A stretch of 64,000 bases of DNA from an uncultured Pelagibacteraceae bacterium (lineage in GTDB: Bacteria > Pseudomonadota > Alphaproteobacteria > Pelagibacterales > AG-422-B15): the NCBI GenBank assembly GCA_902544525.1, contig CACCCN010000001.1, positions 105,289-169,288 on the forward strand, given 5' to 3'. How positions within the stretch are numbered: the stretch's first letter is position 1; the number at the start of each line of letters is the position of its first letter. A model generated the notes under the pieces. It saw only the letters and a list, made by a program, of their open reading frames with translations, was not told where the DNA came from and made no database searches. Of the stretch, positions 1 to 64,000 are shown in pieces. Made by a program: the position numbers and the translations under genes.

Positions 1-2
1 CT

Positions 3-59
3 CCGAGTGATTCACTTATAAATGATTATCAAGATTGGTTAGATTATTTAACTCAATAA
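3..59 (+). CDS. 3' end of an unidentified gene cut by the window edge
   Basis: An open frame enters from the left edge and gives 18 residues ending NDYQDWLDYLTQ before a TAA stop, seven bases from the convergent accA stop. The residues are polar and amphipathic, as expected for a protein C-terminus, and the close tail-to-tail spacing matches other junctions here. With 18 residues the family cannot be recognised, and a chance open frame is possible. Confidence 0.35.
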   Translation, partial: PSDSLINDYQDWLDYLTQ

Positions 60-66
60 ATTTACT

Positions 67-1173
67 TTAAGATACTAACCAATAAACGATAAGACCAACT
101 AAAATAGAAACTATTCCAAAACCAACCCACTTGGTATATTTAAATAATCCCCCATTGGTTCTTATATGTCCGTATTTGCTATCTAAGACTTCATTTGCTG
201 CCGAAGTTTTATCGGAGAATAAACCTGATCTTCCAATTTGCAAATATCTCTCCTGTCTTGCATGTTTTAGTTGATTGCCGTGCTGATTAGAAAGGGCTTG
301 AAGAAATTCATCTATCGCCTCTCCTGTATCTTCAATTACTTTTGCTCGATTCCGGTGACCTCCCCCGATAGGTTCCGCGATAATTTTATCTACTACATCA
401 ACGCTGACCATATCATCTGCTGTAAGCTTTAAGGCCTCAGCTGCTTCAGGGGCTTTTGTGGAATCCTTCCATAAAATTGAAGAGCATCCTTCTGGAGAAA
501 TTACAGAATATATAGAATTTTCGAGCATTAAAACGTTATTACCAGTCCCAATTGCAACAGCTCCTCCAGAGCCACCTTCACCAATTATTACAACTATAAT
601 CGGTACTCCAAGGGATAGGCAGCATTCTGTTGCTTTGGCTATTGCATCCGCTTGCCCTCTTTGTTCTGCACCGACACCAGGATAGGCACCAGGCGTATCA
701 ACAAAAGAAATCACAGGCATGTCAAATTGCTCTGCTAATTTCATAAGTCTAATTGCTTTTCTATAACCTTCTGGCTTAGGCATTCCAAAATTATGCTCTA
801 TTCTTGAGTTTGTATCATTCCCTTTTTCATGACCAAGAACAAGAACCGACTTACCCTTAAATCTTCCAAACCCTCCCGTGATTGCCTTGTCCTCTGCAAA
901 ATTTCTATCACCTGATAATTCAAAAAAATCTGTTATAAGTCCCTCTATATAATCTTTTGTTTTAGGTCTTTCAGGATGTCTCGAAATTTGCGTTTTTTGC
1001 CACGCAGAAATATTAGAAAATATTTTTTTATAAGTGAGATTAATTTTTTGTTCTGTTTCAGAAATCTCTTTTAGAATATCTTCTGAGGGGAATTCAGAAT
1101 TTCTTGATTTTAATTCTTCGATTTTTAAATCTAATTCTTGTATTGGTTTTTCGAAATCTAAATAGGTTTGCAT
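67..1173 (-). CDS. accA: Acetyl-CoA carboxylase carboxyltransferase subunit alpha, with C-terminal membrane extension
   Basis: AccA is the alpha half of the alpha2beta2 carboxyltransferase that moves a carboxyl group from carboxybiotin to acetyl-CoA in fatty acid synthesis. The N-terminal DFEKPIQEL start, ISRHPERPKTKDY, the glycine-rich GEGGSGGAVAIG motif and SVISPEGCSSILWKD are typical of the family. The usual protein ends near residue 315-320, after the RYL segment. This one continues for about 50 residues to 368, ending in a hydrophobic helix (about residues 347-366, WVGFGIVSILVGLIVYWL), so it may be membrane tethered. The partner accD lies about 24 kb away in the trp cluster, which is normal. 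Downstream of the malyl-CoA lyase gene on the same strand. Confidence 0.95.
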   Translation of the reverse strand: MQTYLDFEKPIQELDLKIEELKSRNSEFPSEDILKEISETEQKINLTYKKIFSNISAWQKTQISRHPERPKTKDYIEGLITDFFELSGDRNFAEDKAITGGFGRFKGKSVLVLGHEKGNDTNSRIEHNFGMPKPEGYRKAIRLMKLAEQFDMPVISFVDTPGAYPGVGAEQRGQADAIAKATECCLSLGVPIIVVIIGEGGSGGAVAIGTGNNVLMLENSIYSVISPEGCSSILWKDSTKAPEAAEALKLTADDMVSVDVVDKIIAEPIGGGHRNRAKVIEDTGEAIDEFLQALSNQHGNQLKHARQERYLQIGRSGLFSDKTSAANEVLDSKYGHIRTNGGLFKYTKWVGFGIVSILVGLIVYWLVS

Positions 1174-1195
1174 GCAATATTTTATTTATATTACC

Positions 1196-2173
1196 TTAGC
1201 TCATAGAATCGATTAAGTCCTGCTGATCTATAAGTTGTTCCGCTTGTCTTACAGATGCGGCGTCAATTAGTTTTCCATCTAAAGTTACAGCGCCATCATG
1301 AGAATCTTGAGCTTCTTTCATTAACGATAATATTTTTCTCGCTCTTTCAATCGTAGTCTCTTTCGGGGTAAATAAATCATTAGCTAACTCAACTTGATTA
1401 GGATGAATAGCCCATTTACCCTCACAGCCTAATATCGCTGTTCTTTTGCCTTGTGCATTATACCCATCTGGGTCTGAAAAATCACCAAAGGGTCCATCAA
1501 TTACCCTAAGTCCATGCTTTCTCCCAAGAATAGCCATTTGAGAAATTGGATTATGCCATAAATCATTCCAATGCACTAATCTACCTTCAGGTGTTTCATG
1601 GGTTAGAATTGCATAATCAGGATTAGGCCCACCAACATTTGTAGTTCGCATACGAATGGAAGCCGCGTAATCAGCATAACCAAAGTGAAGAGATTCTATT
1701 CTTTCACTACCTGTACATATAGCGTCTAGATTCGCCATTCCCATTGCCGTCTCTACAATCAATTCAAAGCCAATCTTTTTATTTCTCTTAGTTCTACTTT
1801 CAATTTGCGTGACCAACATATCAATGGCATAAACATCTGCGGGAACACCTACTTTTGGTATCATCATCAAATCAAGTCTTTCACCACCATTCTCCATTAC
1901 GTCTACAACATCTCGATAACAAAAATTTGTATCCAACCCATTTATTCTCATAGAGACTGTTTTTTTTCCAAAATCTAATTCGTTTAAAGCTTGTATAAGA
2001 TTTTTCTTTGCTTCATCTTTATCTTGCGGTGCAACAGCATCTTCTAAATCAATGCAGATAACATCTGCTTTACTATTTACTGCCTTAGGAAATAAGTCTG
2101 GTTTAGATCCAGGAATAAAAAGTTCAGACCTATTTAGTCTTGTTTTTTTAAGTGGTACATGTGTGAAACTCAT
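1196..2173 (-). CDS. mcl: L-malyl-CoA/beta-methylmalyl-CoA lyase (HpcH/HpaI, CitE-like family)
   Basis: A TIM-barrel C-C lyase of the CitE/malyl-CoA lyase family, 325 residues. Near the N-terminus it has RSELFIPGSKPDLF, then CIDLEDAVAP, MMIPKVGVP, the acidic metal-site segment FELIVETAMGMAN, FGYADYAASI and a late GKWAIHPNQ, as in alphaproteobacterial malyl-CoA lyases that split malyl-CoA to glyoxylate and acetyl-CoA (or methylmalyl-CoA to glyoxylate and propionyl-CoA). Citramalyl-CoA lyase or citrate lyase beta are alternatives; the length and the RSELFIPGS start favour the malyl-CoA lyase group. It lies 22 bases upstream of accA on the same strand and could be cotranscribed. Confidence 0.75.
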   Translation of the reverse strand: MSFTHVPLKKTRLNRSELFIPGSKPDLFPKAVNSKADVICIDLEDAVAPQDKDEAKKNLIQALNELDFGKKTVSMRINGLDTNFCYRDVVDVMENGGERLDLMMIPKVGVPADVYAIDMLVTQIESRTKRNKKIGFELIVETAMGMANLDAICTGSERIESLHFGYADYAASIRMRTTNVGGPNPDYAILTHETPEGRLVHWNDLWHNPISQMAILGRKHGLRVIDGPFGDFSDPDGYNAQGKRTAILGCEGKWAIHPNQVELANDLFTPKETTIERARKILSLMKEAQDSHDGAVTLDGKLIDAASVRQAEQLIDQQDLIDSMS

Positions 2174-2219
2174 ATTTTTTAAATATCACCTTAGTAATTC
2201 AATTACAAGAATTAATATC

Positions 2220-3140
2220 CTATTCAATTGATACTTTTGAGAGTGGATGTTTATCTTTAACAATTTGTTTAAGCCGTTCATCTAGTATGTGAGTGTATAT
2301 TTGAGTGGTAGATATGTCTTCATGGCCCAACATTTGCTGCAACGAGCGCAAATCAGCTCCATTAGCTAAAAGATGGCTTGCAAAGGCGTGTCTTAATTTA
2401 TGAGGGCTTATTTTTTTTATTTTTAAATTAGCTTCATTAGATAAATCAAGCAGAAGTTGAAAATATCGTTGCCTAGTAATATGACCAGCCTTAGATTTTT
2501 TTGAGGGAAATAACCATTTAACTTCAATATCTTTTTTAAAGAAAAATTTTCTTATCTTTAAATATTCGTTAATAGTATTTTGACTATCCTTACTAATTGG
2601 TATCAATCTTTCTTTGTTTCCTTTGCCCGAAATAATAATGAAATTCTTATCTTGATACAAAGATGCCAATGTCATGGTTACTAACTCTGTTACTCTAATA
2701 CCGGTAGCATACATTATTTCAATCATACAATTTAATCTAATACCTAAAGGCGACTTATCTTTTCTAGAGAAATTTATTAATTTTTGAATATCATCGATAC
2801 TTATCAAAGCAGGAAGTTTATTTTCTAATTTTGGTTGCTTAATATTCTTGATTGGACTGTTATTCATTAATTTTTCATTAATTAAAAAATCAAAAAACTG
2901 TGAGTATGAGGATATTTTTCTTGCTAATGATGTTTTTTCAAAGCCTTTATTAACAAACTTAGAGAGATATTTCTCAAGGGTGCCTTCATTCAATTTTGTA
3001 ATATTTATATTTTTATCAATACAAAATTGATTTAATTGATTTAAATCATTTTTGTAGGAAATAATTGTATTTTTGGATAAACCACGCTCTATTTCAAGCA
3101 TTTCAAGAAAATTTAAAATATAATTATTGTCTGCCATCAT
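2220..3140 (-). CDS. xerD: Site-specific tyrosine recombinase XerD
   Basis: Tyrosine recombinase of 306 residues that resolves chromosome dimers at dif together with XerC. It has the N-terminal SAM-like core-binding domain (about residues 5-90) and the catalytic domain with Arg in ATGIRVTEL, Lys in GKGNKERLIPI, HKLRHAFASHLL, LGHEDISTTQIYTHI and the nucleophilic Tyr near residue 283. Length and motifs fit XerD better than a phage integrase, and no att-like repeats or phage genes are nearby. Its ATG overlaps the stop of the upstream epimerase gene by one base. XerC is the main alternative. Confidence 0.9.
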   Translation of the reverse strand: MMADNNYILNFLEMLEIERGLSKNTIISYKNDLNQLNQFCIDKNINITKLNEGTLEKYLSKFVNKGFEKTSLARKISSYSQFFDFLINEKLMNNSPIKNIKQPKLENKLPALISIDDIQKLINFSRKDKSPLGIRLNCMIEIMYATGIRVTELVTMTLASLYQDKNFIIISGKGNKERLIPISKDSQNTINEYLKIRKFFFKKDIEVKWLFPSKKSKAGHITRQRYFQLLLDLSNEANLKIKKISPHKLRHAFASHLLANGADLRSLQQMLGHEDISTTQIYTHILDERLKQIVKDKHPLSKVSIE

Positions 3141-3991
3141 TAAAGGTCTTCATAACCTTCTTTAAATGATGGATATTTAAAAGTAAAAGAAAAATCTTTT
3201 TTTACTCTTGAATTATCAACTCTTTTATTATCAGAAAAGAAGCTCTCTTTTCTTTTATTTGTATCAATATCCCAATAATTAATTTTTTTCGGAATTGGAA
3301 TTTGATTTTGTTCACATATATATTGTATTACCTCACTTAAGCTAGATGGAAAATCATCTGCGATATTGTAAATATTATTATCTGTTCTAATTTTCATTGA
3401 TAGTTTAATAATTGTTGCTATGTCCTCAACATGCACTCTTGAAAAAAATTGACCTTCTTTTTGAATATTTTTAATTTCTTTATTTAAAATACGATTTTTA
3501 ATATTTCTATCAGGGCCATAGATACCAGCAAGTCTAAAAATTTTTATTGGGATCTTGAAGTTTGATTGTAAATCTAGCCACTGATTTTCAGCTAATAGCC
3601 TATTAATTCCTTTTTGGGTTAGCGGCTTAGTTTTAGCAAGTTCGCCTACATATCTACCTTCATGATCACCATAAACATTTGTTGCTGAAAGATACCCCAA
3701 CCATTCTAAATTTGTATTTTTAATTAAATGATATTTAAAATTTTGGATAAAGATATCTCCATTAGCATTTGGTGGAACAGATATCAAAATATGAGTAAGA
3801 TCATTTTTTTTTAAAATATCCTCTATTAAATTCATATTAATAATATTTATATTTTTATTGATGACTTTAATTTGATCCTCGTTTCGACTAGTGCCAATTA
3901 TAGTATATTGATCAGAACTTAAATTTTCTGCAATATAAGAAGACGTATAGCCGTATCCAAAAATTAGTAGTTTTTTCATTCTTGTATTCAT
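3140..3991 (-). CDS. NAD(P)-dependent epimerase/SDR family protein
   Basis: An extended short-chain dehydrogenase-like protein of 283 residues. The N-terminal LLIFGYGYTSSYIAENL segment is a Rossmann nucleotide-binding loop; LSATNVYGDHEG and FRLAGIYGPDRN mark the catalytic Tyr region and substrate loop of sugar-nucleotide-epimerase-like proteins (YeeZ/COG0451 type). The substrate is not predictable. It is coupled to xerD (overlapping stop/start) and divergent from the small membrane protein gene at 4039, so a shared promoter probably lies between 3992 and 4038. Confidence 0.75.
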   Translation of the reverse strand: MNTRMKKLLIFGYGYTSSYIAENLSSDQYTIIGTSRNEDQIKVINKNINIINMNLIEDILKKNDLTHILISVPPNANGDIFIQNFKYHLIKNTNLEWLGYLSATNVYGDHEGRYVGELAKTKPLTQKGINRLLAENQWLDLQSNFKIPIKIFRLAGIYGPDRNIKNRILNKEIKNIQKEGQFFSRVHVEDIATIIKLSMKIRTDNNIYNIADDFPSSLSEVIQYICEQNQIPIPKKINYWDIDTNKRKESFFSDNKRVDNSRVKKDFSFTFKYPSFKEGYEDL

Positions 3992-4038
3992 ATATTCAAA
4001 GTATATCTTTAATTATAAAATATAAAAAGGAACATAGC

Positions 4039-4254
4039 ATGATCAATAAAATCAAATGGGTAAGTACATTTTTAGTTTTAATAGGTATATTGCTCACTAA
4101 TTTAAACTTATACCCGCTTAATATATTTGTTCATGGCCTCGGGGCATTAGGTTGGACATTTGCTGGTTATATGAGCACAGATAGAGCAATTATGACTAAT
4201 TTTGGTTTACAAATACCAATTTTCTTAGTGGGTTATTTGAATTTGATTGTCTGA
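4039..4254 (+). CDS. Small two/three-helix membrane protein
   Basis: A 71-residue hydrophobic protein starting at the ATG at 4039, preceded by AAAAGGAACATAGC, a usable ribosome-binding site; the longer frame from 3982 overlaps the divergent gene and has no such site. Predicted helices cover about residues 8-23, 27-43 and 52-70, with the motif GWTFAGYMSTDRAIM between them. The pattern (two helices, then a GW...DRA loop) recalls small uncharacterised alphaproteobacterial membrane proteins of the DUF6552 kind; that assignment is from memory. Its 3' end overlaps queG on the other strand by 30 bases. Confidence 0.6.
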   Translation: MINKIKWVSTFLVLIGILLTNLNLYPLNIFVHGLGALGWTFAGYMSTDRAIMTNFGLQIPIFLVGYLNLIV

Positions 4255-5436
4255 GTCTGTCCATTCATTTTTGACTTCTGGATCACTTTCTTTTTTATAA
4301 TAAATTTTTTTTTGAAGTTCAAAATCTTTTTTACTTAAAATCTCTTTTAGTGCCCAAACTGCCATTGATCGCACAAGATCAGAACTATCATTTAGCAATA
4401 AAGTAATTTCACTTAAATATTTTTTATTTTTTGAATTACCTACTGCTATAAGCACGTTTCTTATAAATCTATTTCTACCAATTCTTTTAATACTTGACCT
4501 TGAAAATTGTTTTCGAAACATAGATTCATCTAATGATAAAAAAGATTTAAGTGTAGGTTCAATCAAATCTTTTCGTGGAATAAAATCTAAATCACTAGTC
4601 TTCTTTGCATACTTGTTCCATGGACAAACCGCCAAACAATCATCGCATCCGTAGATTCGATTTCCTATTTGGCTTCTATATTCTTTAGGTATATGAGATT
4701 TATGTTCAATAGTTAAATAAGATATACATTTTTTTGCATCAATTTTATATGGTTCAACAATTGCATTTGTTGGACATATATCAATACATTGCGTGCAAGA
4801 ACCACAGTGGTTTTTACTTTCAGGGTTGGAATTAAATTCAATATCTAAAAAAATAGAAGATAAAAATAGCCATGATCCATATTCTTTAGATACAAGATTT
4901 GTATGTTTCCCTTGCCACCCAATACCCGCTTGCATTGCAAGTGGTTTTTCCATGACAGGTGCTGTATCAACAAAAAACTTAATTTGACATTTATAATTAT
5001 CACTAATCCATTTTGAAAATGCTTTTAATTTCTTTTTTATTGACAGATGGTAATCTCTACTCCTAGCATAAACTGAGATAATGCCTTTATTTTTTTGATT
5101 AAGTAAGTCTAGAGAATTTGTTTCAAAGTGATAATTACTCCCTAATACAACTACTGATTTAGCTTCTTTCCAAAGTTTTTTTGGGTCTGACCTAAACTCT
5201 TTTTTTTTATCGAGCCATTCCATTTCACCGTGATGCTTTTTTTCTAAAAACTGTCTTAGCTCAACTTCAAGATTTTTTGTTTCATTAATATTTATTATAG
5301 AGGCAACATCAAAACCAAAATTTTCAGCAGCTACTAAAATAGAATTTTTTCTTGAAACAAGTTCTATTTGGCTTTTTTCTTCTTGATTTCTTCTACTAAA
5401 GGTTCGCTTAGCGTGCTCACTATTTCTTTTGGGCAT
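4225..5436 (-). CDS. queG: Epoxyqueuosine reductase QueG
   Basis: QueG reduces epoxyqueuosine to queuosine in the tRNA wobble position using cobalamin and two [4Fe-4S] clusters. Seen here: KKHHGEMEWLDKK, YARSRDYHLSIKKKLK, the catalytic region KFFVDTAPVMEKPLAMQAGIGWQGKHTNL, ferredoxin-like clusters CGSCTQCIDICPTNAI and CDDCLAVCPWN, and a C-terminal HEAT-like tail. The start is unclear. The ATG at 5436 (403 residues) reads through the last 73 bases of gltB, and an ATG at 5469 is also open. The family's conserved N-terminus begins near residue 25, around 5365, where no ATG, GTG or TTG lies in frame. Translation is probably coupled to gltB. Confidence 0.9.
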   Translation of the reverse strand: MPKRNSEHAKRTFSRRNQEEKSQIELVSRKNSILVAAENFGFDVASIININETKNLEVELRQFLEKKHHGEMEWLDKKKEFRSDPKKLWKEAKSVVVLGSNYHFETNSLDLLNQKNKGIISVYARSRDYHLSIKKKLKAFSKWISDNYKCQIKFFVDTAPVMEKPLAMQAGIGWQGKHTNLVSKEYGSWLFLSSIFLDIEFNSNPESKNHCGSCTQCIDICPTNAIVEPYKIDAKKCISYLTIEHKSHIPKEYRSQIGNRIYGCDDCLAVCPWNKYAKKTSDLDFIPRKDLIEPTLKSFLSLDESMFRKQFSRSSIKRIGRNRFIRNVLIAVGNSKNKKYLSEITLLLNDSSDLVRSMAVWALKEILSKKDFELQKKIYYKKESDPEVKNEWTDSDNQIQITH

Positions 5437-8400
5437 ATTTGAACAAATTTTGAATATTCTACTTCCCAATTATCAATAATTTTTTTTGCATGTGAACTAT
5501 TAGTTTCGTTATAATGATTAATAATAAATTCTTTTAATACATTTTTCCAATAATTGCTTTGAATTGAGGCAAAAACCAGTGTTTCATCATTCACTCTATA
5601 TTTAAATTTTTTATCTAAATCATATACAAATGCCATTCCACCAGTCATACCTGCACCAAAGTTATCTCCTGTCTTGCCTAAAATAATAACATTACCACCA
5701 GTCATATATTCACATCCATTAGAGCCACAGCCCTCAACAACAGCTGTTGCTCCAGAATTACGGACAGCAAAACGTTCACCTGCCTTGCCTGAAGCATATA
5801 GAGATCCACTAGTGGCGCCATACATACAAGTATTGCCCATTATAGTATTTTCATTGGACTTAATTTTACTATTTTTATCAGGTCTTATTACAATTTTACC
5901 ACCTGATAGACTTTTTCCTACATAGTCATTTGCATCACCATGGACTTTAATTGTCAAACCACTTACAGCAAACGCACCTAAAGATTGTCCAGCAGAACCA
6001 CTAAGGTTTAAGGTGATTTGATCATCATTAATTTGAGTGTCTTTAAACTTATTATAAATATTAGAAGATAGTTTAGATCCAATAGTTCTGTCAGTATTTT
6101 TTACACTATAATTTAATTCAGTCTTTTGACCTGTTTCTAAAAACTTTGCAGCATCTAATATTATTTTTTCATCTAAAGTTGAGCCCGCATCATTTATACC
6201 TGTGTGATTAAAATATTTAACATCGGGGTCTTTTTCTGCTTGTATTAATAATGAATTTAAATCTAAATCATCTAAGTGAGATGAGCCTCTTGAAATCTGT
6301 GAGAGTAAATCAGTTCTACCAATAATTTCATTTAACTCTTTAAAACCTAATTCTGCAACTATTTCTCTTACTTCTTCAGCTATGAAGCTAAAAAGATTTA
6401 CAACCTTATCAGCAGTGCCTGAAAACCTTTTTCTCAGATCATCATCTTGAGTGCAAACACCTACAGGACAAGTATTTGAATGACATTGTCTGACCATGAT
6501 ACACCCCATTGCAACAAGAGATGTTGTGCCTAGATTAAATTCTTCAGCACCCATTAATGCAGCCATCGCAACATCTCTTCCAGTTTTTATACCTCCATCG
6601 GTTCTTAAGACTACATTCTGCCTCAAGCCATTTAATGTAAGCACTTGGTTTACCTCAGTTAAGCCCATTTCCCATGGAATACCAGCGTACTTGACACTTG
6701 ATTGAGGGCTTGCTCCTGTACCACCATTATGACCTGAGATTAAAATTACATCTGCTTTAGCCTTTGCAACACCTGCAGCTATTGTACCAATACCAGATGA
6801 AGCAACTAGTTTGACACATACTCTTGCCCTTGGATTAATTTGTTTTAAATCAAAAATTAACTGAGCCAAGTCTTCAATTGAATAAATATCGTGATGTGGA
6901 GGTGGGGATATTAATGTTACGCCCATTGTTGAATGTCTTAGTTTAGCAATTTCAGCTGTGACTTTAAAACCAGGCAACTGTCCACCCTCTCCAGGTTTTG
7001 CGCCTTGCGCAACTTTAATTTCGATTTCTTCACAGTTATTAATATATTCTGCAGTAACACCAAACCTTGCAGAAGCTATTTGCTTAACTCTCGAATTAGC
7101 ATTATCACCATTAGCTCTAGTAATCGATCTTTCAATTGACTCCCCTCCTTCACCGCTGCATGAAGAGCCTCCTATTCTATTCATTGCAATTGCCAATGTT
7201 TCGTGAGCTTCTTTTGATAGCGCTCCATGGGACATACTTCCACTTCCAAATCTTTTTCTTATTGAAGTAATAGATTCTACATCATTCATGTTTACTGGAT
7301 TTACATTAGACTTAAATTCTAGCAAGTCTCTTATATTTATTGGTGAAAAATTTTTATGAGCTTCCGAGTATGTTTTAAACATTTCATAAGAATTTTTACT
7401 CACTGCTGATTGCAATAGGTGAATTAGTTTTCCATCATAGGCATGTGCTTCTCCACCATTTCTATAACGATAAATTCCACCTATTGGTAAAGTAGCAATA
7501 TCTCCAGAATAGGCGTATTTATGTAACTCCTTAATTTTATATTCAACTCCACTCAGGCCAATACCTGAAATTCTACTTTGAACACCAATAAAATATTCGT
7601 TGACCATTGATCGACTTAAACCAACAACCTCAAAGTTAAATCCACCTCTATAGGCACTAACAACTGAAATCCCTAATTTTGCCATTATTTTTAACAGGCC
7701 TTGATCTACCGCCCTTTTATATCTTTCAACACATTCCTCATATGTATAGTCCTTAAATAATCCTTTTTCGTAACGCTCTCGTATGCACTCTTGCGCAAGA
7801 TAAGGGTTTACAGTTGTTGCCCCCACTCCAATTAAAACTGCAAAATAATGCGTATCTAAACATTCAGCAGATTGAACATGAAGTGAAATAAATGACCTAA
7901 TACCTTTTCTAGTTAAGAAGCTATGTACAGCAGCTGTAGCTAAAATCATAGGAATAGATACCCTAGTTTCGTCTGTATACTTATCAGTTAATACAATGTG
8001 TTGTTTGCCACTAAGTACCGCTGCCTCAGCTTCACCTTGTATTCTTTTTATATTTTCTTTTAATGCACTTTCATTTGTTGAAAAACTACAATCTATAATG
8101 ACTAATTCTTCTTTTCCAAATTTTAGCATTTTATTAAAGATACTATTAGTCACTACAGGACTATCCATCACAAAAACACTTTCTTGATAAGAATTGGAAT
8201 CTAAAACATCGCGCAAATTTCCAAAACGTGTTTTTAAGCTCATTCTAGATTGTTCTCTTATACTATCGATTGGTGGATTTGTTACTTGACTGAATTTTTG
8301 ACGAAAAAAATGAGAAAGTGGCCTGTATTTATCTGATAAAATTGCAATAGGTGTATCATCACCCATGCTTCCGGTAGCTTCTTTTGCCTCATCAACCATA

Positions 8401-9881
8401 GGGTGCAAAATTAACTCAAGTTCCTCCATAGTATATCCAGCTGCAATTTTCCTTTGTCTGAGATTTTGTGAATCAAAAAGAGACGACTCTTTTTTTGAAG
8501 TAATTTGCTTATCTATACGGATAATTTTTTTTACCCACTCATGGTAAGGGTGTTCATTGGCAAGCTTATCTTTTAAATCAAAATTTTCATACAACTTACC
8601 TTCTTTAAGGTTAACACCAATAATATCACCTGGACCTAGACTGCCTTTAAATACAACTTCATCCTCATCAACAGGAACCATTCCAGCTTCGGAACCTGCA
8701 AAAATTAAATTGTTATTGGTAATAGTATATCTCATTGGTCTAAGACCATTTCTATCCATGCCACCTATAACCCATTCACCATCATATGCTGCAATAGCAG
8801 CTGGTCCATCCCAAGGCTCAATTACCGCATTGGCAAACTCATACATATTGCTATGACTCTCTGGAATAAGTTTACTTCTTTTTGACCATGCCTCAGGCAT
8901 AAGTAAAGTTTTAGTCAGTGGGGCTGACCTACCTGCTCTTAAAAACATTTCAAATGCAGCATCAAGCGCCGAAGAATCAGAGCTTCCTCTAATAATTATA
9001 GGTTTGATCTGATCGCTGTCTTCTCCAAATAACTCAGACGCAATCCTATTTTCATGATTTCTCATCCAGTTGGTGTTTCCTGAAATAGTGTTGATTTCTC
9101 CATTATGAGCTAATGTTCTGAAAGGTTGAGCTAATGCCCAACTCGGGAATGTATTGGTGGAATATCTTTGGTGGAATATTGAAAATGATGAAATAAATTT
9201 TTCATCTTCGAGGTCTGGATAAAAAGTAGAGATGTGCTCTGCTAAAAATAACCCCTTATAAATGACTGTATTAAAACTAAGTGAGCAAATATAGAACTCT
9301 GTTATTTGTAAATTTAAGATTCTTTTTTCAATTCTTCTTCGTATTAAAAAAAGTTCTTTATCAAGATCCTCTTCATCTTTTCTTTCAATATTATTAACAA
9401 ACATAACCTGTTCAATTTCTGGTCTGGTAGAATTTGCCTTCTTACCTAATACACTAGTATCTAAGGGTACCTGTCTCCAGCCATAAATATAGTAACCATG
9501 ATCGATAAGCTCTGACTCAACTATAGTTCTACATTTCTCTAATGCAGCATAATCATTTCTTGGTAAAAAAATCATTCCAATACCAAGATCACCATCCATA
9601 ACTTCATGGCCAGTTTTTCTTACTTCGTCCTCAAAAAATTGTTTTGGAATTTCTAAATGGATACCTGCTCCGTCACCTGTTTTACCATCTGCATCAACTG
9701 CCCCACGATGCCAGACTGCCTTTAAAGCTTCGATTCCACTTGTTACTACTCTTTTATTTGGAATTCCATCTATTGAAGCAATAAAGCCTACACCGCAGGC
9801 ATCATGCTCTTGGCTTGGGTTGTAAAGATTTGCATCAATTAATTTTTCTTTATTTTTATAGTACCTTTCTAACCAATTCAT
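5364..9881 (-). CDS. gltB: Glutamate synthase (NADPH) large subunit
   Basis: GltB makes two glutamates from glutamine and 2-oxoglutarate. The 1505-residue chain has a class-II amidotransferase domain whose nucleophile is Cys29 in EHDACGVGF (the first 28 residues would be removed), a central domain, the FMN-binding synthase barrel (GGEGGES, AKPGEGGQLPG, SGHNGGTGASP), the [3Fe-4S] ligands in CIMVRQCHSNTCPVGVC and a C-terminal beta-helix of GXXG repeats (YGATSGSLYASG, MTGGNVIILG). It is read after gltD with overlapping TAATG. Two ammonium transporter genes at the far right of the window fit the same nitrogen-assimilation route. Confidence 0.97.
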   Translation of the reverse strand: MNWLERYYKNKEKLIDANLYNPSQEHDACGVGFIASIDGIPNKRVVTSGIEALKAVWHRGAVDADGKTGDGAGIHLEIPKQFFEDEVRKTGHEVMDGDLGIGMIFLPRNDYAALEKCRTIVESELIDHGYYIYGWRQVPLDTSVLGKKANSTRPEIEQVMFVNNIERKDEEDLDKELFLIRRRIEKRILNLQITEFYICSLSFNTVIYKGLFLAEHISTFYPDLEDEKFISSFSIFHQRYSTNTFPSWALAQPFRTLAHNGEINTISGNTNWMRNHENRIASELFGEDSDQIKPIIIRGSSDSSALDAAFEMFLRAGRSAPLTKTLLMPEAWSKRSKLIPESHSNMYEFANAVIEPWDGPAAIAAYDGEWVIGGMDRNGLRPMRYTITNNNLIFAGSEAGMVPVDEDEVVFKGSLGPGDIIGVNLKEGKLYENFDLKDKLANEHPYHEWVKKIIRIDKQITSKKESSLFDSQNLRQRKIAAGYTMEELELILHPMVDEAKEATGSMGDDTPIAILSDKYRPLSHFFRQKFSQVTNPPIDSIREQSRMSLKTRFGNLRDVLDSNSYQESVFVMDSPVVTNSIFNKMLKFGKEELVIIDCSFSTNESALKENIKRIQGEAEAAVLSGKQHIVLTDKYTDETRVSIPMILATAAVHSFLTRKGIRSFISLHVQSAECLDTHYFAVLIGVGATTVNPYLAQECIRERYEKGLFKDYTYEECVERYKRAVDQGLLKIMAKLGISVVSAYRGGFNFEVVGLSRSMVNEYFIGVQSRISGIGLSGVEYKIKELHKYAYSGDIATLPIGGIYRYRNGGEAHAYDGKLIHLLQSAVSKNSYEMFKTYSEAHKNFSPINIRDLLEFKSNVNPVNMNDVESITSIRKRFGSGSMSHGALSKEAHETLAIAMNRIGGSSCSGEGGESIERSITRANGDNANSRVKQIASARFGVTAEYINNCEEIEIKVAQGAKPGEGGQLPGFKVTAEIAKLRHSTMGVTLISPPPHHDIYSIEDLAQLIFDLKQINPRARVCVKLVASSGIGTIAAGVAKAKADVILISGHNGGTGASPQSSVKYAGIPWEMGLTEVNQVLTLNGLRQNVVLRTDGGIKTGRDVAMAALMGAEEFNLGTTSLVAMGCIMVRQCHSNTCPVGVCTQDDDLRKRFSGTADKVVNLFSFIAEEVREIVAELGFKELNEIIGRTDLLSQISRGSSHLDDLDLNSLLIQAEKDPDVKYFNHTGINDAGSTLDEKIILDAAKFLETGQKTELNYSVKNTDRTIGSKLSSNIYNKFKDTQINDDQITLNLSGSAGQSLGAFAVSGLTIKVHGDANDYVGKSLSGGKIVIRPDKNSKIKSNENTIMGNTCMYGATSGSLYASGKAGERFAVRNSGATAVVEGCGSNGCEYMTGGNVIILGKTGDNFGAGMTGGMAFVYDLDKKFKYRVNDETLVFASIQSNYWKNVLKEFIINHYNETNSSHAKKIIDNWEVEYSKFVQICPKEIVSTLSEPLVEEIKKKKAK

Positions 9882-11320
9882 TATGAAACCTTCTTTTGCT
9901 CCTTATTTTTTTCTTGAATGTACGAATGAATAGATTCAGCTGCGTCTCTTCCATCTCTTATTCCCCAGACAACAAGTGAAGCACCTCTAACAATATCACC
10001 TGCAGCAAAAACTCCTTCAATATCAGTCATCATTGATTTAAAATCAGTTTTAAGGGTTCCCCACTTAGTTACTTTCAACTGATCGACACCAAACATTCCG
10101 GGTATGTCCTCTGGATCAAAACCTAATGCTGTAATAACCATATCAGCTTTAATCTTATAATCAGATCCCTCAATTACTTCTGGTATCTGTCTGCCTGAAG
10201 AGTCAGGTTCACTTAATTGCATGCGAGAACATAAGACTTCAGTTATACGATCATCTCCTATGAAATCTTTTGGTGAGGATTTCCATAGAAATTCTACTCC
10301 TTCTTCTTCTGCATTTAGAACTTCTCTTGCCGAACCTGGCATATTTTCTTTATCTCTTCTATAAATACATTTTACTGACTTTGCATTTTGTCTAATACTA
10401 GTTCGGACACAATCCATAGCAGTGTCACCACCACCAATTACTACAATATCCTTACCATCTGCATTTAATTGTCCATTATCAAAAAGTGGGACTGTATCTC
10501 CTAAACCTTTTTTATTAGAGGCAATAAGAAAGTCTAATGCTGGAATAATATTAGGAAAATTTTTATCTATATTAAGTTTTTTTGCTTTATAAACTCCAGT
10601 AGCAATTAAAATGGAGTCATGTTTTGATTTTAATTCTTCAAAGACAATATCCTTGCCTACCTCAACATTAAAATTAAATTTGATGCCACTCTCTTTGAGA
10701 TAATTTGTACGTCTCTCAACAATTTCTTTTTCTAATTTAAAACCTGGAATTCCATAAATTAATAAACCACCACCTCTATCATACCGATCATAAACTTCTA
10801 CATCATAACCCTCTTTTCTAAGCTGTTCTGCAGCGGCCAAACCTGCAGGACCTGCGCCTATAATTCCAATAGATTCATTTCGTAACTGATGAGTAAGTAA
10901 TTTAATTGGTTTAATCCAATTATTATCAAAAGCTGTATCAGTAATATATTTTTCAACTGATCCAATTGTCACCGCACCATGACCAGATTGTTCAATAACA
11001 CAGTTGCCTTCACATAATCTATCTTGTGGACAAATCCTTCCACAAATCTCTGGCATATTATTTGTGCTTGCTGAAAGTTCATAGGCTTCTTGCAAACGAT
11101 CTTCTGCAGCAAGTTTTAACCAATCAGGAATATGATTATGAAGTGGACAATGTACAGTGCAATAAGGAACTCCACACTGGGAACATCTACTCGATTGCTC
11201 CACAGCCTTGTTCTTTATATAACCTTCATAAATTTCGTTAAATTTTTGTTTTCTGACTTTAGCATCCTCTTTATTAGGGTATGCCTGGGGTAAGTCAGTG
11301 AATTTAAGCATTTTTGACAT
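9881..11320 (-). CDS. gltD: Glutamate synthase small subunit
   Basis: GltD passes electrons from NADPH to GltB. The 479-residue protein has an N-terminal double [4Fe-4S] segment (CSQCGVPYCTVHCPLHNHIPDW and CGRICPQDRLCEGNC), an FAD-binding GIGAGPAGLAAAEQL motif near residue 150, an NADPH-binding VVIGGGDTAMDC motif and the closing FAD loop GVFAAGDIVRGASLVVW. It is first in the gltD-gltB order. Upstream lies about 160 bases shared with the divergent uppP gene, including a repeated GTGCTGACTT element (described separately). Confidence 0.96.
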   Translation of the reverse strand: MSKMLKFTDLPQAYPNKEDAKVRKQKFNEIYEGYIKNKAVEQSSRCSQCGVPYCTVHCPLHNHIPDWLKLAAEDRLQEAYELSASTNNMPEICGRICPQDRLCEGNCVIEQSGHGAVTIGSVEKYITDTAFDNNWIKPIKLLTHQLRNESIGIIGAGPAGLAAAEQLRKEGYDVEVYDRYDRGGGLLIYGIPGFKLEKEIVERRTNYLKESGIKFNFNVEVGKDIVFEELKSKHDSILIATGVYKAKKLNIDKNFPNIIPALDFLIASNKKGLGDTVPLFDNGQLNADGKDIVVIGGGDTAMDCVRTSIRQNAKSVKCIYRRDKENMPGSAREVLNAEEEGVEFLWKSSPKDFIGDDRITEVLCSRMQLSEPDSSGRQIPEVIEGSDYKIKADMVITALGFDPEDIPGMFGVDQLKVTKWGTLKTDFKSMMTDIEGVFAAGDIVRGASLVVWGIRDGRDAAESIHSYIQEKNKEQKKVS

Positions 11321-11323
11321 TTT

Positions 11324-11408
11324 AAGTCAGCACCTATTACTTATTTTATATATATTATTTACTAAAGATGAATTTATAACTAATTAGATAATTTAAACAA
11401 GTCAGCAC
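11324..11408. promoter_or_regulatory. Direct repeat AAGTCAGCAC x2 between gltD and uppP
   Basis: The decamer AAGTCAGCAC occurs at 11324-11333 and again at 11399-11408 (GTGCTGACTT on the gltD strand). The first copy ends three bases upstream of the gltD ATG; the second lies 75 bases further up, just before a TTGACA hexamer facing uppP. In such AT-rich DNA an exact GC-containing decamer repeat within one intergenic region suggests a binding site or duplicated control element; no regulator can be named. Confidence 0.35.
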
Positions 11409-11410
11409 AG

Positions 11411-11441
11411 TTGACATATTTTAAATATTTTTAAATAAAAT
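11411..11441 (+). promoter_or_regulatory. Possible promoter for uppP
   Basis: A perfect TTGACA (11411-11416) is followed after 19 bases by TAAAAT (11436-11441), 41 bases before the uppP ATG. The spacing is longer than the ideal 17, so the call is tentative. Confidence 0.35.
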
Positions 11442-11482
11442 TGCGAGAATTTAAGTAAAAAATCATTATTATGTTAATTTAA

Positions 11483-12280
11483 ATGCCAATCTTGCCAATT
11501 ATTTTTTTAGGACTTTTACAGGGAATTACCGAATTTCTTCCAATTAGCTCTTCTGCACACCTATTATTGGCTCCATATTTATTAAATTTTGAGAATCAGG
11601 GCTTAGTAATTGATGTTTTTCTTCATATTGGAACACTATTAGCAGTCATAATTTACTTTAGACGTGATGTTTTTGAATACATCAGATCTATACCAAAACT
11701 TTTTGATAAAACTGCTTGCGATGAAACGAAGAATTTAAAAAATTTAATTGTAGCTACCATACCTATTGCAACAGTTGGTGGAATAATATTTCTTACAGGA
11801 TTAACTTCATTATTAAGAAATTTACAAGTTATTGGTTTTGCAACTATATTTTTTGCGCTACTCCTATATTTTGCAGATTTTAAAAAAGATTTTTCTTTTC
11901 GTTTATCAGACTTAAATTTCAAAAAAATACTCATTATCGGATGCTCTCAAATTCTTGCAATTATCCCTGGCACTAGTAGAGCAGGAATTATTTATACTAC
12001 TTGTAGATTTTATAAGACTTCAAGAGTCGATGCAGCCAAATTTTCTATGTTACTCTCAATACCAACAATATTACTATCATCATCTATTCCATTAATTGAA
12101 ATAGCTCAAAATGGTAGCTTTGAACTAACCATAAATGCAATAATTGCTATGTCAGTAGCTTTTATTGTTGCGATGCTATCGATTAATTTTTTATTAAAGT
12201 GGGTGGCTAGTCACACCATGCTTCCATTCGTGATCTATAGAATAATATTAGGCTCCATTATATTGTTTGTAGCAATCTAG
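11483..12280 (+). CDS. uppP: Undecaprenyl-diphosphatase UppP
   Basis: Integral membrane phosphatase that recycles undecaprenyl diphosphate to the monophosphate carrier for peptidoglycan and LPS building blocks. The 265-residue protein shows the family's two signature regions, LQGITEFLPISSSAHLLL near the N-terminus (Glu, Ser and His) and IIPGTSRAGIIYTT in the middle (PGxSRSG-type, here PGTSRAG), plus about eight hydrophobic helices. It overlaps the convergent gene at 12277 by four bases. Confidence 0.95.
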   Translation: MPILPIIFLGLLQGITEFLPISSSAHLLLAPYLLNFENQGLVIDVFLHIGTLLAVIIYFRRDVFEYIRSIPKLFDKTACDETKNLKNLIVATIPIATVGGIIFLTGLTSLLRNLQVIGFATIFFALLLYFADFKKDFSFRLSDLNFKKILIIGCSQILAIIPGTSRAGIIYTTCRFYKTSRVDAAKFSMLLSIPTILLSSSIPLIEIAQNGSFELTINAIIAMSVAFIVAMLSINFLLKWVASHTMLPFVIYRIILGSIILFVAI

Positions 12281-13179
12281 ATATAGGTTGGTACAACCGA
12301 ATATGGAGACTTTGGTTCAATATTTAATAGTCTAATATCATTTTCGTTTTTATTTACAATATTATCTATTTCAAGAGCTTTTACCAAGTCAGTAGTAATA
12401 ATTGGATTTGGCAAAAGCTGAATAAATTGTGCCATTAACGAAGCAACAATAACTGGTGTTGGTATTAGTAATCTTTTAATCTTGAGTTCGCGCATTAGGA
12501 ATCTGTATACTTCTTCCATTGTCATAATATCTGGACCGCCAAACTCAAATATCTTTCCTGTGTACTTTTCTTGTTTGAGAATATTAATGATGCCATCTAC
12601 TAAATCATTTACGTAGATCGGTTGAAATTTATTTTTTCCTCCACCAAATAACGGAATAATTGGACTTGATTTTAAAAGCTTAGTTTGCACATTGAAAAAT
12701 CCATCCTCTGGACCAAATACAATTGATGGACGTATTATATTTACATATTTATAATTTTCTTTTATTGCAATTTCACCTTCACCCTTTGTTTTCTGATATT
12801 TAATGTTACTTTTTTTATCAGCACCTATGGATGAGATATGTACTAAGCGACTAATATTATATTTTTTTGCAAGCAATCCTATGTTTTGTGGACCAAGGAC
12901 ATGAGCTTCACTATATTTATTTTTTGAATTTTCTGCCAATACACCTACTAAATTTATGATGTAATCAGATCTTTCGAAGTAGCTTTCAATTGTGTTAGAT
13001 TTTGTAATATCGCCATAATTAACTTCAAGTTGCCCAACATTCCCCATTGAGCGTAAATTGCCTTTTAAGTAGGGGTTCCTGCAAACTACATTAATAAAGT
13101 AACCATTTTGTAAAAGCTTAAAAATTAGCGATTTACCTATAAAACCTGCCCCAAAAATTGTTATTACTTTATTATTCAT
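12277..13179 (-). CDS. NDUFA9-like atypical SDR, complex I-associated NAD(P)-binding protein
   Basis: A 300-residue atypical short-chain dehydrogenase. It starts VITIFGAGFIGKSLIFKLLQNG, a Rossmann loop, followed by NLVGVLAENSKNKYSEAHVLGPQNI, RLVHISSIGADKKSN and NIIRPSIVFGPEDGFFNV, which match the alphaproteobacterial homologues of mitochondrial complex I subunit NDUFA9. Such proteins bind NAD(P)H but the active-site Tyr/Lys pair is poorly kept. No nuo genes are in the window, so the link to complex I rests on family knowledge. Confidence 0.75.
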   Translation of the reverse strand: MNNKVITIFGAGFIGKSLIFKLLQNGYFINVVCRNPYLKGNLRSMGNVGQLEVNYGDITKSNTIESYFERSDYIINLVGVLAENSKNKYSEAHVLGPQNIGLLAKKYNISRLVHISSIGADKKSNIKYQKTKGEGEIAIKENYKYVNIIRPSIVFGPEDGFFNVQTKLLKSSPIIPLFGGGKNKFQPIYVNDLVDGIINILKQEKYTGKIFEFGGPDIMTMEEVYRFLMRELKIKRLLIPTPVIVASLMAQFIQLLPNPIITTDLVKALEIDNIVNKNENDIRLLNIEPKSPYSVVPTYI

Positions 13180-13246
13180 TTTTTAATTAATTTGATGATA
13201 TATACTATTTCTAATTCATTCTACCAAATAGGCTAATTGCAAGACA

Positions 13247-13864
13247 ATGCAAACTAATTTATACAAAAATGACCTCCCAAATAATATTCAATTTGACAAT
13301 ATTTTAGCGATAGATACTGAGGCTATGGGTCTAGATCCAGCTAGAGACAGACTATGCCTTTTGCAGATTTATGACGGTAAGGGAGACTGTCACTTAGTTC
13401 AATTTGACGGTTTTAAATATAATTGCCCAAATTTATCAAAAGTACTTAATGATGAAAAAAAGATAAAAATCTTTCATTACGCTCGTTTTGATATGGCGGC
13501 AATAAAATATGCACTAGGAATTAATTTAAAAAATATATATTGCACAAAAATTGCAAGCAAAATCGCTCGTACATATACTGGTTCTCATGGATTAAAAGAT
13601 ATTTGTAAGGAATTATTAAATGTTGAGATCTCGAAAAAGAAACAAAGTAGTGACTGGGGTAATATATCTCTCTCAAAAGAACAGGTTGTTTATGCTGCAA
13701 ATGATGTAATTTATCTTCATGAAATTAGAGCAAAGCTAAATGAAATATTGCTAAGGGAAAGAAGATTAGATTTAGCGGAATCGTGTTTTAAATTTTTACC
13801 TACTCGCGTTGATTTGGATCTTAAAGGCTGGGTTGATAAAGATATTTTCTCTCATTCATCTTAA
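13247..13864 (+). CDS. rnd: Ribonuclease D-like 3'-5' exonuclease
   Basis: A DEDDy-family exonuclease of 205 residues. Visible acidic residues: Asp and Glu in AIDTEAMGLDPARDRLCLLQI, Asp in FHYARFDMAAI, and the Tyr/Asp pair in VYAANDVIYL near residue 165. It matches only the catalytic domain; the C-terminal HRDC domains of E. coli RNase D (375 residues) are absent, as in the short alphaproteobacterial form. Likely role is trimming of tRNA 3' ends and other stable RNAs. It heads a run with kdsD-lptC-lptA-lptB, five bases before kdsD. Confidence 0.85.
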   Translation: MQTNLYKNDLPNNIQFDNILAIDTEAMGLDPARDRLCLLQIYDGKGDCHLVQFDGFKYNCPNLSKVLNDEKKIKIFHYARFDMAAIKYALGINLKNIYCTKIASKIARTYTGSHGLKDICKELLNVEISKKKQSSDWGNISLSKEQVVYAANDVIYLHEIRAKLNEILLRERRLDLAESCFKFLPTRVDLDLKGWVDKDIFSHSS

Positions 13865-13869
13865 AAATT

Positions 13870-14829
13870 ATGAACAAAAAAATAATTATTAAAAGCGCTC
13901 AAGAGGCTATAAAAAACGAGATTAGCGGGATCAAAAAATTGTCTACAATAATAGATGATAATTTCTCAAAAATCATCGTAAAACTTTCAAAAGTTAAGGG
14001 TAAAATTATTTTCACAGGTATTGGCAAGTCTGCACATATTGCTCAAAAAATTTCTAGCACTATGAGCTCAACTGGAACACCTTCACAGTTCTATCATTCA
14101 ACAGAAATGTCGCATGGTGATTTGGGTGCAATTTCCAAGAATGATCTAATCATAATACTATCAAATTCAGGTAATAGTGTTGAACTCAATAGTATTATAG
14201 AATTTTGTAATAAAAATAATATTTCAACTATTGGTATTTCATCAAACAAAAATAGCAACTTAATTAAGTCATCACAAATGAGTTTAATCATTCCAAGTGC
14301 TAATGAAGCATGTTCAATTGGACTTGCGCCAACAACGTCAACTTCAATGATGTTAGTTTTAGGTGATGCAATCTGCGTAAGCTTAATGAAAATAAAAAAA
14401 TTTACAGTCAAAAATTATAGAGAAATTCACCCAGGTGGAAGTCTTGGGGAAAGTCTATTACAAGTAAAAAAAATTATGCATTCAGGGGGGAAAATTCCTC
14501 AAATCAATGAAAATGATTCTATGAAAAATGCTATATTAGAAATTACGCGTAAATCATTTGGTCACGTAATTGTTACTAATAAATCATCAAAAATTGTAGG
14601 TATAATTACTGATGGCGATCTTAGAAGAGCGGTGAATAAAAATTTATTAGATAAAAAAGTAAGTCTCATTATGAATCGAAATCCATTTGTAATTAAGGAA
14701 GACTTACTTTGTACAGAAGCACTTAGTTTAATGAATATTAAAAAAATATCATGCCTTTTTGTTGAGAATAAAATGAAACCAATAGGAATAGTTCACATTC
14801 ATGATTGCTTAAATTTATTTAGGGACTAG
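13870..14829 (+). CDS. kdsD: Arabinose-5-phosphate isomerase KdsD (SIS plus CBS domains)
   Basis: KdsD converts ribulose-5-phosphate to arabinose-5-phosphate, the first step to Kdo for lipopolysaccharide. The N-terminal SIS domain (about residues 30-165) has GKIIFTGIGKSAHIAQKISSTMSSTGTPSQFYH and IILSNSGNSVELN. Two CBS motifs follow (about 200-315), including VGIITDGDLRR. Length 319 is standard. It lies directly upstream of lptC-lptA-lptB, a usual alphaproteobacterial order linking Kdo synthesis to LPS export. Confidence 0.93.
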   Translation: MNKKIIIKSAQEAIKNEISGIKKLSTIIDDNFSKIIVKLSKVKGKIIFTGIGKSAHIAQKISSTMSSTGTPSQFYHSTEMSHGDLGAISKNDLIIILSNSGNSVELNSIIEFCNKNNISTIGISSNKNSNLIKSSQMSLIIPSANEACSIGLAPTTSTSMMLVLGDAICVSLMKIKKFTVKNYREIHPGGSLGESLLQVKKIMHSGGKIPQINENDSMKNAILEITRKSFGHVIVTNKSSKIVGIITDGDLRRAVNKNLLDKKVSLIMNRNPFVIKEDLLCTEALSLMNIKKISCLFVENKMKPIGIVHIHDCLNLFRD

Positions 14830-14833
14830 TAAA

Positions 14834-15397
14834 ATGAAAATGATGAAGGCTTCTAATATAATAATTATCTTATCAGTTTTATCTTCTATATTGATTCTAT
14901 TATATATTTTTCAACTAAATCAAAAATCAAATAATCTAGAAACAGAATTAAAAAATTTTGATAAAACTTCAGCTGTTGATATTAGAGAAATTTCAAATCC
15001 TATTTTCAAAAGTAAAGGGCTAGAATCAAACTCTTATACAATTGAAGCGGATAGAGGTATTCAAGACGATGGTTATATAGAGTTATATAATGTAAGAGCA
15101 GAGTTCGAAGATGAAAATAATAAAATATTTTATGTTAGTGCTGATAAGGGAATTTATAAACAACAATATGAAACTATTGAATTGATTAAAAATGTAATAA
15201 TTTTAGATGAATTAAAAAATAAGATCTTAACCAATAAAGCAGTAATTGAATTAAATGTAAAAAAAATTACATTAATTGAAGAAGTTGTTTCGGTAACTTC
15301 TAAAGCATATATAAGTTCAAATTCTTCAATTGTAGACGAATTAAACAATACAATAACTTACTTAGGAAATGTAAAAGCAAAAATTGAAAATGAATAA
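14834..15397 (+). CDS. lptC: LPS export ABC transporter periplasmic protein LptC
   Basis: A 187-residue bitopic protein with one N-terminal membrane helix (about residues 7-25, IIIILSVLSSILILLYIF) and a periplasmic beta-jellyroll region containing YTIEADRGIQDDGYIELYNVRAEFED, the usual LptC/OstA-like repeat. It links the LptBFG transporter to the LptA bridge. Sequence identity in LptC is low across bacteria; the position before lptA and lptB supports the call. It overlaps lptA by eight bases. Confidence 0.85.
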   Translation: MKMMKASNIIIILSVLSSILILLYIFQLNQKSNNLETELKNFDKTSAVDIREISNPIFKSKGLESNSYTIEADRGIQDDGYIELYNVRAEFEDENNKIFYVSADKGIYKQQYETIELIKNVIILDELKNKILTNKAVIELNVKKITLIEEVVSVTSKAYISSNSSIVDELNNTITYLGNVKAKIENE

Positions 15398-15854
15398 ATT
15401 TAAATTAATTAAATTTAATATATTAATTTTTTTCTTTTTTAATATGAATGCTTTCAGTGATGAGTCTAGTAAAACTTATATAAATATAGACGCTGACAAA
15501 TTAATCACTAAACAAAATCCATTAAAATCTGAATTTATTGGTAACGTTTATGCAAATGATGAAATTAATCAATTTTGGGGAGATAAGATGATTATTTATT
15601 ATGATGAGAATAAAAAAATCAAATTAATAAATTTAGAAAAGAATGTTAGAATCAAAAGAATCAACGAAGAAGCTACTGGTAATTTTGCCTCATACAACCC
15701 AAAAAATGAGATAATTGAAATTATTGGTGATGTTGTTGTTTTTAAAGATAAAAATGTTTTGTATGGTGACAAATTGACTATAGATTTAATTTCTTCTACA
15801 AGTATCATTATAGGAGCTGAAGATGAACAAGTCTCCGTAAAAATTGCTCAATAA
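15390..15854 (+). CDS. lptA: LPS transport periplasmic protein LptA
   Basis: LptA forms the beta-jellyroll bridge carrying LPS across the periplasm. The protein begins MNKFKLIKFNILIFFFFNMNAFSDE, a signal peptide likely cut after AFS, followed by an OstA-like domain (INIDADKLITKQNPLKSEFIGNV, KMIIYYDENKKIKLINLEKNVRIKR). I chose the ATG at 15390, which gives a better signal peptide than the in-frame TTG at 15384. Ends just before lptB. Confidence 0.87.
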   Translation: MNKFKLIKFNILIFFFFNMNAFSDESSKTYINIDADKLITKQNPLKSEFIGNVYANDEINQFWGDKMIIYYDENKKIKLINLEKNVRIKRINEEATGNFASYNPKNEIIEIIGDVVVFKDKNVLYGDKLTIDLISSTSIIIGAEDEQVSVKIAQ

Positions 15855-15856
15855 AT

Positions 15857-16603
15857 ATGAAACCACAATTAATAGCCTCAAATAATGGACTCGACATTCG
15901 AAATCTTCGTAAATCGCTTTCTCAAAAAACGATTGTTAGGGACGTATCACTTAAAATAGAAAGAGGTCAAACAATTGGATTACTTGGTCCTAACGGGGCT
16001 GGTAAAACGACTACTTTTTATATGATCATGGGACTTATACAACCTGATAGTGGTGAAATATATTTAGATAATAATGATATTATTACATTACAGATGCATG
16101 AAAGAGCAAGACTAGGTATAGGATACTTACCACAACAACCTTCAATATTTAGAGGAATGTCAGTTGAAGATAATATCATGTCAATTTTAGAAACAAAGAA
16201 ATATACCAATGAACAAAAGCAAAATAATTTAGAAGAGTTACTTACTGAATTTTCATTGACACACCTAAGAAGAGCTATGCCATACATGCTAAGCGGTGGA
16301 GAACGAAGAAGGACTGAAATAGCTAGGTGTCTAGCTGCGAACCCAAAATTGATACTTATGGATGAACCTACTGCTGGAGTTGACCCAATAGGAATAAATG
16401 ATATTAAAAATTTAATAAAACAACTTATTAGAAGAAATATTGGAGTATTAATAACAGACCATAATGTCAGAGAAGTTTTAGATATTTGCGATTATTCTTA
16501 TGTTTTACACTCAGGAGAAATTATAGCTGAGGGTCAAAGTAATGAAATCATAGGAAACAAAGATGCTAGAAAACTGTATCTTGGGGACACATTTAAGTTT
16601 TAA
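15857..16603 (+). CDS. lptB: LPS export ABC transporter ATP-binding protein LptB
   Basis: Cytoplasmic ATPase driving LPS extraction from the inner membrane. Walker A is GPNGAGKTT (about residue 43), the signature is LSGGERRR, Walker B is LILMDEPTAGVDP and the switch His is in ITDHNVRE. Length 248 and the GYLPQQPSIFRGMSVEDNI Q-loop region are characteristic of LptB. Last of the rnd-kdsD-lptCAB run and convergent with tRNA-Ala, only four bases apart. Confidence 0.95.
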   Translation: MKPQLIASNNGLDIRNLRKSLSQKTIVRDVSLKIERGQTIGLLGPNGAGKTTTFYMIMGLIQPDSGEIYLDNNDIITLQMHERARLGIGYLPQQPSIFRGMSVEDNIMSILETKKYTNEQKQNNLEELLTEFSLTHLRRAMPYMLSGGERRRTEIARCLAANPKLILMDEPTAGVDPIGINDIKNLIKQLIRRNIGVLITDHNVREVLDICDYSYVLHSGEIIAEGQSNEIIGNKDARKLYLGDTFKF

Positions 16604-16607
16604 AGAT

Positions 16608-16683
16608 TGGTGGAGCTAATCGGTCTCGAACCGATGACCTCATCACTGCCAGCGATGCGCTCTCCCAGCTGAGCTATAGCCCC
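16608..16683 (-). tRNA. tRNA-Ala (GGC anticodon)
   Basis: On the minus strand the 76-base cloverleaf starts GGGGCTATAGCTCAGC and ends in an encoded ACCA. The acceptor stem GGGGCTA pairs with TAGCTCC (one G-T wobble), the anticodon arm is CATCG-CTGGCAG-TGATG with GGC at positions 34-36, and the T arm has GGTTCGAGACC. The anticodon reads GCC (and GCU by wobble) alanine codons. Confidence 0.95.
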
Positions 16684-16694
16684 TAAAGTTGTTA

Positions 16695-17078
16695 CTAAGA
16701 ATCATCTTCGTCAATTGAAACGTCTACAGCGTCTTCGATATTTAACTCTTCCTCATCTGAGTCAATAACACCAAGATCATCATCAGCTTCATCTAAGCTT
16801 ATAGTATCTTCATCTGCAATCTCTTCGGAACCTTCATCAAGAATATCTACGCTAGACATTGACTCTGTCGCATCATCCCCAACTAAATTACCAACTTCCT
16901 CTGAGTCTAGATTATCCTCGTGAACTTTTTTTGCATCTGATCCATATTGTAGCATTTCATTTAAAGCTATAAATACACCACAACCAGGGCATTCAACTGG
17001 ATATTTCTTATTTAGATCATAAAATTTTGTACTACATTCTGGACAGACAATTTTTTTACCCCACTCCACTCTAGGCAT
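16695..17078 (-). CDS. FYDLN-acid family protein (TIGR02300)
   Basis: A 127-residue protein with an N-terminal zinc-ribbon-like segment, KIVCPECSTKFYDLNKKYPVECPGCG (two CxxC pairs and the FYDLN motif), then a long tail very rich in Asp and Glu. This layout defines TIGR02300, an alphaproteobacterial family of unknown function. It is transcribed divergently from aroA across a 93-base region, as is common for this family. A role in nucleic-acid or metal binding is only a guess. Confidence 0.9.
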   Translation of the reverse strand: MPRVEWGKKIVCPECSTKFYDLNKKYPVECPGCGVFIALNEMLQYGSDAKKVHEDNLDSEEVGNLVGDDATESMSSVDILDEGSEEIADEDTISLDEADDDLGVIDSDEEELNIEDAVDVSIDEDDS

Positions 17079-17171
17079 ATAGTGTATTTTTTCCTAATTT
17101 TTTTATCATACAATAGTATCTTTAATGTATAGTGTGAATAATATTAATACATAAAACAATAAGTTCTTATT

Positions 17172-18476
17172 TTGTCAATACAAGAAAAATATAAATTAAA
17201 AGGTTGCTTAAATATTAGTGGAGATAAATCTATTTCTCATAGATCTCTAATTTTGGGAGCTATGTCAATAGGTCAAACAGAGATCCATAATTTATTAGAA
17301 TCTAAAGATATAATGAGTACAGTTAATATATTAAGAAAACTAGGTGTTAAAATAAAAAAAGATAATGAAGTTTGGATAGTTAATGGAGTTGGTACATGTG
17401 GTTTCAAGCAACCAAAGCAAAACTTAGATTCTGGAAATTCTGGAACAACATCAAGATTAATGTTTGGTGCTGTAGCAACAAATCCTATTAATGCTACTTT
17501 CACAGGGGATAAGTCTTTAAGCTCAAGACCAATGTCAAGAGTTACTAATTTTTTAGAAGATATAGGTGTAAAAATAAACTTAACAAAAAATAATTATCTA
17601 CCAGTTTCAATTCAAGGAACACAAGACTGTTTGCCATTAAAACACATTATAACAAAGCCATCTGCACAAATAAAATCAAGTATTATGTTAGCTGCAATAA
17701 ATATATCTGGTAAAACGAGTATAATTGAAAAGCAGGCTACCAGAGATCATACAGAAATAATGTTTAAATATTTAGGAATAAGATTTGAAAAGAAAATCAA
17801 AAAAAATGGTCAAACTCAAATAATCATTAATGGCCCTAAAGAAATATTAGCAAAAAAAATACATGTTGCTTCCGACCCTTCATCTGCTGCTTTTTTTACT
17901 GTTGGAGCATTAATTACTCCTGGTTCTAATATAGAAATCAAGAATGTGTGCCTTAATAAAACTCGTATAGCTTACATAAAAATTTTAAAACAAATGGGCG
18001 GAAATATTTTAGTAAAAAAAGTAGGTAAGCTTTCTGGTGAGTCTATTGGAAATATTAAAGTAAAATATAGTCATCTAAAATCTGTAGTGATTAATAAAAA
18101 ACTTGCACCATACCTAATTGATGAATATCCAATCTTGGCCATAGCGGCTTCAAGGGCAAAGGGCGTTACAAAAATGCAGGGTCTTTCCGAGTTAAGATAT
18201 AAAGAGAGTGATCGTTTAAAAAGTATACATGAAAATTTAATTGCCTCTAAAATTGATTGTTCAATAAGAAATGATGATTTAATTATAAAGGGATCAAATG
18301 AACAATTAATTGGTAATAATAAGATTACTACTTATCATGATCATCGTATTGCAATGTCGTTTTCAATATTGAACTTAATATGTAAAAAATCACTTAAGAT
18401 TGATAATTTAAAATGTATTGAAATTAGTTATCCAAAATTTAAACAAGATTTAAAAAGTATACTAAAAAATGGTTAA
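17172..18476 (+). CDS. aroA: 3-phosphoshikimate 1-carboxyvinyltransferase (EPSP synthase)
   Basis: AroA joins phosphoenolpyruvate to shikimate-3-phosphate on the way to chorismate. Seen: NISGDKSISHRSLILGA at the N-terminus (catalytic Lys), NSGTTSRLMFG, a catalytic DEYPILAIAA segment near residue 320, RYKESDR and the late DHRIAMSF. Length 434 is standard. The start is a TTG at 17172; no in-frame ATG precedes the conserved N-terminus. Its end overlaps cmk by eight bases. Confidence 0.95.
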   Translation: MSIQEKYKLKGCLNISGDKSISHRSLILGAMSIGQTEIHNLLESKDIMSTVNILRKLGVKIKKDNEVWIVNGVGTCGFKQPKQNLDSGNSGTTSRLMFGAVATNPINATFTGDKSLSSRPMSRVTNFLEDIGVKINLTKNNYLPVSIQGTQDCLPLKHIITKPSAQIKSSIMLAAINISGKTSIIEKQATRDHTEIMFKYLGIRFEKKIKKNGQTQIIINGPKEILAKKIHVASDPSSAAFFTVGALITPGSNIEIKNVCLNKTRIAYIKILKQMGGNILVKKVGKLSGESIGNIKVKYSHLKSVVINKKLAPYLIDEYPILAIAASRAKGVTKMQGLSELRYKESDRLKSIHENLIASKIDCSIRNDDLIIKGSNEQLIGNNKITTYHDHRIAMSFSILNLICKKSLKIDNLKCIEISYPKFKQDLKSILKNG

Positions 18477-19098
18477 TATAATAACTGTAGATGGTCCAGC
18501 AGGAGTTGGTAAGGGAACTATTTGTAAATTGCTTGCAAAAAATTTGGATGCCAAAGTTTTGAATAGTGGAAAAATTTTTAGAACTGTATCTTACTATTTA
18601 AAAAAAAATAATGTAGATTTTGAAAATACTACAAGTATAATCAATTGTGCTGAGAATTTTAAATATAAAAGAATTTCCTCAAACAAATTATATTCCAGAG
18701 ATATTGATTTAATTTCTTCTAAAATATCCATGATTCCTAGATTGAGAAAAATTACAATCAAAATTCAAAAAGATTTTGTCAAATTAAATAAGAATAGAAC
18801 AAAAACGATAATTGCAGAGGGAAGGGACATGGGAACAGTTATTTTTCCAAAAGCGGACGTAAAAATTTTTATGTGGGCAAAGGCTGAGATAAGGGCAAAA
18901 AGAAGGTTATTTCAATCAAATAAACTTATGAAAACTAAGGAATATAATAGTATTTTGCAAGAAATTTTATACAGAGATATGAGGGACATGAGCAGAAAAA
19001 CTGCTCCTTTAAAGCCAGCTGAAGATTCTTACTTGATTGATAACTCAAACTTAGATATAGAACAATGTTTTAACAGAATATTAAAGATAATTAAGTAG
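18469..19098 (+). CDS. cmk: Cytidylate kinase
   Basis: Cmk phosphorylates CMP and dCMP with ATP. The P-loop is VDGPAGVGKGT at residues 6-16, followed by LNSGKIFRTVSYYL (the substrate region, where most homologues have a Tyr in GxxYR) and IIAEGRDMGTVIFPKADVKIFMWA. Length 209 matches the short alphaproteobacterial form. It sits between aroA and rpsA, a widely conserved order. Confidence 0.94.
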   Translation: MVNIITVDGPAGVGKGTICKLLAKNLDAKVLNSGKIFRTVSYYLKKNNVDFENTTSIINCAENFKYKRISSNKLYSRDIDLISSKISMIPRLRKITIKIQKDFVKLNKNRTKTIIAEGRDMGTVIFPKADVKIFMWAKAEIRAKRRLFQSNKLMKTKEYNSILQEILYRDMRDMSRKTAPLKPAEDSYLIDNSNLDIEQCFNRILKIIK

Positions 19099-19113
19099 AC
19101 TAAATATTAAAAA

Positions 19114-20823
19114 ATGAACGAACTTACAAACCCTGAATACGCTACTAGCGAATTTGAAAAGCTACTAGCAGAATCCCAACTGAACTCTGAACTTAAAGAA
19201 GGCACTATAATAAAAGGCACTGTTTCTGAAATAGATAATGATGCAGTAACCGTAGATATAGGCGCAAAGGTCGAAGGTCGAATTGCAAAAAGAGAGTTTA
19301 TATTTTCAAAGGATAAAAAACAATTAGAGGTTGGCGATATAATTGATGTCTATTTAGAAAAAATTGAAAACCATCATGGGGATTGTATATTAAGTAGATC
19401 AAAAGCAAAGAATAAAGAAATTTGGGCTGAAATAGAAAAGTCATTTAATGCCGGCGAACTGGTTGATGGTGTCATCACAGGAAAGGTAAAAGGTGGCCTT
19501 TCTGCTGAAATTGGCATTACTGCATTTTTGCCTGGTAGCCAAATTGATACTCGACCATTGAGAGATATAAGTCATTTAATTGACGTTCCACAGAAATTTA
19601 AAGTGTTAAAGATGGACGCTAAGAGAAATAATATTGTTGTAAGTCGAAGAGCAGTACTAGAAGAAACACATAAAGAATTAAGAGAAGAGAGATTTTCTCA
19701 ATTAACGCTTGGTGATGTTGTTGAAGGTAGAATAAAAGCTATTACAGATTACGGAGCTTTTGTTGATTTGGGTGGCTACGACTCATTACTGCATAGCTCA
19801 GACATAACATATCGTCGTATTGGTCATCCATCTGAAGTATTAAAAATTGATCAAGTTGTAAAAGTAAAGATTATTAAAGTTGACCCTGATAAAAATCGAG
19901 TTTCATGTGGACTAAAACAGCTTGAAGAGGATCCATGGACCAAAGTAGAGGGTAAATTTAACGTGGGCGACAAACTTCAAGGAATATGTACTAACGTAAC
20001 TGACTATGGAATATTTATTGAGGTTGAAAATGGTATTGAGGGTTTAGCTCACAGAGATATGTTAACTTGGAGTTCAAAGAAAAATTCTCAACCAGGTAAC
20101 TTGTTTGCCAGATCACAATCAGTTGATTGTGTTGTTTTAGAAATTGATTATGTAAAGAAAAGGCTAAGTTTGGGAATTAAACAATTAACTCCTAACCCAT
20201 TTGAAAAATATAATGAGCAAAATCCTATTGGTACAATTGTCGAGACTGAAATCAAAGCAATTAAAGATAACATTATATTTTGTGCTCTTGAGGAGGACAT
20301 TGATGGAGCAATTTTCAGTCAAAATATATCGTGGGACACTCAAGAAGATAACAAAGACCTTATACAAAAATACAATATAGGTGACAAAATTAAAGCTAAA
20401 ATCATTGAAAATAAAAATGATAAAATTGCACTTTCAATCAGAGAAGTTGAAGGAAACCCATTTGATGAAGTAAAAGATAAATCAACTGGTGATACTGTAA
20501 CATGCACTGTATTAGAAGTAGCTGACTTTGGTGTTAAAGTTATAATTAGTAACAATGGTCCTAAAGTCGTTATTAAAAAGAATGATCTAGCGCTTCGAAA
20601 ACCAGACGCAAGGCCTGAAAGATGGGCCAAAAATGATAAGTTAGATGCCATGATATCTCAAATAGATATAAAAAATTTCAAGATTTCTCTATCTATTAAA
20701 GCACTTGAAGAAGCCACAGAAAAAGAAGCTATAAGTAAATATGGCGCTAAAGACTCAGGGGCATCTCTTGGAGACATTCTGGGCAAAGCTATTAGCGACA
20801 AAAAAACAGAATCTGAAGAATAA
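19114..20823 (+). CDS. rpsA: 30S ribosomal protein S1
   Basis: RpsA binds mRNA on the small subunit and helps start translation, especially on messages with weak ribosome-binding sites. Six S1/OB-fold repeats span the 569 residues, e.g. GTIIKGTVSEIDNDAVTVDIG, GDVVEGRIKAITDYGAFVDLGGYDSLLHSSD and GICTNVTDYGIFIEVENGIEGLAH. Repeats 1 and 2 are the more divergent ribosome-binding ones, as usual. It follows cmk by 15 bases. Confidence 0.96.
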   Translation: MNELTNPEYATSEFEKLLAESQLNSELKEGTIIKGTVSEIDNDAVTVDIGAKVEGRIAKREFIFSKDKKQLEVGDIIDVYLEKIENHHGDCILSRSKAKNKEIWAEIEKSFNAGELVDGVITGKVKGGLSAEIGITAFLPGSQIDTRPLRDISHLIDVPQKFKVLKMDAKRNNIVVSRRAVLEETHKELREERFSQLTLGDVVEGRIKAITDYGAFVDLGGYDSLLHSSDITYRRIGHPSEVLKIDQVVKVKIIKVDPDKNRVSCGLKQLEEDPWTKVEGKFNVGDKLQGICTNVTDYGIFIEVENGIEGLAHRDMLTWSSKKNSQPGNLFARSQSVDCVVLEIDYVKKRLSLGIKQLTPNPFEKYNEQNPIGTIVETEIKAIKDNIIFCALEEDIDGAIFSQNISWDTQEDNKDLIQKYNIGDKIKAKIIENKNDKIALSIREVEGNPFDEVKDKSTGDTVTCTVLEVADFGVKVIISNNGPKVVIKKNDLALRKPDARPERWAKNDKLDAMISQIDIKNFKISLSIKALEEATEKEAISKYGAKDSGASLGDILGKAISDKKTESEE

Positions 20824-20842
20824 AATTCATCTTATTCAATAG

Positions 20843-20870
20843 TTTACAAAAGTTTTGTTAGCTCTATAAT
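20843..20870 (+). promoter_or_regulatory. Promoter of ihfB, probably giving a leaderless mRNA
   Basis: TTTACA (20843-20848), a 16-base spacer and a perfect TATAAT (20865-20870) lie just before the ihfB ATG at 20877. Only six bases separate the -10 box from the ATG, and there is no Shine-Dalgarno sequence. Transcription would therefore start at or next to the start codon. Confidence 0.6.
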
Positions 20871-20876
20871 TGATTT

Positions 20877-21215
20877 ATGAGTTTAATTAAAAGCCAACTT
20901 ATCCAAAATATTACAAATCAAAACCCACATCTTTATATCAAAGATGTAGAGAGAATTGTTAACACAATATTTTCAGAAATAACAAAATCATTAGCTGAAG
21001 GACGAAGAGTTGAGCTCAGGGGTTTTGGTGCATTTTCTGTACAAAAAAGAAAAGAAAGAGTTGGAAGAAACCCACGAACAGGGGATGCTGTTAAAGTTTC
21101 CGAAAAATATATTCCACGATTTAAGTCTGGGAAAGAACTTAGAATTAAATTAAATTCAGAAAATAGAGTAATGGGTTCTATATCCTCAAGTAATAAAACG
21201 GATACTGAACTCTAA
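20877..21215 (+). CDS. ihfB: Integration host factor subunit beta
   Basis: A 112-residue DNA-bending protein of the HU/IHF family. The dimerisation helices come first, then [48 protein letters not shown], with the conserved Pro in RNPRTG that intercalates into bent [13 protein letters not shown] and the position after rpsA mark it as the beta subunit. The C-terminal extension of about 15 residues is longer than in E. coli. The upstream TATAAT places the start site at the ATG. Confidence 0.93.
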
Positions 21216-21223
21216 AACACAAA

Positions 21224-21913
21224 TTGACTAATAACCCAATCTACTGTGCTATCGATACAAATGATATTAAGCAGGCATTATCTTTAATTGAAAATATTAA
21301 GGAATCAATTGGTGGTATAAAATTAGGATTAGAATTCTATACACACTGTGGAATTGAAGGCATTAAGAAGATTCAAACACTAGGTCTCCCAATATTCATT
21401 GACCTAAAGTTATTTGATATACCTAATACGGCTAAATCAGCACTTCAAGGAATATTAAATCTAAAACCTGAATTCACTACACTGCATATTTCTGGTGGAT
21501 CTGAAATGTTAAAGGAATGTGTTAAAGTGAAAAACTTCAATCAAAGCCAGACAAATTTAATAGGTGTCACTGTATTAACTAGCTTTGATAAAGAAGGAAT
21601 AAAAGAAGTTGGCATTCATAATTCAATAGATGATCAGGTATTAATTCTTGCAAAGCTTGCTAATGAAAATAATTTAGATGGTATAGTTTGCTCTCCTCAA
21701 GAAATAAGAAGGATAAAACAAGAGACTGAAAATAAATTAAAATTAATAGTTCCTGGTATAAGAAATACTGATGATGATACTAACGATCAAAAAAGAATTA
21801 TGAATGCTAGCGAAGCAATTAACGCAGGTGCGGATATTTTAATTATTGGTAGACCTATTACTATGGCAAATGATCCTGCAGAAGCTGCTTATAAAATATT
21901 TAAATCGTTATAA
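21224..21913 (+). CDS. pyrF: Orotidine-5'-phosphate decarboxylase
   Basis: PyrF makes UMP from OMP, the last step of de novo pyrimidine synthesis. The barrel shows CAIDTNDIKQAL, the catalytic Lys/Asp array in FIDLKLFDIPNTAKSA, GVTVLTSFD, LDGIVCSPQEI and the phosphate-binding NAGADILIIGRPIT. Length 229 is standard. A TTG start at 21224 is used. The stop overlaps trpF by one base, making it the first gene of pyrF-trpF-trpB-trpA. Confidence 0.94.
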   Translation: MTNNPIYCAIDTNDIKQALSLIENIKESIGGIKLGLEFYTHCGIEGIKKIQTLGLPIFIDLKLFDIPNTAKSALQGILNLKPEFTTLHISGGSEMLKECVKVKNFNQSQTNLIGVTVLTSFDKEGIKEVGIHNSIDDQVLILAKLANENNLDGIVCSPQEIRRIKQETENKLKLIVPGIRNTDDDTNDQKRIMNASEAINAGADILIIGRPITMANDPAEAAYKIFKSL

Positions 21914-22548
21914 TGACTATTAACAAGATAAAAATCTGCGGTATTACAGATTTATCGATAGCTAATTTTTGTATTGAAAACGGTGCAGATTATCTTGGAT
22001 TTGTGTTTTACGGTGATTCTCCAAGAGATATTTCTCTTAATGAAAGTAAAAGTATTATTGACCAACTATCAAGTCCAATTAATACAGTTGCTGTAACAGT
22101 AAATGCAAATATAGATAACGCAAAAAAAATTGAAGACTCAGGTTTTAACTTTATTCAATGTCATGGATCAGAGACCCCAGATTATCTATCAATGATAAAA
22201 AAAACTACCAGTTTGAAAATTATTAAAGCATTTGGAATTTCATCTAAAAATGACCTTATTAATATTAATAAATACAGTGAATTCTGTGATTTCTTCTTAA
22301 TGGATGCTAAGCCTGAGGGATCTGAAATGCCCGGAGGAAATGAAAAAAAATTTAACTGGGATCTCCTGCGTGACCAATATATTAATAAACAATTCTTTTT
22401 ATCTGGTGGTCTAGATGAAGATAATATTGAAATTGCTATAAAAAATAATATTACTTCACTTTTTGATGTATCCTCTAGCGTTGAAAGCAGTCCTGGAGTA
22501 AAAGATACTTTAAAAATAAAACAATTTATAGATAAGGTTAAGTATTAA
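21913..22548 (+). CDS. trpF: Phosphoribosylanthranilate isomerase
   Basis: TrpF rearranges phosphoribosylanthranilate in tryptophan synthesis. The 211-residue barrel has the catalytic Cys in KICGITDL, GADYLGFVFYGDSPRDIS, FIQCHGSETPDY, the catalytic Asp in LMDAKPEGSEMPGG and FFLSGGLDEDNIEIA. It overlaps pyrF by one base and abuts trpB with no gap, so the four genes are almost certainly one transcript. Confidence 0.94.
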   Translation: MTINKIKICGITDLSIANFCIENGADYLGFVFYGDSPRDISLNESKSIIDQLSSPINTVAVTVNANIDNAKKIEDSGFNFIQCHGSETPDYLSMIKKTTSLKIIKAFGISSKNDLININKYSEFCDFFLMDAKPEGSEMPGGNEKKFNWDLLRDQYINKQFFLSGGLDEDNIEIAIKNNITSLFDVSSSVESSPGVKDTLKIKQFIDKVKY

Positions 22549-23760
22549 GTGACTATTGAAGAAATAAAAAACTCATTAAAAAATGGACCAAATGATAAAG
22601 GGTATTACGGAGATTTTGGTGGTAGATATGCACCCGAAATTTTAATGCCAAATCTTATCGAGCTCGAAGATGCTTTTGAACAGGCTATCAATGATAAAAG
22701 TTTTATTGATGAATTTGATTACTACTTAAAAGATTATGTTGGCCGACCTAACCCGCTATACTTTGCAGAACAACTAACAAAGAAAATAGGTGGGGCAAAG
22801 ATTTATCTTAAATCTGATCACTTAAATCATTTAGGGGCACATAAGATTAATAACTCATTATTTCAAATCTTATTAGCAAAATATATGGGTAAGACAAAAA
22901 TTTACTGTGAGACTGGAGCGGGAGCACATTTAATTGCAACAGCGGCATGTGGTGCTAGATTTAATTTTCCTGTAATTGGCTACATGGGTAAAGATGATAT
23001 TTTTCTACAATCAACAAATGTGTTAAAAGCGAAATTATTTGGTGCTGAGGTAGTTGAGTGTGTTGATGGGACAGGCGAAAAAGGTGTTTTAAAAGATGCT
23101 TGTACTTCCGTACTTAAAGCATGGTCAAGTGATCCAAAGGCTTTTTACTGTTGTGGCTCTGCTATTGGACCACATCCTTTCCCTAAAATTGTACAATATG
23201 CACAATCAATAATTGGAAAAGAAATCAAAAAACAAATTTTAGAAAAGGAGAATAGGCTTCCTGATGCTATTGTTGCTTGCATCGGAGGAGGCTCTAACCT
23301 AATAGGTTGCATTCATGATTTTTTAGATGATAAAGAAGTTGCACTGTATGGGGTAGAAGCAGAACATAGCTCTGCTTTAACCAACGGTTCTATTGGTATA
23401 ATGCAAGGTTTTAAATCCTTTATGCTCCAATCCAATGATGGTTCTGCAACATTAGATACTAAAAGCCTTGCATCCGGAATTAACTTTTACTCATGTGGAC
23501 CTGAGCATTCTTATCTAAAAAGTATAGGTAGAGTCAATTATACCTATGCAACTGATGAAGAAGCATTTTCAGCTTTTCAATTGCTTTGTAAAACTGAGGG
23601 AATACTTCCAGCTTTTGAGCCAAGCTTTGCAATAGCTCAAGCTATAAAAATAGCCAAAGAGATGGATAGCGATAAAATTGTAGTTATAAATATTTGTGGT
23701 AGGGGCGATAAAGATATCGATACAGCAGAAAGAATGTTAGGTGATAAACTTGGAAAATAG
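22549..23760 (+). CDS. trpB: Tryptophan synthase beta chain
   Basis: PLP enzyme joining indole and serine to make tryptophan. Motifs: FGGRYAPEILMPNL near the N-terminus, the PLP Lys in HLGAHKINNSLFQ, ETGAGAHLIATA, CIGGGSNLIGC (phosphate loop) and GRGDKDIDT at the end. The usual QHG following ETGAG is AHL here (GAGAHL where most TrpB read GAGQHG), a departure at the indole site worth noting. A GTG start directly follows the trpF stop, and the end overlaps trpA by 20 bases. Confidence 0.95.
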   Translation: MTIEEIKNSLKNGPNDKGYYGDFGGRYAPEILMPNLIELEDAFEQAINDKSFIDEFDYYLKDYVGRPNPLYFAEQLTKKIGGAKIYLKSDHLNHLGAHKINNSLFQILLAKYMGKTKIYCETGAGAHLIATAACGARFNFPVIGYMGKDDIFLQSTNVLKAKLFGAEVVECVDGTGEKGVLKDACTSVLKAWSSDPKAFYCCGSAIGPHPFPKIVQYAQSIIGKEIKKQILEKENRLPDAIVACIGGGSNLIGCIHDFLDDKEVALYGVEAEHSSALTNGSIGIMQGFKSFMLQSNDGSATLDTKSLASGINFYSCGPEHSYLKSIGRVNYTYATDEEAFSAFQLLCKTEGILPAFEPSFAIAQAIKIAKEMDSDKIVVINICGRGDKDIDTAERMLGDKLGK

Positions 23761-24571
23761 AATCAGTAAAATTTTTAAAAATCTCAAATCAGAAAATAAA
23801 AAAGCATTTATTAGCTTTACCACTGCAGGATATCCAGACGAAGATACAAGTTTAGAAATAATTAAATCAGTTGCTGACTCGGGGGCAAATATTCATGAAA
23901 TATCTTTTCCTCATGCTGAAGCTCAGGCTGATGGACCAATTATACAACTTGCAAATATTGAAAGTATCAAGAATGGTATCAATTTTGAAAAAGTAATAAA
24001 TATTGCAAAAAAATCTAGAGAATATAATCAAGATATTGGGCTCGTAATGATGGGCTACTTGAACAACATTTTTATCTATGGAATTGATAAATTTGCAAAA
24101 GAAGTGAGTGGAATTATTGATGCGGTGATTTGTGTTGATTTGCCTGAGGATGTCATTGAAGAAAGACTATTAAAAGAGGCATTAAAAAAAGAAAACATAG
24201 CTCTTATTAAACTTGTGACTCCTACTACGTCCGATGAAAGAATTCAAAAATTGGTAAAAGATGCGGATGGCTTCATATATAGTGTTAATGTAGCTGGAAT
24301 AACAGGTGTTAAGTCAGCACAAATTGATATGGTAAATTCTCAAATTTCAAGAATTAAAAAATATACCGACTTACCCGTAGTATCAGGATTTGGCATTAAG
24401 ACAGAAGAAGATGTTAAGGTATTTTCTAAATCTAATGCAGATGGAATTGTGATAGGTTCAGGTATAGTAGAAAAAATTCAAGAAGTTTCAAAAATTGAAA
24501 CTAATAAAAGTAAAATAGCTGATTTTGTAAAAGATTTTTGTTCTAAATTAATAATAAATCTAAATTCATGA
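23741..24571 (+). CDS. trpA: Tryptophan synthase alpha chain
   Basis: TrpA releases indole from indole-3-glycerol phosphate and channels it to TrpB. Conserved parts: AFISFTTAGYPDEDTSLEII, the region holding the catalytic Glu (EISFPHAEAQADGPIIQ, here reading IHEISFPHAEAQADG where most read ELGIPFSDPxADGP), FAKEVSGIIDAVICVDLPEDV, GFIYSVNVAGITGVKSA and SGFGIKTEEDV. The FPHAEAQ form is a known variant seen in some proteobacteria. Start may be GTG 23741 or TTG 23750; both overlap trpB. Confidence 0.94.
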   Translation: MINLENRISKIFKNLKSENKKAFISFTTAGYPDEDTSLEIIKSVADSGANIHEISFPHAEAQADGPIIQLANIESIKNGINFEKVINIAKKSREYNQDIGLVMMGYLNNIFIYGIDKFAKEVSGIIDAVICVDLPEDVIEERLLKEALKKENIALIKLVTPTTSDERIQKLVKDADGFIYSVNVAGITGVKSAQIDMVNSQISRIKKYTDLPVVSGFGIKTEEDVKVFSKSNADGIVIGSGIVEKIQEVSKIETNKSKIADFVKDFCSKLIINLNS

Positions 24572-25428
24572 ATTGGATAACTCGATTAGCCCCAAAAATA
24601 AAATCCATTCTAGGTGGTAAAAAAAGCTTAGAAGTTCCAGAAAATTCTTGGGTTAAGTGTCCACAATGCCAAACAATGTTTTACTCTGATGACTTAGAAA
24701 AAAACTACTATATTTGCACAAACTGTGACCATCATCTTTATATTCATCCAAGAACCAGAATGAAAAACCTTTTTGATGATAGCGAGTTCGAAGAAATAAA
24801 TTATCCAAGTGTACAATTAGATCCTTTAAATTTCAGAGATACGAACTCGTATAAGGAAAAATTTAAAAAAGCTCAAGCTGAAACTGATATGCAGGATGCC
24901 TTTCTTATAGGTTGTGGAAAAATTAAAGGAATACTAACAACAGTTGTTGGAATGAATTTTAAGTTTATGGGTGGCAGTTTATCCTCAGCAGGTGCAGAAG
25001 CAATGGTTAAGGCAGCTGAACATGCTGTTGCTAACAGCACGCCTGTAATTATATTTGCACAAAGTGGAGGAGCTAGGATGCAGGAAAATCAACTGAGCCT
25101 GCAAGCACTACCCAAAACAACAATAGCTGTACAAATGATCAAAGATACTTCTTTGCCATATATTGTGGTTTTGACGGACCCTGTTTCCGGTGGGGTGACA
25201 GCATCCTTCGCTATGCTTGGTGATATTACTATTGCTGAGCCTAAAGCGCTTATATGTTTTGCTGGTCCAAGAGTTATAGCAAGTACTGTTGGAGAAACAT
25301 TGCCCGATGGCTTCCAAAGATCAGAGTTTTTATTGGAACATGGATTCATAGATCAAATAATTCATCGAAAAGAGTTAAAAGATAAATTAGCAAATTTATT
25401 ATCTTTGTTACTAAAACGAGCAGCTTAA
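24568..25428 (+). CDS. accD: Acetyl-CoA carboxylase carboxyltransferase subunit beta
   Basis: Beta half of the carboxyltransferase, working with AccA. The N-terminal zinc ribbon is CPQCQTMFYSDDLEKN...CTNC (about residues 31-53). The crotonase-like core shows GMNFKFMGGSLSSAGAEAM, FAQSGGARMQENQLSLQALPK and FAGPRVIASTVGETLPDGFQRSEFLLEHGFID. Length 286 is standard. It overlaps trpA by four bases and abuts folC, the usual trpA-accD-folC order. Confidence 0.96.
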   Translation: MNWITRLAPKIKSILGGKKSLEVPENSWVKCPQCQTMFYSDDLEKNYYICTNCDHHLYIHPRTRMKNLFDDSEFEEINYPSVQLDPLNFRDTNSYKEKFKKAQAETDMQDAFLIGCGKIKGILTTVVGMNFKFMGGSLSSAGAEAMVKAAEHAVANSTPVIIFAQSGGARMQENQLSLQALPKTTIAVQMIKDTSLPYIVVLTDPVSGGVTASFAMLGDITIAEPKALICFAGPRVIASTVGETLPDGFQRSEFLLEHGFIDQIIHRKELKDKLANLLSLLLKRAA

Positions 25429-26718
25429 TTGAAAATTTCTGATCTTCAAATTGATCATCAGCTTGATCAACTGCTAAAGCTTCACCCAAAAAGAATAGAT
25501 TTATCTTTGGATAGAATAAAAAAATTATTATCTAAACTTGATAACCCTCAAGATAAAATTGAAAATATTATTCATATTGCTGGGACTAATGGAAAGTTTT
25601 CAACACTTAAATTTATTCAATCTATTTTGGGAGCAATGAATAGAACCACTAACGCATATATATCACCTCACTTAATTAGATTTAATGAACGATTTGAATT
25701 AAATGACAAAATAATAGATAACGAGACTCTTTCAGTCATATTAAATGAAGTAAGAAATACAAACGCTGAAAAACCAATAACTTTTTTTGAAATAACGAGT
25801 GCTTGTTTTTTTCTAGCGGCAGCAAGAAGTCAGGCAGACTATACATTATTAGAAGTTGGCCTTGGGGGTCGACTCGATAGTTCAAACGTTATGACACCAA
25901 AGTTATCAGTTATAGCCTCAATTTCTAATGATCATCATGACTTTCTAGGAGATACTTTAGAAAAAATTGCATTTGAAAAAGCTGGTATTATAAAACCAAA
26001 TGTTCCTGTTATTATTGGTCAACAACCGTACAAAGAAGCTCTAGAGGTATTAATAAAACAAGCTAAAAAACTAAAAGCCCCTGCATTTGTTTATAACGAA
26101 GACTGGAATATTAAACTAAATGAAAATAAAATTTGTTACTCGGATAAAAAGGGAGAAATATTTTTAGACCCTTTAAATGTTAATGGAGAATTCCAGTTAT
26201 ATAATTTAGGTTTGGCAATAGCAGCGACTAGAAAAATAGAAAATCAAAATATTAAAAACGCATTAAGTCGCAATCCTCATTTAAAAATAAAATTACCAGG
26301 AAGAATTCAACAAATAAATAATGGCAAGTATTTTCAGTTGATCTCGCCCCAAAACGAATTATTTTTAGATGGATCACATAATGAAGACGCAGCATTCCAG
26401 CTTAATCTTGCAATGCATAATATGCCTCAAGTTAAAGATTTGGTGATGATTTTAGGGATGATAAATACAAAAGATCCCATAAATTATGTAAAACAACTTA
26501 AAGGAATTGTAGCAATTAAAACTATTACAATACCTGATGAGGTAAGTGCAATATCAGCTGAACAACTTAGTTCTAAATTAACTGGTTTAGTATCGGAAGT
26601 ATCTCCAGCAAGTAGTATAAATGAGGCTATAAGGTCACTAAGCAATGATTACCCACGAGCACGGATCTTAATTTGTGGATCACTATATTTAGCAGGACAA
26701 GTATTGAAGTATAATTAG
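25429..26718 (+). CDS. folC: Folylpolyglutamate synthase / dihydrofolate synthase
   Basis: Mur-ligase-family enzyme adding glutamate to dihydropteroate and folates. Seen: the ATP loop HIAGTNGKFSTLKF (usual GTNGKGS has a Phe in place of the second Gly), YISPHLIRFNERF, LEVGLGGRLDSSNV, SNDHHDFLGDTLEKIAFEKAGIIKP and LDGSHNEDAAFQL. Length 429. TTG start right after the accD stop. It overlaps convergent trxA by four bases. The altered P-loop (GTNGKFST) is seen in several alphaproteobacterial FolC proteins. Confidence 0.92.
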   Translation: MKISDLQIDHQLDQLLKLHPKRIDLSLDRIKKLLSKLDNPQDKIENIIHIAGTNGKFSTLKFIQSILGAMNRTTNAYISPHLIRFNERFELNDKIIDNETLSVILNEVRNTNAEKPITFFEITSACFFLAAARSQADYTLLEVGLGGRLDSSNVMTPKLSVIASISNDHHDFLGDTLEKIAFEKAGIIKPNVPVIIGQQPYKEALEVLIKQAKKLKAPAFVYNEDWNIKLNENKICYSDKKGEIFLDPLNVNGEFQLYNLGLAIAATRKIENQNIKNALSRNPHLKIKLPGRIQQINNGKYFQLISPQNELFLDGSHNEDAAFQLNLAMHNMPQVKDLVMILGMINTKDPINYVKQLKGIVAIKTITIPDEVSAISAEQLSSKLTGLVSEVSPASSINEAIRSLSNDYPRARILICGSLYLAGQVLKYN

Positions 26719-27038
26719 ACGATTGAGTCTTTTATCCATTCAACTATTGCGGATTTAGAAACAGCACCAACTTTAGTTGCTTTTGCTTCACCGCCTTTAA
26801 ATACCAACATTGTTGGAATTCCTCTTACACCAAATTTAGTTGGTGTCACTGGATTTTCATCAATGTTAACTTTAGCCACAATGATATCATCTTTCATTTC
26901 ATCAGAAATTTCTTCTAAGGAAGGTCCAATTTGCTTGCATGGTCCACACCAAGGTGCCCAAAAATCGAGTACGACAGGTTTATCAGAATTTAAGACATCT
27001 TGTTCAAATGATGCATCAGTAATATTAATTGTAGCCAT
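26715..27038 (-). CDS. trxA: Thioredoxin
   Basis: A 107-residue thioredoxin with active site WAPWCGPCKQIGP at about residues 27-39, the cis-Pro in RGIPTMLVF and the buried Asp in VLDFWAP. It reduces protein disulfides in the cytoplasm. An AAGGA ribosome-binding site precedes the ATG. The gene is convergent with folC, as in many alphaproteobacteria. Confidence 0.96.
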   Translation of the reverse strand: MATINITDASFEQDVLNSDKPVVLDFWAPWCGPCKQIGPSLEEISDEMKDDIIVAKVNIDENPVTPTKFGVRGIPTMLVFKGGEAKATKVGAVSKSAIVEWIKDSIV

Positions 27039-27064
27039 AGTTTTATCCTTATTGAGTTAAACCT

Positions 27065-27092
27065 AATGTAGGTATTAATAGCATCAAGTCAA
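27065..27092 (-). promoter_or_regulatory. Promoter of trxA
   Basis: On the minus strand TTGACT (27092-27087), a 16-base spacer and TACATT (27070-27065) lie 26 bases upstream of the trxA ATG, leaving room for the AAGGA ribosome-binding site. Confidence 0.5.
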
Positions 27093-27146
27093 GTCCAATA
27101 GTTGTGTATTTGCTATTTAACTAATTGATTTTCCACATTAATTTAA

Positions 27147-28193
27147 TTATTTTTTATCTATCTCAAGATTAATTACCTTGTCATTATCTGTTTCCGGCAA
27201 TACCTTTTTGGTCTGTAAACCACCTATTTCTTTCATTTTATTTGCCTTGGAAAGTAGGCTTCCTTTGCCGTCCTTCAGTCTATTTTTTGCTAACTCCAAA
27301 TGCTTTGAATACTTTTCAAGTTCAGAGTAAGCCTTTTCAAATGACTCATGAACAAGGCCTACTTGATCATATATTTCTGAAGCTATACGAGCTATGTGAT
27401 CTGCTCTTTCATTTCTTTTTTGTACTGACCACATATTTTCAATTATTTTTAAAACACCAAATAATGTTGAAGGACTAACAATAATAATTTTTTTTCTACT
27501 AGCTTCTTCAATAATCTCTTCACCTCGCTCTGAGAAAGAATGAAAAGCTGACTCTACTGGTGTAAACAAAACAATAACATCAAGACTATTAATTTGATAA
27601 AGACTTTGATAATCAGTATTTGATAATTGCTTTATGTGCCTTTGCATCGATATGATATGTTTTTTTAAGGCCTCTTTTCTAGATTCTTCATTTTCAGAGT
27701 TCATAAATATATACCAATCTTTAAGTGATACTTTTGAGTCAATTACAATTTGGCGATCTTCAGGTAAATTAATAATTATATCAGGTTGCTGCTTACTATC
27801 GCCATCAGAGGAGTCAAATTTAGTCTGAGAAACGTAATCTCGCCCTTCTTGAAAACCAGCATTATTTAATAAATTTTTTAAAATAACCTCACCCCAATTA
27901 CCTTGTTGTTTATTGCTTCCAGTCAAAGCTGTTGTTAATTCATTGGCATTTTTTTGAAATTCTTTTATCAATGACATTTGATTAGTGTATTGTTCTTGCT
28001 TTTCACCTTTTGAAATAAGTCGATTTTTCTTTTCGTCTTCTGCAATTTCAAGAATTTCATCAATACTACTTTTAATATTTTTAAATTCTTCAGAGGTAAA
28101 ATTTTTTCTTTCTTTTTGCATGAAGGTTAGCAAAACATAGGTGCAAACACTACCGCCTACTACACTTAAAAAAATTATTAAAAATAAATCCAT
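27147..28193 (-). CDS. rmuC: DNA recombination protein RmuC homologue
   Basis: RmuC proteins are membrane-anchored, coiled-coil, endonuclease-fold proteins that limit inversions at short repeats. Here an N-terminal helix (MDLFLIIFLSVVGGSVCTYVLL) is followed by a charged coiled coil (about residues 30-90) and the conserved core: GNWGEVILKNLLNNAGFQEGRDYVSQ, PDIIINLPEDRQIVIDSKVSL, FTPVESAF. Length 348 is on the short side. I take the ATG at 28193, which overlaps the upstream stop (TGATG); a GTG one codon earlier is also possible. Translation is coupled to the exonuclease I C-terminal fragment. Confidence 0.9.
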   Translation of the reverse strand: MDLFLIIFLSVVGGSVCTYVLLTFMQKERKNFTSEEFKNIKSSIDEILEIAEDEKKNRLISKGEKQEQYTNQMSLIKEFQKNANELTTALTGSNKQQGNWGEVILKNLLNNAGFQEGRDYVSQTKFDSSDGDSKQQPDIIINLPEDRQIVIDSKVSLKDWYIFMNSENEESRKEALKKHIISMQRHIKQLSNTDYQSLYQINSLDVIVLFTPVESAFHSFSERGEEIIEEASRKKIIIVSPSTLFGVLKIIENMWSVQKRNERADHIARIASEIYDQVGLVHESFEKAYSELEKYSKHLELAKNRLKDGKGSLLSKANKMKEIGGLQTKKVLPETDNDKVINLEIDKK

Positions 28194-28615
28194 CACGCGT
28201 TCAGTTTATTGTTATGATCCTCTTGTAGTTCTTGAATGTATTCATCTATTTCTTGCAGTATTTCTATATCATGATCACCCTCTGTCTCTCTGAGATCATC
28301 GATTTCTTTCATCGCATCAGGAATAGTATTCCATGGAACTTTATCCATTGTTAGCAATTTAGAGGCAACATCCTTATCTCTTTTTTTGAGCTCATTTTTT
28401 GGTAAAAGTTCAGGTTTTTCATTGTAAATTACCCGTTTTGCAAACTCTTGAATTCTATTATCAGTTATTTTTAAAGCAATATCGTATCGCTTTTCCCATT
28501 CAGCCGCTTGAAAATCTTGCATTAAGTAGTTGTCTTTATTGCCTGGAAAGCCGTCAAAAATTCTTTGTTCCACAGTTCTTTCGGTTTGATCCTCAACAAA
28601 ATATTCGATCGTCAT
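28193..28615 (-). CDS. C-terminal fragment of exonuclease I, separate reading frame
   Basis: From the ATG at 28615 this frame gives 140 residues. The part VEQRIFDGFPGNKDNYLMQDFQ...DNRIQEFAKRVIYNEKPELL resembles, from memory, the C-terminal helical domain of E. coli exonuclease I (LYNGFFSDADR...DKRIEKLLFNYRARNFP). It lies one frame away from the nuclease domain gene just upstream and overlaps it by 23 bases; an ATG at 28633 is also possible. The central SH3-like domain of exonuclease I is in neither frame. The frame stays open for 140 codons in AT-rich DNA and ends in a TGATG coupling to rmuC, so it is probably translated. Confidence 0.6.
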   Translation of the reverse strand: MTIEYFVEDQTERTVEQRIFDGFPGNKDNYLMQDFQAAEWEKRYDIALKITDNRIQEFAKRVIYNEKPELLPKNELKKRDKDVASKLLTMDKVPWNTIPDAMKEIDDLRETEGDHDIEILQEIDEYIQELQEDHNNKLNA

Positions 28616-29258
28616 TAATGAATTTATAAACATCTTGTTTGGAAGTAGTTTGCATTGCAGCTTCCCAAACATCGGGACATCTCTCTTTAATAATTTTACA
28701 TACCCCAATAGTTGCCTCAACATCTCCTAAAGCGTCATGAGCATTATCATGCACAATTCCATTAGCGGGAGCAAATTTCTCTAATTTAAAAGTTATTTTT
28801 CCAGTATCATCGTTTAATGGTCTAACGAAAGAGTTTGGTGATACTGCTGCTGCTGAATGTATAAGTTTAAGCGCATCGCCTCGTTTATTACCATTTGTAT
28901 TTGTCAAATATGGTGGAAGAGCGCATTGATATAGACTTTGCCTTAAAAACCTTTCATCAAATCCCAAACTATTATAGCCTATATAAGTAGTCTCACCCCA
29001 AGCTAAAAACTTTTGCTGCATTTTTTTTATCAGACTAAAATTAGAGTCTTCATGGTTTTTAAGCAATTCCACTCCGGTACCGTTTACTAACAATGCTTTT
29101 GGATGGGGTACTGGATATTCTTTTTTCATGCGCCCGCGCATATCAAAACTATCAATTACGTTGAAATCTTGGTCAGTTAGTATTGCGGCGGCTTGAATTA
29201 TACTATCAAATTCTGCTGATAAACCACTTGTTTCAAAGTCGTAAAATACATATTTCAT
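28593..29258 (-). CDS. sbcB: Exonuclease I N-terminal nuclease domain (DEDDh), truncated
   Basis: A 221-residue DEDDh exonuclease. Catalytic residues appear in FYDFETSGL (Asp, Glu), IGYNSLGFDERFL (Asp) and VHDNAHDALGDVEATI (His, Asp). FKLEKFAPANGIVHDNAHDALGDVEATIGVCKIIK closely follows exonuclease I (SbcB), which removes nucleotides 3'-5' from single-stranded DNA in repair. E. coli SbcB is 475 residues; this frame stops right after the nuclease domain, and the missing C-terminal piece is in the next frame. Either the pair works as two polypeptides, a +1 frameshift joins them, or the gene is decaying. A DnaQ-type nuclease is the alternative. Confidence 0.8.
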   Translation of the reverse strand: MKYVFYDFETSGLSAEFDSIIQAAAILTDQDFNVIDSFDMRGRMKKEYPVPHPKALLVNGTGVELLKNHEDSNFSLIKKMQQKFLAWGETTYIGYNSLGFDERFLRQSLYQCALPPYLTNTNGNKRGDALKLIHSAAAVSPNSFVRPLNDDTGKITFKLEKFAPANGIVHDNAHDALGDVEATIGVCKIIKERCPDVWEAAMQTTSKQDVYKFINDDRIFC

Positions 29259-29321
29259 CAGGAAAATTTCCTATTTTTTGCAATAATTATTTAAAATTGA
29301 TTAATATATGATTCTTAAAAA

Positions 29322-29377
29322 AGTAGACAGAAAGTAAGGAGAAACATAATGGGGAAAAGGAAATCTTTCTGTCTACT
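29322..29377 (-). terminator. Hairpin with 13-bp stem, probable terminator of the pdxH-SH3 run
   Basis: AGTAGACAGAAAG (29322-29334) pairs perfectly with CTTTCTGTCTACT (29365-29377) around a 30-base loop. On the minus strand the hairpin is followed by a run of six T, as in a Rho-independent terminator, 62 bases past the SH3-protein stop. The loop is much longer than usual and, on the plus strand, holds a ribosome-binding site and start codon (see findings). Confidence 0.6.
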
Positions 29378-29439
29378 ATTTGCAAGCATATAAAAAAAAC
29401 AAGTCTTTATTGTGGGTAAAATATGTTCAAAAAAAGAAA

Positions 29440-29928
29440 TTAATCAATAATTTCATGAGTATATACTCCGTAGAGATTTTTCTTTTCGATATACATTTTT
29501 CTAACTTTTTCATTATTTAAAATTGATACATAGCACCAATTAGAATCACAACTAAGGATTTTACCATGCACACCAAAAGCAAGCTTGGCAATTATTTTAC
29601 TTTTATCAGCATTTTTATATCCAAGTGAATGTTCTTTATTAGCAGTAATAATATGTCGGGCGCCATTAAATAGAATGCGATTCATCCACCCTTCTGTACC
29701 ATTCATAGGATCCCTTACGTAACGCCAGGTTTCAGTTTGCCTTAAGATTTCCATTGGATAACCCTCAAATTGATAACGATACATAATTGAGGCATTCGTA
29801 CTTGGACCTTTACGCATATTGGCTTCAGCATTAAGACTTACCCAACGAGGCACAGGTAATTCATTAGCAAACATACTAGCTGGAAAAAAAATTAAAAATG
29901 TAATTATTATTATTTTTTTAAAAAACAT
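29440..29928 (-). CDS. Secreted SH3-like domain protein
   Basis: A 162-residue exported protein. Residues 1-21 form a signal peptide (KKIIIITFLIFFPASMFA), followed by two bacterial SH3-like units: RWVSLNAEANMRKGPSTNASIMYRYQFEGYPMEIL with the typical NMRKGPS motif, and a second one with GVHGKILSCDSNWCYVSI. This matches alphaproteobacterial COG3807-type SH3 proteins thought to bind the cell wall; the function is unknown. It lies three bases after pdxH on the same strand. Confidence 0.8.
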   Translation of the reverse strand: MFFKKIIIITFLIFFPASMFANELPVPRWVSLNAEANMRKGPSTNASIMYRYQFEGYPMEILRQTETWRYVRDPMNGTEGWMNRILFNGARHIITANKEHSLGYKNADKSKIIAKLAFGVHGKILSCDSNWCYVSILNNEKVRKMYIEKKNLYGVYTHEIID

Positions 29929-29931
29929 AAA

Positions 29932-30540
29932 TTATGGGTAAAGTCTTTTTGTTACCCATTGATCATTTTGTAACTCAAATACAAAGCGATTGTGTAACCT
30001 AGAAGTGTATTCATCTGTAGCTTCCCAAAATTCTATTTTTTGTGGGCTTATAATTACTCCAGACCAATGATCAGGTCTTGGTATTTCTTTCCCAGCATAT
30101 TCAACCTTAAGTTTTGTGAACTCTTCTTCTAATTGATCTCTGCTTGTTACTTCCTCACTTTGTTTTGATAAAATTGCAGAAATTTTTGCATCTTCTTTTC
30201 TTGTTGACCAATAATTATTAGCTACTTCGTCGCTAACTTGGTTAACTGAACCTTGAACTCTTACTGATTTATTTTGAACTCTCGACCACCAGGTTAATGC
30301 ACCCTTTTTTGAACCAAATAATTCTTTACCCTTTTGGCTTTTAAGATTGGTGTAAAATAAAAATCCATTTTCAGATACATCTTTCAATAGAACATAACGC
30401 CCATTAGGCATGCCTTCTGTATCGACAGAACTTACACAGATTGCATTAGGGTCATTTTGCTCAAGTTTTTCTTCAGGGTCATAATAATGATGCCACACCG
30501 TAAGCCAGTTTTTGCTCTCTAAAATATCTTTGTCATTCAT
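29932..30540 (-). CDS. pdxH: Pyridoxamine 5'-phosphate oxidase
   Basis: FMN enzyme that oxidises pyridoxamine or pyridoxine 5'-phosphate to PLP. The 202-residue protein shows PNAICVSSVDTEGMPNGRYVLLKD, GFLFYTNLKSQKGKEL, ALTWWSRVQNKSVRVQGSV and the C-terminal EFWEATDEYTSRLHNRFVFE with RLHxR. PdxA is encoded at about 56 kb, so PLP is made by the DXP-dependent route. PLP supply is relevant to the two aminotransferases and TrpB in this window. Confidence 0.95.
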   Translation of the reverse strand: MNDKDILESKNWLTVWHHYYDPEEKLEQNDPNAICVSSVDTEGMPNGRYVLLKDVSENGFLFYTNLKSQKGKELFGSKKGALTWWSRVQNKSVRVQGSVNQVSDEVANNYWSTRKEDAKISAILSKQSEEVTSRDQLEEEFTKLKVEYAGKEIPRPDHWSGVIISPQKIEFWEATDEYTSRLHNRFVFELQNDQWVTKRLYP

Positions 30541-30595
30541 AGATGGAATATAGTATATATTTTTTGTAAAAACTAATTAATTTCTTGATGGTGTT

Positions 30596-30727
30596 ATGAT
30601 TGAAGTATTAAAAAAGATTTTTTGGCTACAAACAAGATACGTAAAAATATTTATTAATTCAGGAGTTTATCCACCATTTATTCGTAACCGAAAAAGAGGG
30701 GTTTGGAAAAAGAAATCTAATTCTTAA
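30596..30727 (+). CDS. Possible 43-residue basic small protein
   Basis: ATG at 30596 to TAA at 30727 gives a basic, aromatic-rich peptide (MIEVLKKIFWLQTRYVKIF...RNRKRGVWKKKSNS). It fills the gap divergent from pdxH and ends tail to tail with the next small gene, sharing four bases. Only a weak GGTG precedes the start. No family recognised; the orderly fit between neighbours is the main support. Confidence 0.35.
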   Translation: MIEVLKKIFWLQTRYVKIFINSGVYPPFIRNRKRGVWKKKSNS

Positions 30728-30879
30728 TCTTCAGTGTCATTATCCGAAGGTTTAACAACTGACTCTGATATTCTTTGCAACATTGATTCAGTCCTTACAT
30801 GGTGATCTTGTAAGTCTTGTCTAATGAGGTACATAATATAAATCAGTGCAATTAAGGCTATTAATATTAAAAAACTCAT
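30724..30879 (-). CDS. Small single-helix membrane protein
   Basis: ATG at 30879 gives 51 residues: an N-terminal membrane helix (SFLILIALIALIYIMYLI, residues 2-19), then a soluble tail with QDLQDHHVRTESMLQRISESV that could be a short amphipathic helix, ending acidic. The layout resembles small membrane-anchored proteins of unknown function. It lies downstream of the J-domain gene on the same strand, 64 bases away, and may be cotranscribed. Confidence 0.5.
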   Translation of the reverse strand: MSFLILIALIALIYIMYLIRQDLQDHHVRTESMLQRISESVVKPSDNDTED

Positions 30880-30943
30880 AACGCAATTATAGCGTTGATA
30901 ATAGAACTTTCTAGTAGTTGTTTAGAAATATTCTAAAATTTAT

Positions 30944-31678
30944 CTATTTTATGCCTTTAATTTTTAAAATTTGTTCGTATGCGTCATTTATCAATTGAAA
31001 TTTCTCTTTAGCTTTTCTAATGATACTTTCATCGGTAATACCTTTTGCACGAATTACATCAGGATGGTTTTTTCTAGCAAGTGTTCTGTAAGCTTTTTTA
31101 ATATCATTAGCGCTATCAGATTTTTTAACTCCCAATACTTTGTACGGATCTTCTCTAACAAATTCAGGTCTTGAATTACGTAAACGATTAAAAGTCTGCT
31201 GATCTAATTTAAATATATTACTAACCTTCTTAATATATCTTAATTCTGGGGCTGATAGATCGTGATCTGCATAGCCAATTTCAAACAATCCTAAAATAAT
31301 TTGCTCTAACATCTGAGGCGAACGTCTGAAAGTTTGATAGAGCTGCTCAGCATAAATTTCAAAACCATCGCTTGTTTCAGCCGCTTGTTTCCAGATTGCC
31401 GCAACTTGTTTTAAATCAGAGTTTGGTATTCGAAAGATTTTTTTAAATTTTGCAATTTCATCAGAAGTAACTTGACCATCAGCTTTTGCTAACTTTGCAG
31501 CCAGCACAATTAAACCTATTGCGTAGACACCCTGTTGTTTATTAAAGTTGCTACCCGCTCTATTAAAATTTTTTTTGCCACCTATAAAATAGGCTCCTGC
31601 GGTAAAGGCTAATGCTCCCAGTGGACCAGCAATCATATTGCCCAATGAAGCTGCCATTAAGTATTTCCAGACACTCAT
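30944..31678 (-). CDS. DjlA-like protein with TerB and J domains
   Basis: A 244-residue membrane-associated co-chaperone. A glycine/alanine-rich hydrophobic N-terminus (about residues 5-32) precedes a TerB-like helical domain (about 48-165, [24 protein letters not shown], the DxDGxV metal-type motif) and a C-terminal J domain (about 176-243) with [20 protein letters not shown] and the HPD motif that stimulates DnaK ATPase. The order matches DjlA, although the N-terminal membrane anchor is less clear than in E. coli. Confidence 0.85.
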
Positions 31679-31736
31679 TTTTCAACTAATCTAATTATTC
31701 AATCTTCATTATATCTAATTTAATAAAAACAGAAAT

Positions 31737-32642
31737 ATGAATAAAAATAATATCAATGCTGCAGCTTTTTTTATGATTATATCTGTTACAGGGTTTTCTA
31801 TAATGGATTTATCTGTCAAATGGACTACTGCAAGCTACCCTATTGGCGAAGTTATTTTTTTTCGCATGATTTTTGGCATTATACCTTTGGTATTTGTAGT
31901 TCCTAAAGAACGATGGAAAAACTTATTTGAAACCAAAAAGCCTGGTTTACACTTTGTGAGATGCTTTACAGGAACTTGTGCTCTTTTTGCAGTTTATGCA
32001 TCACTTCATTATTTACCATTAGCTCAAACAGTCTCACTAACTTTTGCTTCACCAATATTTTCAACTATTTTGTCTATTTTTATATTGCATGAAGCAGTGC
32101 GCCGAAGACGTTGGATGGCGATAATTTTAGGTTTTTTTGGAGTGTGTGTTCTTGTTAACCCTTTTTCAACTTCTTTTTCGATATACATGATACTGCCACT
32201 AATTTTTTGCTTTTTCTTTGCCATGGTATCAATATCAATTCGTAAACTGAGTGAAACTGAGCCAACTTACTTAGTTGCTCTTTATTTTACAATTTTTGGA
32301 ATTATAGCCTCACTCATTACCATTCCATTATTTGGTGCCTGGAAAATACCTACATCTACTTTTGACTTATTTATTTTGTTATGTGTAGGGGTCTCAGGTG
32401 GAATTGGTAACTTGGCTTTAACTGCCGCATTTAAAAATGCTGAGGTTTCGATTGTTACTCCACTAAAATATTTAAGTCTTATTTATGCTGTAATTTTTGG
32501 ATACTTAATTTGGGGTGAAATACCTACTTGGAATACTTATGTAGGCGCAATCCTAATTGTTATTTCATCTTTGATTATTTTAAGAAGAGAAACAGTTTTG
32601 AAGAAAAATATACAACCAGAAACTTTGGCTGTTAATCGTTAG
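31737..32642 (+). CDS. DMT-superfamily (EamA) transporter
   Basis: A 301-residue protein with about ten hydrophobic helices in two EamA repeats (roughly residues 8-145 and 150-290). SIMDLSVKWTTASYPIGEVIFFRMIFG near the start and VSIVTPLKYLSLIYAVIFGYLIWGEIPTWNTYVGAILIV near the end are typical of the RhaT/EamA group. Substrate unknown; such exporters often move amino acids or metabolites. It overlaps the convergent hydratase gene by 11 bases. Confidence 0.85.
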   Translation: MNKNNINAAAFFMIISVTGFSIMDLSVKWTTASYPIGEVIFFRMIFGIIPLVFVVPKERWKNLFETKKPGLHFVRCFTGTCALFAVYASLHYLPLAQTVSLTFASPIFSTILSIFILHEAVRRRRWMAIILGFFGVCVLVNPFSTSFSIYMILPLIFCFFFAMVSISIRKLSETEPTYLVALYFTIFGIIASLITIPLFGAWKIPTSTFDLFILLCVGVSGGIGNLALTAAFKNAEVSIVTPLKYLSLIYAVIFGYLIWGEIPTWNTYVGAILIVISSLIILRRETVLKKNIQPETLAVNR

Positions 32643-33417
32643 TCCATTCAGGTTTTCTTTTTTCTAAAAAAGAACTTATACCCTCGTTAGCATCGTTTAA
32701 TTCAAGGTTTTTAACCATATTGTCACTTGTAACGGCATACGCATCAGTGAGTCCCATTTCAATTTGTCGATAGAAACTTCTCTTTCCCTGTGCTATTACT
32801 TCTGCAGATTTATCGTTAATTTCAGCACACACTTTTTCAACTTCAGAGTCTAATTCTGCATCATTAACTACCTTATTAATTAAACCAATTTTTTCAGCTT
32901 TTGAAGAGTTAATCAATTGTCCGCTCAAAAGCATTTCCATAGTTGCTTTACGACCTACCGATCTTGAAACAGCAACTTGTGGTGTATGACAAAATAACCC
33001 AATATTTGCACCAGGTAATGCGTACCGAGAATTTTCTGAACCATAAGCAAGATCACATGAGGCTACTAGCTGCGCACCTGCGGCAGTGCCTACTCCTCGA
33101 ACTTTAGCGATTACAGGTTTAGATATTTGTTGGATTTGCTTCATCATCTTAGAGCATTGAGCAAACAATTTTTGTTGAGCCTCTACATCTTTATCGCTCA
33201 TCATACCTTTAACTTCTGTCAAGCTATGTCCTGAGCAAAATATTTTTTCGCTAGCAGATTCAAAAACAATTACTCTAATAGATGGATTTGTATCTATGTC
33301 AGTAAGCTCTGTTTGAATAGCAGTCATCATCTCAGTTGATAAGCTGTTGGCAGGATTATCGTTTAATTTCAAATAAGAAATATATTCTTTGTCAGTTCTA
33401 ATTAATTTTTCTGTCAT
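32632..33417 (-). CDS. Enoyl-CoA hydratase/isomerase family protein, ECHDC3-like
   Basis: A 261-residue crotonase-fold protein. Seen: FCSGHSLTEVKGM and KVRGVGTAAGAQLVASCDLAYGSENSRYALPGANIGLFCHTP, which supply the oxyanion hole, then GRKATMEMLLSGQLINSSKAEKIGLINKVV and the C-terminal FLEKRKPEW. This sequence pattern is closest to human ECHDC3. The Glu residues that hydrate enoyl-CoA are not obvious, so the reaction is uncertain. It lies at the edge of the catabolic island and could process a CoA intermediate downstream of GcdH. Confidence 0.8.
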   Translation of the reverse strand: MTEKLIRTDKEYISYLKLNDNPANSLSTEMMTAIQTELTDIDTNPSIRVIVFESASEKIFCSGHSLTEVKGMMSDKDVEAQQKLFAQCSKMMKQIQQISKPVIAKVRGVGTAAGAQLVASCDLAYGSENSRYALPGANIGLFCHTPQVAVSRSVGRKATMEMLLSGQLINSSKAEKIGLINKVVNDAELDSEVEKVCAEINDKSAEVIAQGKRSFYRQIEMGLTDAYAVTSDNMVKNLELNDANEGISSFLEKRKPEWTND

Positions 33418-33424
33418 TTAAATT

Positions 33425-34774
33425 CTACAAATAAAAATCGTATTCCTCTTTTGGTATAAATGTGGAGTTATATAAATCTTCTTCTCCTCTTTTAACAGAA
33501 GGATAAAGTTTAAGATAGTTTTCTCCAAAATATTCTTTAAGAATTTTTGAATTTTCAAATCTTACTAGGGAATTTTCTAATGATGAGGGGATCTCTGGAT
33601 CTGCTTCGGCCTCAATACCAGCATTAGAGCCATATTCTATGAAATGGGTTGGTTGTAATTTATTGGTTATTCCATGATGTACACCAGCTAGAATACTCGC
33701 AAGAGTCAGATACGCATTTGCATCTGCTGAAGCCACTCTATGCTCAATCCGTCTGGCTTCATCTTTTCCAGAAGGTATTCTTAAAGCAACAGTTCTATTG
33801 TTATAACCCCAAGATTTATTCACTGGAACAAATTGGTCTGGCTTGATTCTTCTAAAACCATTTCTATTAGGGATAAAAATAGAAAAACTATCATATAAGG
33901 TTGATTGCATACCAGCAATTGTGTGTTTTAACAATTCACTCCCGAGTTTATCGCCATTAGAAAATAAATTTTTACCATTCTCATCATACATAGACATATG
34001 AATGTGCATACCACTACCTGTTTGTTCAAGAAATGGTTTGGCCATAAATGTTGCTTCATATCCATGACTCAAAGTAGTTTCATGAATAACTCTTCTTAAT
34101 AAGGATGCATCATCTGCAGCTTTTAATAAATCACTGGTATGTGACAAATTAATTTCATATTGACCAGGAGCAAATTCACTAGTTGTAGTTGAAGCGGGTA
34201 TATTTTGAATTTTACAATTATGATTTATTTCTTCTAAAAGTTTTTTAAAAAGGTCAAGTTCACGTATTCCATAAACATGAGTTTTGTCTGTTCCAGCGGC
34301 TGGTTCTGGTTTTCCTAATTGATCTTTTTCTTTATTCACTAGATAAAATTCAAGTTCAAATGCAACAACTGGCTTCAAATTAATGTCGTCAAACCGTTTT
34401 AAGATTGAAGCAAGCATATTGCGAGGATCTAGTATTGAAGGATTTTTTTCTTCATCACACATAGACACTAATATTTGTAAAGTATTATTACTCCATGGAA
34501 CTTTTTTTAAGGTATTAGCTAAGGGAAAGAATAGCCCATCAGGGTCTCCATCTGCCCAGCCCAACAACATTGTGTTAGTAACACCACCAAGTGCATCTAG
34601 ATAAAAAGCCGAATATGGCAGCTGGAAACCATCTTTAAATATTTTTTCAACTTCACTTGTTGGAAACCTTTTGCCCCGTACATAGCCGCATAAATCAGTA
34701 AAAATTGCATCTACATATTCAATATTTTGTTTTGTTAATAATCCATCTAATTCAGATTTTTTAGCAATTTCCAT
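33425..34774 (-). CDS. puuA: Glutamine-synthetase-family ligase, probable gamma-glutamylpolyamine synthetase (PuuA-like)
   Basis: A 449-residue GS-fold ligase that is not a housekeeping GlnA: the N-terminal beta-grasp (YVDAIFTDLCGYVRGKRFP) is PuuA-like, and the adenylylation Tyr region is missing. Metal and ATP motifs visible: VAFELEFYLV, TSEFAPGQYEINLSHTS, GSGMHIHMSMYD, and RIPSGKDEARRIEHRVASADANAYL. PuuA joins glutamate to putrescine; relatives act on other amines, including methylamine or ethanolamine. It follows the Rieske-less gene (15 bases) on the same strand, so the two may act on one substrate. Exact amine unknown. Confidence 0.7.
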   Translation of the reverse strand: MEIAKKSELDGLLTKQNIEYVDAIFTDLCGYVRGKRFPTSEVEKIFKDGFQLPYSAFYLDALGGVTNTMLLGWADGDPDGLFFPLANTLKKVPWSNNTLQILVSMCDEEKNPSILDPRNMLASILKRFDDINLKPVVAFELEFYLVNKEKDQLGKPEPAAGTDKTHVYGIRELDLFKKLLEEINHNCKIQNIPASTTTSEFAPGQYEINLSHTSDLLKAADDASLLRRVIHETTLSHGYEATFMAKPFLEQTGSGMHIHMSMYDENGKNLFSNGDKLGSELLKHTIAGMQSTLYDSFSIFIPNRNGFRRIKPDQFVPVNKSWGYNNRTVALRIPSGKDEARRIEHRVASADANAYLTLASILAGVHHGITNKLQPTHFIEYGSNAGIEAEADPEIPSSLENSLVRFENSKILKEYFGENYLKLYPSVKRGEEDLYNSTFIPKEEYDFYL

Positions 34775-34788
34775 ATTATAATACTTAC

Positions 34789-35883
34789 TTAAGTAAGTTC
34801 CCTAATATGATTTTGTAAATGATCTAAATAAAACTTTTGGTAATGAATAAGGCTCGTTTCAAGATCACCATATTTACCAGGTTGATAAGCTCGACTCTCT
34901 ATGCCCTTTTGATTCATTTCACAAAGCTGTGAGTCTTCTATAGATGTTTGGTTCCATAAAAAAATCATTTTTTCTATATCAACTTCAGCATCTTTATGCG
35001 TTACCCAATATTGCGTAACGATTGTTTTATTTTGACTTATAGGAGAAAACAAAAATAAAATTACAAATTCATTATTTGCTACAAAGCTATTGAATGGGCT
35101 AAATCCAATAGCAGTATACCCATTATCTGGTCCGATAGTTTTAAAATCTCCCATCAAAGATGAACATGAATAACTTCCATCCATAGTCTCTGATTTTATG
35201 CCATTAGGAAGTGGGGTTCTCTCAGCTATTCTAAAATATTTATCTGTCTCTTCATTGTATTCACCAACAAATAAGCCTTTGCTTTTAGTTTCTAAAGTCC
35301 AATCTTTTATTCTTTGAGTTAATTCTGGGGACTCAATTCCTGAACCCACTCCCGCTCCATATGAATTACAATATTCTTCTCCATGAACACTTAAATAATC
35401 TTTATGAGTAAATTCACCCCCCCAACAATGCGCACACTCTTTAAAGTTATGAATTGTTGCTAAATGTGAGGCGTTAAATACAAAATCTTTTTTGAAAGCA
35501 ATCTTACCATCATTAAGGCCATGCATCTTAATATATGGCTCTAATGGCTTTATAAACTCGTCGAAAGAATGTGGTAACTCAGATAAGTTTATAAAAACTA
35601 AGCTTTCATACACTTTCAGATGACAATGTATCTTAGGTTTTGATGCTGAGATTGATAGACTTCCATTATGAAGTTTCTTTATTTCAATATAGCTATCGTT
35701 ACACTGATATGAAAAAACATGACTTTCATCAAAATAAGATAAATGGGTTAAGAATACCCATTGTTTTTTAAACATAGCTTCATAACTAAGGTTAAACAAA
35801 TCTTTGTTTGTAAAGAATTGCTGGTCCATACCTGCGTTTGGATCCTGCTTTTCAATTAAATTTCTAATATTTGGTTTAATCAT
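34789..35883 (-). CDS. Ring-hydroxylating oxygenase alpha-subunit homologue lacking the Rieske domain
   Basis: A 364-residue paralogue of the complete oxygenase at 42.9 kb. The two align along their whole length (YEAMFKKQW, HLKVYESLVFINLSE, FDEFIKPL, IHNFKECAHC, FSPFNSF, TSIEDSQLCEMNQKG). Between DSYIEI (residue 64) and HLKVYE (residue 88) it has 24 residues where the paralogue has 72; the missing 48 contain both Rieske ligand pairs (CTHRG and CPYHAW). The mononuclear-iron domain is kept in outline: Glu149 and His152 in NFKECAHC and the Asp in SIEDSQ remain, but the second His is eight residues on (His160) rather than five. It may draw electrons from the Rieske centre of another protein, or may be non-catalytic. 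Divergent from the amidase gene. Confidence 0.8.
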   Translation of the reverse strand: MIKPNIRNLIEKQDPNAGMDQQFFTNKDLFNLSYEAMFKKQWVFLTHLSYFDESHVFSYQCNDSYIEIKKLHNGSLSISASKPKIHCHLKVYESLVFINLSELPHSFDEFIKPLEPYIKMHGLNDGKIAFKKDFVFNASHLATIHNFKECAHCWGGEFTHKDYLSVHGEEYCNSYGAGVGSGIESPELTQRIKDWTLETKSKGLFVGEYNEETDKYFRIAERTPLPNGIKSETMDGSYSCSSLMGDFKTIGPDNGYTAIGFSPFNSFVANNEFVILFLFSPISQNKTIVTQYWVTHKDAEVDIEKMIFLWNQTSIEDSQLCEMNQKGIESRAYQPGKYGDLETSLIHYQKFYLDHLQNHIRELT

Positions 35884-35935
35884 ATAATAATTTCAATATA
35901 TTTTATTAATTAGTAAATTAAAATAAAATAATCAT

Positions 35936-37426
35936 ATGAGTGATTTTGACCTAGAGATTTGTTATTTATCAGCTACAGAAGCCTTAAAAAAATTTAGAAG
36001 TAAAACCTTGTCTCCAGTAGAACTTCTATCGGAAATAAAAAAAAGAACTGAAGATGTAAATCCAAAAATAAATGCATTCAATTTTTATCGATTTGAAGAG
36101 TCTTTTAAAGAAGCAAAAGAAGCTGAAAAAAAATATTCTCAAAATAAAGAAACTTTACCACTTGAGGGAATACCACTGGCAATAAAAGATGAAGTTAATA
36201 TAAAAGGGCAGCCTAATAAAAATGGAAGTTTAATTTTTAAAGATTATATCGCAGAGAAAACTGATATTGATGTTGAGTCATTGGTCAATTCCGGCGCCAT
36301 AATACATGGACGTACTACAAATCCAGAGTTTTCTCTAACATCTTTCTGTCATTCGGAAGTTAACGGTGTGACAAGAAATCCATGGAACTTAGACATGACA
36401 CCGGGAGGATCAAGTGGTGGAAGTGCTGCAACATTAGCTTCGGGCTGTACAACTTTAGCAACAGGAAGTGATATTGGTGGTTCAATTAGAATCCCTGCCT
36501 CAGCTTGTGGTGTGGTTGGATACAAACCACCTTTTGGAAGGAACCCTCAAAGTGCTCCTTATAATATTGATCAGTATTGTGTGATTGGACCTATGGCGCG
36601 TACAGTTTCAGACTGTGCATTAATGCAAAATATGATGTGTAAAGCACATCCAAAAGATATTTCAAGTTTACGACCTGCGATTTCATTGCCACTTGATTAT
36701 GAAAATATTAAGGGATGGAAAGTTGCTTTCTCGATGGATCTTGGATATTTTGAAGTTGATCAAGATGTCCAAAAAAATACTCTTGAGTCTCTAGAAAAAT
36801 TTAAGTCATTAGGTGCATCGGTAACTGAAGTTAAGTTAAATTGGAAAAAGCAAGAGATTGAATCTGCATGTTACAGCCACTATGCAAATATTTTCGCAAG
36901 ATCGGTTGCTAATTTATTACCTGAACATGAAGAAAAGTTGACAAGCTATGCATTAATGAATGCAAAGTCAGCTGAAGTTCACGCAAAAGCAATTGCCGAA
37001 AATCGGGAGGAGTTTTATCCGGAGCTTGGAGCCACGCTAGGATATTCACCTCTTAAATGTGGCGAAATAGCAGGTAAAATGTATGATGAATTAGGCCCAA
37101 TACTTGATGATTACGATATATTTATATGTCCTGCAAATAATTTACCCGCTGTAATGGCTGATGTGGATTTATTGAATGATCCTGTTGTAATTAACGGAAG
37201 AGAAGTAACAGGTCGAGATATGGGTTGGACTATGGCATATCCATTTAATATGCTTGGTAGACTGCCAGTAATAAGTGTTCCATCAGGTTTTGCCTCAAAT
37301 AAAGTTCCAACAGGAATACAAATTATAAGCCGTTCTTATTCTGACAATTTGGTTTTTCAGGCCGCATATAATTATGAAAAAGCTGAACCTTGGCTTTACA
37401 AGGATAAAAATCGGCCAAAAATATAA
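35936..37426 (+). CDS. Amidase-signature family amidohydrolase
   Basis: A 496-residue member of the amidase-signature family. The Ser-cisSer-Lys catalytic set is visible: Lys84 in PLAIKDEVN, Ser in TPGGSSGGSAATLASG and the nucleophile region GSDIGGSIRIPASACGVVG. It hydrolyses a C-N amide bond; the substrate is unknown. It is not GatA because no gatB or gatC is near and the C-terminus differs. Upstream of potD on the same strand and divergent from the Rieske-less gene, it probably releases ammonia or a carboxylate from the imported compound or a gamma-glutamyl intermediate. Confidence 0.85.
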   Translation: MSDFDLEICYLSATEALKKFRSKTLSPVELLSEIKKRTEDVNPKINAFNFYRFEESFKEAKEAEKKYSQNKETLPLEGIPLAIKDEVNIKGQPNKNGSLIFKDYIAEKTDIDVESLVNSGAIIHGRTTNPEFSLTSFCHSEVNGVTRNPWNLDMTPGGSSGGSAATLASGCTTLATGSDIGGSIRIPASACGVVGYKPPFGRNPQSAPYNIDQYCVIGPMARTVSDCALMQNMMCKAHPKDISSLRPAISLPLDYENIKGWKVAFSMDLGYFEVDQDVQKNTLESLEKFKSLGASVTEVKLNWKKQEIESACYSHYANIFARSVANLLPEHEEKLTSYALMNAKSAEVHAKAIAENREEFYPELGATLGYSPLKCGEIAGKMYDELGPILDDYDIFICPANNLPAVMADVDLLNDPVVINGREVTGRDMGWTMAYPFNMLGRLPVISVPSGFASNKVPTGIQIISRSYSDNLVFQAAYNYEKAEPWLYKDKNRPKI

Positions 37427-37463
37427 TTAATTTATCAATTATAGTAAATTTCTTTGATTCACG

Positions 37464-37491
37464 TTGACGAAAGTAAGTGACGGTGTACAAT
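37464..37491 (+). promoter_or_regulatory. Promoter of the potD-like gene
   Basis: TTGACG (37464-37469), a 16-base spacer and TACAAT (37486-37491) lie 36 bases before the ATG. An AAAAGGA ribosome-binding site precedes the start codon. The binding-protein gene thus has its own promoter and can be expressed more strongly than the divergent permease genes. Confidence 0.6.
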
Positions 37492-37527
37492 TTTTTCAAG
37501 ATTAAACAAAAAAAAGGATAATTTATT

Positions 37528-38616
37528 ATGCTAAAATACAATGAAATTAAAAGTTTTTTTGTAAAAGCTTTGATCGTGCCTCTTTCAGTATTTTTTATTG
37601 CTGGAGTAGTTTCGACAAATAAAGCTTTTGCAGATGAGCCTGGATCAGTTTTTCTATGGGGTGGATACGACGATGATGGACTGTTTGGAACATATGCAGA
37701 AGAACATGGATCTCCTGAATACTCTACATTTGGCGATGCAGAAGAAGGTTTACAAAAATTAAAAGCGGGTTTTGAAGTAGATTTAGCTTGGCCGTGCCAA
37801 GGTGAAATAGCTCGTTGGGTAAGAGCTGGAGTGCTTGAACCACTAGACACATCACGTATTGATAACTGGAATGATATGTTCCCAGAGGTAAGAGACCTAC
37901 CAAGCGGTATTGTTGATGGTCAGAATTATTTTGCACCAATCGATTGGGGCGATACAACTTTATTCTATATGCCTGATCGAGTTACATGGATGAATGCAGA
38001 CAATGAAAGTTTTTCTCTAATGGAAGACCCGAGAGTAAAAGGTAAAGTCGGAATACTTGACTCAGCTGCAGACTCATTATTCTTGATGATGCATCACTTA
38101 GGAATTGATATCAGAGAAAAAGATCAATTAACCAAAGCTGCTATTGATCAAGGTATCGCCAAGTTTCGTGAAATGAGAGACAACGGCCAGATCCGTGCAT
38201 TCTTTGGAGATACTTCTTCAATGGTAGAAGCATTGGGTAACGAAGAAATAGACGTTGCTCTTGGATGGAATGAAATTGCATGGAATGCTGGAGCAAAAAT
38301 GATGCAGCCTGCAAATGGAACAATGACATGGGCTTGTGGCCTAGCGATTGTTAAAGGCGCAGACCTTGATAAAGCATACGCAATGATTAATGGAGCTACT
38401 AGCGCTGAAACTTCAGCTTACTTACTAAGTGAGTGGGGTTATGGACACTCTAACAAAGCTGGCTTTAGTACATTAACTGCTGATGAATTAGCTGAGCGTG
38501 GTGTCGCTGCAAATCCTGCAACACACCTTTCAAATGGAATGTTCTCAGTAATGCCTTCAGACGAAGTAACTGACTACATGGAAGCTCAGTGGGCTGAAAT
38601 GGTAGCTGGAGGTTAA
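37528..38616 (+). CDS. potD: ABC transporter periplasmic binding protein, PotD (spermidine/putrescine) family
   Basis: A 362-residue periplasmic binding protein. Residues 1-36 are a long signal peptide (FVKALIVPLSVFFIAGVVSTNKAFA) followed by the mature start DEPGSVFLWGGYDDDGLF. The PotD-type fold is indicated by DLAWPCQGEIARWVRAGVLEPLDTS, APIDWGDTTLFYMPDRV, GKVGILDSAADSLFLMMHHLGID and VDVALGWNEIAWNAG. It delivers substrate to the PotABC complex encoded convergently just downstream. Aromatic and acidic residues fit a cationic amine, but the ligand cannot be named. Confidence 0.87.
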   Translation: MLKYNEIKSFFVKALIVPLSVFFIAGVVSTNKAFADEPGSVFLWGGYDDDGLFGTYAEEHGSPEYSTFGDAEEGLQKLKAGFEVDLAWPCQGEIARWVRAGVLEPLDTSRIDNWNDMFPEVRDLPSGIVDGQNYFAPIDWGDTTLFYMPDRVTWMNADNESFSLMEDPRVKGKVGILDSAADSLFLMMHHLGIDIREKDQLTKAAIDQGIAKFREMRDNGQIRAFFGDTSSMVEALGNEEIDVALGWNEIAWNAGAKMMQPANGTMTWACGLAIVKGADLDKAYAMINGATSAETSAYLLSEWGYGHSNKAGFSTLTADELAERGVAANPATHLSNGMFSVMPSDEVTDYMEAQWAEMVAGG

Positions 38617-38640
38617 TAAGCAACTAAGCTTAACTAAATT

Positions 38641-38675
38641 AAATAGCCTGTCTCCGTTAAGAGGACAGGCTATTT
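38641..38675. terminator. Bidirectional terminator between potD and potA
   Basis: AAATAGCCTGTC (38641-38652) pairs perfectly with GACAGGCTATTT (38664-38675), an 11-base loop between, flanked by T-rich sequence on the plus strand and by A-rich sequence that reads as T on the minus strand. It serves the potD transcript and includes the potA stop codon (38670-38672), so it probably ends both convergent transcripts. Confidence 0.8.
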
Positions 38676-39752
38676 TTTATTCAAAATAGAAATATCTTCT
38701 AAACTAATACTTATGAAACATTCATTGTCAGCAAATGACTGATTGTCAAAATGCTGAGAAGAAACAGTTATTACCTTATCTATTCCTTTGGCTTCAACGT
38801 AAAATCTCGTCATTTCTCCAAGATATGATGTCTGACGAATTTTTGCCTCTAGACATATATCCCAATCTGATTTGACTTTAGAAATCATCATTGACTCAGG
38901 TCGAACACTACAAACAACATCCGAAGAGTTTTCCGCAATATTCAAATTATTTTTTATTTTAAATTCCCCTAATCCTTCGATTGAAGCATTGATAAATTCT
39001 CCTTCACTAGATTTTGTCATTACTTTAAGAAAATTTGTTTCACCAATAAAGTCACTAACAAATATGTTTTCGGGATTTTTATATAATTCATTGGGTGCTG
39101 ATAGTTGTTGAATTTTTCCATTATTCATTACTGCTACTCTATCTGACATACTGATAGCCTCTTGTTGATCATGAGTAACAAACACAAAGGTAATTCCGAT
39201 ATTTTTTTGCAGAGTTCTTAATTCTAGCTGCATTTCATCTCTTAATTTTTTATCCAAAGCACCGAGTGGTTCATCTAATAAAAGCACCTTTGGTTGCCTT
39301 ACTAAAGCTCTTGCGAGTGCAACACGTTGCCTTTGACCCCCAGATAACTGATTACTAAATCTTTCTTCATATCCCTCAAGCTTAACTAAAGTTAAAACAT
39401 CCTTAACCCGATTATTTATTTCATCATTACTTAAACCAAGTTTTCTGAGTCCGAACTGGATATTTTTTTCTACATTTAGATGAGGAAAAATTGCATAATT
39501 TTGAAAAACCATATTTGTTGGTCTTTTATCTGGTGACAATTCAGTAATATCTACTCCATCAATAAACAGATTCCCTGTTGTTGGATATTCAAAACCTGCC
39601 AAGAGTCTCAATAAAGTTGTTTTGCCACAACCAGAGGGCCCTAATAGTGAAAAAAATTCACCTTCTTTAATTTCAAATGAAACATCATCTACTGCTTTTA
39701 CATCAGCAAAATGTTTTGAAATATTATTAATTTGTATAAATGAGTTATTCAT
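38670..39752 (-). CDS. potA: ABC transporter ATP-binding protein, PotA type
   Basis: A 360-residue ATPase of the spermidine/putrescine importer group. Walker A GPSGCGKTTLLRLL (residue 38 on), Q loop NMVFQNYAIFPHL, signature LSGGQRQRVALARAL, Walker B LLLDEPLGALD and the H loop THDQQEA are all present. A C-terminal TOBE domain (about residues 270-355) follows. Last gene of the minus-strand operon after potB and potC; its stop lies within a terminator hairpin. Confidence 0.93.
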   Translation of the reverse strand: MNNSFIQINNISKHFADVKAVDDVSFEIKEGEFFSLLGPSGCGKTTLLRLLAGFEYPTTGNLFIDGVDITELSPDKRPTNMVFQNYAIFPHLNVEKNIQFGLRKLGLSNDEINNRVKDVLTLVKLEGYEERFSNQLSGGQRQRVALARALVRQPKVLLLDEPLGALDKKLRDEMQLELRTLQKNIGITFVFVTHDQQEAISMSDRVAVMNNGKIQQLSAPNELYKNPENIFVSDFIGETNFLKVMTKSSEGEFINASIEGLGEFKIKNNLNIAENSSDVVCSVRPESMMISKVKSDWDICLEAKIRQTSYLGEMTRFYVEAKGIDKVITVSSQHFDNQSFADNECFISISLEDISILNKK

Positions 39753-39758
39753 AATTCC

Positions 39759-40568
39759 TTATAAGTTTATACCTATATCTTTCTTTGCTTTTCCTTGGCC
39801 AAGATTTCTTAACCAGAATGCTAACAAAACAATAAAAGTAGTAAATACTAAAATTACCGCACCCAAAGCTAGCACATGTGGCAATTTCTGAACGAATCTC
39901 ATCTGGCCCCACATATACATGGGCAATGTTGCATCGCTTCCAGTCAAAAAGAATGCAAGAATAAATTCATCAAAAGATATAATAAAGCTTAGCAGAAGAG
40001 CTGCAACTATTCCTGGTAAATATAATGGAAATGAAACACGATAAAACGTTCCCCAGGCGCTCTCGCCTAAATCTCTAGAGGCTTCTTCAAGAGAAAAATC
40101 AAAGCCCTCAATCCTTGCTATTAAAATTAGCATTGCAAAAGGTGTACAAAATAATATATGTCCAATTGTTACAGGAACTAGTCCTAATTTAAATCCAAGA
40201 TTGATCCAAATTATAAGCAAAGCTACAGCTAAGATAATTTCAGGTATCAAGAATGGCATCATGATAGCTCCGTAAGAGACTTTTTGTCCTCTAAATTTGT
40301 AACGAGCAAATGCCTTTGCTGCAAAAAGTGCAATTACTGTACTTACAACACTAGCGACCACTCCTACTTTTATACTAGCCCACAAAGCTTTATGAAGATT
40401 TCTTTTTGACCACATCTCTTCATAATGTTCTGTTGTAAATCCAGCAAGAGGAAAAGACATATAATCTGCATCATTAAAACTAAATAGAGGCAAAAATAAA
40501 ACTGGCACATACAAAAATGCAAAATAGATTAAGGTATAAATAAGTAATGAGTTATTTTTTTCGTTCAT
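39759..40568 (-). CDS. potC: ABC transporter permease, PotC type
   Basis: A 269-residue inner-membrane permease with six helices. The EAA loop for contact with PotA is EEASRDLGESAWGTFYRVSFPLYLPGI. FILAFFLTGSDATLPMYMWGQMRF is typical of PotC-like subunits. It follows potB by one base and precedes potA. Confidence 0.92.
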   Translation of the reverse strand: MNEKNNSLLIYTLIYFAFLYVPVLFLPLFSFNDADYMSFPLAGFTTEHYEEMWSKRNLHKALWASIKVGVVASVVSTVIALFAAKAFARYKFRGQKVSYGAIMMPFLIPEIILAVALLIIWINLGFKLGLVPVTIGHILFCTPFAMLILIARIEGFDFSLEEASRDLGESAWGTFYRVSFPLYLPGIVAALLLSFIISFDEFILAFFLTGSDATLPMYMWGQMRFVQKLPHVLALGAVILVFTTFIVLLAFWLRNLGQGKAKKDIGINL

Positions 40569-40569
40569 T

Positions 40570-41454
40570 TTAAGACAATCTCTGCGTAAGTCGTTTTGTT
40601 ACGTTCGAAACAATGATTGTTATGATAGCAACAGTAGTTAACATAATCGTCGCTGATGCAGCGCCAAGTGGAATATTGTTTGCTTTACCAAAGTAAGCTT
40701 GGATCATATTAGATAACATTCGTCCATCCGTTCCACCAAGTAAAGCTGGTGTAACATAATCTCCAACTGTTGGAATAAAGATGATTAAAATCGCGCCAAT
40801 CACTCCTGGCAATGAAAGGGGGAAAGTAATCTTCCAGAATACCTCAAATCGAGACAGCCCTAGATCTCTTCCTGCTTCAATTAATGAAAAATCAATTTTT
40901 TCTAAGGAAACATATAACGGCAGCAGTGCAAACGCAGCCCATGCATGAGTAAGGGTGATTACTACAGCAGTTTCAGAATACATTAGAAACGTAAGTGGCT
41001 CACTTAGTAGACCGGCGTTAATCAATGAAGAATTAATAACTCCTTTCGTCCCTAGTATAATTTTCCAAGAAAAAACTCTTAATAAATAAGAGGTCCAAAA
41101 AGGCAAAGTTAATAGAACAAGCCATAGCATTTTGTTCTTTTTGACATAAAAAGCTATGTAGTAACAAACAGGATATGCCGTAATAAGAGTAATTAAGGTT
41201 ACTAGAAATGATATTTTAACTGACTTAATTAGAAGCGTGACTAATAAATTTTTTTGAAAAAAATCAATATATCTTTGAAAGGTAAAAGAGAAATCAATCT
41301 CCATCATACTTACTTGAGTAAAAAAACTAAAACTCAACATAAGCATCATTGGAACTAGCATTGCTACAGCAACTAGAATTAGCGCCGGCGATAAGAGAGA
41401 ATATGCCTGTGTATTTTCACTTTTAGCATATAATTTTCGCCAGGACTGTAACAT
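40570..41454 (-). CDS. potB: ABC transporter permease, PotB type
   Basis: A 294-residue inner-membrane permease with a long periplasmic loop after the first helix and the EAA loop EAGRDLGLSRFEVFWKITFPLSLPGV. FIPTVGDYVTPALLGGTDGRMLSNMIQAYF is a PotB/PotC signature region. First of potB-potC-potA; preceded by the FAD oxidoreductase gene on the same strand, from which it is separated by 36 bases. Confidence 0.92.
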   Translation of the reverse strand: MLQSWRKLYAKSENTQAYSLLSPALILVAVAMLVPMMLMLSFSFFTQVSMMEIDFSFTFQRYIDFFQKNLLVTLLIKSVKISFLVTLITLITAYPVCYYIAFYVKKNKMLWLVLLTLPFWTSYLLRVFSWKIILGTKGVINSSLINAGLLSEPLTFLMYSETAVVITLTHAWAAFALLPLYVSLEKIDFSLIEAGRDLGLSRFEVFWKITFPLSLPGVIGAILIIFIPTVGDYVTPALLGGTDGRMLSNMIQAYFGKANNIPLGAASATIMLTTVAIITIIVSNVTKRLTQRLS

Positions 41455-41490
41455 AAGAAAATTCTAAGTTATAAAAATAACAGATGCAAT

Positions 41491-42846
41491 TTAAATTTCT
41501 TTTTTACTTTTATCTGTAAAATTAGAATACCATAGGTAAATTCTAAGATACCATAACCTTAAAAACCCGAAAGGTATTTTTGGTGATAAGCCTTGGTACA
41601 CTTTTGAAATATTTGTTTCACCGCTATTAGATTCATAAATCATTTCTGCTAGTTTCTTGCCACAATAAACAGTCGTATTGTTGCCGTTAGCATGATAACC
41701 ATAGGAAAAAAATACAGACTTGTCATTCTCGAGATTTCCAAATGCTGGTACAAGATCTCGGTTCATTACAACTGTGCCCCTCCAGTAATATTCGATATCG
41801 ATGTCATTCCAATTAGGGAATACTCCTCGAAATTGATTAGTCATTATCCCTCTCATTTTTAATGCGCTTTTTTCGTCACCAAAAGTATCACCACGAGTTC
41901 CAAAAAGCATTCTATTAGATGGCATTCTTCGGTAATAATACAAAATCTCTCTTGAGTTACAAATTGGATTTAGCGTTTTATAATTTTGCATCTTAAATTC
42001 ATCTTCACTCATTTCTCTTGTAACAATAATATTTGATAAGACTGGAACCATCCTATTAGCAAAACTTAGATGCAATGACTCATCAGTATAACCATTAGTC
42101 GCAACAACGACCTTGTCACAAGTTAAAGATCCTTCTTCAGTTATTAGCTTATGTTTACCATTTCTCTCCCACTTTTTTACTCTTGAGTGAGAATGAAGTT
42201 GCGCTCCAGCGTCAACTGTGGCATTAGCAAATCCATTTAAAAATGCCATTGGATTCATTGCAAATCCAGCTTCAGTAAATACTGCACCAAATTGTTCCGT
42301 GGATTGATGGCCAATTTCATCAAACTCTTCTTTTGGAATCCATTTTGTATTAATACCAAAATATTTTTGCAAATCGTTTCCCCATTCTTTCATTTCCTCA
42401 CTACTACTTGGGTGGTGAGCAACATCAAGATTACCTGTACCTATTTTTTCACACTCAATATTATTATCGGCTATTAACGAGGCAAGAAGATCAACTCCTT
42501 CAATTTGAGATGCAAAAAACTTTTTAGTTTCATCCATACCAAATTTTTTGATTAGTTGATTAATTGATAATTTAGTTGCTGGAAGACAGCAAAAGCCAGC
42601 ATTTCTGCCGCTACTTGCAAATCCAAAATGACCAGCTTCAAGAAGCCTTACATCTCCTCCATATTTTTTTGCGATATGATAGGCAGTGCTAATTCCTGTG
42701 AAACCACCACCAATAACACAAACATCACATGAATGATCACCAACTAGTTTTGGAAATCGGGCTTGATCAACGTGACTTACTTCTTCCCAATAACTTTTAA
42801 TAGGCGTACTAAAGTCATAGATCGCTTTATCATACAATTGCTTCAT
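41491..42846 (-). CDS. FAD-dependent amine oxidoreductase, PuuB/DAO family
   Basis: A 451-residue D-amino-acid-oxidase-fold flavoprotein. The FAD loop is VCVIGGGFTGISTAYHIAK (residue 42 on), followed by LLEAGHFGFASSGRNAGFCC, the typical PuuB-like substrate loop, and a C-terminal FSYGYHANGNNTTVYCGKKLAEMI. PuuB oxidises gamma-glutamylputrescine to the aldehyde, releasing ammonia and hydrogen peroxide; relatives oxidise sarcosine or other secondary amines. The pot genes directly downstream and the PuuA-like ligase nearby support a gamma-glutamyl amine or N-methyl amine substrate. Confidence 0.8.
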   Translation of the reverse strand: MKQLYDKAIYDFSTPIKSYWEEVSHVDQARFPKLVGDHSCDVCVIGGGFTGISTAYHIAKKYGGDVRLLEAGHFGFASSGRNAGFCCLPATKLSINQLIKKFGMDETKKFFASQIEGVDLLASLIADNNIECEKIGTGNLDVAHHPSSSEEMKEWGNDLQKYFGINTKWIPKEEFDEIGHQSTEQFGAVFTEAGFAMNPMAFLNGFANATVDAGAQLHSHSRVKKWERNGKHKLITEEGSLTCDKVVVATNGYTDESLHLSFANRMVPVLSNIIVTREMSEDEFKMQNYKTLNPICNSREILYYYRRMPSNRMLFGTRGDTFGDEKSALKMRGIMTNQFRGVFPNWNDIDIEYYWRGTVVMNRDLVPAFGNLENDKSVFFSYGYHANGNNTTVYCGKKLAEMIYESNSGETNISKVYQGLSPKIPFGFLRLWYLRIYLWYSNFTDKSKKEI

Positions 42847-42861
42847 AAGACTATTCTAGAA

Positions 42862-44100
42862 TTATGGTAACTGCATATTGGTAAAATACCAATCATAAAA
42901 ATATGTAACTGCAGATTCATTTTCAGATAAAACCCCTGGGACAAAGGAGTGAGAAAGAACACCTTTCTGATTATTTTCTATAATAGTCGTATCCTCTTGA
43001 GTTGTGATATCCCAAATAAAAGTAATATCATCGGCTTTATAATCTTTATCCTCTATCGCATCTTCATTTACTAGCCAGATAAGTTCAACTTCGGACTCAA
43101 GAATTGCATTAGGTTTAAAAATAAACATAACACCAAAATCATTAGTAAAATAACAGCAGCCGAAAGGGTTAAAGCTTACCTGTGATAACCCACCATCAAA
43201 ATCTTTGAATTTACCCATCAATTTTGAAGCTGGTTTACCATCTTTGGTCTGAGACAGATGGCCATTACCAATTGGTGTACGATCAAAATATCTGTTTAAA
43301 CCTTGCTTTAAACCTTCCTCTGTTTCAAGGTAGGTATCTGAAGGTATGCCTTTTTTCCTGCATTCTTCAACCCAGGGTCTAATTTTCTCTAAATATTCAT
43401 CAGTATCTTTTTGAGGCGCAGTTCCCAATCCTGCCCCCATTGTGAATACCCAATCTTTTTCGTGAATTGCACTAAGTTCAGAGTGAGCAGGGCCACAATG
43501 ATAACACTCTTGAAAGTTTTCTAATACTAATTTGAAGTTCGCTTTTGTTGGATATTTCTTACGAGCAGCAATTTTAGATTTTCCTGTATTATGAAAATTT
43601 AGTATTTCTTTTAATGGTAAAATAAATTCATCAAAATCCATGGGAGACTCCATAGAAAGATTTATAAAAATAAGTCCCTCAAAAATTTTCAGATGACATT
43701 CTCTTAGTCCATTTTCACTTTTATTAAAGTCATCAGGCATGTGGCGTGCTGCTTTAAGCTCGCCCTCTGATGAAAAGCTCCATGCATGATAAGGGCAAAC
43801 TAGAAGTTTTTTTGACCCTTCTTCATCTAAACATATTCTTGAGCCGCGATGAGTACAAACATTATAAAAAGCTCTAACTTCATTATCTCTACCACGAATA
43901 ATAATTATTGACTCTTTTTCAGCTTCAAAAACAAAATAGTCCCCAGGATTTTTTATTCGCGTAACGTGATCGACCATTAACCATTGTTTGAAATAAATAG
44001 CTTTCATCTCATCAGTAAAAATACTTTCGTCTGTGTAGAAATCTTGTGGAAGCGTTTTGCCTTCTTGATAGCTTTCTTTGTATTGGCTAAATGAATTCAT
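42862..44100 (-). CDS. Rieske non-heme iron oxygenase alpha subunit
   Basis: A 412-residue oxygenase of the ring-hydroxylating/GbcA-type family. The Rieske [2Fe-2S] ligands are Cys82/His84 in CTHRG and Cys102/His105 in CPYHAW. The mononuclear iron site is NFQECYHCGPAH (Glu198, His201, His206) with the distal Asp in TTQEDTTIIENNQKG. Relatives hydroxylate rings or remove N-methyl groups as from glycine betaine or carnitine-like substrates. No reductase gene is adjacent. The start at 44100 overlaps the aminotransferase stop as TAATG; an upstream in-frame ATG at 44121 lies inside that gene and is less likely. Confidence 0.9.
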   Translation of the reverse strand: MNSFSQYKESYQEGKTLPQDFYTDESIFTDEMKAIYFKQWLMVDHVTRIKNPGDYFVFEAEKESIIIIRGRDNEVRAFYNVCTHRGSRICLDEEGSKKLLVCPYHAWSFSSEGELKAARHMPDDFNKSENGLRECHLKIFEGLIFINLSMESPMDFDEFILPLKEILNFHNTGKSKIAARKKYPTKANFKLVLENFQECYHCGPAHSELSAIHEKDWVFTMGAGLGTAPQKDTDEYLEKIRPWVEECRKKGIPSDTYLETEEGLKQGLNRYFDRTPIGNGHLSQTKDGKPASKLMGKFKDFDGGLSQVSFNPFGCCYFTNDFGVMFIFKPNAILESEVELIWLVNEDAIEDKDYKADDITFIWDITTQEDTTIIENNQKGVLSHSFVPGVLSENESAVTYFYDWYFTNMQLP

Positions 44101-45503
44101 TAATTTGAACTTGATGACCAAAGACCTTCTTTTTTTATATCATCAGTAGCATTTTCAATACCTTTTCTCAAAATAGCCACCAAGTCATCTATCTGCTCTT
44201 TAGTAATAATTAGAGATGGTGACATTACACAAGTACTAAATAGTGGTCTTACAATTAGTCCAAGTTGTTGGCAATGTTCATTTATTCTTGAACCAATCTC
44301 ATAGGATAAATTTAGCGGATCTTTCTTATCTTTATTTCCAACACATTCTACTGCCGCCATTAGACCTTCTCCTCTTACTTCACCAACAATTGGGAGATCA
44401 GTCAATTCTCTTAATCTACTTTGAAAATATGGACCAACTTCTTTTACATGTTCTAAAAGATTAGTTTTTTCCATATAATCTAGTGTAGCACTAGCGGCGG
44501 CCATGCTTACTGGATGGCCTGAATCTGTGAATCCGTTTGAAAAAATCACTTTTTCTTTATTGTCTAATTGAGACATTAATTTTTCTGAGATCACAACGGC
44601 GCCACACGGCACATATCCAGATGTAATTCCTTTAGCTAGTAAAATTATATCAGGCGTGAAATCAAAGTAGTTTTCTGAGGCAAATATATGGCCTAATCTT
44701 CCAAATCCCGTAACAATCTCATCTGAGATATAAAGTACATCATGCTTTTTACAAACTGCATGAGTTTTCTTGTGATAACCTTTTGGAGGAACAATAACTC
44801 CACCTGAAGCAAGAATCGGTTCTGCAATAAATGCGGCAACTTTATCAGACCCCAGCTCTAATATCTTATCTTCCAGTTCTTTAATCTTTAAATCACAAAA
44901 CTCGTCATCAGTTAAATCGTCTGGTTTACGAAATGGATTTGGAGAAGAAATATGATGAACAATATTAGTTGCAAAATCAAAATTATTCTTATCTCTTTCC
45001 TTGCCTGAACATGAAGCTCCTAAGAATGTGCTTCCATGATATCCATCATGTCTTGAAATAATTTGTTTTTTTTCTCTTCTTCCACATACATTATTATAAA
45101 ACATAACAAAACGTAAGGCGGAGTCTACTGCCGAGGAACCACCTGATGTAAAGAAAACTCGCTTTAAATCACCAGGAGCATATTTAACTAGTCGGGCTGC
45201 ATAGTTATGAGCTATCTCTGTAGACTCAGTGAATGGGCTTGCATAAGGCATTTTTGTAATCTGCTCATAAACTGCATCTGCAATTTCTTTCACCCCATGA
45301 CCAACATTAACATTCCACATCCCGCCAGGACCATCTATTAATTTTTTTCCAGTTTTATCGTATAAATAGATTCCATTTGATTTTTCAATAAATGTACGAT
45401 CATCCTCGCCTCTGTATTCTAGATACTGCCAAGGATGCAAGATCCTATCGTCTAGCGTATTAATTAAGTCTTTAGATGGTATTTGTGGTGTTGATTTAGG
45501 CAT
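44100..45503 (-). CDS. Class-III aminotransferase (omega-amino acid/polyamine type)
   Basis: A 467-residue PLP fold-type I aminotransferase. Seen: GGMWNVNVGHG, FTSGGSSAVDSALRF (phosphate loop), ISRHDGYHGSTFLGAS, IAEPILASGGVIVPPKGY, the Asp in YISDEIVTGFGRLG, and the Schiff-base Lys in LLAKGITSGY. These fit omega-amino acid:pyruvate or putrescine-type enzymes that make an aldehyde from a terminal amine. Its promoter has -10 TATAAT five bases before the ATG and a TetR-type palindrome over the -35. It heads a second transcript in the island: aminotransferase-Rieske-DAO-potBCA. Confidence 0.9.
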   Translation of the reverse strand: MPKSTPQIPSKDLINTLDDRILHPWQYLEYRGEDDRTFIEKSNGIYLYDKTGKKLIDGPGGMWNVNVGHGVKEIADAVYEQITKMPYASPFTESTEIAHNYAARLVKYAPGDLKRVFFTSGGSSAVDSALRFVMFYNNVCGRREKKQIISRHDGYHGSTFLGASCSGKERDKNNFDFATNIVHHISSPNPFRKPDDLTDDEFCDLKIKELEDKILELGSDKVAAFIAEPILASGGVIVPPKGYHKKTHAVCKKHDVLYISDEIVTGFGRLGHIFASENYFDFTPDIILLAKGITSGYVPCGAVVISEKLMSQLDNKEKVIFSNGFTDSGHPVSMAAASATLDYMEKTNLLEHVKEVGPYFQSRLRELTDLPIVGEVRGEGLMAAVECVGNKDKKDPLNLSYEIGSRINEHCQQLGLIVRPLFSTCVMSPSLIITKEQIDDLVAILRKGIENATDDIKKEGLWSSSSN

Positions 45504-45508
45504 ACATC

Positions 45509-45537
45509 ATTATAGCCGAAATTGAATAGCTATTCAA
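45509..45537 (-). promoter_or_regulatory. Promoter of the aminotransferase-Rieske-DAO-potBCA operon, leaderless
   Basis: On the minus strand TTGAAT (45537-45532), exactly 17 bases, then TATAAT (45514-45509). Five bases later comes the ATG (45503). There is no room for a ribosome-binding site, so the mRNA would be leaderless. The -35 hexamer is inside the operator palindrome. Confidence 0.75.
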
Positions 45538-45538
45538 T
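45521..45538. promoter_or_regulatory. Operator palindrome ATTGAAT-AGCT-ATTCAAT
   Basis: An 18-base perfect palindrome covering the -35 box of the promoter for the aminotransferase gene. The same half-sites with the same four-base gap occur in the tetR intergenic region at 49944-49963. A third copy of the half-site ATTGAAT starts at 45540. A bound TetR dimer here would block RNA polymerase. Confidence 0.7.
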
Positions 45539-45570
45539 AATTGAATTAAAGAAAAGTAATCAATTTTTGG

Positions 45571-46770
45571 CTATTCATATAGATCAGCAGGAACTTTATT
45601 CCTTCTTTCAGGGCTATAAAACTGTCTTTTAACAACCTTGCATTTTGCCCAAATTTTTCGATACTCAATTTCTTCAGGATGATAAATTTCAGCAAAAATG
45701 TTATCTTTAATTTTTATTCCATATGGCCGTCTCAAGGAGGCAAGCGCTACATTTCTTTTCATTGTTGGACTCCACATTGCTGCTGTCACTATTCCAATAT
45801 CTTCTTTTTTTGAATTATAAATAACTGAACCATGAGCAGGCTTATCTCCATCTATATCTAAACCAACTAAACATCTTTCAGTTGAGCCCATCTCTTTTTC
45901 TTTTTTAAGCGCTTTCTTGCCAATGAAGTAATTTTTTTTCTTGAAATGAACTAACCATCCCATACCTATTTCATAAGGTGATCTCATTCTTACTGGTCTT
46001 AATGCATCCTCTGCTGCCATAAAGTCTGTATTAGTTTGAATAAATCCAGCTTCAATTCTTGTCATTTCAAGTGCATTCATTCCAAAGGGTCTGATTTTTA
46101 GATGTTTACCCGCATCGAAAATAGCATCCCAAGTAGCCTCAGCATTTTTTGGATCAATCCATAACTCATAGCCTAAATCACCAGTAAAGCCTGTTCGAGA
46201 TATTAGAACATTATTGCCATCAATATTAAACTCTTTCATTTCAAAAGGTGCCAAAGACTCTAATCCTATCGCACCATAATTCTTTAAGGTAGAGCAAGAT
46301 GTTGGACCTTGTAAAGATAGTGCTGCGATTGTATCGGTTACATCCTCAATTTTAACATTGAAGCCCTCAGCTGAGTCATTTAACCAGTTGTAAATTTTTA
46401 CAGCACAACAAAGCATAAATTTATTGGATGAGTATTTAAATATTGTACCATCATCAATCACTTTACCATCTTCATTACACCATATAATATATGCAACAGT
46501 ATTATCTTTCATTTCTGATAAATCTCTAGTTACTAGGTAATCAGAAAAAGCATGTGCTTCCTCTCCAGTGATTTCATATTTACCCATTGGGGTTAAATCC
46601 ATAACAGAAGTGCCATTTCTCGCGGCAGTGTATTCAAGTTCAACTGTTGAATACTCAGTAGGAACCGTAAAACCATTCCAAGTATACCAATGGTTTGTAC
46701 GTGAAGCTAAACTTGTTCGTGAATGGAATGGGGTTTTCTTAAGTGCAGAATATCTTAAATCAATAGCCAT
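45571..46770 (-). CDS. GcvT-family aminomethyltransferase/demethylase
   Basis: A 399-residue folate-binding protein of the GcvT family. It has ARNGTSVMDLTPMGKYEITG, the catalytic Asp pair in EDGKVIDDGTIFKY, LSLQGPTS, SRTGFTGDLGYELWI, RPFGMNALEMTRIEAGFIQTNTDF and a C-terminal barrel. True GcvT acts with GcvH and GcvP; none is nearby. Related stand-alone proteins (DmdA, dimethylglycine/sarcosine demethylation domains) pass methyl groups to tetrahydrofolate. It abuts the FAD oxidoreductase gene without a gap, so a partner role in N-demethylation is likely. Not called gcvT for this reason. Confidence 0.8.
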   Translation of the reverse strand: MAIDLRYSALKKTPFHSRTSLASRTNHWYTWNGFTVPTEYSTVELEYTAARNGTSVMDLTPMGKYEITGEEAHAFSDYLVTRDLSEMKDNTVAYIIWCNEDGKVIDDGTIFKYSSNKFMLCCAVKIYNWLNDSAEGFNVKIEDVTDTIAALSLQGPTSCSTLKNYGAIGLESLAPFEMKEFNIDGNNVLISRTGFTGDLGYELWIDPKNAEATWDAIFDAGKHLKIRPFGMNALEMTRIEAGFIQTNTDFMAAEDALRPVRMRSPYEIGMGWLVHFKKKNYFIGKKALKKEKEMGSTERCLVGLDIDGDKPAHGSVIYNSKKEDIGIVTAAMWSPTMKRNVALASLRRPYGIKIKDNIFAEIYHPEEIEYRKIWAKCKVVKRQFYSPERRNKVPADLYE

Positions 46771-48282
46771 CTACAAATCCCCTAGGACTACTTTTGCAGC
46801 ATTTTTTCCTGAAATTCCGTGCATTCCGCCGCCAGGGTGCGTGCCCGCACCACACATGTATAAACCATCTAAGTGAGTTTTATATTGAGCCGCTCCTGGG
46901 ATAGGCCGAAGCATGAATAGTTGATCTATTTGAATTTCGCCATGATGCCAATGACCTCCCGACACATGGTAATTCTTTTCTAAATCATCAGGGGTAATGA
47001 GTGTCTTACTGTCAATGCAGTTTTCAATATTGTTAGCATATTTTGATATTATTTTAATTATTGAGTTAACATAATCATCTTTAATATTTTCCCAGCCTCC
47101 ATGGGCTTTATATGGTGCATACTGAACTTGAATATCTAGAGATGGATTTTCATTATTATTCTTTAAACATATTTCAAGAACTGGCTCTGAAGATAATTTA
47201 TCAAATTTACTTGGGTTAAAATTTTCTTCAATGTAATCAATTGATGGCGATATTACCATGCGGCTGTTTAAATCATCATTATTACATTCATTAAATTCTG
47301 GAATCTTATTTAACTTAAGCGAGAGTTTTGCAACGCGACCTTTTGATCTATGATGTTTAATTCTTCTTTTCACATCCGTATCAAGATTCTGCGAACCAAG
47401 AAGACTTGAATAAGTTGAACGCGGATCAGCATTAGAAATAATAGTTTTTCCAAAAACTTTTTCACCGTTATGAAGCTCGACTCCAATGGCTCTATCATTT
47501 TCTATTAAGCAATTTTTTACAGATGCTGAGGTTTTTATTTCAACATTATTTTTACTACATTTATCAAGAAGAACTGAGATGAATTTATTTGATCCTCCTT
47601 CTATTTCGTAAATACCGCCAAAAAGAGAATTGCCATGGATAGCCATTCTATATAATAGGTTAATCAAAGATCCCGGGGATCTTGGACCTAAGTTTGATCC
47701 TAATACTGCATCATGAGCTATAAGCCCTTGGAGAAGAACACTTTCAAAATTATCTTCAAGCTCATCAGCAATATTTAACCCTATCATTCTTGCGAATTCA
47801 TTAAATCTTTTCTTACCCATCATTCTTACATTAAATCCTAATTTAAAAAGTTTTAGGTAATCAGAAAAACTATTATTCATAACTCGTGGGGGCGGATCCA
47901 TCATAAATCCCCCAAGTGTTTTTGAGAACTGTGTCATTTTATTATCAAATTCAAGATATCGATCAGCATCTTGAGTAGAAAAATTTGAAATCGTTGCATG
48001 ATCAATATGCTGATTGCCTATAAGTCGAATGTGTCTGCCAGACTCAGAAAGGGCGATAGAGCCTTTCGGGTTATATTGAAGATTCAATCCGCCAATAGAC
48101 TGCGTAACGCTATTGGGTATTGAAGGTATATAATTTATTATTTCATGATTTGCTAAGCCACCACATGTTTCTCGTGCTTCACAAATCAAAACTTTTTTAT
48201 TTTTTTTGGCAATAATATTTGCGCACACAAGTCCATTATGTCCTCCACCAATTATGATGGCGTCATATTTTTTTTCCGACAT
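46771..48282 (-). CDS. CrtI/PYROXD2-like FAD-dependent oxidoreductase, second copy
   Basis: A 503-residue flavoprotein with the FAD loop DAIIIGGGHNGLVCANIIAKKNKKVLICEA at the N-terminus and the C-terminal LYMCGAGTHPGGGMHGISGKNAAKV, as in phytoene-desaturase-like (PYROXD2) proteins. In bacteria outside carotenoid clusters these have no firm function. It is a paralogue of the gene directly upstream, with which it overlaps as TAATG, so the two may form a heteromer. It lies against the GcvT-family gene. Confidence 0.8.
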   Translation of the reverse strand: MSEKKYDAIIIGGGHNGLVCANIIAKKNKKVLICEARETCGGLANHEIINYIPSIPNSVTQSIGGLNLQYNPKGSIALSESGRHIRLIGNQHIDHATISNFSTQDADRYLEFDNKMTQFSKTLGGFMMDPPPRVMNNSFSDYLKLFKLGFNVRMMGKKRFNEFARMIGLNIADELEDNFESVLLQGLIAHDAVLGSNLGPRSPGSLINLLYRMAIHGNSLFGGIYEIEGGSNKFISVLLDKCSKNNVEIKTSASVKNCLIENDRAIGVELHNGEKVFGKTIISNADPRSTYSSLLGSQNLDTDVKRRIKHHRSKGRVAKLSLKLNKIPEFNECNNDDLNSRMVISPSIDYIEENFNPSKFDKLSSEPVLEICLKNNNENPSLDIQVQYAPYKAHGGWENIKDDYVNSIIKIISKYANNIENCIDSKTLITPDDLEKNYHVSGGHWHHGEIQIDQLFMLRPIPGAAQYKTHLDGLYMCGAGTHPGGGMHGISGKNAAKVVLGDL

Positions 48283-49910
48283 TAATAATAGTTTCCTTTT
48301 TGAGGTATCTTCATGTCTATCAAAACTTCTCTTGCTGCATTTGCTCCAGGCGCACCCATAACACCTCCACCGGGATGAGTTGATGAGCTACATATATACA
48401 TATTCTTAAGAGGTGTCCGATATTGAGCATAACCAGGAACTGGGCGATTAAACATAAGCTGATCCATTGTGAGCTCTCCTTGAAAGATATTTCCTTCAGT
48501 TAAGCCTACTTCGCTGTCTAAGTCTTTTGGAGTTCTAACTTCGTAGTGATTGATTAAATCTTTGAAATTTGGAGAAAACTCTGAAATACAGTCTACTATG
48601 TGTCTACCAAACTCTTGTTTTCTCTCCTCATTCCATCCTCCATTAGCCAGATTAAATGGAACGTATTGAATAAATACTGACATGTAATGTTTGCCTGGAG
48701 CTGCCATTGTAGGATCACTTTTTGATGGAATACACATATCAACATAAGGATTTCTTGACCACTGGCCTCTTTTCCAATCATCATATGCACCTTCCATCTC
48801 TTCAATTGTTTCAGTAAAGTGCATATCTCCGCCCCCACCTGGGTCACCTTCTGGTATGCATGGAAAATCAGGCAAACCATCCAAAGCTATATTTAACTTT
48901 CCGGATGAACCACGAATTTTAAAATTTTTAATTCTTTCAACAAATTCTCCAGGGAGAGCTTTTTCCTCTGTAATTTTTAAAAAAGTTCTTTTAGCATCTA
49001 AATTCGAAACAATTTTTTTTGCGTAGTATTCATTACCATTTGTAGTAGCTACACCAATTGCCCTTCCATTTTTTACAATAACATTACTAACTTCACTATT
49101 GGGCTTAACTTCTCCACCATAATCTTCTAAACATCCCATCATCGCTTTTGTAATTGAACCCATGCCTCCACGTGAGTAACCCCATGAACCAACTGACCCA
49201 TCAACCTCTCCCATATAGTGATGAAGAAGAACATAGGCTGATCCCGGCGAACATGGTCCCAAAGCAGTACCAATAATTGCACTTCCAGCTAAGTGTGCTT
49301 TTGTAATTTCACTTTCAAAATACTCATCAAGATAATCTCTTATACTCATTGTATAAAAACGTATTGTATCATAAATTTCTTTTTCGCTTAATCCGCCCAA
49401 TTCATCCTTAGCTGCAAAATGTTTTGCAAATTCCAATGCGCCAAAAATATCTTTTGGTTTAAATGACGTTAAGTCAGGAGGAGTCATTTTCAATAATGGT
49501 TTAATAATCTTACATTGTCTCAGTACATCTCTGCTGTATCGCTCATAGGCTTCTGCATCTTTGTGAGAATGACGTCTGATAGCATTAATTGTCATATCAT
49601 GGTCGTGGTAGTGAGCATAATAATCACCATTTCTCATCATGGTAGCACTTCCTTCATAAGGAATGATTTGCAAACCATATTTGTAAAGTTCTAAATCTCG
49701 CATAATTTCTGGTCGAAGAAGGCTGCAAACATAAGAACAATTTGAATATTTCCACCCTGGGTATAATTCTCTACTTACCGCTGCTCCACCAATCCACTCA
49801 TTCTTTTCTAACACAAGAACATCAAGACCAGCTTTAGCCATATAACTTGCAGCTGTTAACCCATTGTGGCCTGCTCCAACAACAATTATATCATGTGTAT
49901 TTTTTGGCAT
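48282..49910 (-). CDS. CrtI/PYROXD2-like FAD-dependent oxidoreductase, first copy
   Basis: A 542-residue flavoprotein with DIIVVGAGHNGLTAASYMAKAGLDVLVLE, LYPGWKYSNCSYVCSLLRPEIMRDL and the closing YICSSSTHPGGGVMGAPGANAAREV. It is the first gene of the minus-strand catabolic run and shares its upstream region with tetR. A palindromic operator lies 34 bases before its ATG. Substrate unknown; the pair with the next gene and the GcvT-family gene suggests oxidation of an amine or a hydrophobic intermediate rather than carotenoid synthesis, for which no crtB or crtE is present. Confidence 0.8.
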   Translation of the reverse strand: MPKNTHDIIVVGAGHNGLTAASYMAKAGLDVLVLEKNEWIGGAAVSRELYPGWKYSNCSYVCSLLRPEIMRDLELYKYGLQIIPYEGSATMMRNGDYYAHYHDHDMTINAIRRHSHKDAEAYERYSRDVLRQCKIIKPLLKMTPPDLTSFKPKDIFGALEFAKHFAAKDELGGLSEKEIYDTIRFYTMSIRDYLDEYFESEITKAHLAGSAIIGTALGPCSPGSAYVLLHHYMGEVDGSVGSWGYSRGGMGSITKAMMGCLEDYGGEVKPNSEVSNVIVKNGRAIGVATTNGNEYYAKKIVSNLDAKRTFLKITEEKALPGEFVERIKNFKIRGSSGKLNIALDGLPDFPCIPEGDPGGGGDMHFTETIEEMEGAYDDWKRGQWSRNPYVDMCIPSKSDPTMAAPGKHYMSVFIQYVPFNLANGGWNEERKQEFGRHIVDCISEFSPNFKDLINHYEVRTPKDLDSEVGLTEGNIFQGELTMDQLMFNRPVPGYAQYRTPLKNMYICSSSTHPGGGVMGAPGANAAREVLIDMKIPQKGNYY

Positions 49911-49943
49911 AAAACTTATAGAAATTTAAGCTTATGATAACAA

Positions 49944-49963
49944 TATTGAATGATTATTCAATA
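49944..49963. promoter_or_regulatory. Operator palindrome TATTGAAT-GATT-ATTCAATA
   Basis: Perfect 8+8 inverted repeat with a four-base centre in the 101-base divergent region between the FAD oxidoreductase gene (minus) and tetR (plus). It carries the same half-sites and spacing as the site at 45521-45538. It overlaps possible promoter elements on both strands, so the TetR protein is likely to repress both its own gene and the catabolic genes. Confidence 0.7.
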
Positions 49964-50011
49964 CAAAACTATCTTTGATTGTAAACTTTGTATATTCTTA
50001 GTGCTGATATT

Positions 50012-50656
50012 ATGACAGCAAGCTCAAAACAGGTGTTAACTATAAATGATAAAAATAGTGAAATATCTATAAATCATCAGAAACTAATTGAAGCCACAAT
50101 AGAAACCATTGCTGAAAGAGGACTCGCAGATACTACAATTTCACACGTTGCTCATAAAGCTAAGGTGTCTCAAGGCTATGCTAATTTTAGATTTAAATCT
50201 AAGGAAAACTTATTATTAAGTTCTCTTCAATTTTTATCTGATGAATACAAAAAATCATGGCAAAAAATATTTGAGGATCAAAACTTAGATCCCATTGATA
50301 GATTACTCAGAATTTTTGAAAACGATTTTAGTAAAAAAATTGCCAATCGAAATAAAATATCAGTATGGGTTGCATTCTATAGTGAGGTTAAATTTAGACC
50401 ATCATACCTTTCTGTTTGTCAAATGCAGGATGAAATATATTCAAGCCAAACTAAAAAACTAGTGGATCAAATCAACAAAAAGACAGGTCAAAAATCTTTA
50501 ACATCTGTTGAGATTAGCGAAACTTATCATTCAATGGTTGATGGATTGTGGCAAAGAATTTTATTTGATCCAAAAATTTACACTAATGAGTTTTGTAAAA
50601 ATTTAATAGTGAAATACTTCAGAAGTATTTATCCAAATGAAGCTAAATTTAAATGA
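50012..50656 (+). CDS. TetR/BetI-like transcriptional regulator
   Basis: A 214-residue TetR-family repressor. The N-terminal DNA-binding domain is HQKLIEATIETIAERGLADTTISHVAHKAKVSQGYANFRFKSKENLL, typical of BetI-like proteins (Gln-Gly-Tyr-Ala-Asn-Phe). The C-terminal domain binds an unknown ligand. I chose the ATG at 50012; the frame also opens with a TTG at 49988 that lacks support. It is divergent from the FAD oxidoreductase operon across an operator palindrome, and heads tetR-mfs-gnat. The ligand is probably the imported amine or a product. Confidence 0.87.
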   Translation: MTASSKQVLTINDKNSEISINHQKLIEATIETIAERGLADTTISHVAHKAKVSQGYANFRFKSKENLLLSSLQFLSDEYKKSWQKIFEDQNLDPIDRLLRIFENDFSKKIANRNKISVWVAFYSEVKFRPSYLSVCQMQDEIYSSQTKKLVDQINKKTGQKSLTSVEISETYHSMVDGLWQRILFDPKIYTNEFCKNLIVKYFRSIYPNEAKFK

Positions 50657-51810
50657 GTACTTCGATACAATCCTTTCTAGGAAATCAGTATAAAACTTAT
50701 CTTGTTCTTTTTTTATGTGCATTAATTATTGGAATTAAACTAGGAACTTTAATACCATTATTATCACTCATACTTGAGTCAAGAGGATACTCAAATACAC
50801 AAATTGGTTTAAATGTTGTTGCCCAACCTTTAGCTGTTATCCTATTTGTAAGAATTACTCCTTTGATAATTCATAAGATAGGTTTAGCTCGTTCAATAGT
50901 GATTGCTCAAATTTTCACTATACTTTTGTATTTCACTTTTCCTATTTTTGAGAGCTTAACAGCTTGGTTTTTCATTCGCTTTCTTATCGGTTTTGCTGGT
51001 GCGTTGGCATGGAACGCTTTTGATACTTGGATGCTATCTATGGCTGATGATAGTAATAGAGGAAAAATTGTTACGATATATAATACTGTTTTTGTTATCG
51101 GGTTTGCAATTGGGCCTATGGTTATATCTTTAACTGGTATTGAAGGTTGGTTACCATTTATTGTAATCTCAAGCTTATCTTTCTTAGCGGTCATTCCTCT
51201 TATAACTATTAATGTTGAAGATCCTGTATTGCCTGAAAAGAAATCTTTACCAGTATTTGCTGCTATTATTGCCGCACCAACTATATTTGGAGCAGCACTC
51301 TTGTGTGGATTAGATGACGTCATGTTTGTCTCTTTTTTTCCTATATTCATGATCAAAAACAACTTTTCTCAAGATCTAGCTTTGCAATATGTGACTATCA
51401 CACTTGTGGGTGGAGTTATGTGGCAACCAATTATTGGGGTTTTATTGGATAAATTAAATAAAAGACTTCTTATGAATGTAGCAGTTTTAATAACTTTTAT
51501 ATGTCCAATTATTTTTGCATTCTTTTTAGATAATTATTATGTAATGGCAGTAAGTTGCTTTATGTGGGGAGGGGCTGCAAGTGGAATATTTGCAATTTCA
51601 CTAACGATGTTAGGAGAAAGATATAATGCTTCACAAGTTGCTGGTGCAACGGCTATACTTGTTATGATTTTTGAATGTGGTTCTTTAATAGGACCACTAA
51701 TTGGAGGAAGAGTGATGGATATAATTGGACCCATGGGATTTATTTATACAATTACTACTTTCACATTCATTTTTTTACTAATCTCTATTTACCGAACAAT
51801 CAAAAGATAG
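50653..51810 (+). CDS. Major facilitator superfamily transporter
   Basis: A 385-residue protein with about 12 hydrophobic segments. The loop RITPLIIHKIGLARS and RFLIGFAGALAWNAFDTWMLSMADDSNRGKIVTIYNT are typical of MFS drug/metabolite exporters (YcaD-like). It overlaps tetR by four bases (ATGA), so it is coexpressed with the regulator. It could export a toxic intermediate such as an aldehyde or a methylated by-product. Confidence 0.85.
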   Translation: MSTSIQSFLGNQYKTYLVLFLCALIIGIKLGTLIPLLSLILESRGYSNTQIGLNVVAQPLAVILFVRITPLIIHKIGLARSIVIAQIFTILLYFTFPIFESLTAWFFIRFLIGFAGALAWNAFDTWMLSMADDSNRGKIVTIYNTVFVIGFAIGPMVISLTGIEGWLPFIVISSLSFLAVIPLITINVEDPVLPEKKSLPVFAAIIAAPTIFGAALLCGLDDVMFVSFFPIFMIKNNFSQDLALQYVTITLVGGVMWQPIIGVLLDKLNKRLLMNVAVLITFICPIIFAFFLDNYYVMAVSCFMWGGAASGIFAISLTMLGERYNASQVAGATAILVMIFECGSLIGPLIGGRVMDIIGPMGFIYTITTFTFIFLLISIYRTIKR

Positions 51811-51813
51811 CAA

Positions 51814-52260
51814 ATGTCAAAAGATATCAAACAAGCATCAGTAGATAAAGCTGAAATTATAGGAGAAGTTTTTAATTTATATAGAATTTTCTATAAGCAA
51901 AAATCTAATGTAGACGTTGCAATAAAATATATTAGAGAGAGATTAGATCAAAAAGAGTCAATAATATTTTATATTGAAGATGGTGATAAATGTTTAGGTT
52001 TCACTCAGTTATATCCTACATTTGACTCTGTAAATGTAAGAAAGAAAATTGTTCTTTATGACTTGTTTGTCAGAGAAGAATATAGAAAAAAAGGACTTGC
52101 TAAATCATTGATGAATGCTGCCAAAAATTATGCTATTGAAAATGATTTTGGCTCAATTGAGTTATCTACTAATAAAGCAAATATACCTGGACAATCTTTA
52201 TATGAATCTCTTGGTTACATTAGAGACCAAGAATTCTACAGTTATGATTTAGAAATATGA
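51814..52260 (+). CDS. GNAT-family N-acetyltransferase
   Basis: A 148-residue acetyltransferase-fold protein. The acetyl-CoA loop is VREEYRKKGLAKSLMNAA (about residues 86-105), with ELSTNKANIPGQSLYESLGY after it. Substrate unknown; in amine catabolic settings such enzymes acetylate polyamines. It follows the MFS gene by three bases and overlaps the convergent aminotransferase gene by 19 bases. Confidence 0.85.
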   Translation: MSKDIKQASVDKAEIIGEVFNLYRIFYKQKSNVDVAIKYIRERLDQKESIIFYIEDGDKCLGFTQLYPTFDSVNVRKKIVLYDLFVREEYRKKGLAKSLMNAAKNYAIENDFGSIELSTNKANIPGQSLYESLGYIRDQEFYSYDLEI

Positions 52261-53609
52261 CTATGAGTCTGGTCTAGCGATTTTTTTAATTTATCAACTA
52301 ATTCGTCAACATTTTCATTAGTAAAAATTAATGGTGGGCAAAAAATCATCCCGTCTCTCACAGCCCTCATAACTAAACCATTTTGTATACAGTAATCTCT
52401 GCAAATAGTTCCAACTGATCCTGTATCCTCAAACATTTTCCTACTTGATTTATCTTCGACCAACTCCACAGCACCTATTAAGCTTTTCATTCTTACTTCA
52501 CCTACAAGTGGGTGTTCAGCAATTTCTTGCATTCTTTCATTTAAATAAATTGATGTTTTTGCTGAGTGCTCAATTAAATTCTCTTCCTTTATAATCTTTA
52601 AGTTTTCAATTGCTACTGCGCACGCTACTGGGTGTCCTGAATAAGTATAACCATGATAAAATTCACCACCTTCATTAATCATGACATCTGATACTCTAGA
52701 ACCAACCATTATACCTGAAAGTGGGATGTAACCTGAGCTGATACCTTTAGCCATAGTAATAATATCAGGTTTTATATTGTAAGTATCAGAGCCAAACCAA
52801 TTACCAGTTCTTCCAAACCCACATATAACCTCATCAACTACTAAAAGTATGTCATATTTTTTGCATATTTCTTGAATTCTCGGCCAATAATTATCTGGTG
52901 GTATGATAACACCACCAGCACCTTGGATAGGCTCACCAATAAAAGCAGCAATATTTTCTGCACCAAGTTCTAAAATTCTTTCCTCTAATTTGTTTGCGGC
53001 ATAAAGACCAAACTCTTGATGACTCATCTCTTCTCCGTACTTATACCAATATGGTGGCATAATATGGCTGAAGCCTGGTAATAAACCGCCTTGATCATGC
53101 ATGCCTGTCATCCCTCCAAGACTGACGCCAATCATAGTACTGCCATGATATGCATACTCTCGGCTTATAAAAGTTTTTTTAGTTGGCTGATTTTTTAAAT
53201 CCCAATATCTTTTTATCATTCTTACAACTGTGTCATTCGCTTCTGATCCACTTGAAGAGAAAAATGCATAGTTTAAATCTTGTGGGGTAATTTCTGCTAG
53301 TTGTCTGGAAAGTTCAATTGATGGCACATTAGCTGTTTTAAAAAAACTATTATAGTAAGGCAGTTCTTGCATTTGTTGATATGCAACATCGGCCATTGAT
53401 TTACGACCGTAGCCAATATTTACACACCATAATCCTGACATGGCATCTAATAATTGTTTTCCATCACTATTAGTTAAATGGACTCCATCTGCTTTAGAGA
53501 TAATAATGCTACCTTCTTCAGCAAGTGATTTATAATCTGTAAATGGATGTAAATGATGTGCTGAGTCTATTTCTTGCCATTGTTTAGTTGTTCTATTGAG
53601 TATTGCCAT
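52242..53609 (-). CDS. Class-III aminotransferase paired with glutaryl-CoA dehydrogenase
   Basis: A 455-residue PLP enzyme. Markers are GLWCVNIGYGRKSM, FFSSSGSEANDTVVRM, SREYAYHGSTMIGVSLGGM, the Asp in LLVVDEVICGFGRTGNW and the Lys in TMAKGISSGY. It is a paralogue of the aminotransferase at 44.1 kb and belongs to the same omega-amino acid group. It lies three bases after gcdH on the same strand. In known routes a diamine or 5-aminovalerate aminotransferase leads to glutarate, which as CoA ester is the GcdH substrate; the pairing makes that attractive. Confidence 0.88.
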   Translation of the reverse strand: MAILNRTTKQWQEIDSAHHLHPFTDYKSLAEEGSIIISKADGVHLTNSDGKQLLDAMSGLWCVNIGYGRKSMADVAYQQMQELPYYNSFFKTANVPSIELSRQLAEITPQDLNYAFFSSSGSEANDTVVRMIKRYWDLKNQPTKKTFISREYAYHGSTMIGVSLGGMTGMHDQGGLLPGFSHIMPPYWYKYGEEMSHQEFGLYAANKLEERILELGAENIAAFIGEPIQGAGGVIIPPDNYWPRIQEICKKYDILLVVDEVICGFGRTGNWFGSDTYNIKPDIITMAKGISSGYIPLSGIMVGSRVSDVMINEGGEFYHGYTYSGHPVACAVAIENLKIIKEENLIEHSAKTSIYLNERMQEIAEHPLVGEVRMKSLIGAVELVEDKSSRKMFEDTGSVGTICRDYCIQNGLVMRAVRDGMIFCPPLIFTNENVDELVDKLKKSLDQTHSHISKS

Positions 53610-53611
53610 AA

Positions 53612-54817
53612 TTATTTAAATGCCTGTATTCCTGTAATTGATTTTCCTAAAATTAACGTATGAACATCATGAGTACCTTCATAAGTCTTTACAGTTTCTA
53701 AATTCATCATGTGACGCATTACATGGTATTCATCAGAAATTCCATTACCACCCAAAATATCTCTCGACACCCTAGCAATATCAAGTGCTTTTGAACAATT
53801 GTTTCTTTTAATTAAACTAACCATATCAGTATTAGTGTTTCCACTATCCATTAGTCTTCCTACTTTAATTACAGCTTGTAAGCCAAGTGCAATTTCAGTT
53901 TGCATATCTACTAGTTTCGATTGAACTAATTGAGTTGCAGCGATTGGTTTATTGAACATAATACGGTCTAATGCATATTGTCTTGCAGTCGCATAACAAA
54001 ACTCAGCAGCTCCTAACACTCCCCAAGCGATACCATATCGCGCACTATTCAAACAACTAAATGGTCCTTTTAAACCAATTACATTTGGTAGTACTTTTTC
54101 GTGAGGACACAAAACATCTTCTAAAACTATTTGACCAGTTACAGAAGCTCTTAAAGATAGTTTTCCTTCAATCTTTGGTGTCGATAATCCCTTTGTACCT
54201 CTATCAATTATAAACCCTAGTATTTTTCCATTCTCATCTTTGGCCCAAACTATTAAAACATCTGCAACAGGAGAATTGCTAATCCATGTTTTTGTTCCGT
54301 TTAGTATATATCCGTCAGAAACTTTTTTTGCAGTTGTTTTCATTGAATTTGGATCACTACCAGCGTCTGGCTCCGTAAGCCCAAAGCTTCCCATCAGTTC
54401 ACCTTTAGCAAGCTTTGGTAAATAGAAATTTTTCTGTTCTTCTGATCCATATCTATGTATTGGAAGCATTACTAAGCTGGATTGAACTGACATCATAGAG
54501 CGATAACCACTATCTACCCTTTCAATTTCTCTAGTAATTAAACCATAAGTTACATAATTACTCCCCGCACAGCCATAGCCATCAATCATAGGTCCTAAAA
54601 TTCCTAGCTCTCCCATTTCTTTAATAATTTCAGGATTAAACTTTTCATGCCTATTCTCCTCAACAATTCTCGGCATGAGCTTATCTTGACAATATTTTTT
54701 TACAGATGATTGAATCATCTTTTCATCAGAAGTAATCTGATCTTCACTAATAAGAGGGTCACTCCATGACATTTCCTGTTTATAGTTTTCAGGATTATTT
54801 TTTATGTTAAAGACCAT
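53612..54817 (-). CDS. gcdH: Glutaryl-CoA dehydrogenase
   Basis: GcdH oxidises and decarboxylates glutaryl-CoA to crotonyl-CoA. The 401-residue acyl-CoA-dehydrogenase fold has the FAD segments [21 protein letters not shown] and [17 protein letters not shown], and the C-terminal [29 protein letters not shown], where Glu of YEGTHD is the catalytic base. That ending is close to human and bacterial GCDH. It forms an operon with the aminotransferase, and the start codon lies in an AT-rich inverted repeat. Together they suggest lysine, cadaverine or 5-aminovalerate breakdown. Confidence 0.9.
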
Positions 54818-54835
54818 ATATATAAGCTATATATG
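54815..54835. promoter_or_regulatory. AT-rich inverted repeat over the gcdH start
   Basis: CATATATA and TATATATG are separated by TAAGC at 54815-54835, giving a perfect 8+8 inverted repeat whose left end is the gcdH start codon. It lies in the 54-base divergent space to the puuD-like gene. Being made of alternating A and T it could be chance or a binding site. Confidence 0.3.
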
Positions 54836-54871
54836 ATATATATTGTAAAAATGAAGTAAATAAAATTAAAA

Positions 54872-55630
54872 ATGTATACACCTACTAAGCCAATAGTTGC
54901 CCTTTTTGCTGATATAATTACTAAGCCAGAGGATAAAAGGATCTACCATGGATCAGGTGCAAACTATATCAATGCTTTAGCAACTGCTACTAATTGTGCG
55001 CCAATATTATTGCCAGCATTACCAGAGATTAATAATTATAAAAAAATACTTGATAGTGTCGATGGTGTATTGCTGACTGGAAGCCTATCAAATGTTCACC
55101 CAGGATTTTATGATAAAGATAAGTTAGTAGAACCAACTGACTTGGCTAGAGATCGAACTGTTTTACCTTTAATTGACCATATATTTAATAAAGAAATTCC
55201 AATGTTAGGGATATGCAGAGGTTTTCAAGAAATTAATGTAGCGATGGGTGGTTCATTACATGCAGATATTCATGATGTACCTGGTCGGATGGATCATAGA
55301 GCCTCAAAAGATAGTGATGTTGAAAATCAGTATGATAAGCAGCACGAAGTTTACCTTACTGCTAATGGTAAATTAGAAAAAATTGCTGAAGTTAATACGC
55401 TTGAAGTAAATTCTCTTCACACCCAAGGTATTGATCAACTTGGTAAATCTTTGTTTGTTGAAGCTGTAGCTAAGGACGACACAATTGAGGCTATATCACT
55501 TGAAAATTACAATGGATTTTTTCATGCAGTACAGTGGCATCCTGAAACAAGCGTTAGTTCTGATGATTTTTCTAAAAAGCTTTTTTCACACTTCAATGAC
55601 GCTGTTGAAAATAGGAAACTTAATAGATAG
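54872..55630 (+). CDS. puuD: Gamma-glutamyl-gamma-aminobutyrate hydrolase family protein (PuuD-like)
   Basis: A 252-residue class-I amidotransferase-fold hydrolase. The catalytic Cys is in MLGICRGFQEINVAMGGSLH (about residue 113) and the His/Glu pair in AVQWHPETS near residue 225. FYHG-type ligand loops are not needed. In the Puu pathway PuuD splits gamma-glutamyl-GABA to glutamate and GABA, complementing the PuuA-like ligase at 33.4 kb and the PuuB-like oxidase at 41.5 kb. It is divergent from gcdH. Confidence 0.85.
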   Translation: MYTPTKPIVALFADIITKPEDKRIYHGSGANYINALATATNCAPILLPALPEINNYKKILDSVDGVLLTGSLSNVHPGFYDKDKLVEPTDLARDRTVLPLIDHIFNKEIPMLGICRGFQEINVAMGGSLHADIHDVPGRMDHRASKDSDVENQYDKQHEVYLTANGKLEKIAEVNTLEVNSLHTQGIDQLGKSLFVEAVAKDDTIEAISLENYNGFFHAVQWHPETSVSSDDFSKKLFSHFNDAVENRKLNR

Positions 55631-55634
55631 TTAT

Positions 55635-56633
55635 TTATTTTATAGAATTACGATTTTTTACTATTTGTTCTGCCATCTTTATTGCTTCAGCTAAACTATT
55701 TTCATTAGCTATAAATTTCGCAGCGATATCAAATCCTGTACCATGATCTGGACTAGTTCTTATTATATTTAAACCTGCAGTAAAATTTATGGTATTATAA
55801 AAATCTATTGTTTTAATAGGAATTAAAGCTTGATCATGATACATGCACAATACTGCATCATAAGTTTTTAAATTTTTTTGAGTAAAAGCAGTATCTGCTG
55901 ATATTGGACCATAAACATGCATATTTTTTCTTAAATTATTTATCGTAGGTTCAATAATTTTTTTTTCTTCTTGTCCAATTTGGCCATCTTCTCCTGCATG
56001 AGGATTTAATCCAGTAACTAAAATCTTTGGTCTTTTTATTTTAAAGTCTTCCTTTAACGATTTATTAATTGATTTTAAAGCTTCACTTAGATTATTTTTG
56101 TTTATTGATTTGCTTACATCTTTCAGAGCGATATGAATAGTCAAAGGAATTACTTTTATTTTTTTATTGATGAGCATCATAGAAAAATTCTTTGATCGAG
56201 TCTTTGCTGCTAAGTACTCTGTATGTCCTCTAAAGTTTTTAATATGATAATTTATAATATTTTTTGCAATTGGATTTGTTACAATAGCTGATGCTTTATT
56301 TTTTTTGACAAAGTTTAATGCTAAGTTAATTGACTCAATTATCAGTTTTGCATTTTGCTTTTTTGGCTTTCCAAGTTGGGTTTTTTTAATTGAACTTAAT
56401 TGATATATAGGAAGGGATTTTTTATATAAGTTGTGTGCTTGTGAAGGGTCTTCTATTCTAATAAGGGGAATATCAATTTTCATTTTTCTAGCTACTGAAT
56501 TTACAAATTCTAAGTCATGGATTAAGAAAAATGGCTGCTTTATTTTTCCACTTTTCCAGGCTTTAAGTGTGATTTCAGTGCCTATTCCAGATGGGTCTCC
56601 CATCGTTATCGCTATTGGATTAATTTTGTTCAT
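55635..56633 (-). CDS. pdxA: 4-hydroxythreonine-4-phosphate dehydrogenase
   Basis: PdxA makes 3-amino-1-hydroxyacetone phosphate for PLP synthesis. The 332-residue protein shows ITMGDPSGIGTEI at the start, FRGHTEYLA, TGLNPHAGEDGQIGQEE, GPISADTAF, CMYHDQALIPIKT and a late RTSPDHGTGFDIA. These include the metal-binding His residues. It is convergent with the puuD-like gene (5-base gap) and lies six bases downstream of the transglycosylase-like gene. Confidence 0.95.
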   Translation of the reverse strand: MNKINPIAITMGDPSGIGTEITLKAWKSGKIKQPFFLIHDLEFVNSVARKMKIDIPLIRIEDPSQAHNLYKKSLPIYQLSSIKKTQLGKPKKQNAKLIIESINLALNFVKKNKASAIVTNPIAKNIINYHIKNFRGHTEYLAAKTRSKNFSMMLINKKIKVIPLTIHIALKDVSKSINKNNLSEALKSINKSLKEDFKIKRPKILVTGLNPHAGEDGQIGQEEKKIIEPTINNLRKNMHVYGPISADTAFTQKNLKTYDAVLCMYHDQALIPIKTIDFYNTINFTAGLNIIRTSPDHGTGFDIAAKFIANENSLAEAIKMAEQIVKNRNSIK

Positions 56634-56639
56634 TATTAA

Positions 56640-57242
56640 TTAAAAAATACCAAATATTTTTTTATTAAACTGGCTTCTGCATTGATCAAGCTGCTGCTGA
56701 TATTTTTTTGCTCTGCTGCTAACTTTAGTTGCAGTTGCTACTAGCCAGTCTTTGTCTTTATAAGATTTAGATTTATATCCTCCATGGCCTTCATGATAAG
56801 CTAAGTACTGATTATAGGCGTCAGTTTTTTTAATTCCATTTATTTTATTTGTTTTATTAATATACCATCCAGTAAAATCTACGGCATCTGCAAAATTTAC
56901 TCTCGATGCTAATGGATTTTTTGTTTCTTTCTTATACCAGTCCCATGTCCCATCAACTGCCTGTGTATAGCCGAATGCGCTGGTTTTTCTTTTCCAAGGA
57001 ACAATTCCAAATAATTTTGTTCTTTCTGGTTTTGCTCTATTTTGGAAAGCAGATTCCTGTCTAAGGATTGACATTTGAACGTGTATAGGGGCGCCCCATT
57101 TTTCCTCTGATTTATTAGTAAGTCTATACCAAGAAGACTTCTCTTTAAAGATTGTACAAATATTTTCTTGTTGCTGAGGTGGTTTGCTTGCACAGTTTAC
57201 AAGAAACACTGTTGATAAAAAAATTAATAAAATAAATCTCAT
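56640..57242 (-). CDS. Lytic transglycosylase-like lipoprotein
   Basis: A 200-residue exported protein with a lipoprotein signal (MRFILLIFLSTVFLVNC, Cys17; Asn before the Cys is unusual). The SLT-like catalytic region has Glu in SILRQESAFQNRAKPER, followed by AFGYTQAVDGTWDWYKKE, YINKTNKINGIKKTDAYNQYLAYHEGHGGYK. This fits family-1 lytic transglycosylases that cut peptidoglycan. It precedes pdxA on the same strand, spaced by six bases. Confidence 0.8.
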   Translation of the reverse strand: MRFILLIFLSTVFLVNCASKPPQQQENICTIFKEKSSWYRLTNKSEEKWGAPIHVQMSILRQESAFQNRAKPERTKLFGIVPWKRKTSAFGYTQAVDGTWDWYKKETKNPLASRVNFADAVDFTGWYINKTNKINGIKKTDAYNQYLAYHEGHGGYKSKSYKDKDWLVATATKVSSRAKKYQQQLDQCRSQFNKKIFGIF

Positions 57243-57292
57243 ATTTTACGTTTACTTCATTTAATATTAATCATACCTTTCACAAGTCTCAA

Positions 57293-58201
57293 ATGAAACC
57301 TCTATTTAAACCAGATTTGTTAAGTTGGCTATGTCTCATTACATTAGCAATAATTTGGGGAGTTAACTTTATCTTTATAAAAATCAGTGTTGAAGACGTT
57401 GGTGCTACAAATAATGTTTTTTTTAGACTTCTGTTAGCTGCATTAGTTTTATCAACTTACTTACGAAGTACTGGAAAAAAATTGCCCCTATCAAAGTACA
57501 ACGTCTTGTTTTATTTAATTTTAGGTTTTTTAGGCTTAGCACTTCCATTTTTTTTAATTTCCTCAGCAGAAATTTACATTGATTCTGGACTTGCTGGATT
57601 ATTAATGTCACCCATGCCTCTTATTACACTAAGCTTATCAGCACTAATTTTAAAAGATGAGGTAATTAATAGAAGAAAAATCCTTGCATTTGTTATTGCA
57701 TTTTTAGGTTTGATTGTTCTATTTGGTCCAAAAAATCTTTTGGCTTTAGGTGGTAGTAATAAAATTGAATTTATAAGTCAAATTTTAGTTTTAATAGCAG
57801 CCTTCTGTTATGGAACGAATGCTGTACTATCCAAGCTAGCACCAAAAATAGACGCATCTGCAATGGCAACCGGTGTTTCTATTGGCAGTCTTTTTTTTAT
57901 TACTCCTTTTGCTTTGTTTTATGAGCCATTCTACTTAGTTAATTTTACTAATGATGCAATCTTGGCAATTATAATTCAAGGTGTCTTTGGAACTGCTATT
58001 GCAAGTATTTTATTTTTTAAAATCATCGAGCTTAAGGGGCCTGTTTTTTTATCATTAATTAATTTTATGATACCTCCTGTTGCATTCTTCGCTGGTGTGT
58101 TATTTTTAAATGAGCAAATAAAAATTAACGCATTACTAGCATTACTGATGATCTTAGGTGCTCTTTATATAAACTATAGATCGTCTGATAATATTGATTA
58201 G
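57293..58201 (+). CDS. DMT-superfamily (EamA) transporter
   Basis: A 302-residue protein with ten predicted helices in two EamA repeats. The IIWGVNFIFIKISVEDVGATNNVFFRLLLAALVL start and the closing LINFMIPPVAFFAGVLFLNEQIKINALLALLMILGALYI are family hallmarks. Substrate unknown. It differs clearly from the EamA protein at 31.7 kb. Divergent from the transglycosylase-like gene, convergent with umuC (13-base gap). Confidence 0.85.
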   Translation: MKPLFKPDLLSWLCLITLAIIWGVNFIFIKISVEDVGATNNVFFRLLLAALVLSTYLRSTGKKLPLSKYNVLFYLILGFLGLALPFFLISSAEIYIDSGLAGLLMSPMPLITLSLSALILKDEVINRRKILAFVIAFLGLIVLFGPKNLLALGGSNKIEFISQILVLIAAFCYGTNAVLSKLAPKIDASAMATGVSIGSLFFITPFALFYEPFYLVNFTNDAILAIIIQGVFGTAIASILFFKIIELKGPVFLSLINFMIPPVAFFAGVLFLNEQIKINALLALLMILGALYINYRSSDNID

Positions 58202-58214
58202 TTTCTGATTATAT

Positions 58215-59480
58215 CTAATCAACAACTAATAATGTATCTATATTTGTAGTATAGCTTGGAGAACATTTTTCTTTTTTTTGAGTCCATGTTCCCAAGTGTT
58301 GTTCTGAAGCAACTTTAATAGTATCTCCACCAAAACGGTTGTTAATACTATCTATGGTTTCCATTAAGTTATCCCTTATTTTGTAATTTGTTGAAAATAA
58401 ATCTACTGGCTCTTCCCCTTCATTATAAAAACCTGAAAGTAAAACTCCTGCTTTTTGATAGAGGTAGCCAAGTTTAAATATCTGACTGGTTATTCTTGAT
58501 GCAGCCTTTACAATTTCAATTGTATCATTGGTAGACACAGATAAGTGAATAGAAGATGAATTAAAATAATACTTATTTTTTTTATCAAATGGACTAGTTC
58601 TTAAAAACACCGAGACATTTGACGCAAGTAATTTTTCAGATCTAATACGCTCTGCAGCTCTTCGTGAAAATATTGCTACTGCCTGCTGAATATCTTCTAA
58701 TTCCTGTAAGCTTCGCCCGAAAGATCTTGAAGTACAGCAGCTTTTTCTAGTTGCTCGAACTTCTTCTAACGGCAAGCATGATACTCCTCTTAGCTCTGTA
58801 ACAGTTTTAAGGCCATTAATACTCATCATTTTTCTAATTCTATAATCTTCAATGTTTTTTAATTGCTGCACATTGTAGATACCATGCATATTTAGTTTTT
58901 TTGAAAGCTGCCTACCTATTCCCCAAACTTCTCCTACTGCAACAGATGATAAAAGTTTATCAATATTCTTAAATTTTAATAATGAGCATACTCCGAGAAA
59001 AGAGATATCATCTTTTGCAATATGATTTGCAACTTTTGCTAATGTTTTTGTGTTTGCAATACCAATACTTACAGGAATTCCTGTATGCTGTAATACAGTT
59101 TTTCTTATTTTGTGACCATATTTCTCAATATCGCCTGGCACACCATCCAGTCCTATAAATGCCTCATCTATAGAATAGATCTCTATATCATTAGTAAATT
59201 CAGCAATGATATTCATTACTCTTCGAGACATATCTCCATACAGAGTATAATTAGATGAAAATACATGAACTTTTTCTTTTTTAATGATATCTCTAACTTT
59301 AAATAATGGCACTCCCATTTTTATACCAAGAGCTTTTGCTTCTTTAGACCTTGCAATTATACAACCATCATTATTTGATAATGCAACAACTGGTTGATTA
59401 TTTAATTTTGGATTAAAAACTCTTTCACATGAAACATAGAAAGCATTACAATCAATTAATGCAAATACTTTATTCTTCAT
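58215..59480 (-). CDS. umuC: DNA polymerase V catalytic subunit UmuC
   Basis: Y-family lesion-bypass polymerase, 421 residues from the ATG at 59480; the frame extends upstream into umuD but the ATG directly after the umuD stop gives the family N-terminus ALIDCNAFYVSCERVF. Palm catalytic acids appear in DCNAF and IYSIDEAFIGL. SIGIANTKTLAKVANHIAK, GEVWGIGRQLSKKL and the C-terminal domain are standard. It is cotranscribed with umuD under a LexA box. Confidence 0.94.
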   Translation of the reverse strand: MKNKVFALIDCNAFYVSCERVFNPKLNNQPVVALSNNDGCIIARSKEAKALGIKMGVPLFKVRDIIKKEKVHVFSSNYTLYGDMSRRVMNIIAEFTNDIEIYSIDEAFIGLDGVPGDIEKYGHKIRKTVLQHTGIPVSIGIANTKTLAKVANHIAKDDISFLGVCSLLKFKNIDKLLSSVAVGEVWGIGRQLSKKLNMHGIYNVQQLKNIEDYRIRKMMSINGLKTVTELRGVSCLPLEEVRATRKSCCTSRSFGRSLQELEDIQQAVAIFSRRAAERIRSEKLLASNVSVFLRTSPFDKKNKYYFNSSSIHLSVSTNDTIEIVKAASRITSQIFKLGYLYQKAGVLLSGFYNEGEEPVDLFSTNYKIRDNLMETIDSINNRFGGDTIKVASEQHLGTWTQKKEKCSPSYTTNIDTLLVVD

Positions 59481-59481
59481 T

Positions 59482-59874
59482 TTATTTTTTATATAGCTTA
59501 TGAATAGAGTGGATGCACACACCCCAAATAATTAGATCCATTTCTTCTGAGACATGAACGCTCGAATAATCATGATTAGCTGAAAGTAAGGTAATTTTGT
59601 CTTTCTTTAATTCTAAAATTTTAATACTAAGCTCGCCATCAAGGACAGCTACTACTATAGATCCATTAATTGGTTTTATGCTTCGATCAACTATAATTAA
59701 GTCACCTGGATAGATGCCGGCATTGATCATTGATTTACCACGAGCCCTTACAATAAATGTCGCATTTGGATGTAAGATCAATTTTTCGTTTAGATCAATT
59801 GAGCCTTCTGTGTAATCTCTGGCTGGAGAAGGAAATCCACATTCAACCCCCTCTTTATAAAAGGTTAATTTCAT
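59482..59874 (-). CDS. umuD: SOS mutagenesis protein UmuD
   Basis: A 130-residue S24-family self-cleaving protein and partner of UmuC. The cleavage region is ECGFPSPARDY (Cys-Gly bond), the catalytic Ser is in ARGKSMINAGI and the Lys in GELSIKIL. It lacks a DNA-binding domain, which separates it from LexA. The gene has an SOS box 18 bases upstream and ends two bases before umuC. Confidence 0.94.
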   Translation of the reverse strand: MKLTFYKEGVECGFPSPARDYTEGSIDLNEKLILHPNATFIVRARGKSMINAGIYPGDLIIVDRSIKPINGSIVVAVLDGELSIKILELKKDKITLLSANHDYSSVHVSEEMDLIIWGVCIHSIHKLYKK

Positions 59875-59891
59875 TGTATAAATTCAATTTT

Positions 59892-59906
59892 GTTCTTGTT
59901 TTGTTC
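59892..59906. promoter_or_regulatory. LexA (SOS) box GTTC-N7-GTTC
   Basis: GTTC (59892-59895), seven bases, GTTC (59903-59906), or GAAC-N7-GAAC on the umuD strand. This is the direct-repeat SOS box of alphaproteobacterial LexA. It starts just downstream of the -10 box of the umuD promoter, so bound LexA would cover the transcription start. Confidence 0.9.
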
Positions 59907-59908
59907 TA

Positions 59909-59937
59909 ATTATTGCACTACTAAGATTTAGAGTCAA
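59909..59937 (-). promoter_or_regulatory. Promoter of umuDC
   Basis: On the minus strand TTGACT (59937-59932), exactly 17 bases, then AATAAT (59914-59909), directly followed by the LexA box. The position supports LexA repression of umuDC. Confidence 0.7.
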
Positions 59938-59959
59938 CTCTTAAAAGGCAAAAAATTTA

Positions 59960-60907
59960 TTAGGAAAGAAATTGTTTCTTAAAAAAAGAAACTACATCTG
60001 CATGGGACTGTCTTCGTGCTTCCCAATTTCCACCCGCATGGGCTCCTAAGATATCAGATGTTTCTTGAAGAAGTTTCATTCGACCTTCTTTTTCATCAAT
60101 ATTGATAACTGTGTTATTATCTGTTGTGAATGTAAGGTTGCCTGTCTCATTAATTATAGCAAATTCTTCTTTAAGTTTAATAGCGTTAGGGATGAATTCG
60201 ATAGGCTCGATAGAGTCAAAAGAATGGTGCGCATTGGGATAAATTGTTAGTCCGATGTTAGGTTTTGCTGGTTTAATATATTCTAATATTTTTTCGACTA
60301 GTCTAGTTGGAGTATAGTCATCGTCACGGCCACACAAAATATGCATTGGTGCATCAGACCATTCATTAATATTTGGCTTAATATGAGCTCCTGGGTAAAG
60401 GGGTAAATGCGCAGAAAATTTTTCATCTCCTTGCGTCAGTGCTTTAATTATTGGTTCCCATGCTGAATAAAAAGCAGTGCTACCACCAAGACTCCAACCC
60501 ATAATACCAATTTTATTTGAGTCAATGTCTGGATGTTGTGAAATAAGCGACAGACCTCGAAAAGCATCTGTAATCATAGTAGCAAGAGTTACGGCCATTT
60601 GATTTTCAACTATAGAAATTATTCCACGAGACTCAAAACTATGAATCCTAAATACAGCAATTCCTGCTTCTAATAAATTTACAATATGATCATGATGATT
60701 GCCCCTTAGACCTGCACTACCGTGAATTGGTATAACCAGTGGGCAAGGGGGTTTAGAATTTTCAGGCAGTATTAGTGTACCAAATATTTCTTCTTTAGGC
60801 TCAAGATCAATATTATTTAAGATGTGATAAAATTCAAATGGGCTTGAAGATTTAAAGAAATAAACTCCAGACTTTTTATTCTTAAATTTATGACTTAGAT
60901 CCTCCAT
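59960..60907 (-). CDS. Dienelactone-hydrolase-like alpha/beta hydrolase
   Basis: A 315-residue alpha/beta hydrolase. The nucleophile Ser is in GIMGWSLGGSTAFYSAWEP, the Asp in LCGRDDDYTPT and the His in YPNAHHSFDS; the oxyanion-loop region is VIPIHGSAGLRGNHH. It resembles dienelactone hydrolase or prolyl-oligopeptidase-like esterases. No signal peptide. Substrate unknown. No operon partner is clear; it is 52 bases from the upstream umuD promoter region and in the same direction. Confidence 0.8.
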   Translation of the reverse strand: MEDLSHKFKNKKSGVYFFKSSSPFEFYHILNNIDLEPKEEIFGTLILPENSKPPCPLVIPIHGSAGLRGNHHDHIVNLLEAGIAVFRIHSFESRGIISIVENQMAVTLATMITDAFRGLSLISQHPDIDSNKIGIMGWSLGGSTAFYSAWEPIIKALTQGDEKFSAHLPLYPGAHIKPNINEWSDAPMHILCGRDDDYTPTRLVEKILEYIKPAKPNIGLTIYPNAHHSFDSIEPIEFIPNAIKLKEEFAIINETGNLTFTTDNNTVINIDEKEGRMKLLQETSDILGAHAGGNWEARRQSHADVVSFFKKQFLS

Positions 60908-60944
60908 AAGCGGAGCACTCTAATAGTAAATATGAAATATTCCA

Positions 60945-60985
60945 AACAAAAAATGGGCTTGCGATAATTGATGCGCAAGCCCATA
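60945..60985 (-). terminator. Terminator of the first amt gene
   Basis: ATGGGCTTGCG (60954-60964) pairs perfectly with CGCAAGCCCAT (60975-60985), with a ten-base loop. On the minus strand it is followed by TTTTTTGTTTGG. It lies 23 bases past the stop of the ammonium transporter gene. Confidence 0.85.
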
Positions 60986-61007
60986 GGAATTAATTTATAA
61001 CTGATAG

Positions 61008-62288
61008 CTAATCTCTAATTGAGTAAGCAATTACTCCAACTTCAGCTTTGTCAGTTCCAATTTTTTCTGCATCCTCACTAATTCGCAGTCCAATAGTACT
61101 TTTGATAATTGAAATGGCTATATATGATGAAACAAATACAAAAGCTATAACAGAAGCAACCCCAATAAATTGGGTTACATATGAAGCATCTGGGTTTGAA
61201 AGTGGAACTACCATAGTTCCCCAAATTCCAGCGAACATATGTACTGGAATAGCACCAACTACATCATCAAGTTTCAATGAGTTAAGAAAATTTGTACCAA
61301 AATACATAATTACTCCACCGATGGCACCAATGAAAATTGCCGCTAAAGGACTTGGCATTAATGGCTCGGCTGTAATAGAAACTAATCCAGCTAGTGCTCC
61401 ATTTAACATCATAATAATATCAGTTTTACCACCTATGACTCGAGTAATGACAGCACCAGCTATACAACCACCACAACCCGCTAGTTGCGTGTTCATAAAG
61501 ATTCTTGACATAGCTGTAGAGTCTTCAAAAGAACCAAGGGCTAATTGAGATCCTCCGTTAAATCCATACCAACCCATCCATAAAATAAATGTACCGAGAG
61601 TTACAAGTGGGATCGAAGAGGCTGCAAATGGCTCCATATTTGCTGGACTACCATCACTAGAAAATCTTCCAATTCTTGGTCCTAAAAGAATAATTCCAGC
61701 AAGAGCTGCTGCACCACCACAAGCATGAACTAAAGTTGATCCAGCAAAGTCAGCGAATCCAAGGGCGTCTAACCAACCTCCACCCCATTCCCAACCCATT
61801 TGAATAGGATATATAACGCCCCCTAGTATTGCTGAGAATATAAAGAAGGGCCAAATTTTAATTCTCTCAGCAACTGCGCCTGACACAATTGATGCAGTTG
61901 CACAAACGAATAGTGCTTGAAAAAACCAATCCGAAGCATCTGAATATCCTGTTTCAATTGAAGAAGAGTCAGACCATATTTCTATAGTACCTATATATCC
62001 TCCTTCAGGAATTCCATAGCCTAAGTTGTATCCAATTAAATAAAAAACAATACAAACAATTGCAAATTTACCAATATTCTTTGCGGCAATAGTAGAAACA
62101 CTTCTAGTTGTAACTAAACCAGATTCAAGCATACAGAATCCTGCAGCCATCCACATCACTAAAAATCCACAGACTAAAAATGAAAATGTATTAAAAATAT
62201 ATGCTATCTCTGCATCTACTTCAGCAAAAGCAACTGGAACAAATAGCGATGAAAATAAAATTGTTAAAAAAATAATACGATTAAACAT
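61008..62288 (-). CDS. amt: Ammonium transporter (Amt family), first copy
   Basis: A 426-residue ammonium channel. Residues 1-22 form a signal peptide (FLTILFSSLFVPVAFA), then 11 helices. The conserved pore sequences are GFCMLESGLVT, FADFAGSTLVHACGGAAALAG (first pore His), WMGWYGFNGGSQLA and GAIPVHMFAGIWGTM (second pore His). Preceded by GGGGAG, a good ribosome-binding site. It is 172 bases from the second amt; no glnK is adjacent. High affinity for scarce ammonium suits oligotrophic seawater. Confidence 0.95.
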   Translation of the reverse strand: MFNRIIFLTILFSSLFVPVAFAEVDAEIAYIFNTFSFLVCGFLVMWMAAGFCMLESGLVTTRSVSTIAAKNIGKFAIVCIVFYLIGYNLGYGIPEGGYIGTIEIWSDSSSIETGYSDASDWFFQALFVCATASIVSGAVAERIKIWPFFIFSAILGGVIYPIQMGWEWGGGWLDALGFADFAGSTLVHACGGAAALAGIILLGPRIGRFSSDGSPANMEPFAASSIPLVTLGTFILWMGWYGFNGGSQLALGSFEDSTAMSRIFMNTQLAGCGGCIAGAVITRVIGGKTDIIMMLNGALAGLVSITAEPLMPSPLAAIFIGAIGGVIMYFGTNFLNSLKLDDVVGAIPVHMFAGIWGTMVVPLSNPDASYVTQFIGVASVIAFVFVSSYIAISIIKSTIGLRISEDAEKIGTDKAEVGVIAYSIRD

Positions 62289-62402
62289 AAGATCTCCCCT
62301 TAAGTAATTTTAAGAACTAAAATATAGATATAATTTGTAGTAAGATATAATTATCTATGACAAATTAAATTGTGTAACAAAAGTTGGGGATATCTTTTAC
62401 TT

Positions 62403-62443
62403 AGCAGGCCCCAAATAAATTAAGGGGAGTATTGAGGCCTGCT
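62403..62443. repeat. Inverted repeat between the two amt genes
   Basis: AGCAGGCC (62403-62410) pairs perfectly with GGCCTGCT (62436-62443); inside, CCCC and GGGG can extend or form a nested stem. It lies 18 bases downstream of the second amt stop. No T run follows on the minus strand, so it is not a classic terminator; it may be an mRNA 3' end structure or an attenuator before the first amt gene. Confidence 0.6.
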
Positions 62444-62460
62444 GTTTATTAACGGAAGGG

Positions 62461-63729
62461 TTAGTCTCTTATTGAGTAGGCAGTTACTCCTGTTTCAACA
62501 ATATCTGTACCTTCTTTTTGAGCTTCATCACTTAGTCTTATACCTATAGTCATATTCATAATCGTCCATACGATATAAGATACTACAAAGACAAAGACAC
62601 AAACTGATGCTGTACCCAAAAACTGTGCTCCAAAATTGGTATCACCATTGGATAGAGGCACAACTAATGTACCAAGTATGCCAGCAAACAAGTGAACTGG
62701 CACTGCACCAACGACATCATCAATTTTTAAGTTATTTAACAACTCAGTTCCGAACACAACTACTACACCACCAGCTGCACCAATCATGATTGCAAGCCCT
62801 GGTGTAGGTGCTAGTGGTTCAGCGGTAATGGCAACTAGACCTCCTAGTGCACCATTTAACATCATTACAACGTCTGTTTTACCTTTCCACAATCTTGTGA
62901 TTACAGCAGCAGTAATAACACCACCTGCGGCAGCTAAGTTAGTATTGATATAGATAGTTCCAACGGCATTAACATCATCAAATGTTCCCATTGCAAGTTG
63001 TGATCCACCATTAAATCCAAACCATCCAAACCACAGTATAAATGTGCCGGCGGTTGCTAATGGAATTGAAGAACTTGCAAATGGTACTAATTTACCATTG
63101 TCATATCTACCAAGTCGTGGACCAAGAACAATAGCTCCAGCAAGAGCAGCAGCTCCGCCAGCGCCATGAACAAGAGTAGATCCAGCAAAGTCAGAAAAAC
63201 CGGCAGCAGATAACCATCCACCACCCCATTGCCAACCCATTTCGATTGGATAGATAATTCCAGTTAATATTGCTGCAAATAAAAAGAATGGCCAAATTTT
63301 GATTCTTTCAGCTAAGGTTCCAGAAACAATAGATGCAGTAGCGGCACAGAATACCATTTGGAAGAACCAGTCAGAGCTCGCAGAATATCCATCCGATAAT
63401 GCGGAACCATCAGACCACATTGTAAAGCTTCCTATATAGCCTCCTTCAGGAATACCATAAGCTAGGTTATAGCCAACCAGCATAAACATTATTCCTGATA
63501 TTGAGTACAAGCCAATATTTTTTGCTGCAATAGCAGAAACACTTTTTGAAGTAACCATCCCAGACTCAAGTAAACAAAAGCCAAGAGCCATTAACATCAC
63601 TAGGAAACCAGATACTAAGAATAGAAAACTATTTAAAATATAAGCAGTTTCTTCCTCAACTCCTGCAAAAGCAGATGAGAACGCTAGAGATGAAAAAAGA
63701 ATAGTTAAAGGTAAGATTTTTTTTAACAT
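62461..63729 (-). CDS. amt: Ammonium transporter (Amt family), second copy
   Basis: A 422-residue paralogue of the neighbouring Amt. The start at 63729 is chosen because GGAGAAAATA gives a ribosome-binding site and the protein then begins with a signal peptide (MLKKILPLTILFSSLAFSSAFA); the upstream frame to 63816 is not needed. Pore motifs: GFCLLESGMVT, FSDFAGSTLVHGAGGAAALAG, WFGWFGFNGGSQLA and GAVPVHLFAGILGTLVV. The C-terminal SIRD ending matches the first copy. Upstream of it lies about 270 bases of window end. Confidence 0.95.
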   Translation of the reverse strand: MLKKILPLTILFSSLAFSSAFAGVEEETAYILNSFLFLVSGFLVMLMALGFCLLESGMVTSKSVSAIAAKNIGLYSISGIMFMLVGYNLAYGIPEGGYIGSFTMWSDGSALSDGYSASSDWFFQMVFCAATASIVSGTLAERIKIWPFFLFAAILTGIIYPIEMGWQWGGGWLSAAGFSDFAGSTLVHGAGGAAALAGAIVLGPRLGRYDNGKLVPFASSSIPLATAGTFILWFGWFGFNGGSQLAMGTFDDVNAVGTIYINTNLAAAGGVITAAVITRLWKGKTDVVMMLNGALGGLVAITAEPLAPTPGLAIMIGAAGGVVVVFGTELLNNLKIDDVVGAVPVHLFAGILGTLVVPLSNGDTNFGAQFLGTASVCVFVFVVSYIVWTIMNMTIGIRLSDEAQKEGTDIVETGVTAYSIRD

Positions 63730-64000
63730 TATTTTCTCCGTTAAGTTAATTTTTGAAGTCTGATCATTTCTGTTTAAATGTATGTTCTCAATTGAGATTG
63801 CCTGCCAGCTTGTCATCTAAATTTCAATTTTTAGAACTAAACTTCCTCAGACTCATTAAAAAATCCATATTTTTCAATACTTGTTAGCGATTTGATAATT
63901 TACACAATTTGTCAATTTAGCTTTATTTACCCACAGGTTTATAAAATACTTTAACGAATTATTCGAAGCTATTTTTGCCAAGTTGTCATATGTATTTAAA
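63730..64000. other. Non-coding window end upstream of the second amt gene
   Basis: 271 AT-rich bases hold the second amt ribosome-binding site and presumably its promoter. I find no open frame of note, no sigma-54 TGGC-N8-TTGC pattern and no clear hairpin. The open frame extending the amt upstream (to 63816) seems to be non-coding. Confidence 0.5.

Follow-up and report, generated by a model that had tools for sequence, protein, structure and literature searches.

A Rieske-less oxygenase gene and its neighbours

The window examined in this study, that is, the whole stretch of DNA analysed, spans 64,000 nucleotides from an uncultured Pelagibacteraceae bacterium (AG-422-B15) and corresponds to positions 105,289-169,288 of the forward strand of contig CACCCN010000001.1 (assembly GCA_902544525.1). 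The source genome, a member of the Pelagibacterales (SAR11), is an incomplete draft of 1.26 Mb. On the minus strand at 34789..35883, the window carries a gene with an ATG start that encodes a 364-residue oxygenase alpha subunit without a Rieske domain, here designated S. A complete sister oxygenase of 412 residues, designated F, is encoded 7 kb away on the same strand (42862..44100).

The gene that always follows S, 14 bases downstream, is a glutamine-synthetase-like gene (33425..34774, minus strand), and an enoyl-CoA hydratase family gene (32632..33417, minus strand) is third in the operon; these three genes were fixed in all loci long enough to be judged. Transcribed divergently from S is an amidase gene (35936..37426, plus strand), beyond which lies a polyamine-type ABC transporter (37528..41454) with its binding protein on the plus strand and its ATPase and two permeases on the minus strand. 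An FAD amino-acid/amine oxidase gene (DAO; 41491..42846, minus strand) adjoins F, and the rest of the F operon (44100..49910, minus strand) encodes a class-III aminotransferase, a GcvT-like methyl-group enzyme and two CrtO-like FAD oxidoreductases. S and F thus sit in different operons. The gene order is constant, running aminotransferase-F-FAD oxidase-PotB-PotC-PotA, then the binding protein and amidase on the opposite strand, and then S-glutamine synthetase-like-enoyl-CoA hydratase. F was present at every S locus with enough upstream DNA (29/29).

The GcvT-like protein of the F operon is related to trimethylamine-N-oxide demethylase. Together with the transporter, the FAD oxidases, the aminotransferase and the glutamine-synthetase-like ligase, it points to the breakdown of N-methyl compounds, and the cluster probably acts in methylated-amine breakdown. 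A comparison with the substrate literature on homarine and glycine betaine gave no match. Related clusters in other Alphaproteobacteria (L134, L136) have one complete oxygenase. The two CrtO/phytoene-desaturase-like FAD proteins of the window (46771-49910) are adjacent to each other and lie beside the GcvT-like gene in an apparent amine catabolic operon, and this adjacency is kept in L134 and L136. Elsewhere in the window (61008-63816) are two tandem ammonium-transporter-like genes, which by eye resemble paralogues.

Domain structure of S

The primary structure of S was compared with that of F. Pfam searches of F identified both PF00355 and PF00848, with Rieske ligands C82, H84, C102 and H105 and an iron site of E198, H201, H206 and D370; its match to GbcA-like proteins scored 288 bits, which is below the cut-off of 670. 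An earlier note on this DNA had described S as an oxygenase with its Rieske domain cleanly removed, and had proposed HMM searches as a check. In S and in all 21 of its aligned relatives, only the catalytic domain PF00848 was found, and none of them gave a Pfam match to a Rieske domain even at E<=10. S therefore has no PF00355, and the Cys2His2 ligands expected of an N-terminal Rieske domain fall in a deleted block. When 39 distinct S and 29 distinct F sequences were aligned together, exactly 48 residues proved to be gone from S, the number given in the note, although they form two blocks, corresponding to F 74-113 (40 residues) and F 125-132 (8 residues). The first holds all four Rieske ligands. 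Besides these blocks, a few scattered residues also differ between S and F in this alignment.

The removal is less complete than the note implied. The cluster-binding subdomain has been deleted at residues 74/75 and 84/85 of S, but the beta strands that flank it persist in the predicted model (pLDDT about 85-94 over residues 41-120; 78-94 over residues 1-100). Residues 1-88 (35620..35883, minus strand) represent an N-terminal helix and the kept beta-sheet base of the Rieske domain. The best structural matches of the S model were 3n0q and stachydrine demethylase (TM 0.72-0.73).

Distribution, selection and origin of S

S was found in 43 of 53 genomes of one GTDB family of SAR11, most of these 43 being separate single-cell or metagenome assemblies. 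S and F occurred together in 35 of the 53, the co-occurrence that the note had proposed to look for, with S alone in 8, F alone in 4 and neither in 6; many of the 53 genomes are only 50-90% complete. S was absent from the 344 other Pelagibacterales genomes searched, had no match elsewhere in the class among the sampled genomes at a strict cut-off of E<=1e-60, and was not found outside its family in a total sample of about 1,100 genomes. Among the oxygenases whose sequences were checked in the class and the phylum (two samples of about 400 genomes each), there were no other Rieske-less relatives. The median dN/dS, calculated from pairs with dS between 0.05 and 1.2, was 0.065 for S and 0.040 for F.

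Since the same architecture is found in 43 genomes, it did not arise by chance, and S is a real and conserved Rieske-less oxygenase paralogue under strong purifying selection. That S is instead an assembly artefact, a pseudogene or a decaying duplicate has next to no probability; this reading is refuted by dozens of separate genome assemblies that show one and the same deletion, by frames free of internal stops and by the dN/dS of 0.065. No homologue with a full Rieske domain, which the note had named as the mark of an assembly error, was seen at the S locus.

S and F are only 32% identical. In a maximum-likelihood tree based on all columns they form sister clades whose union is supported at 100/100, and we regard their homology across the full length as certain, in line with the end-to-end alignment described in the note. 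The same relationship was obtained at 100/100 with the catalytic domain alone, ruling out that the grouping is an artefact of the absent Rieske columns. The Rieske motif is kept in every related oxygenase that was checked from other Alphaproteobacteria and Pseudomonadota. Taking these results together, F underwent a duplication in this lineage, and the cluster was lost once, from one of the two copies.

A divergent genome of the family (G004) carries an S copy (L071:5490-6566) that is about 39-40% identical to S and has the same deletion along with a normal iron motif, ECYHCGPAH. Judged by these sequences, the single cluster loss predates the split of G004. In a comparison of the G004 cluster with that of the window, S is 39% and F 62% identical, while the two genes that lie downstream of S reach 86-87%. 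S and F are among the most divergent genes of this cluster, which fits a joint change of the two proteins in this one case. At the same locus the binding protein is also divergent and the amidase is missing, and the other cluster genes are mostly 70-87% identical to those of the window.

Iron site of S

The iron-site segment of S, NFKECAHCWGGEFTHK (residues 146-161; 35401..35448, minus strand), contains the cation-facing F147, the bridging E149, the Cys pair C150/C153, and two predicted Fe ligands, H152 and H160. The predicted third ligand, D317, is in the segment SIEDSQ (residues 314-319; 34927..34944, minus strand). All 39 distinct S sequences have N146, F147, E149, C150, H152, C153, H160 and D317. 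The Glu and first His (NFKECAHC) and the late Asp that the note had seen to be retained are therefore confirmed as E149, H152 and D317, and a loss of iron-site residues across the family, which the note had named as refuting its reading, was not observed. With invariant E149, C150 and C153 and a position as sister of F within GbcA/Stc2-like proteins, S belongs with the group V oxygenases.

On the other hand, the main S clade has a unique insert of three residues between the two Fe His residues, within W-G-G-E-F. As a result, H160 is found at +8 rather than +5 from the first His, just as the note had stated, and an invariant Glu (E157) occupies +5, the place of the usual second His. The fixed motif of this clade is ECAHCWGGEFTH. 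The putative 2-His-1-carboxylate site of S would consist of invariant H152, H160 and D317 within PF00848, with H-x7-H spacing in the main clade, whereas H-x4-H is found in all F, in the other oxygenases examined (including L119) and in the divergent S. The iron site may therefore be altered, and the shifted His casts real doubt on normal iron chemistry in S. The stem branch of the main clade corresponds to 1.2-1.3 changes per site in our trees, and the iron-site residues are invariant despite this length. The main clade, as reconstructed from these trees, changed fast and then settled on its motif.

We considered the possibility that S performs no oxygen chemistry and is a structural or regulatory alpha-prime subunit of F, or a ligand sensor that modulates the pathway. 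The lost Rieske domain, the insert among the iron ligands of the main clade and the long stem branch before that clade settled are all in accordance with such a role. A subunit of this kind would be expected to lose some of the iron ligands, the bridging Glu or the Cys pair; their invariance in 39 sequences counts against this explanation, which we consider unlikely but a serious rival.

The iron ligands of CntA, which we take to be H208, H213 and D323, align with H152, H160 and D317 of S, while F147, E149, C150 and C153 align with Y203, E205, C206 and C209. In CntA, Y203 is the aromatic residue facing the quaternary ammonium, E205 the bridging Glu, and C206/C209 the Cys pair (PMC7948474, PMC10952381). 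Electrons pass between subunits in this enzyme, whose metal centres are 44 A apart inside one subunit and 12.2 A apart over the subunit interface, and mutants of E205 lose activity and electron transfer with unchanged secondary structure (PMC7948474). An invariant bridging Glu on a subunit that has no Rieske cluster is best explained by a Rieske-bearing neighbour, and E149 is our main argument that S would face one.

A further possibility is that S no longer depends on a Rieske cluster. As a non-heme iron enzyme in its own right it would draw electrons from the substrate or from a small reductant, and it would work with the glutamine-synthetase-like enzyme encoded in the same operon. The ligand set of S would then have been rebuilt from H152, E157 and/or H160, and D317. 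The invariance of E157 at the second-His position in the main clade and the fixed operon with the glutamine-synthetase-like and enoyl-CoA hydratase genes agree with this proposal. So does the amidase, which appears with the altered motif and is lacking beside the divergent S of normal spacing (one case only). However, a bridging Glu would be useless in such an enzyme, yet it is invariant, and H160 stays aligned and invariant as well. We judge the proposal rather improbable, though still a serious rival.

The geometry of the iron site could not be read from the predicted structure. In AlphaFold models made at equal alignment depth, pLDDT of the iron loop was 35-39 in S and 23-31 in the complete control F; the control being equally or less confident at this loop, the model is uninformative on the iron geometry of S.

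Candidate electron sources

The note had drawn a parallel with NdmC, and had suggested that S might be a second such case, perhaps in a mixed trimer with its paralogue. NdmC of the Pseudomonas NdmCDE system is, like S, a catalytic iron domain without a Rieske cluster whose paralogues have one. In that system the Rieske domain that serves NdmC sits on the reductase NdmD, and the GST-like NdmE is required as well (PMC10380055). Concerning Rieske proteins, the source genome and 12 relatives have only F, one or two other oxygenases of 385-404 residues and the bc1 protein. Fer2 domains in the family members searched were confined to a small ferredoxin and a protein of NADH-dehydrogenase size, and the source genome has one FAD_binding_6 protein, a 236-residue relative of ferredoxin-NADP reductase. 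Searches for Rieske and Fer2 domains revealed no NdmD-type Rieske reductase or Rieske ferredoxin in the sampled family genomes, nor was a GbcB/CntB-like oxygenase reductase found in the family genomes searched.

With neither kind of reductase found, S cannot work as NdmC does, and an NdmC-type arrangement with the Rieske cluster on a reductase is excluded in the sampled genomes. What stands of the note's reading is a real and conserved Rieske-less paralogue that co-occurs with F and has an invariant bridging Glu. The source genome and relatives (L080:1054-1764, L091:1477-1797) have at least two Rieske oxygenases, but searches turned up no reductase dedicated to these enzymes. The oxygenases of these SAR11 bacteria are probably supplied with electrons by a general ferredoxin together with an Fpr-like reductase.

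The lack of an NdmD-type reductase or Rieske ferredoxin leaves F or an unlinked third oxygenase as the only plausible Rieske donor to S, and F is the most likely one. The third oxygenase (L078:1396-2547) is a GbcA-like protein of 383 residues whose neighbours, named by eye, are an ABC permease, a small SnoaL-like protein and an EamA-type transporter. Most of the genomes have no further Rieske protein beyond F, the bc1 protein and this oxygenase. S could in principle use the Rieske cluster of the third oxygenase, or accept electrons straight from ferredoxin. Given that the third oxygenase is unlinked and only 27% identical to F, while S is the sister of F and syntenic with it, we find this route very unlikely.

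A putative mixed oligomer of S and F

We tentatively favour, at somewhat less than even confidence, the interpretation that S is an iron-bearing subunit given electrons by F in a mixed oligomer. S is a duplicated group V (quaternary-amine type) Rieske oxygenase that lost the cluster-binding half of its Rieske domain and would have kept the mononuclear iron site. S and F would co-assemble head to tail, as a mixed trimer or as stacked trimers. The Rieske cluster of F, reduced by ferredoxin, would pass an electron via E149 of S to the iron of S, and S would oxidise a methylated amine or derivative, either the same intermediate of the shared gene cluster or a successive one. All of this, from iron binding by S and its assembly with F to the flow of electrons and catalysis, is inferred. 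Against this interpretation are the separate operons, the H-x7-H spacing and the Rieske region of F, whose conservation does not clearly exceed that in single-oxygenase relatives; extra conservation had been sought there as a sign of a second partner.

Inter-subunit electron transfer is a defining feature of Rieske oxygenases, and donor and acceptor are hard to separate in homotrimers. If our interpretation is correct, one of the ocean's most abundant bacterial groups would offer, in S and F, a donor-acceptor pair of natural origin. Between them, the divergent S, whose iron site is normal, and the main clade, whose His spacing contains the insert, provide a ready evolutionary test series. Should S prove non-catalytic, it would still be a well-conserved pseudo-subunit derived from an oxygenase.

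Comparison with known systems

The more specific arrangement would be a hetero-oligomer of two sister alpha subunits, one carrying both metal centres and the other only iron, so that one kind of Rieske subunit feeds two different active sites. Such a natural asymmetric oligomer, with the electron path between subunits isolated, we see as possible but somewhat doubtful. NdmC and a two-chain oxygenase from Micromonas are closest in design to S/F, and neither is the same arrangement. Like NdmC, S is a Rieske-less alpha subunit; unlike NdmC, it is a group V relative and the sister of its neighbour F, and it occurs in genomes where our searches found no NdmD-type partner reductase. In the chlorophyllide a oxygenase of Micromonas, Kunugi et al. 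(2013) reportedly placed the centres on different chains in a complementary split, whereas F keeps both centres, including its own iron site, and only S has lost one. The Micromonas system resembles the proposed S/F assembly in spreading a Rieske oxygenase over two chains but is eukaryotic. In Micromonas pusilla the two polypeptide chains have been suggested to form a heterodimer or a trimer of dimers (PMC9615114).

The group V enzymes CntA, stachydrine demethylase Stc2 and GbcA are the closest matches in fold and sequence and share the iron motif with bridging Glu and Cys pair, but each of their subunits carries a Rieske cluster, and their iron-site His residues are spaced H-x4-H. Both CntA and Stc2 form homotrimers, and CntA has a dedicated reductase. 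That a single Rieske oxygenase can contain two different alpha subunits has a precedent in the NdmA/NdmB-type alpha3-alpha-prime3 enzyme (reviewed in PMC12445004), but there both alpha subunits bear Rieske clusters. A search of largely open-access literature found no description of the S/F arrangement. Another alphaproteobacterium (G318) has a pair of complete group V oxygenase genes side by side on one strand, their open frames about 3 bases apart (L128:9764-12430), and the products of this pair possibly form a hetero-oligomer in which both Rieske clusters have been kept.
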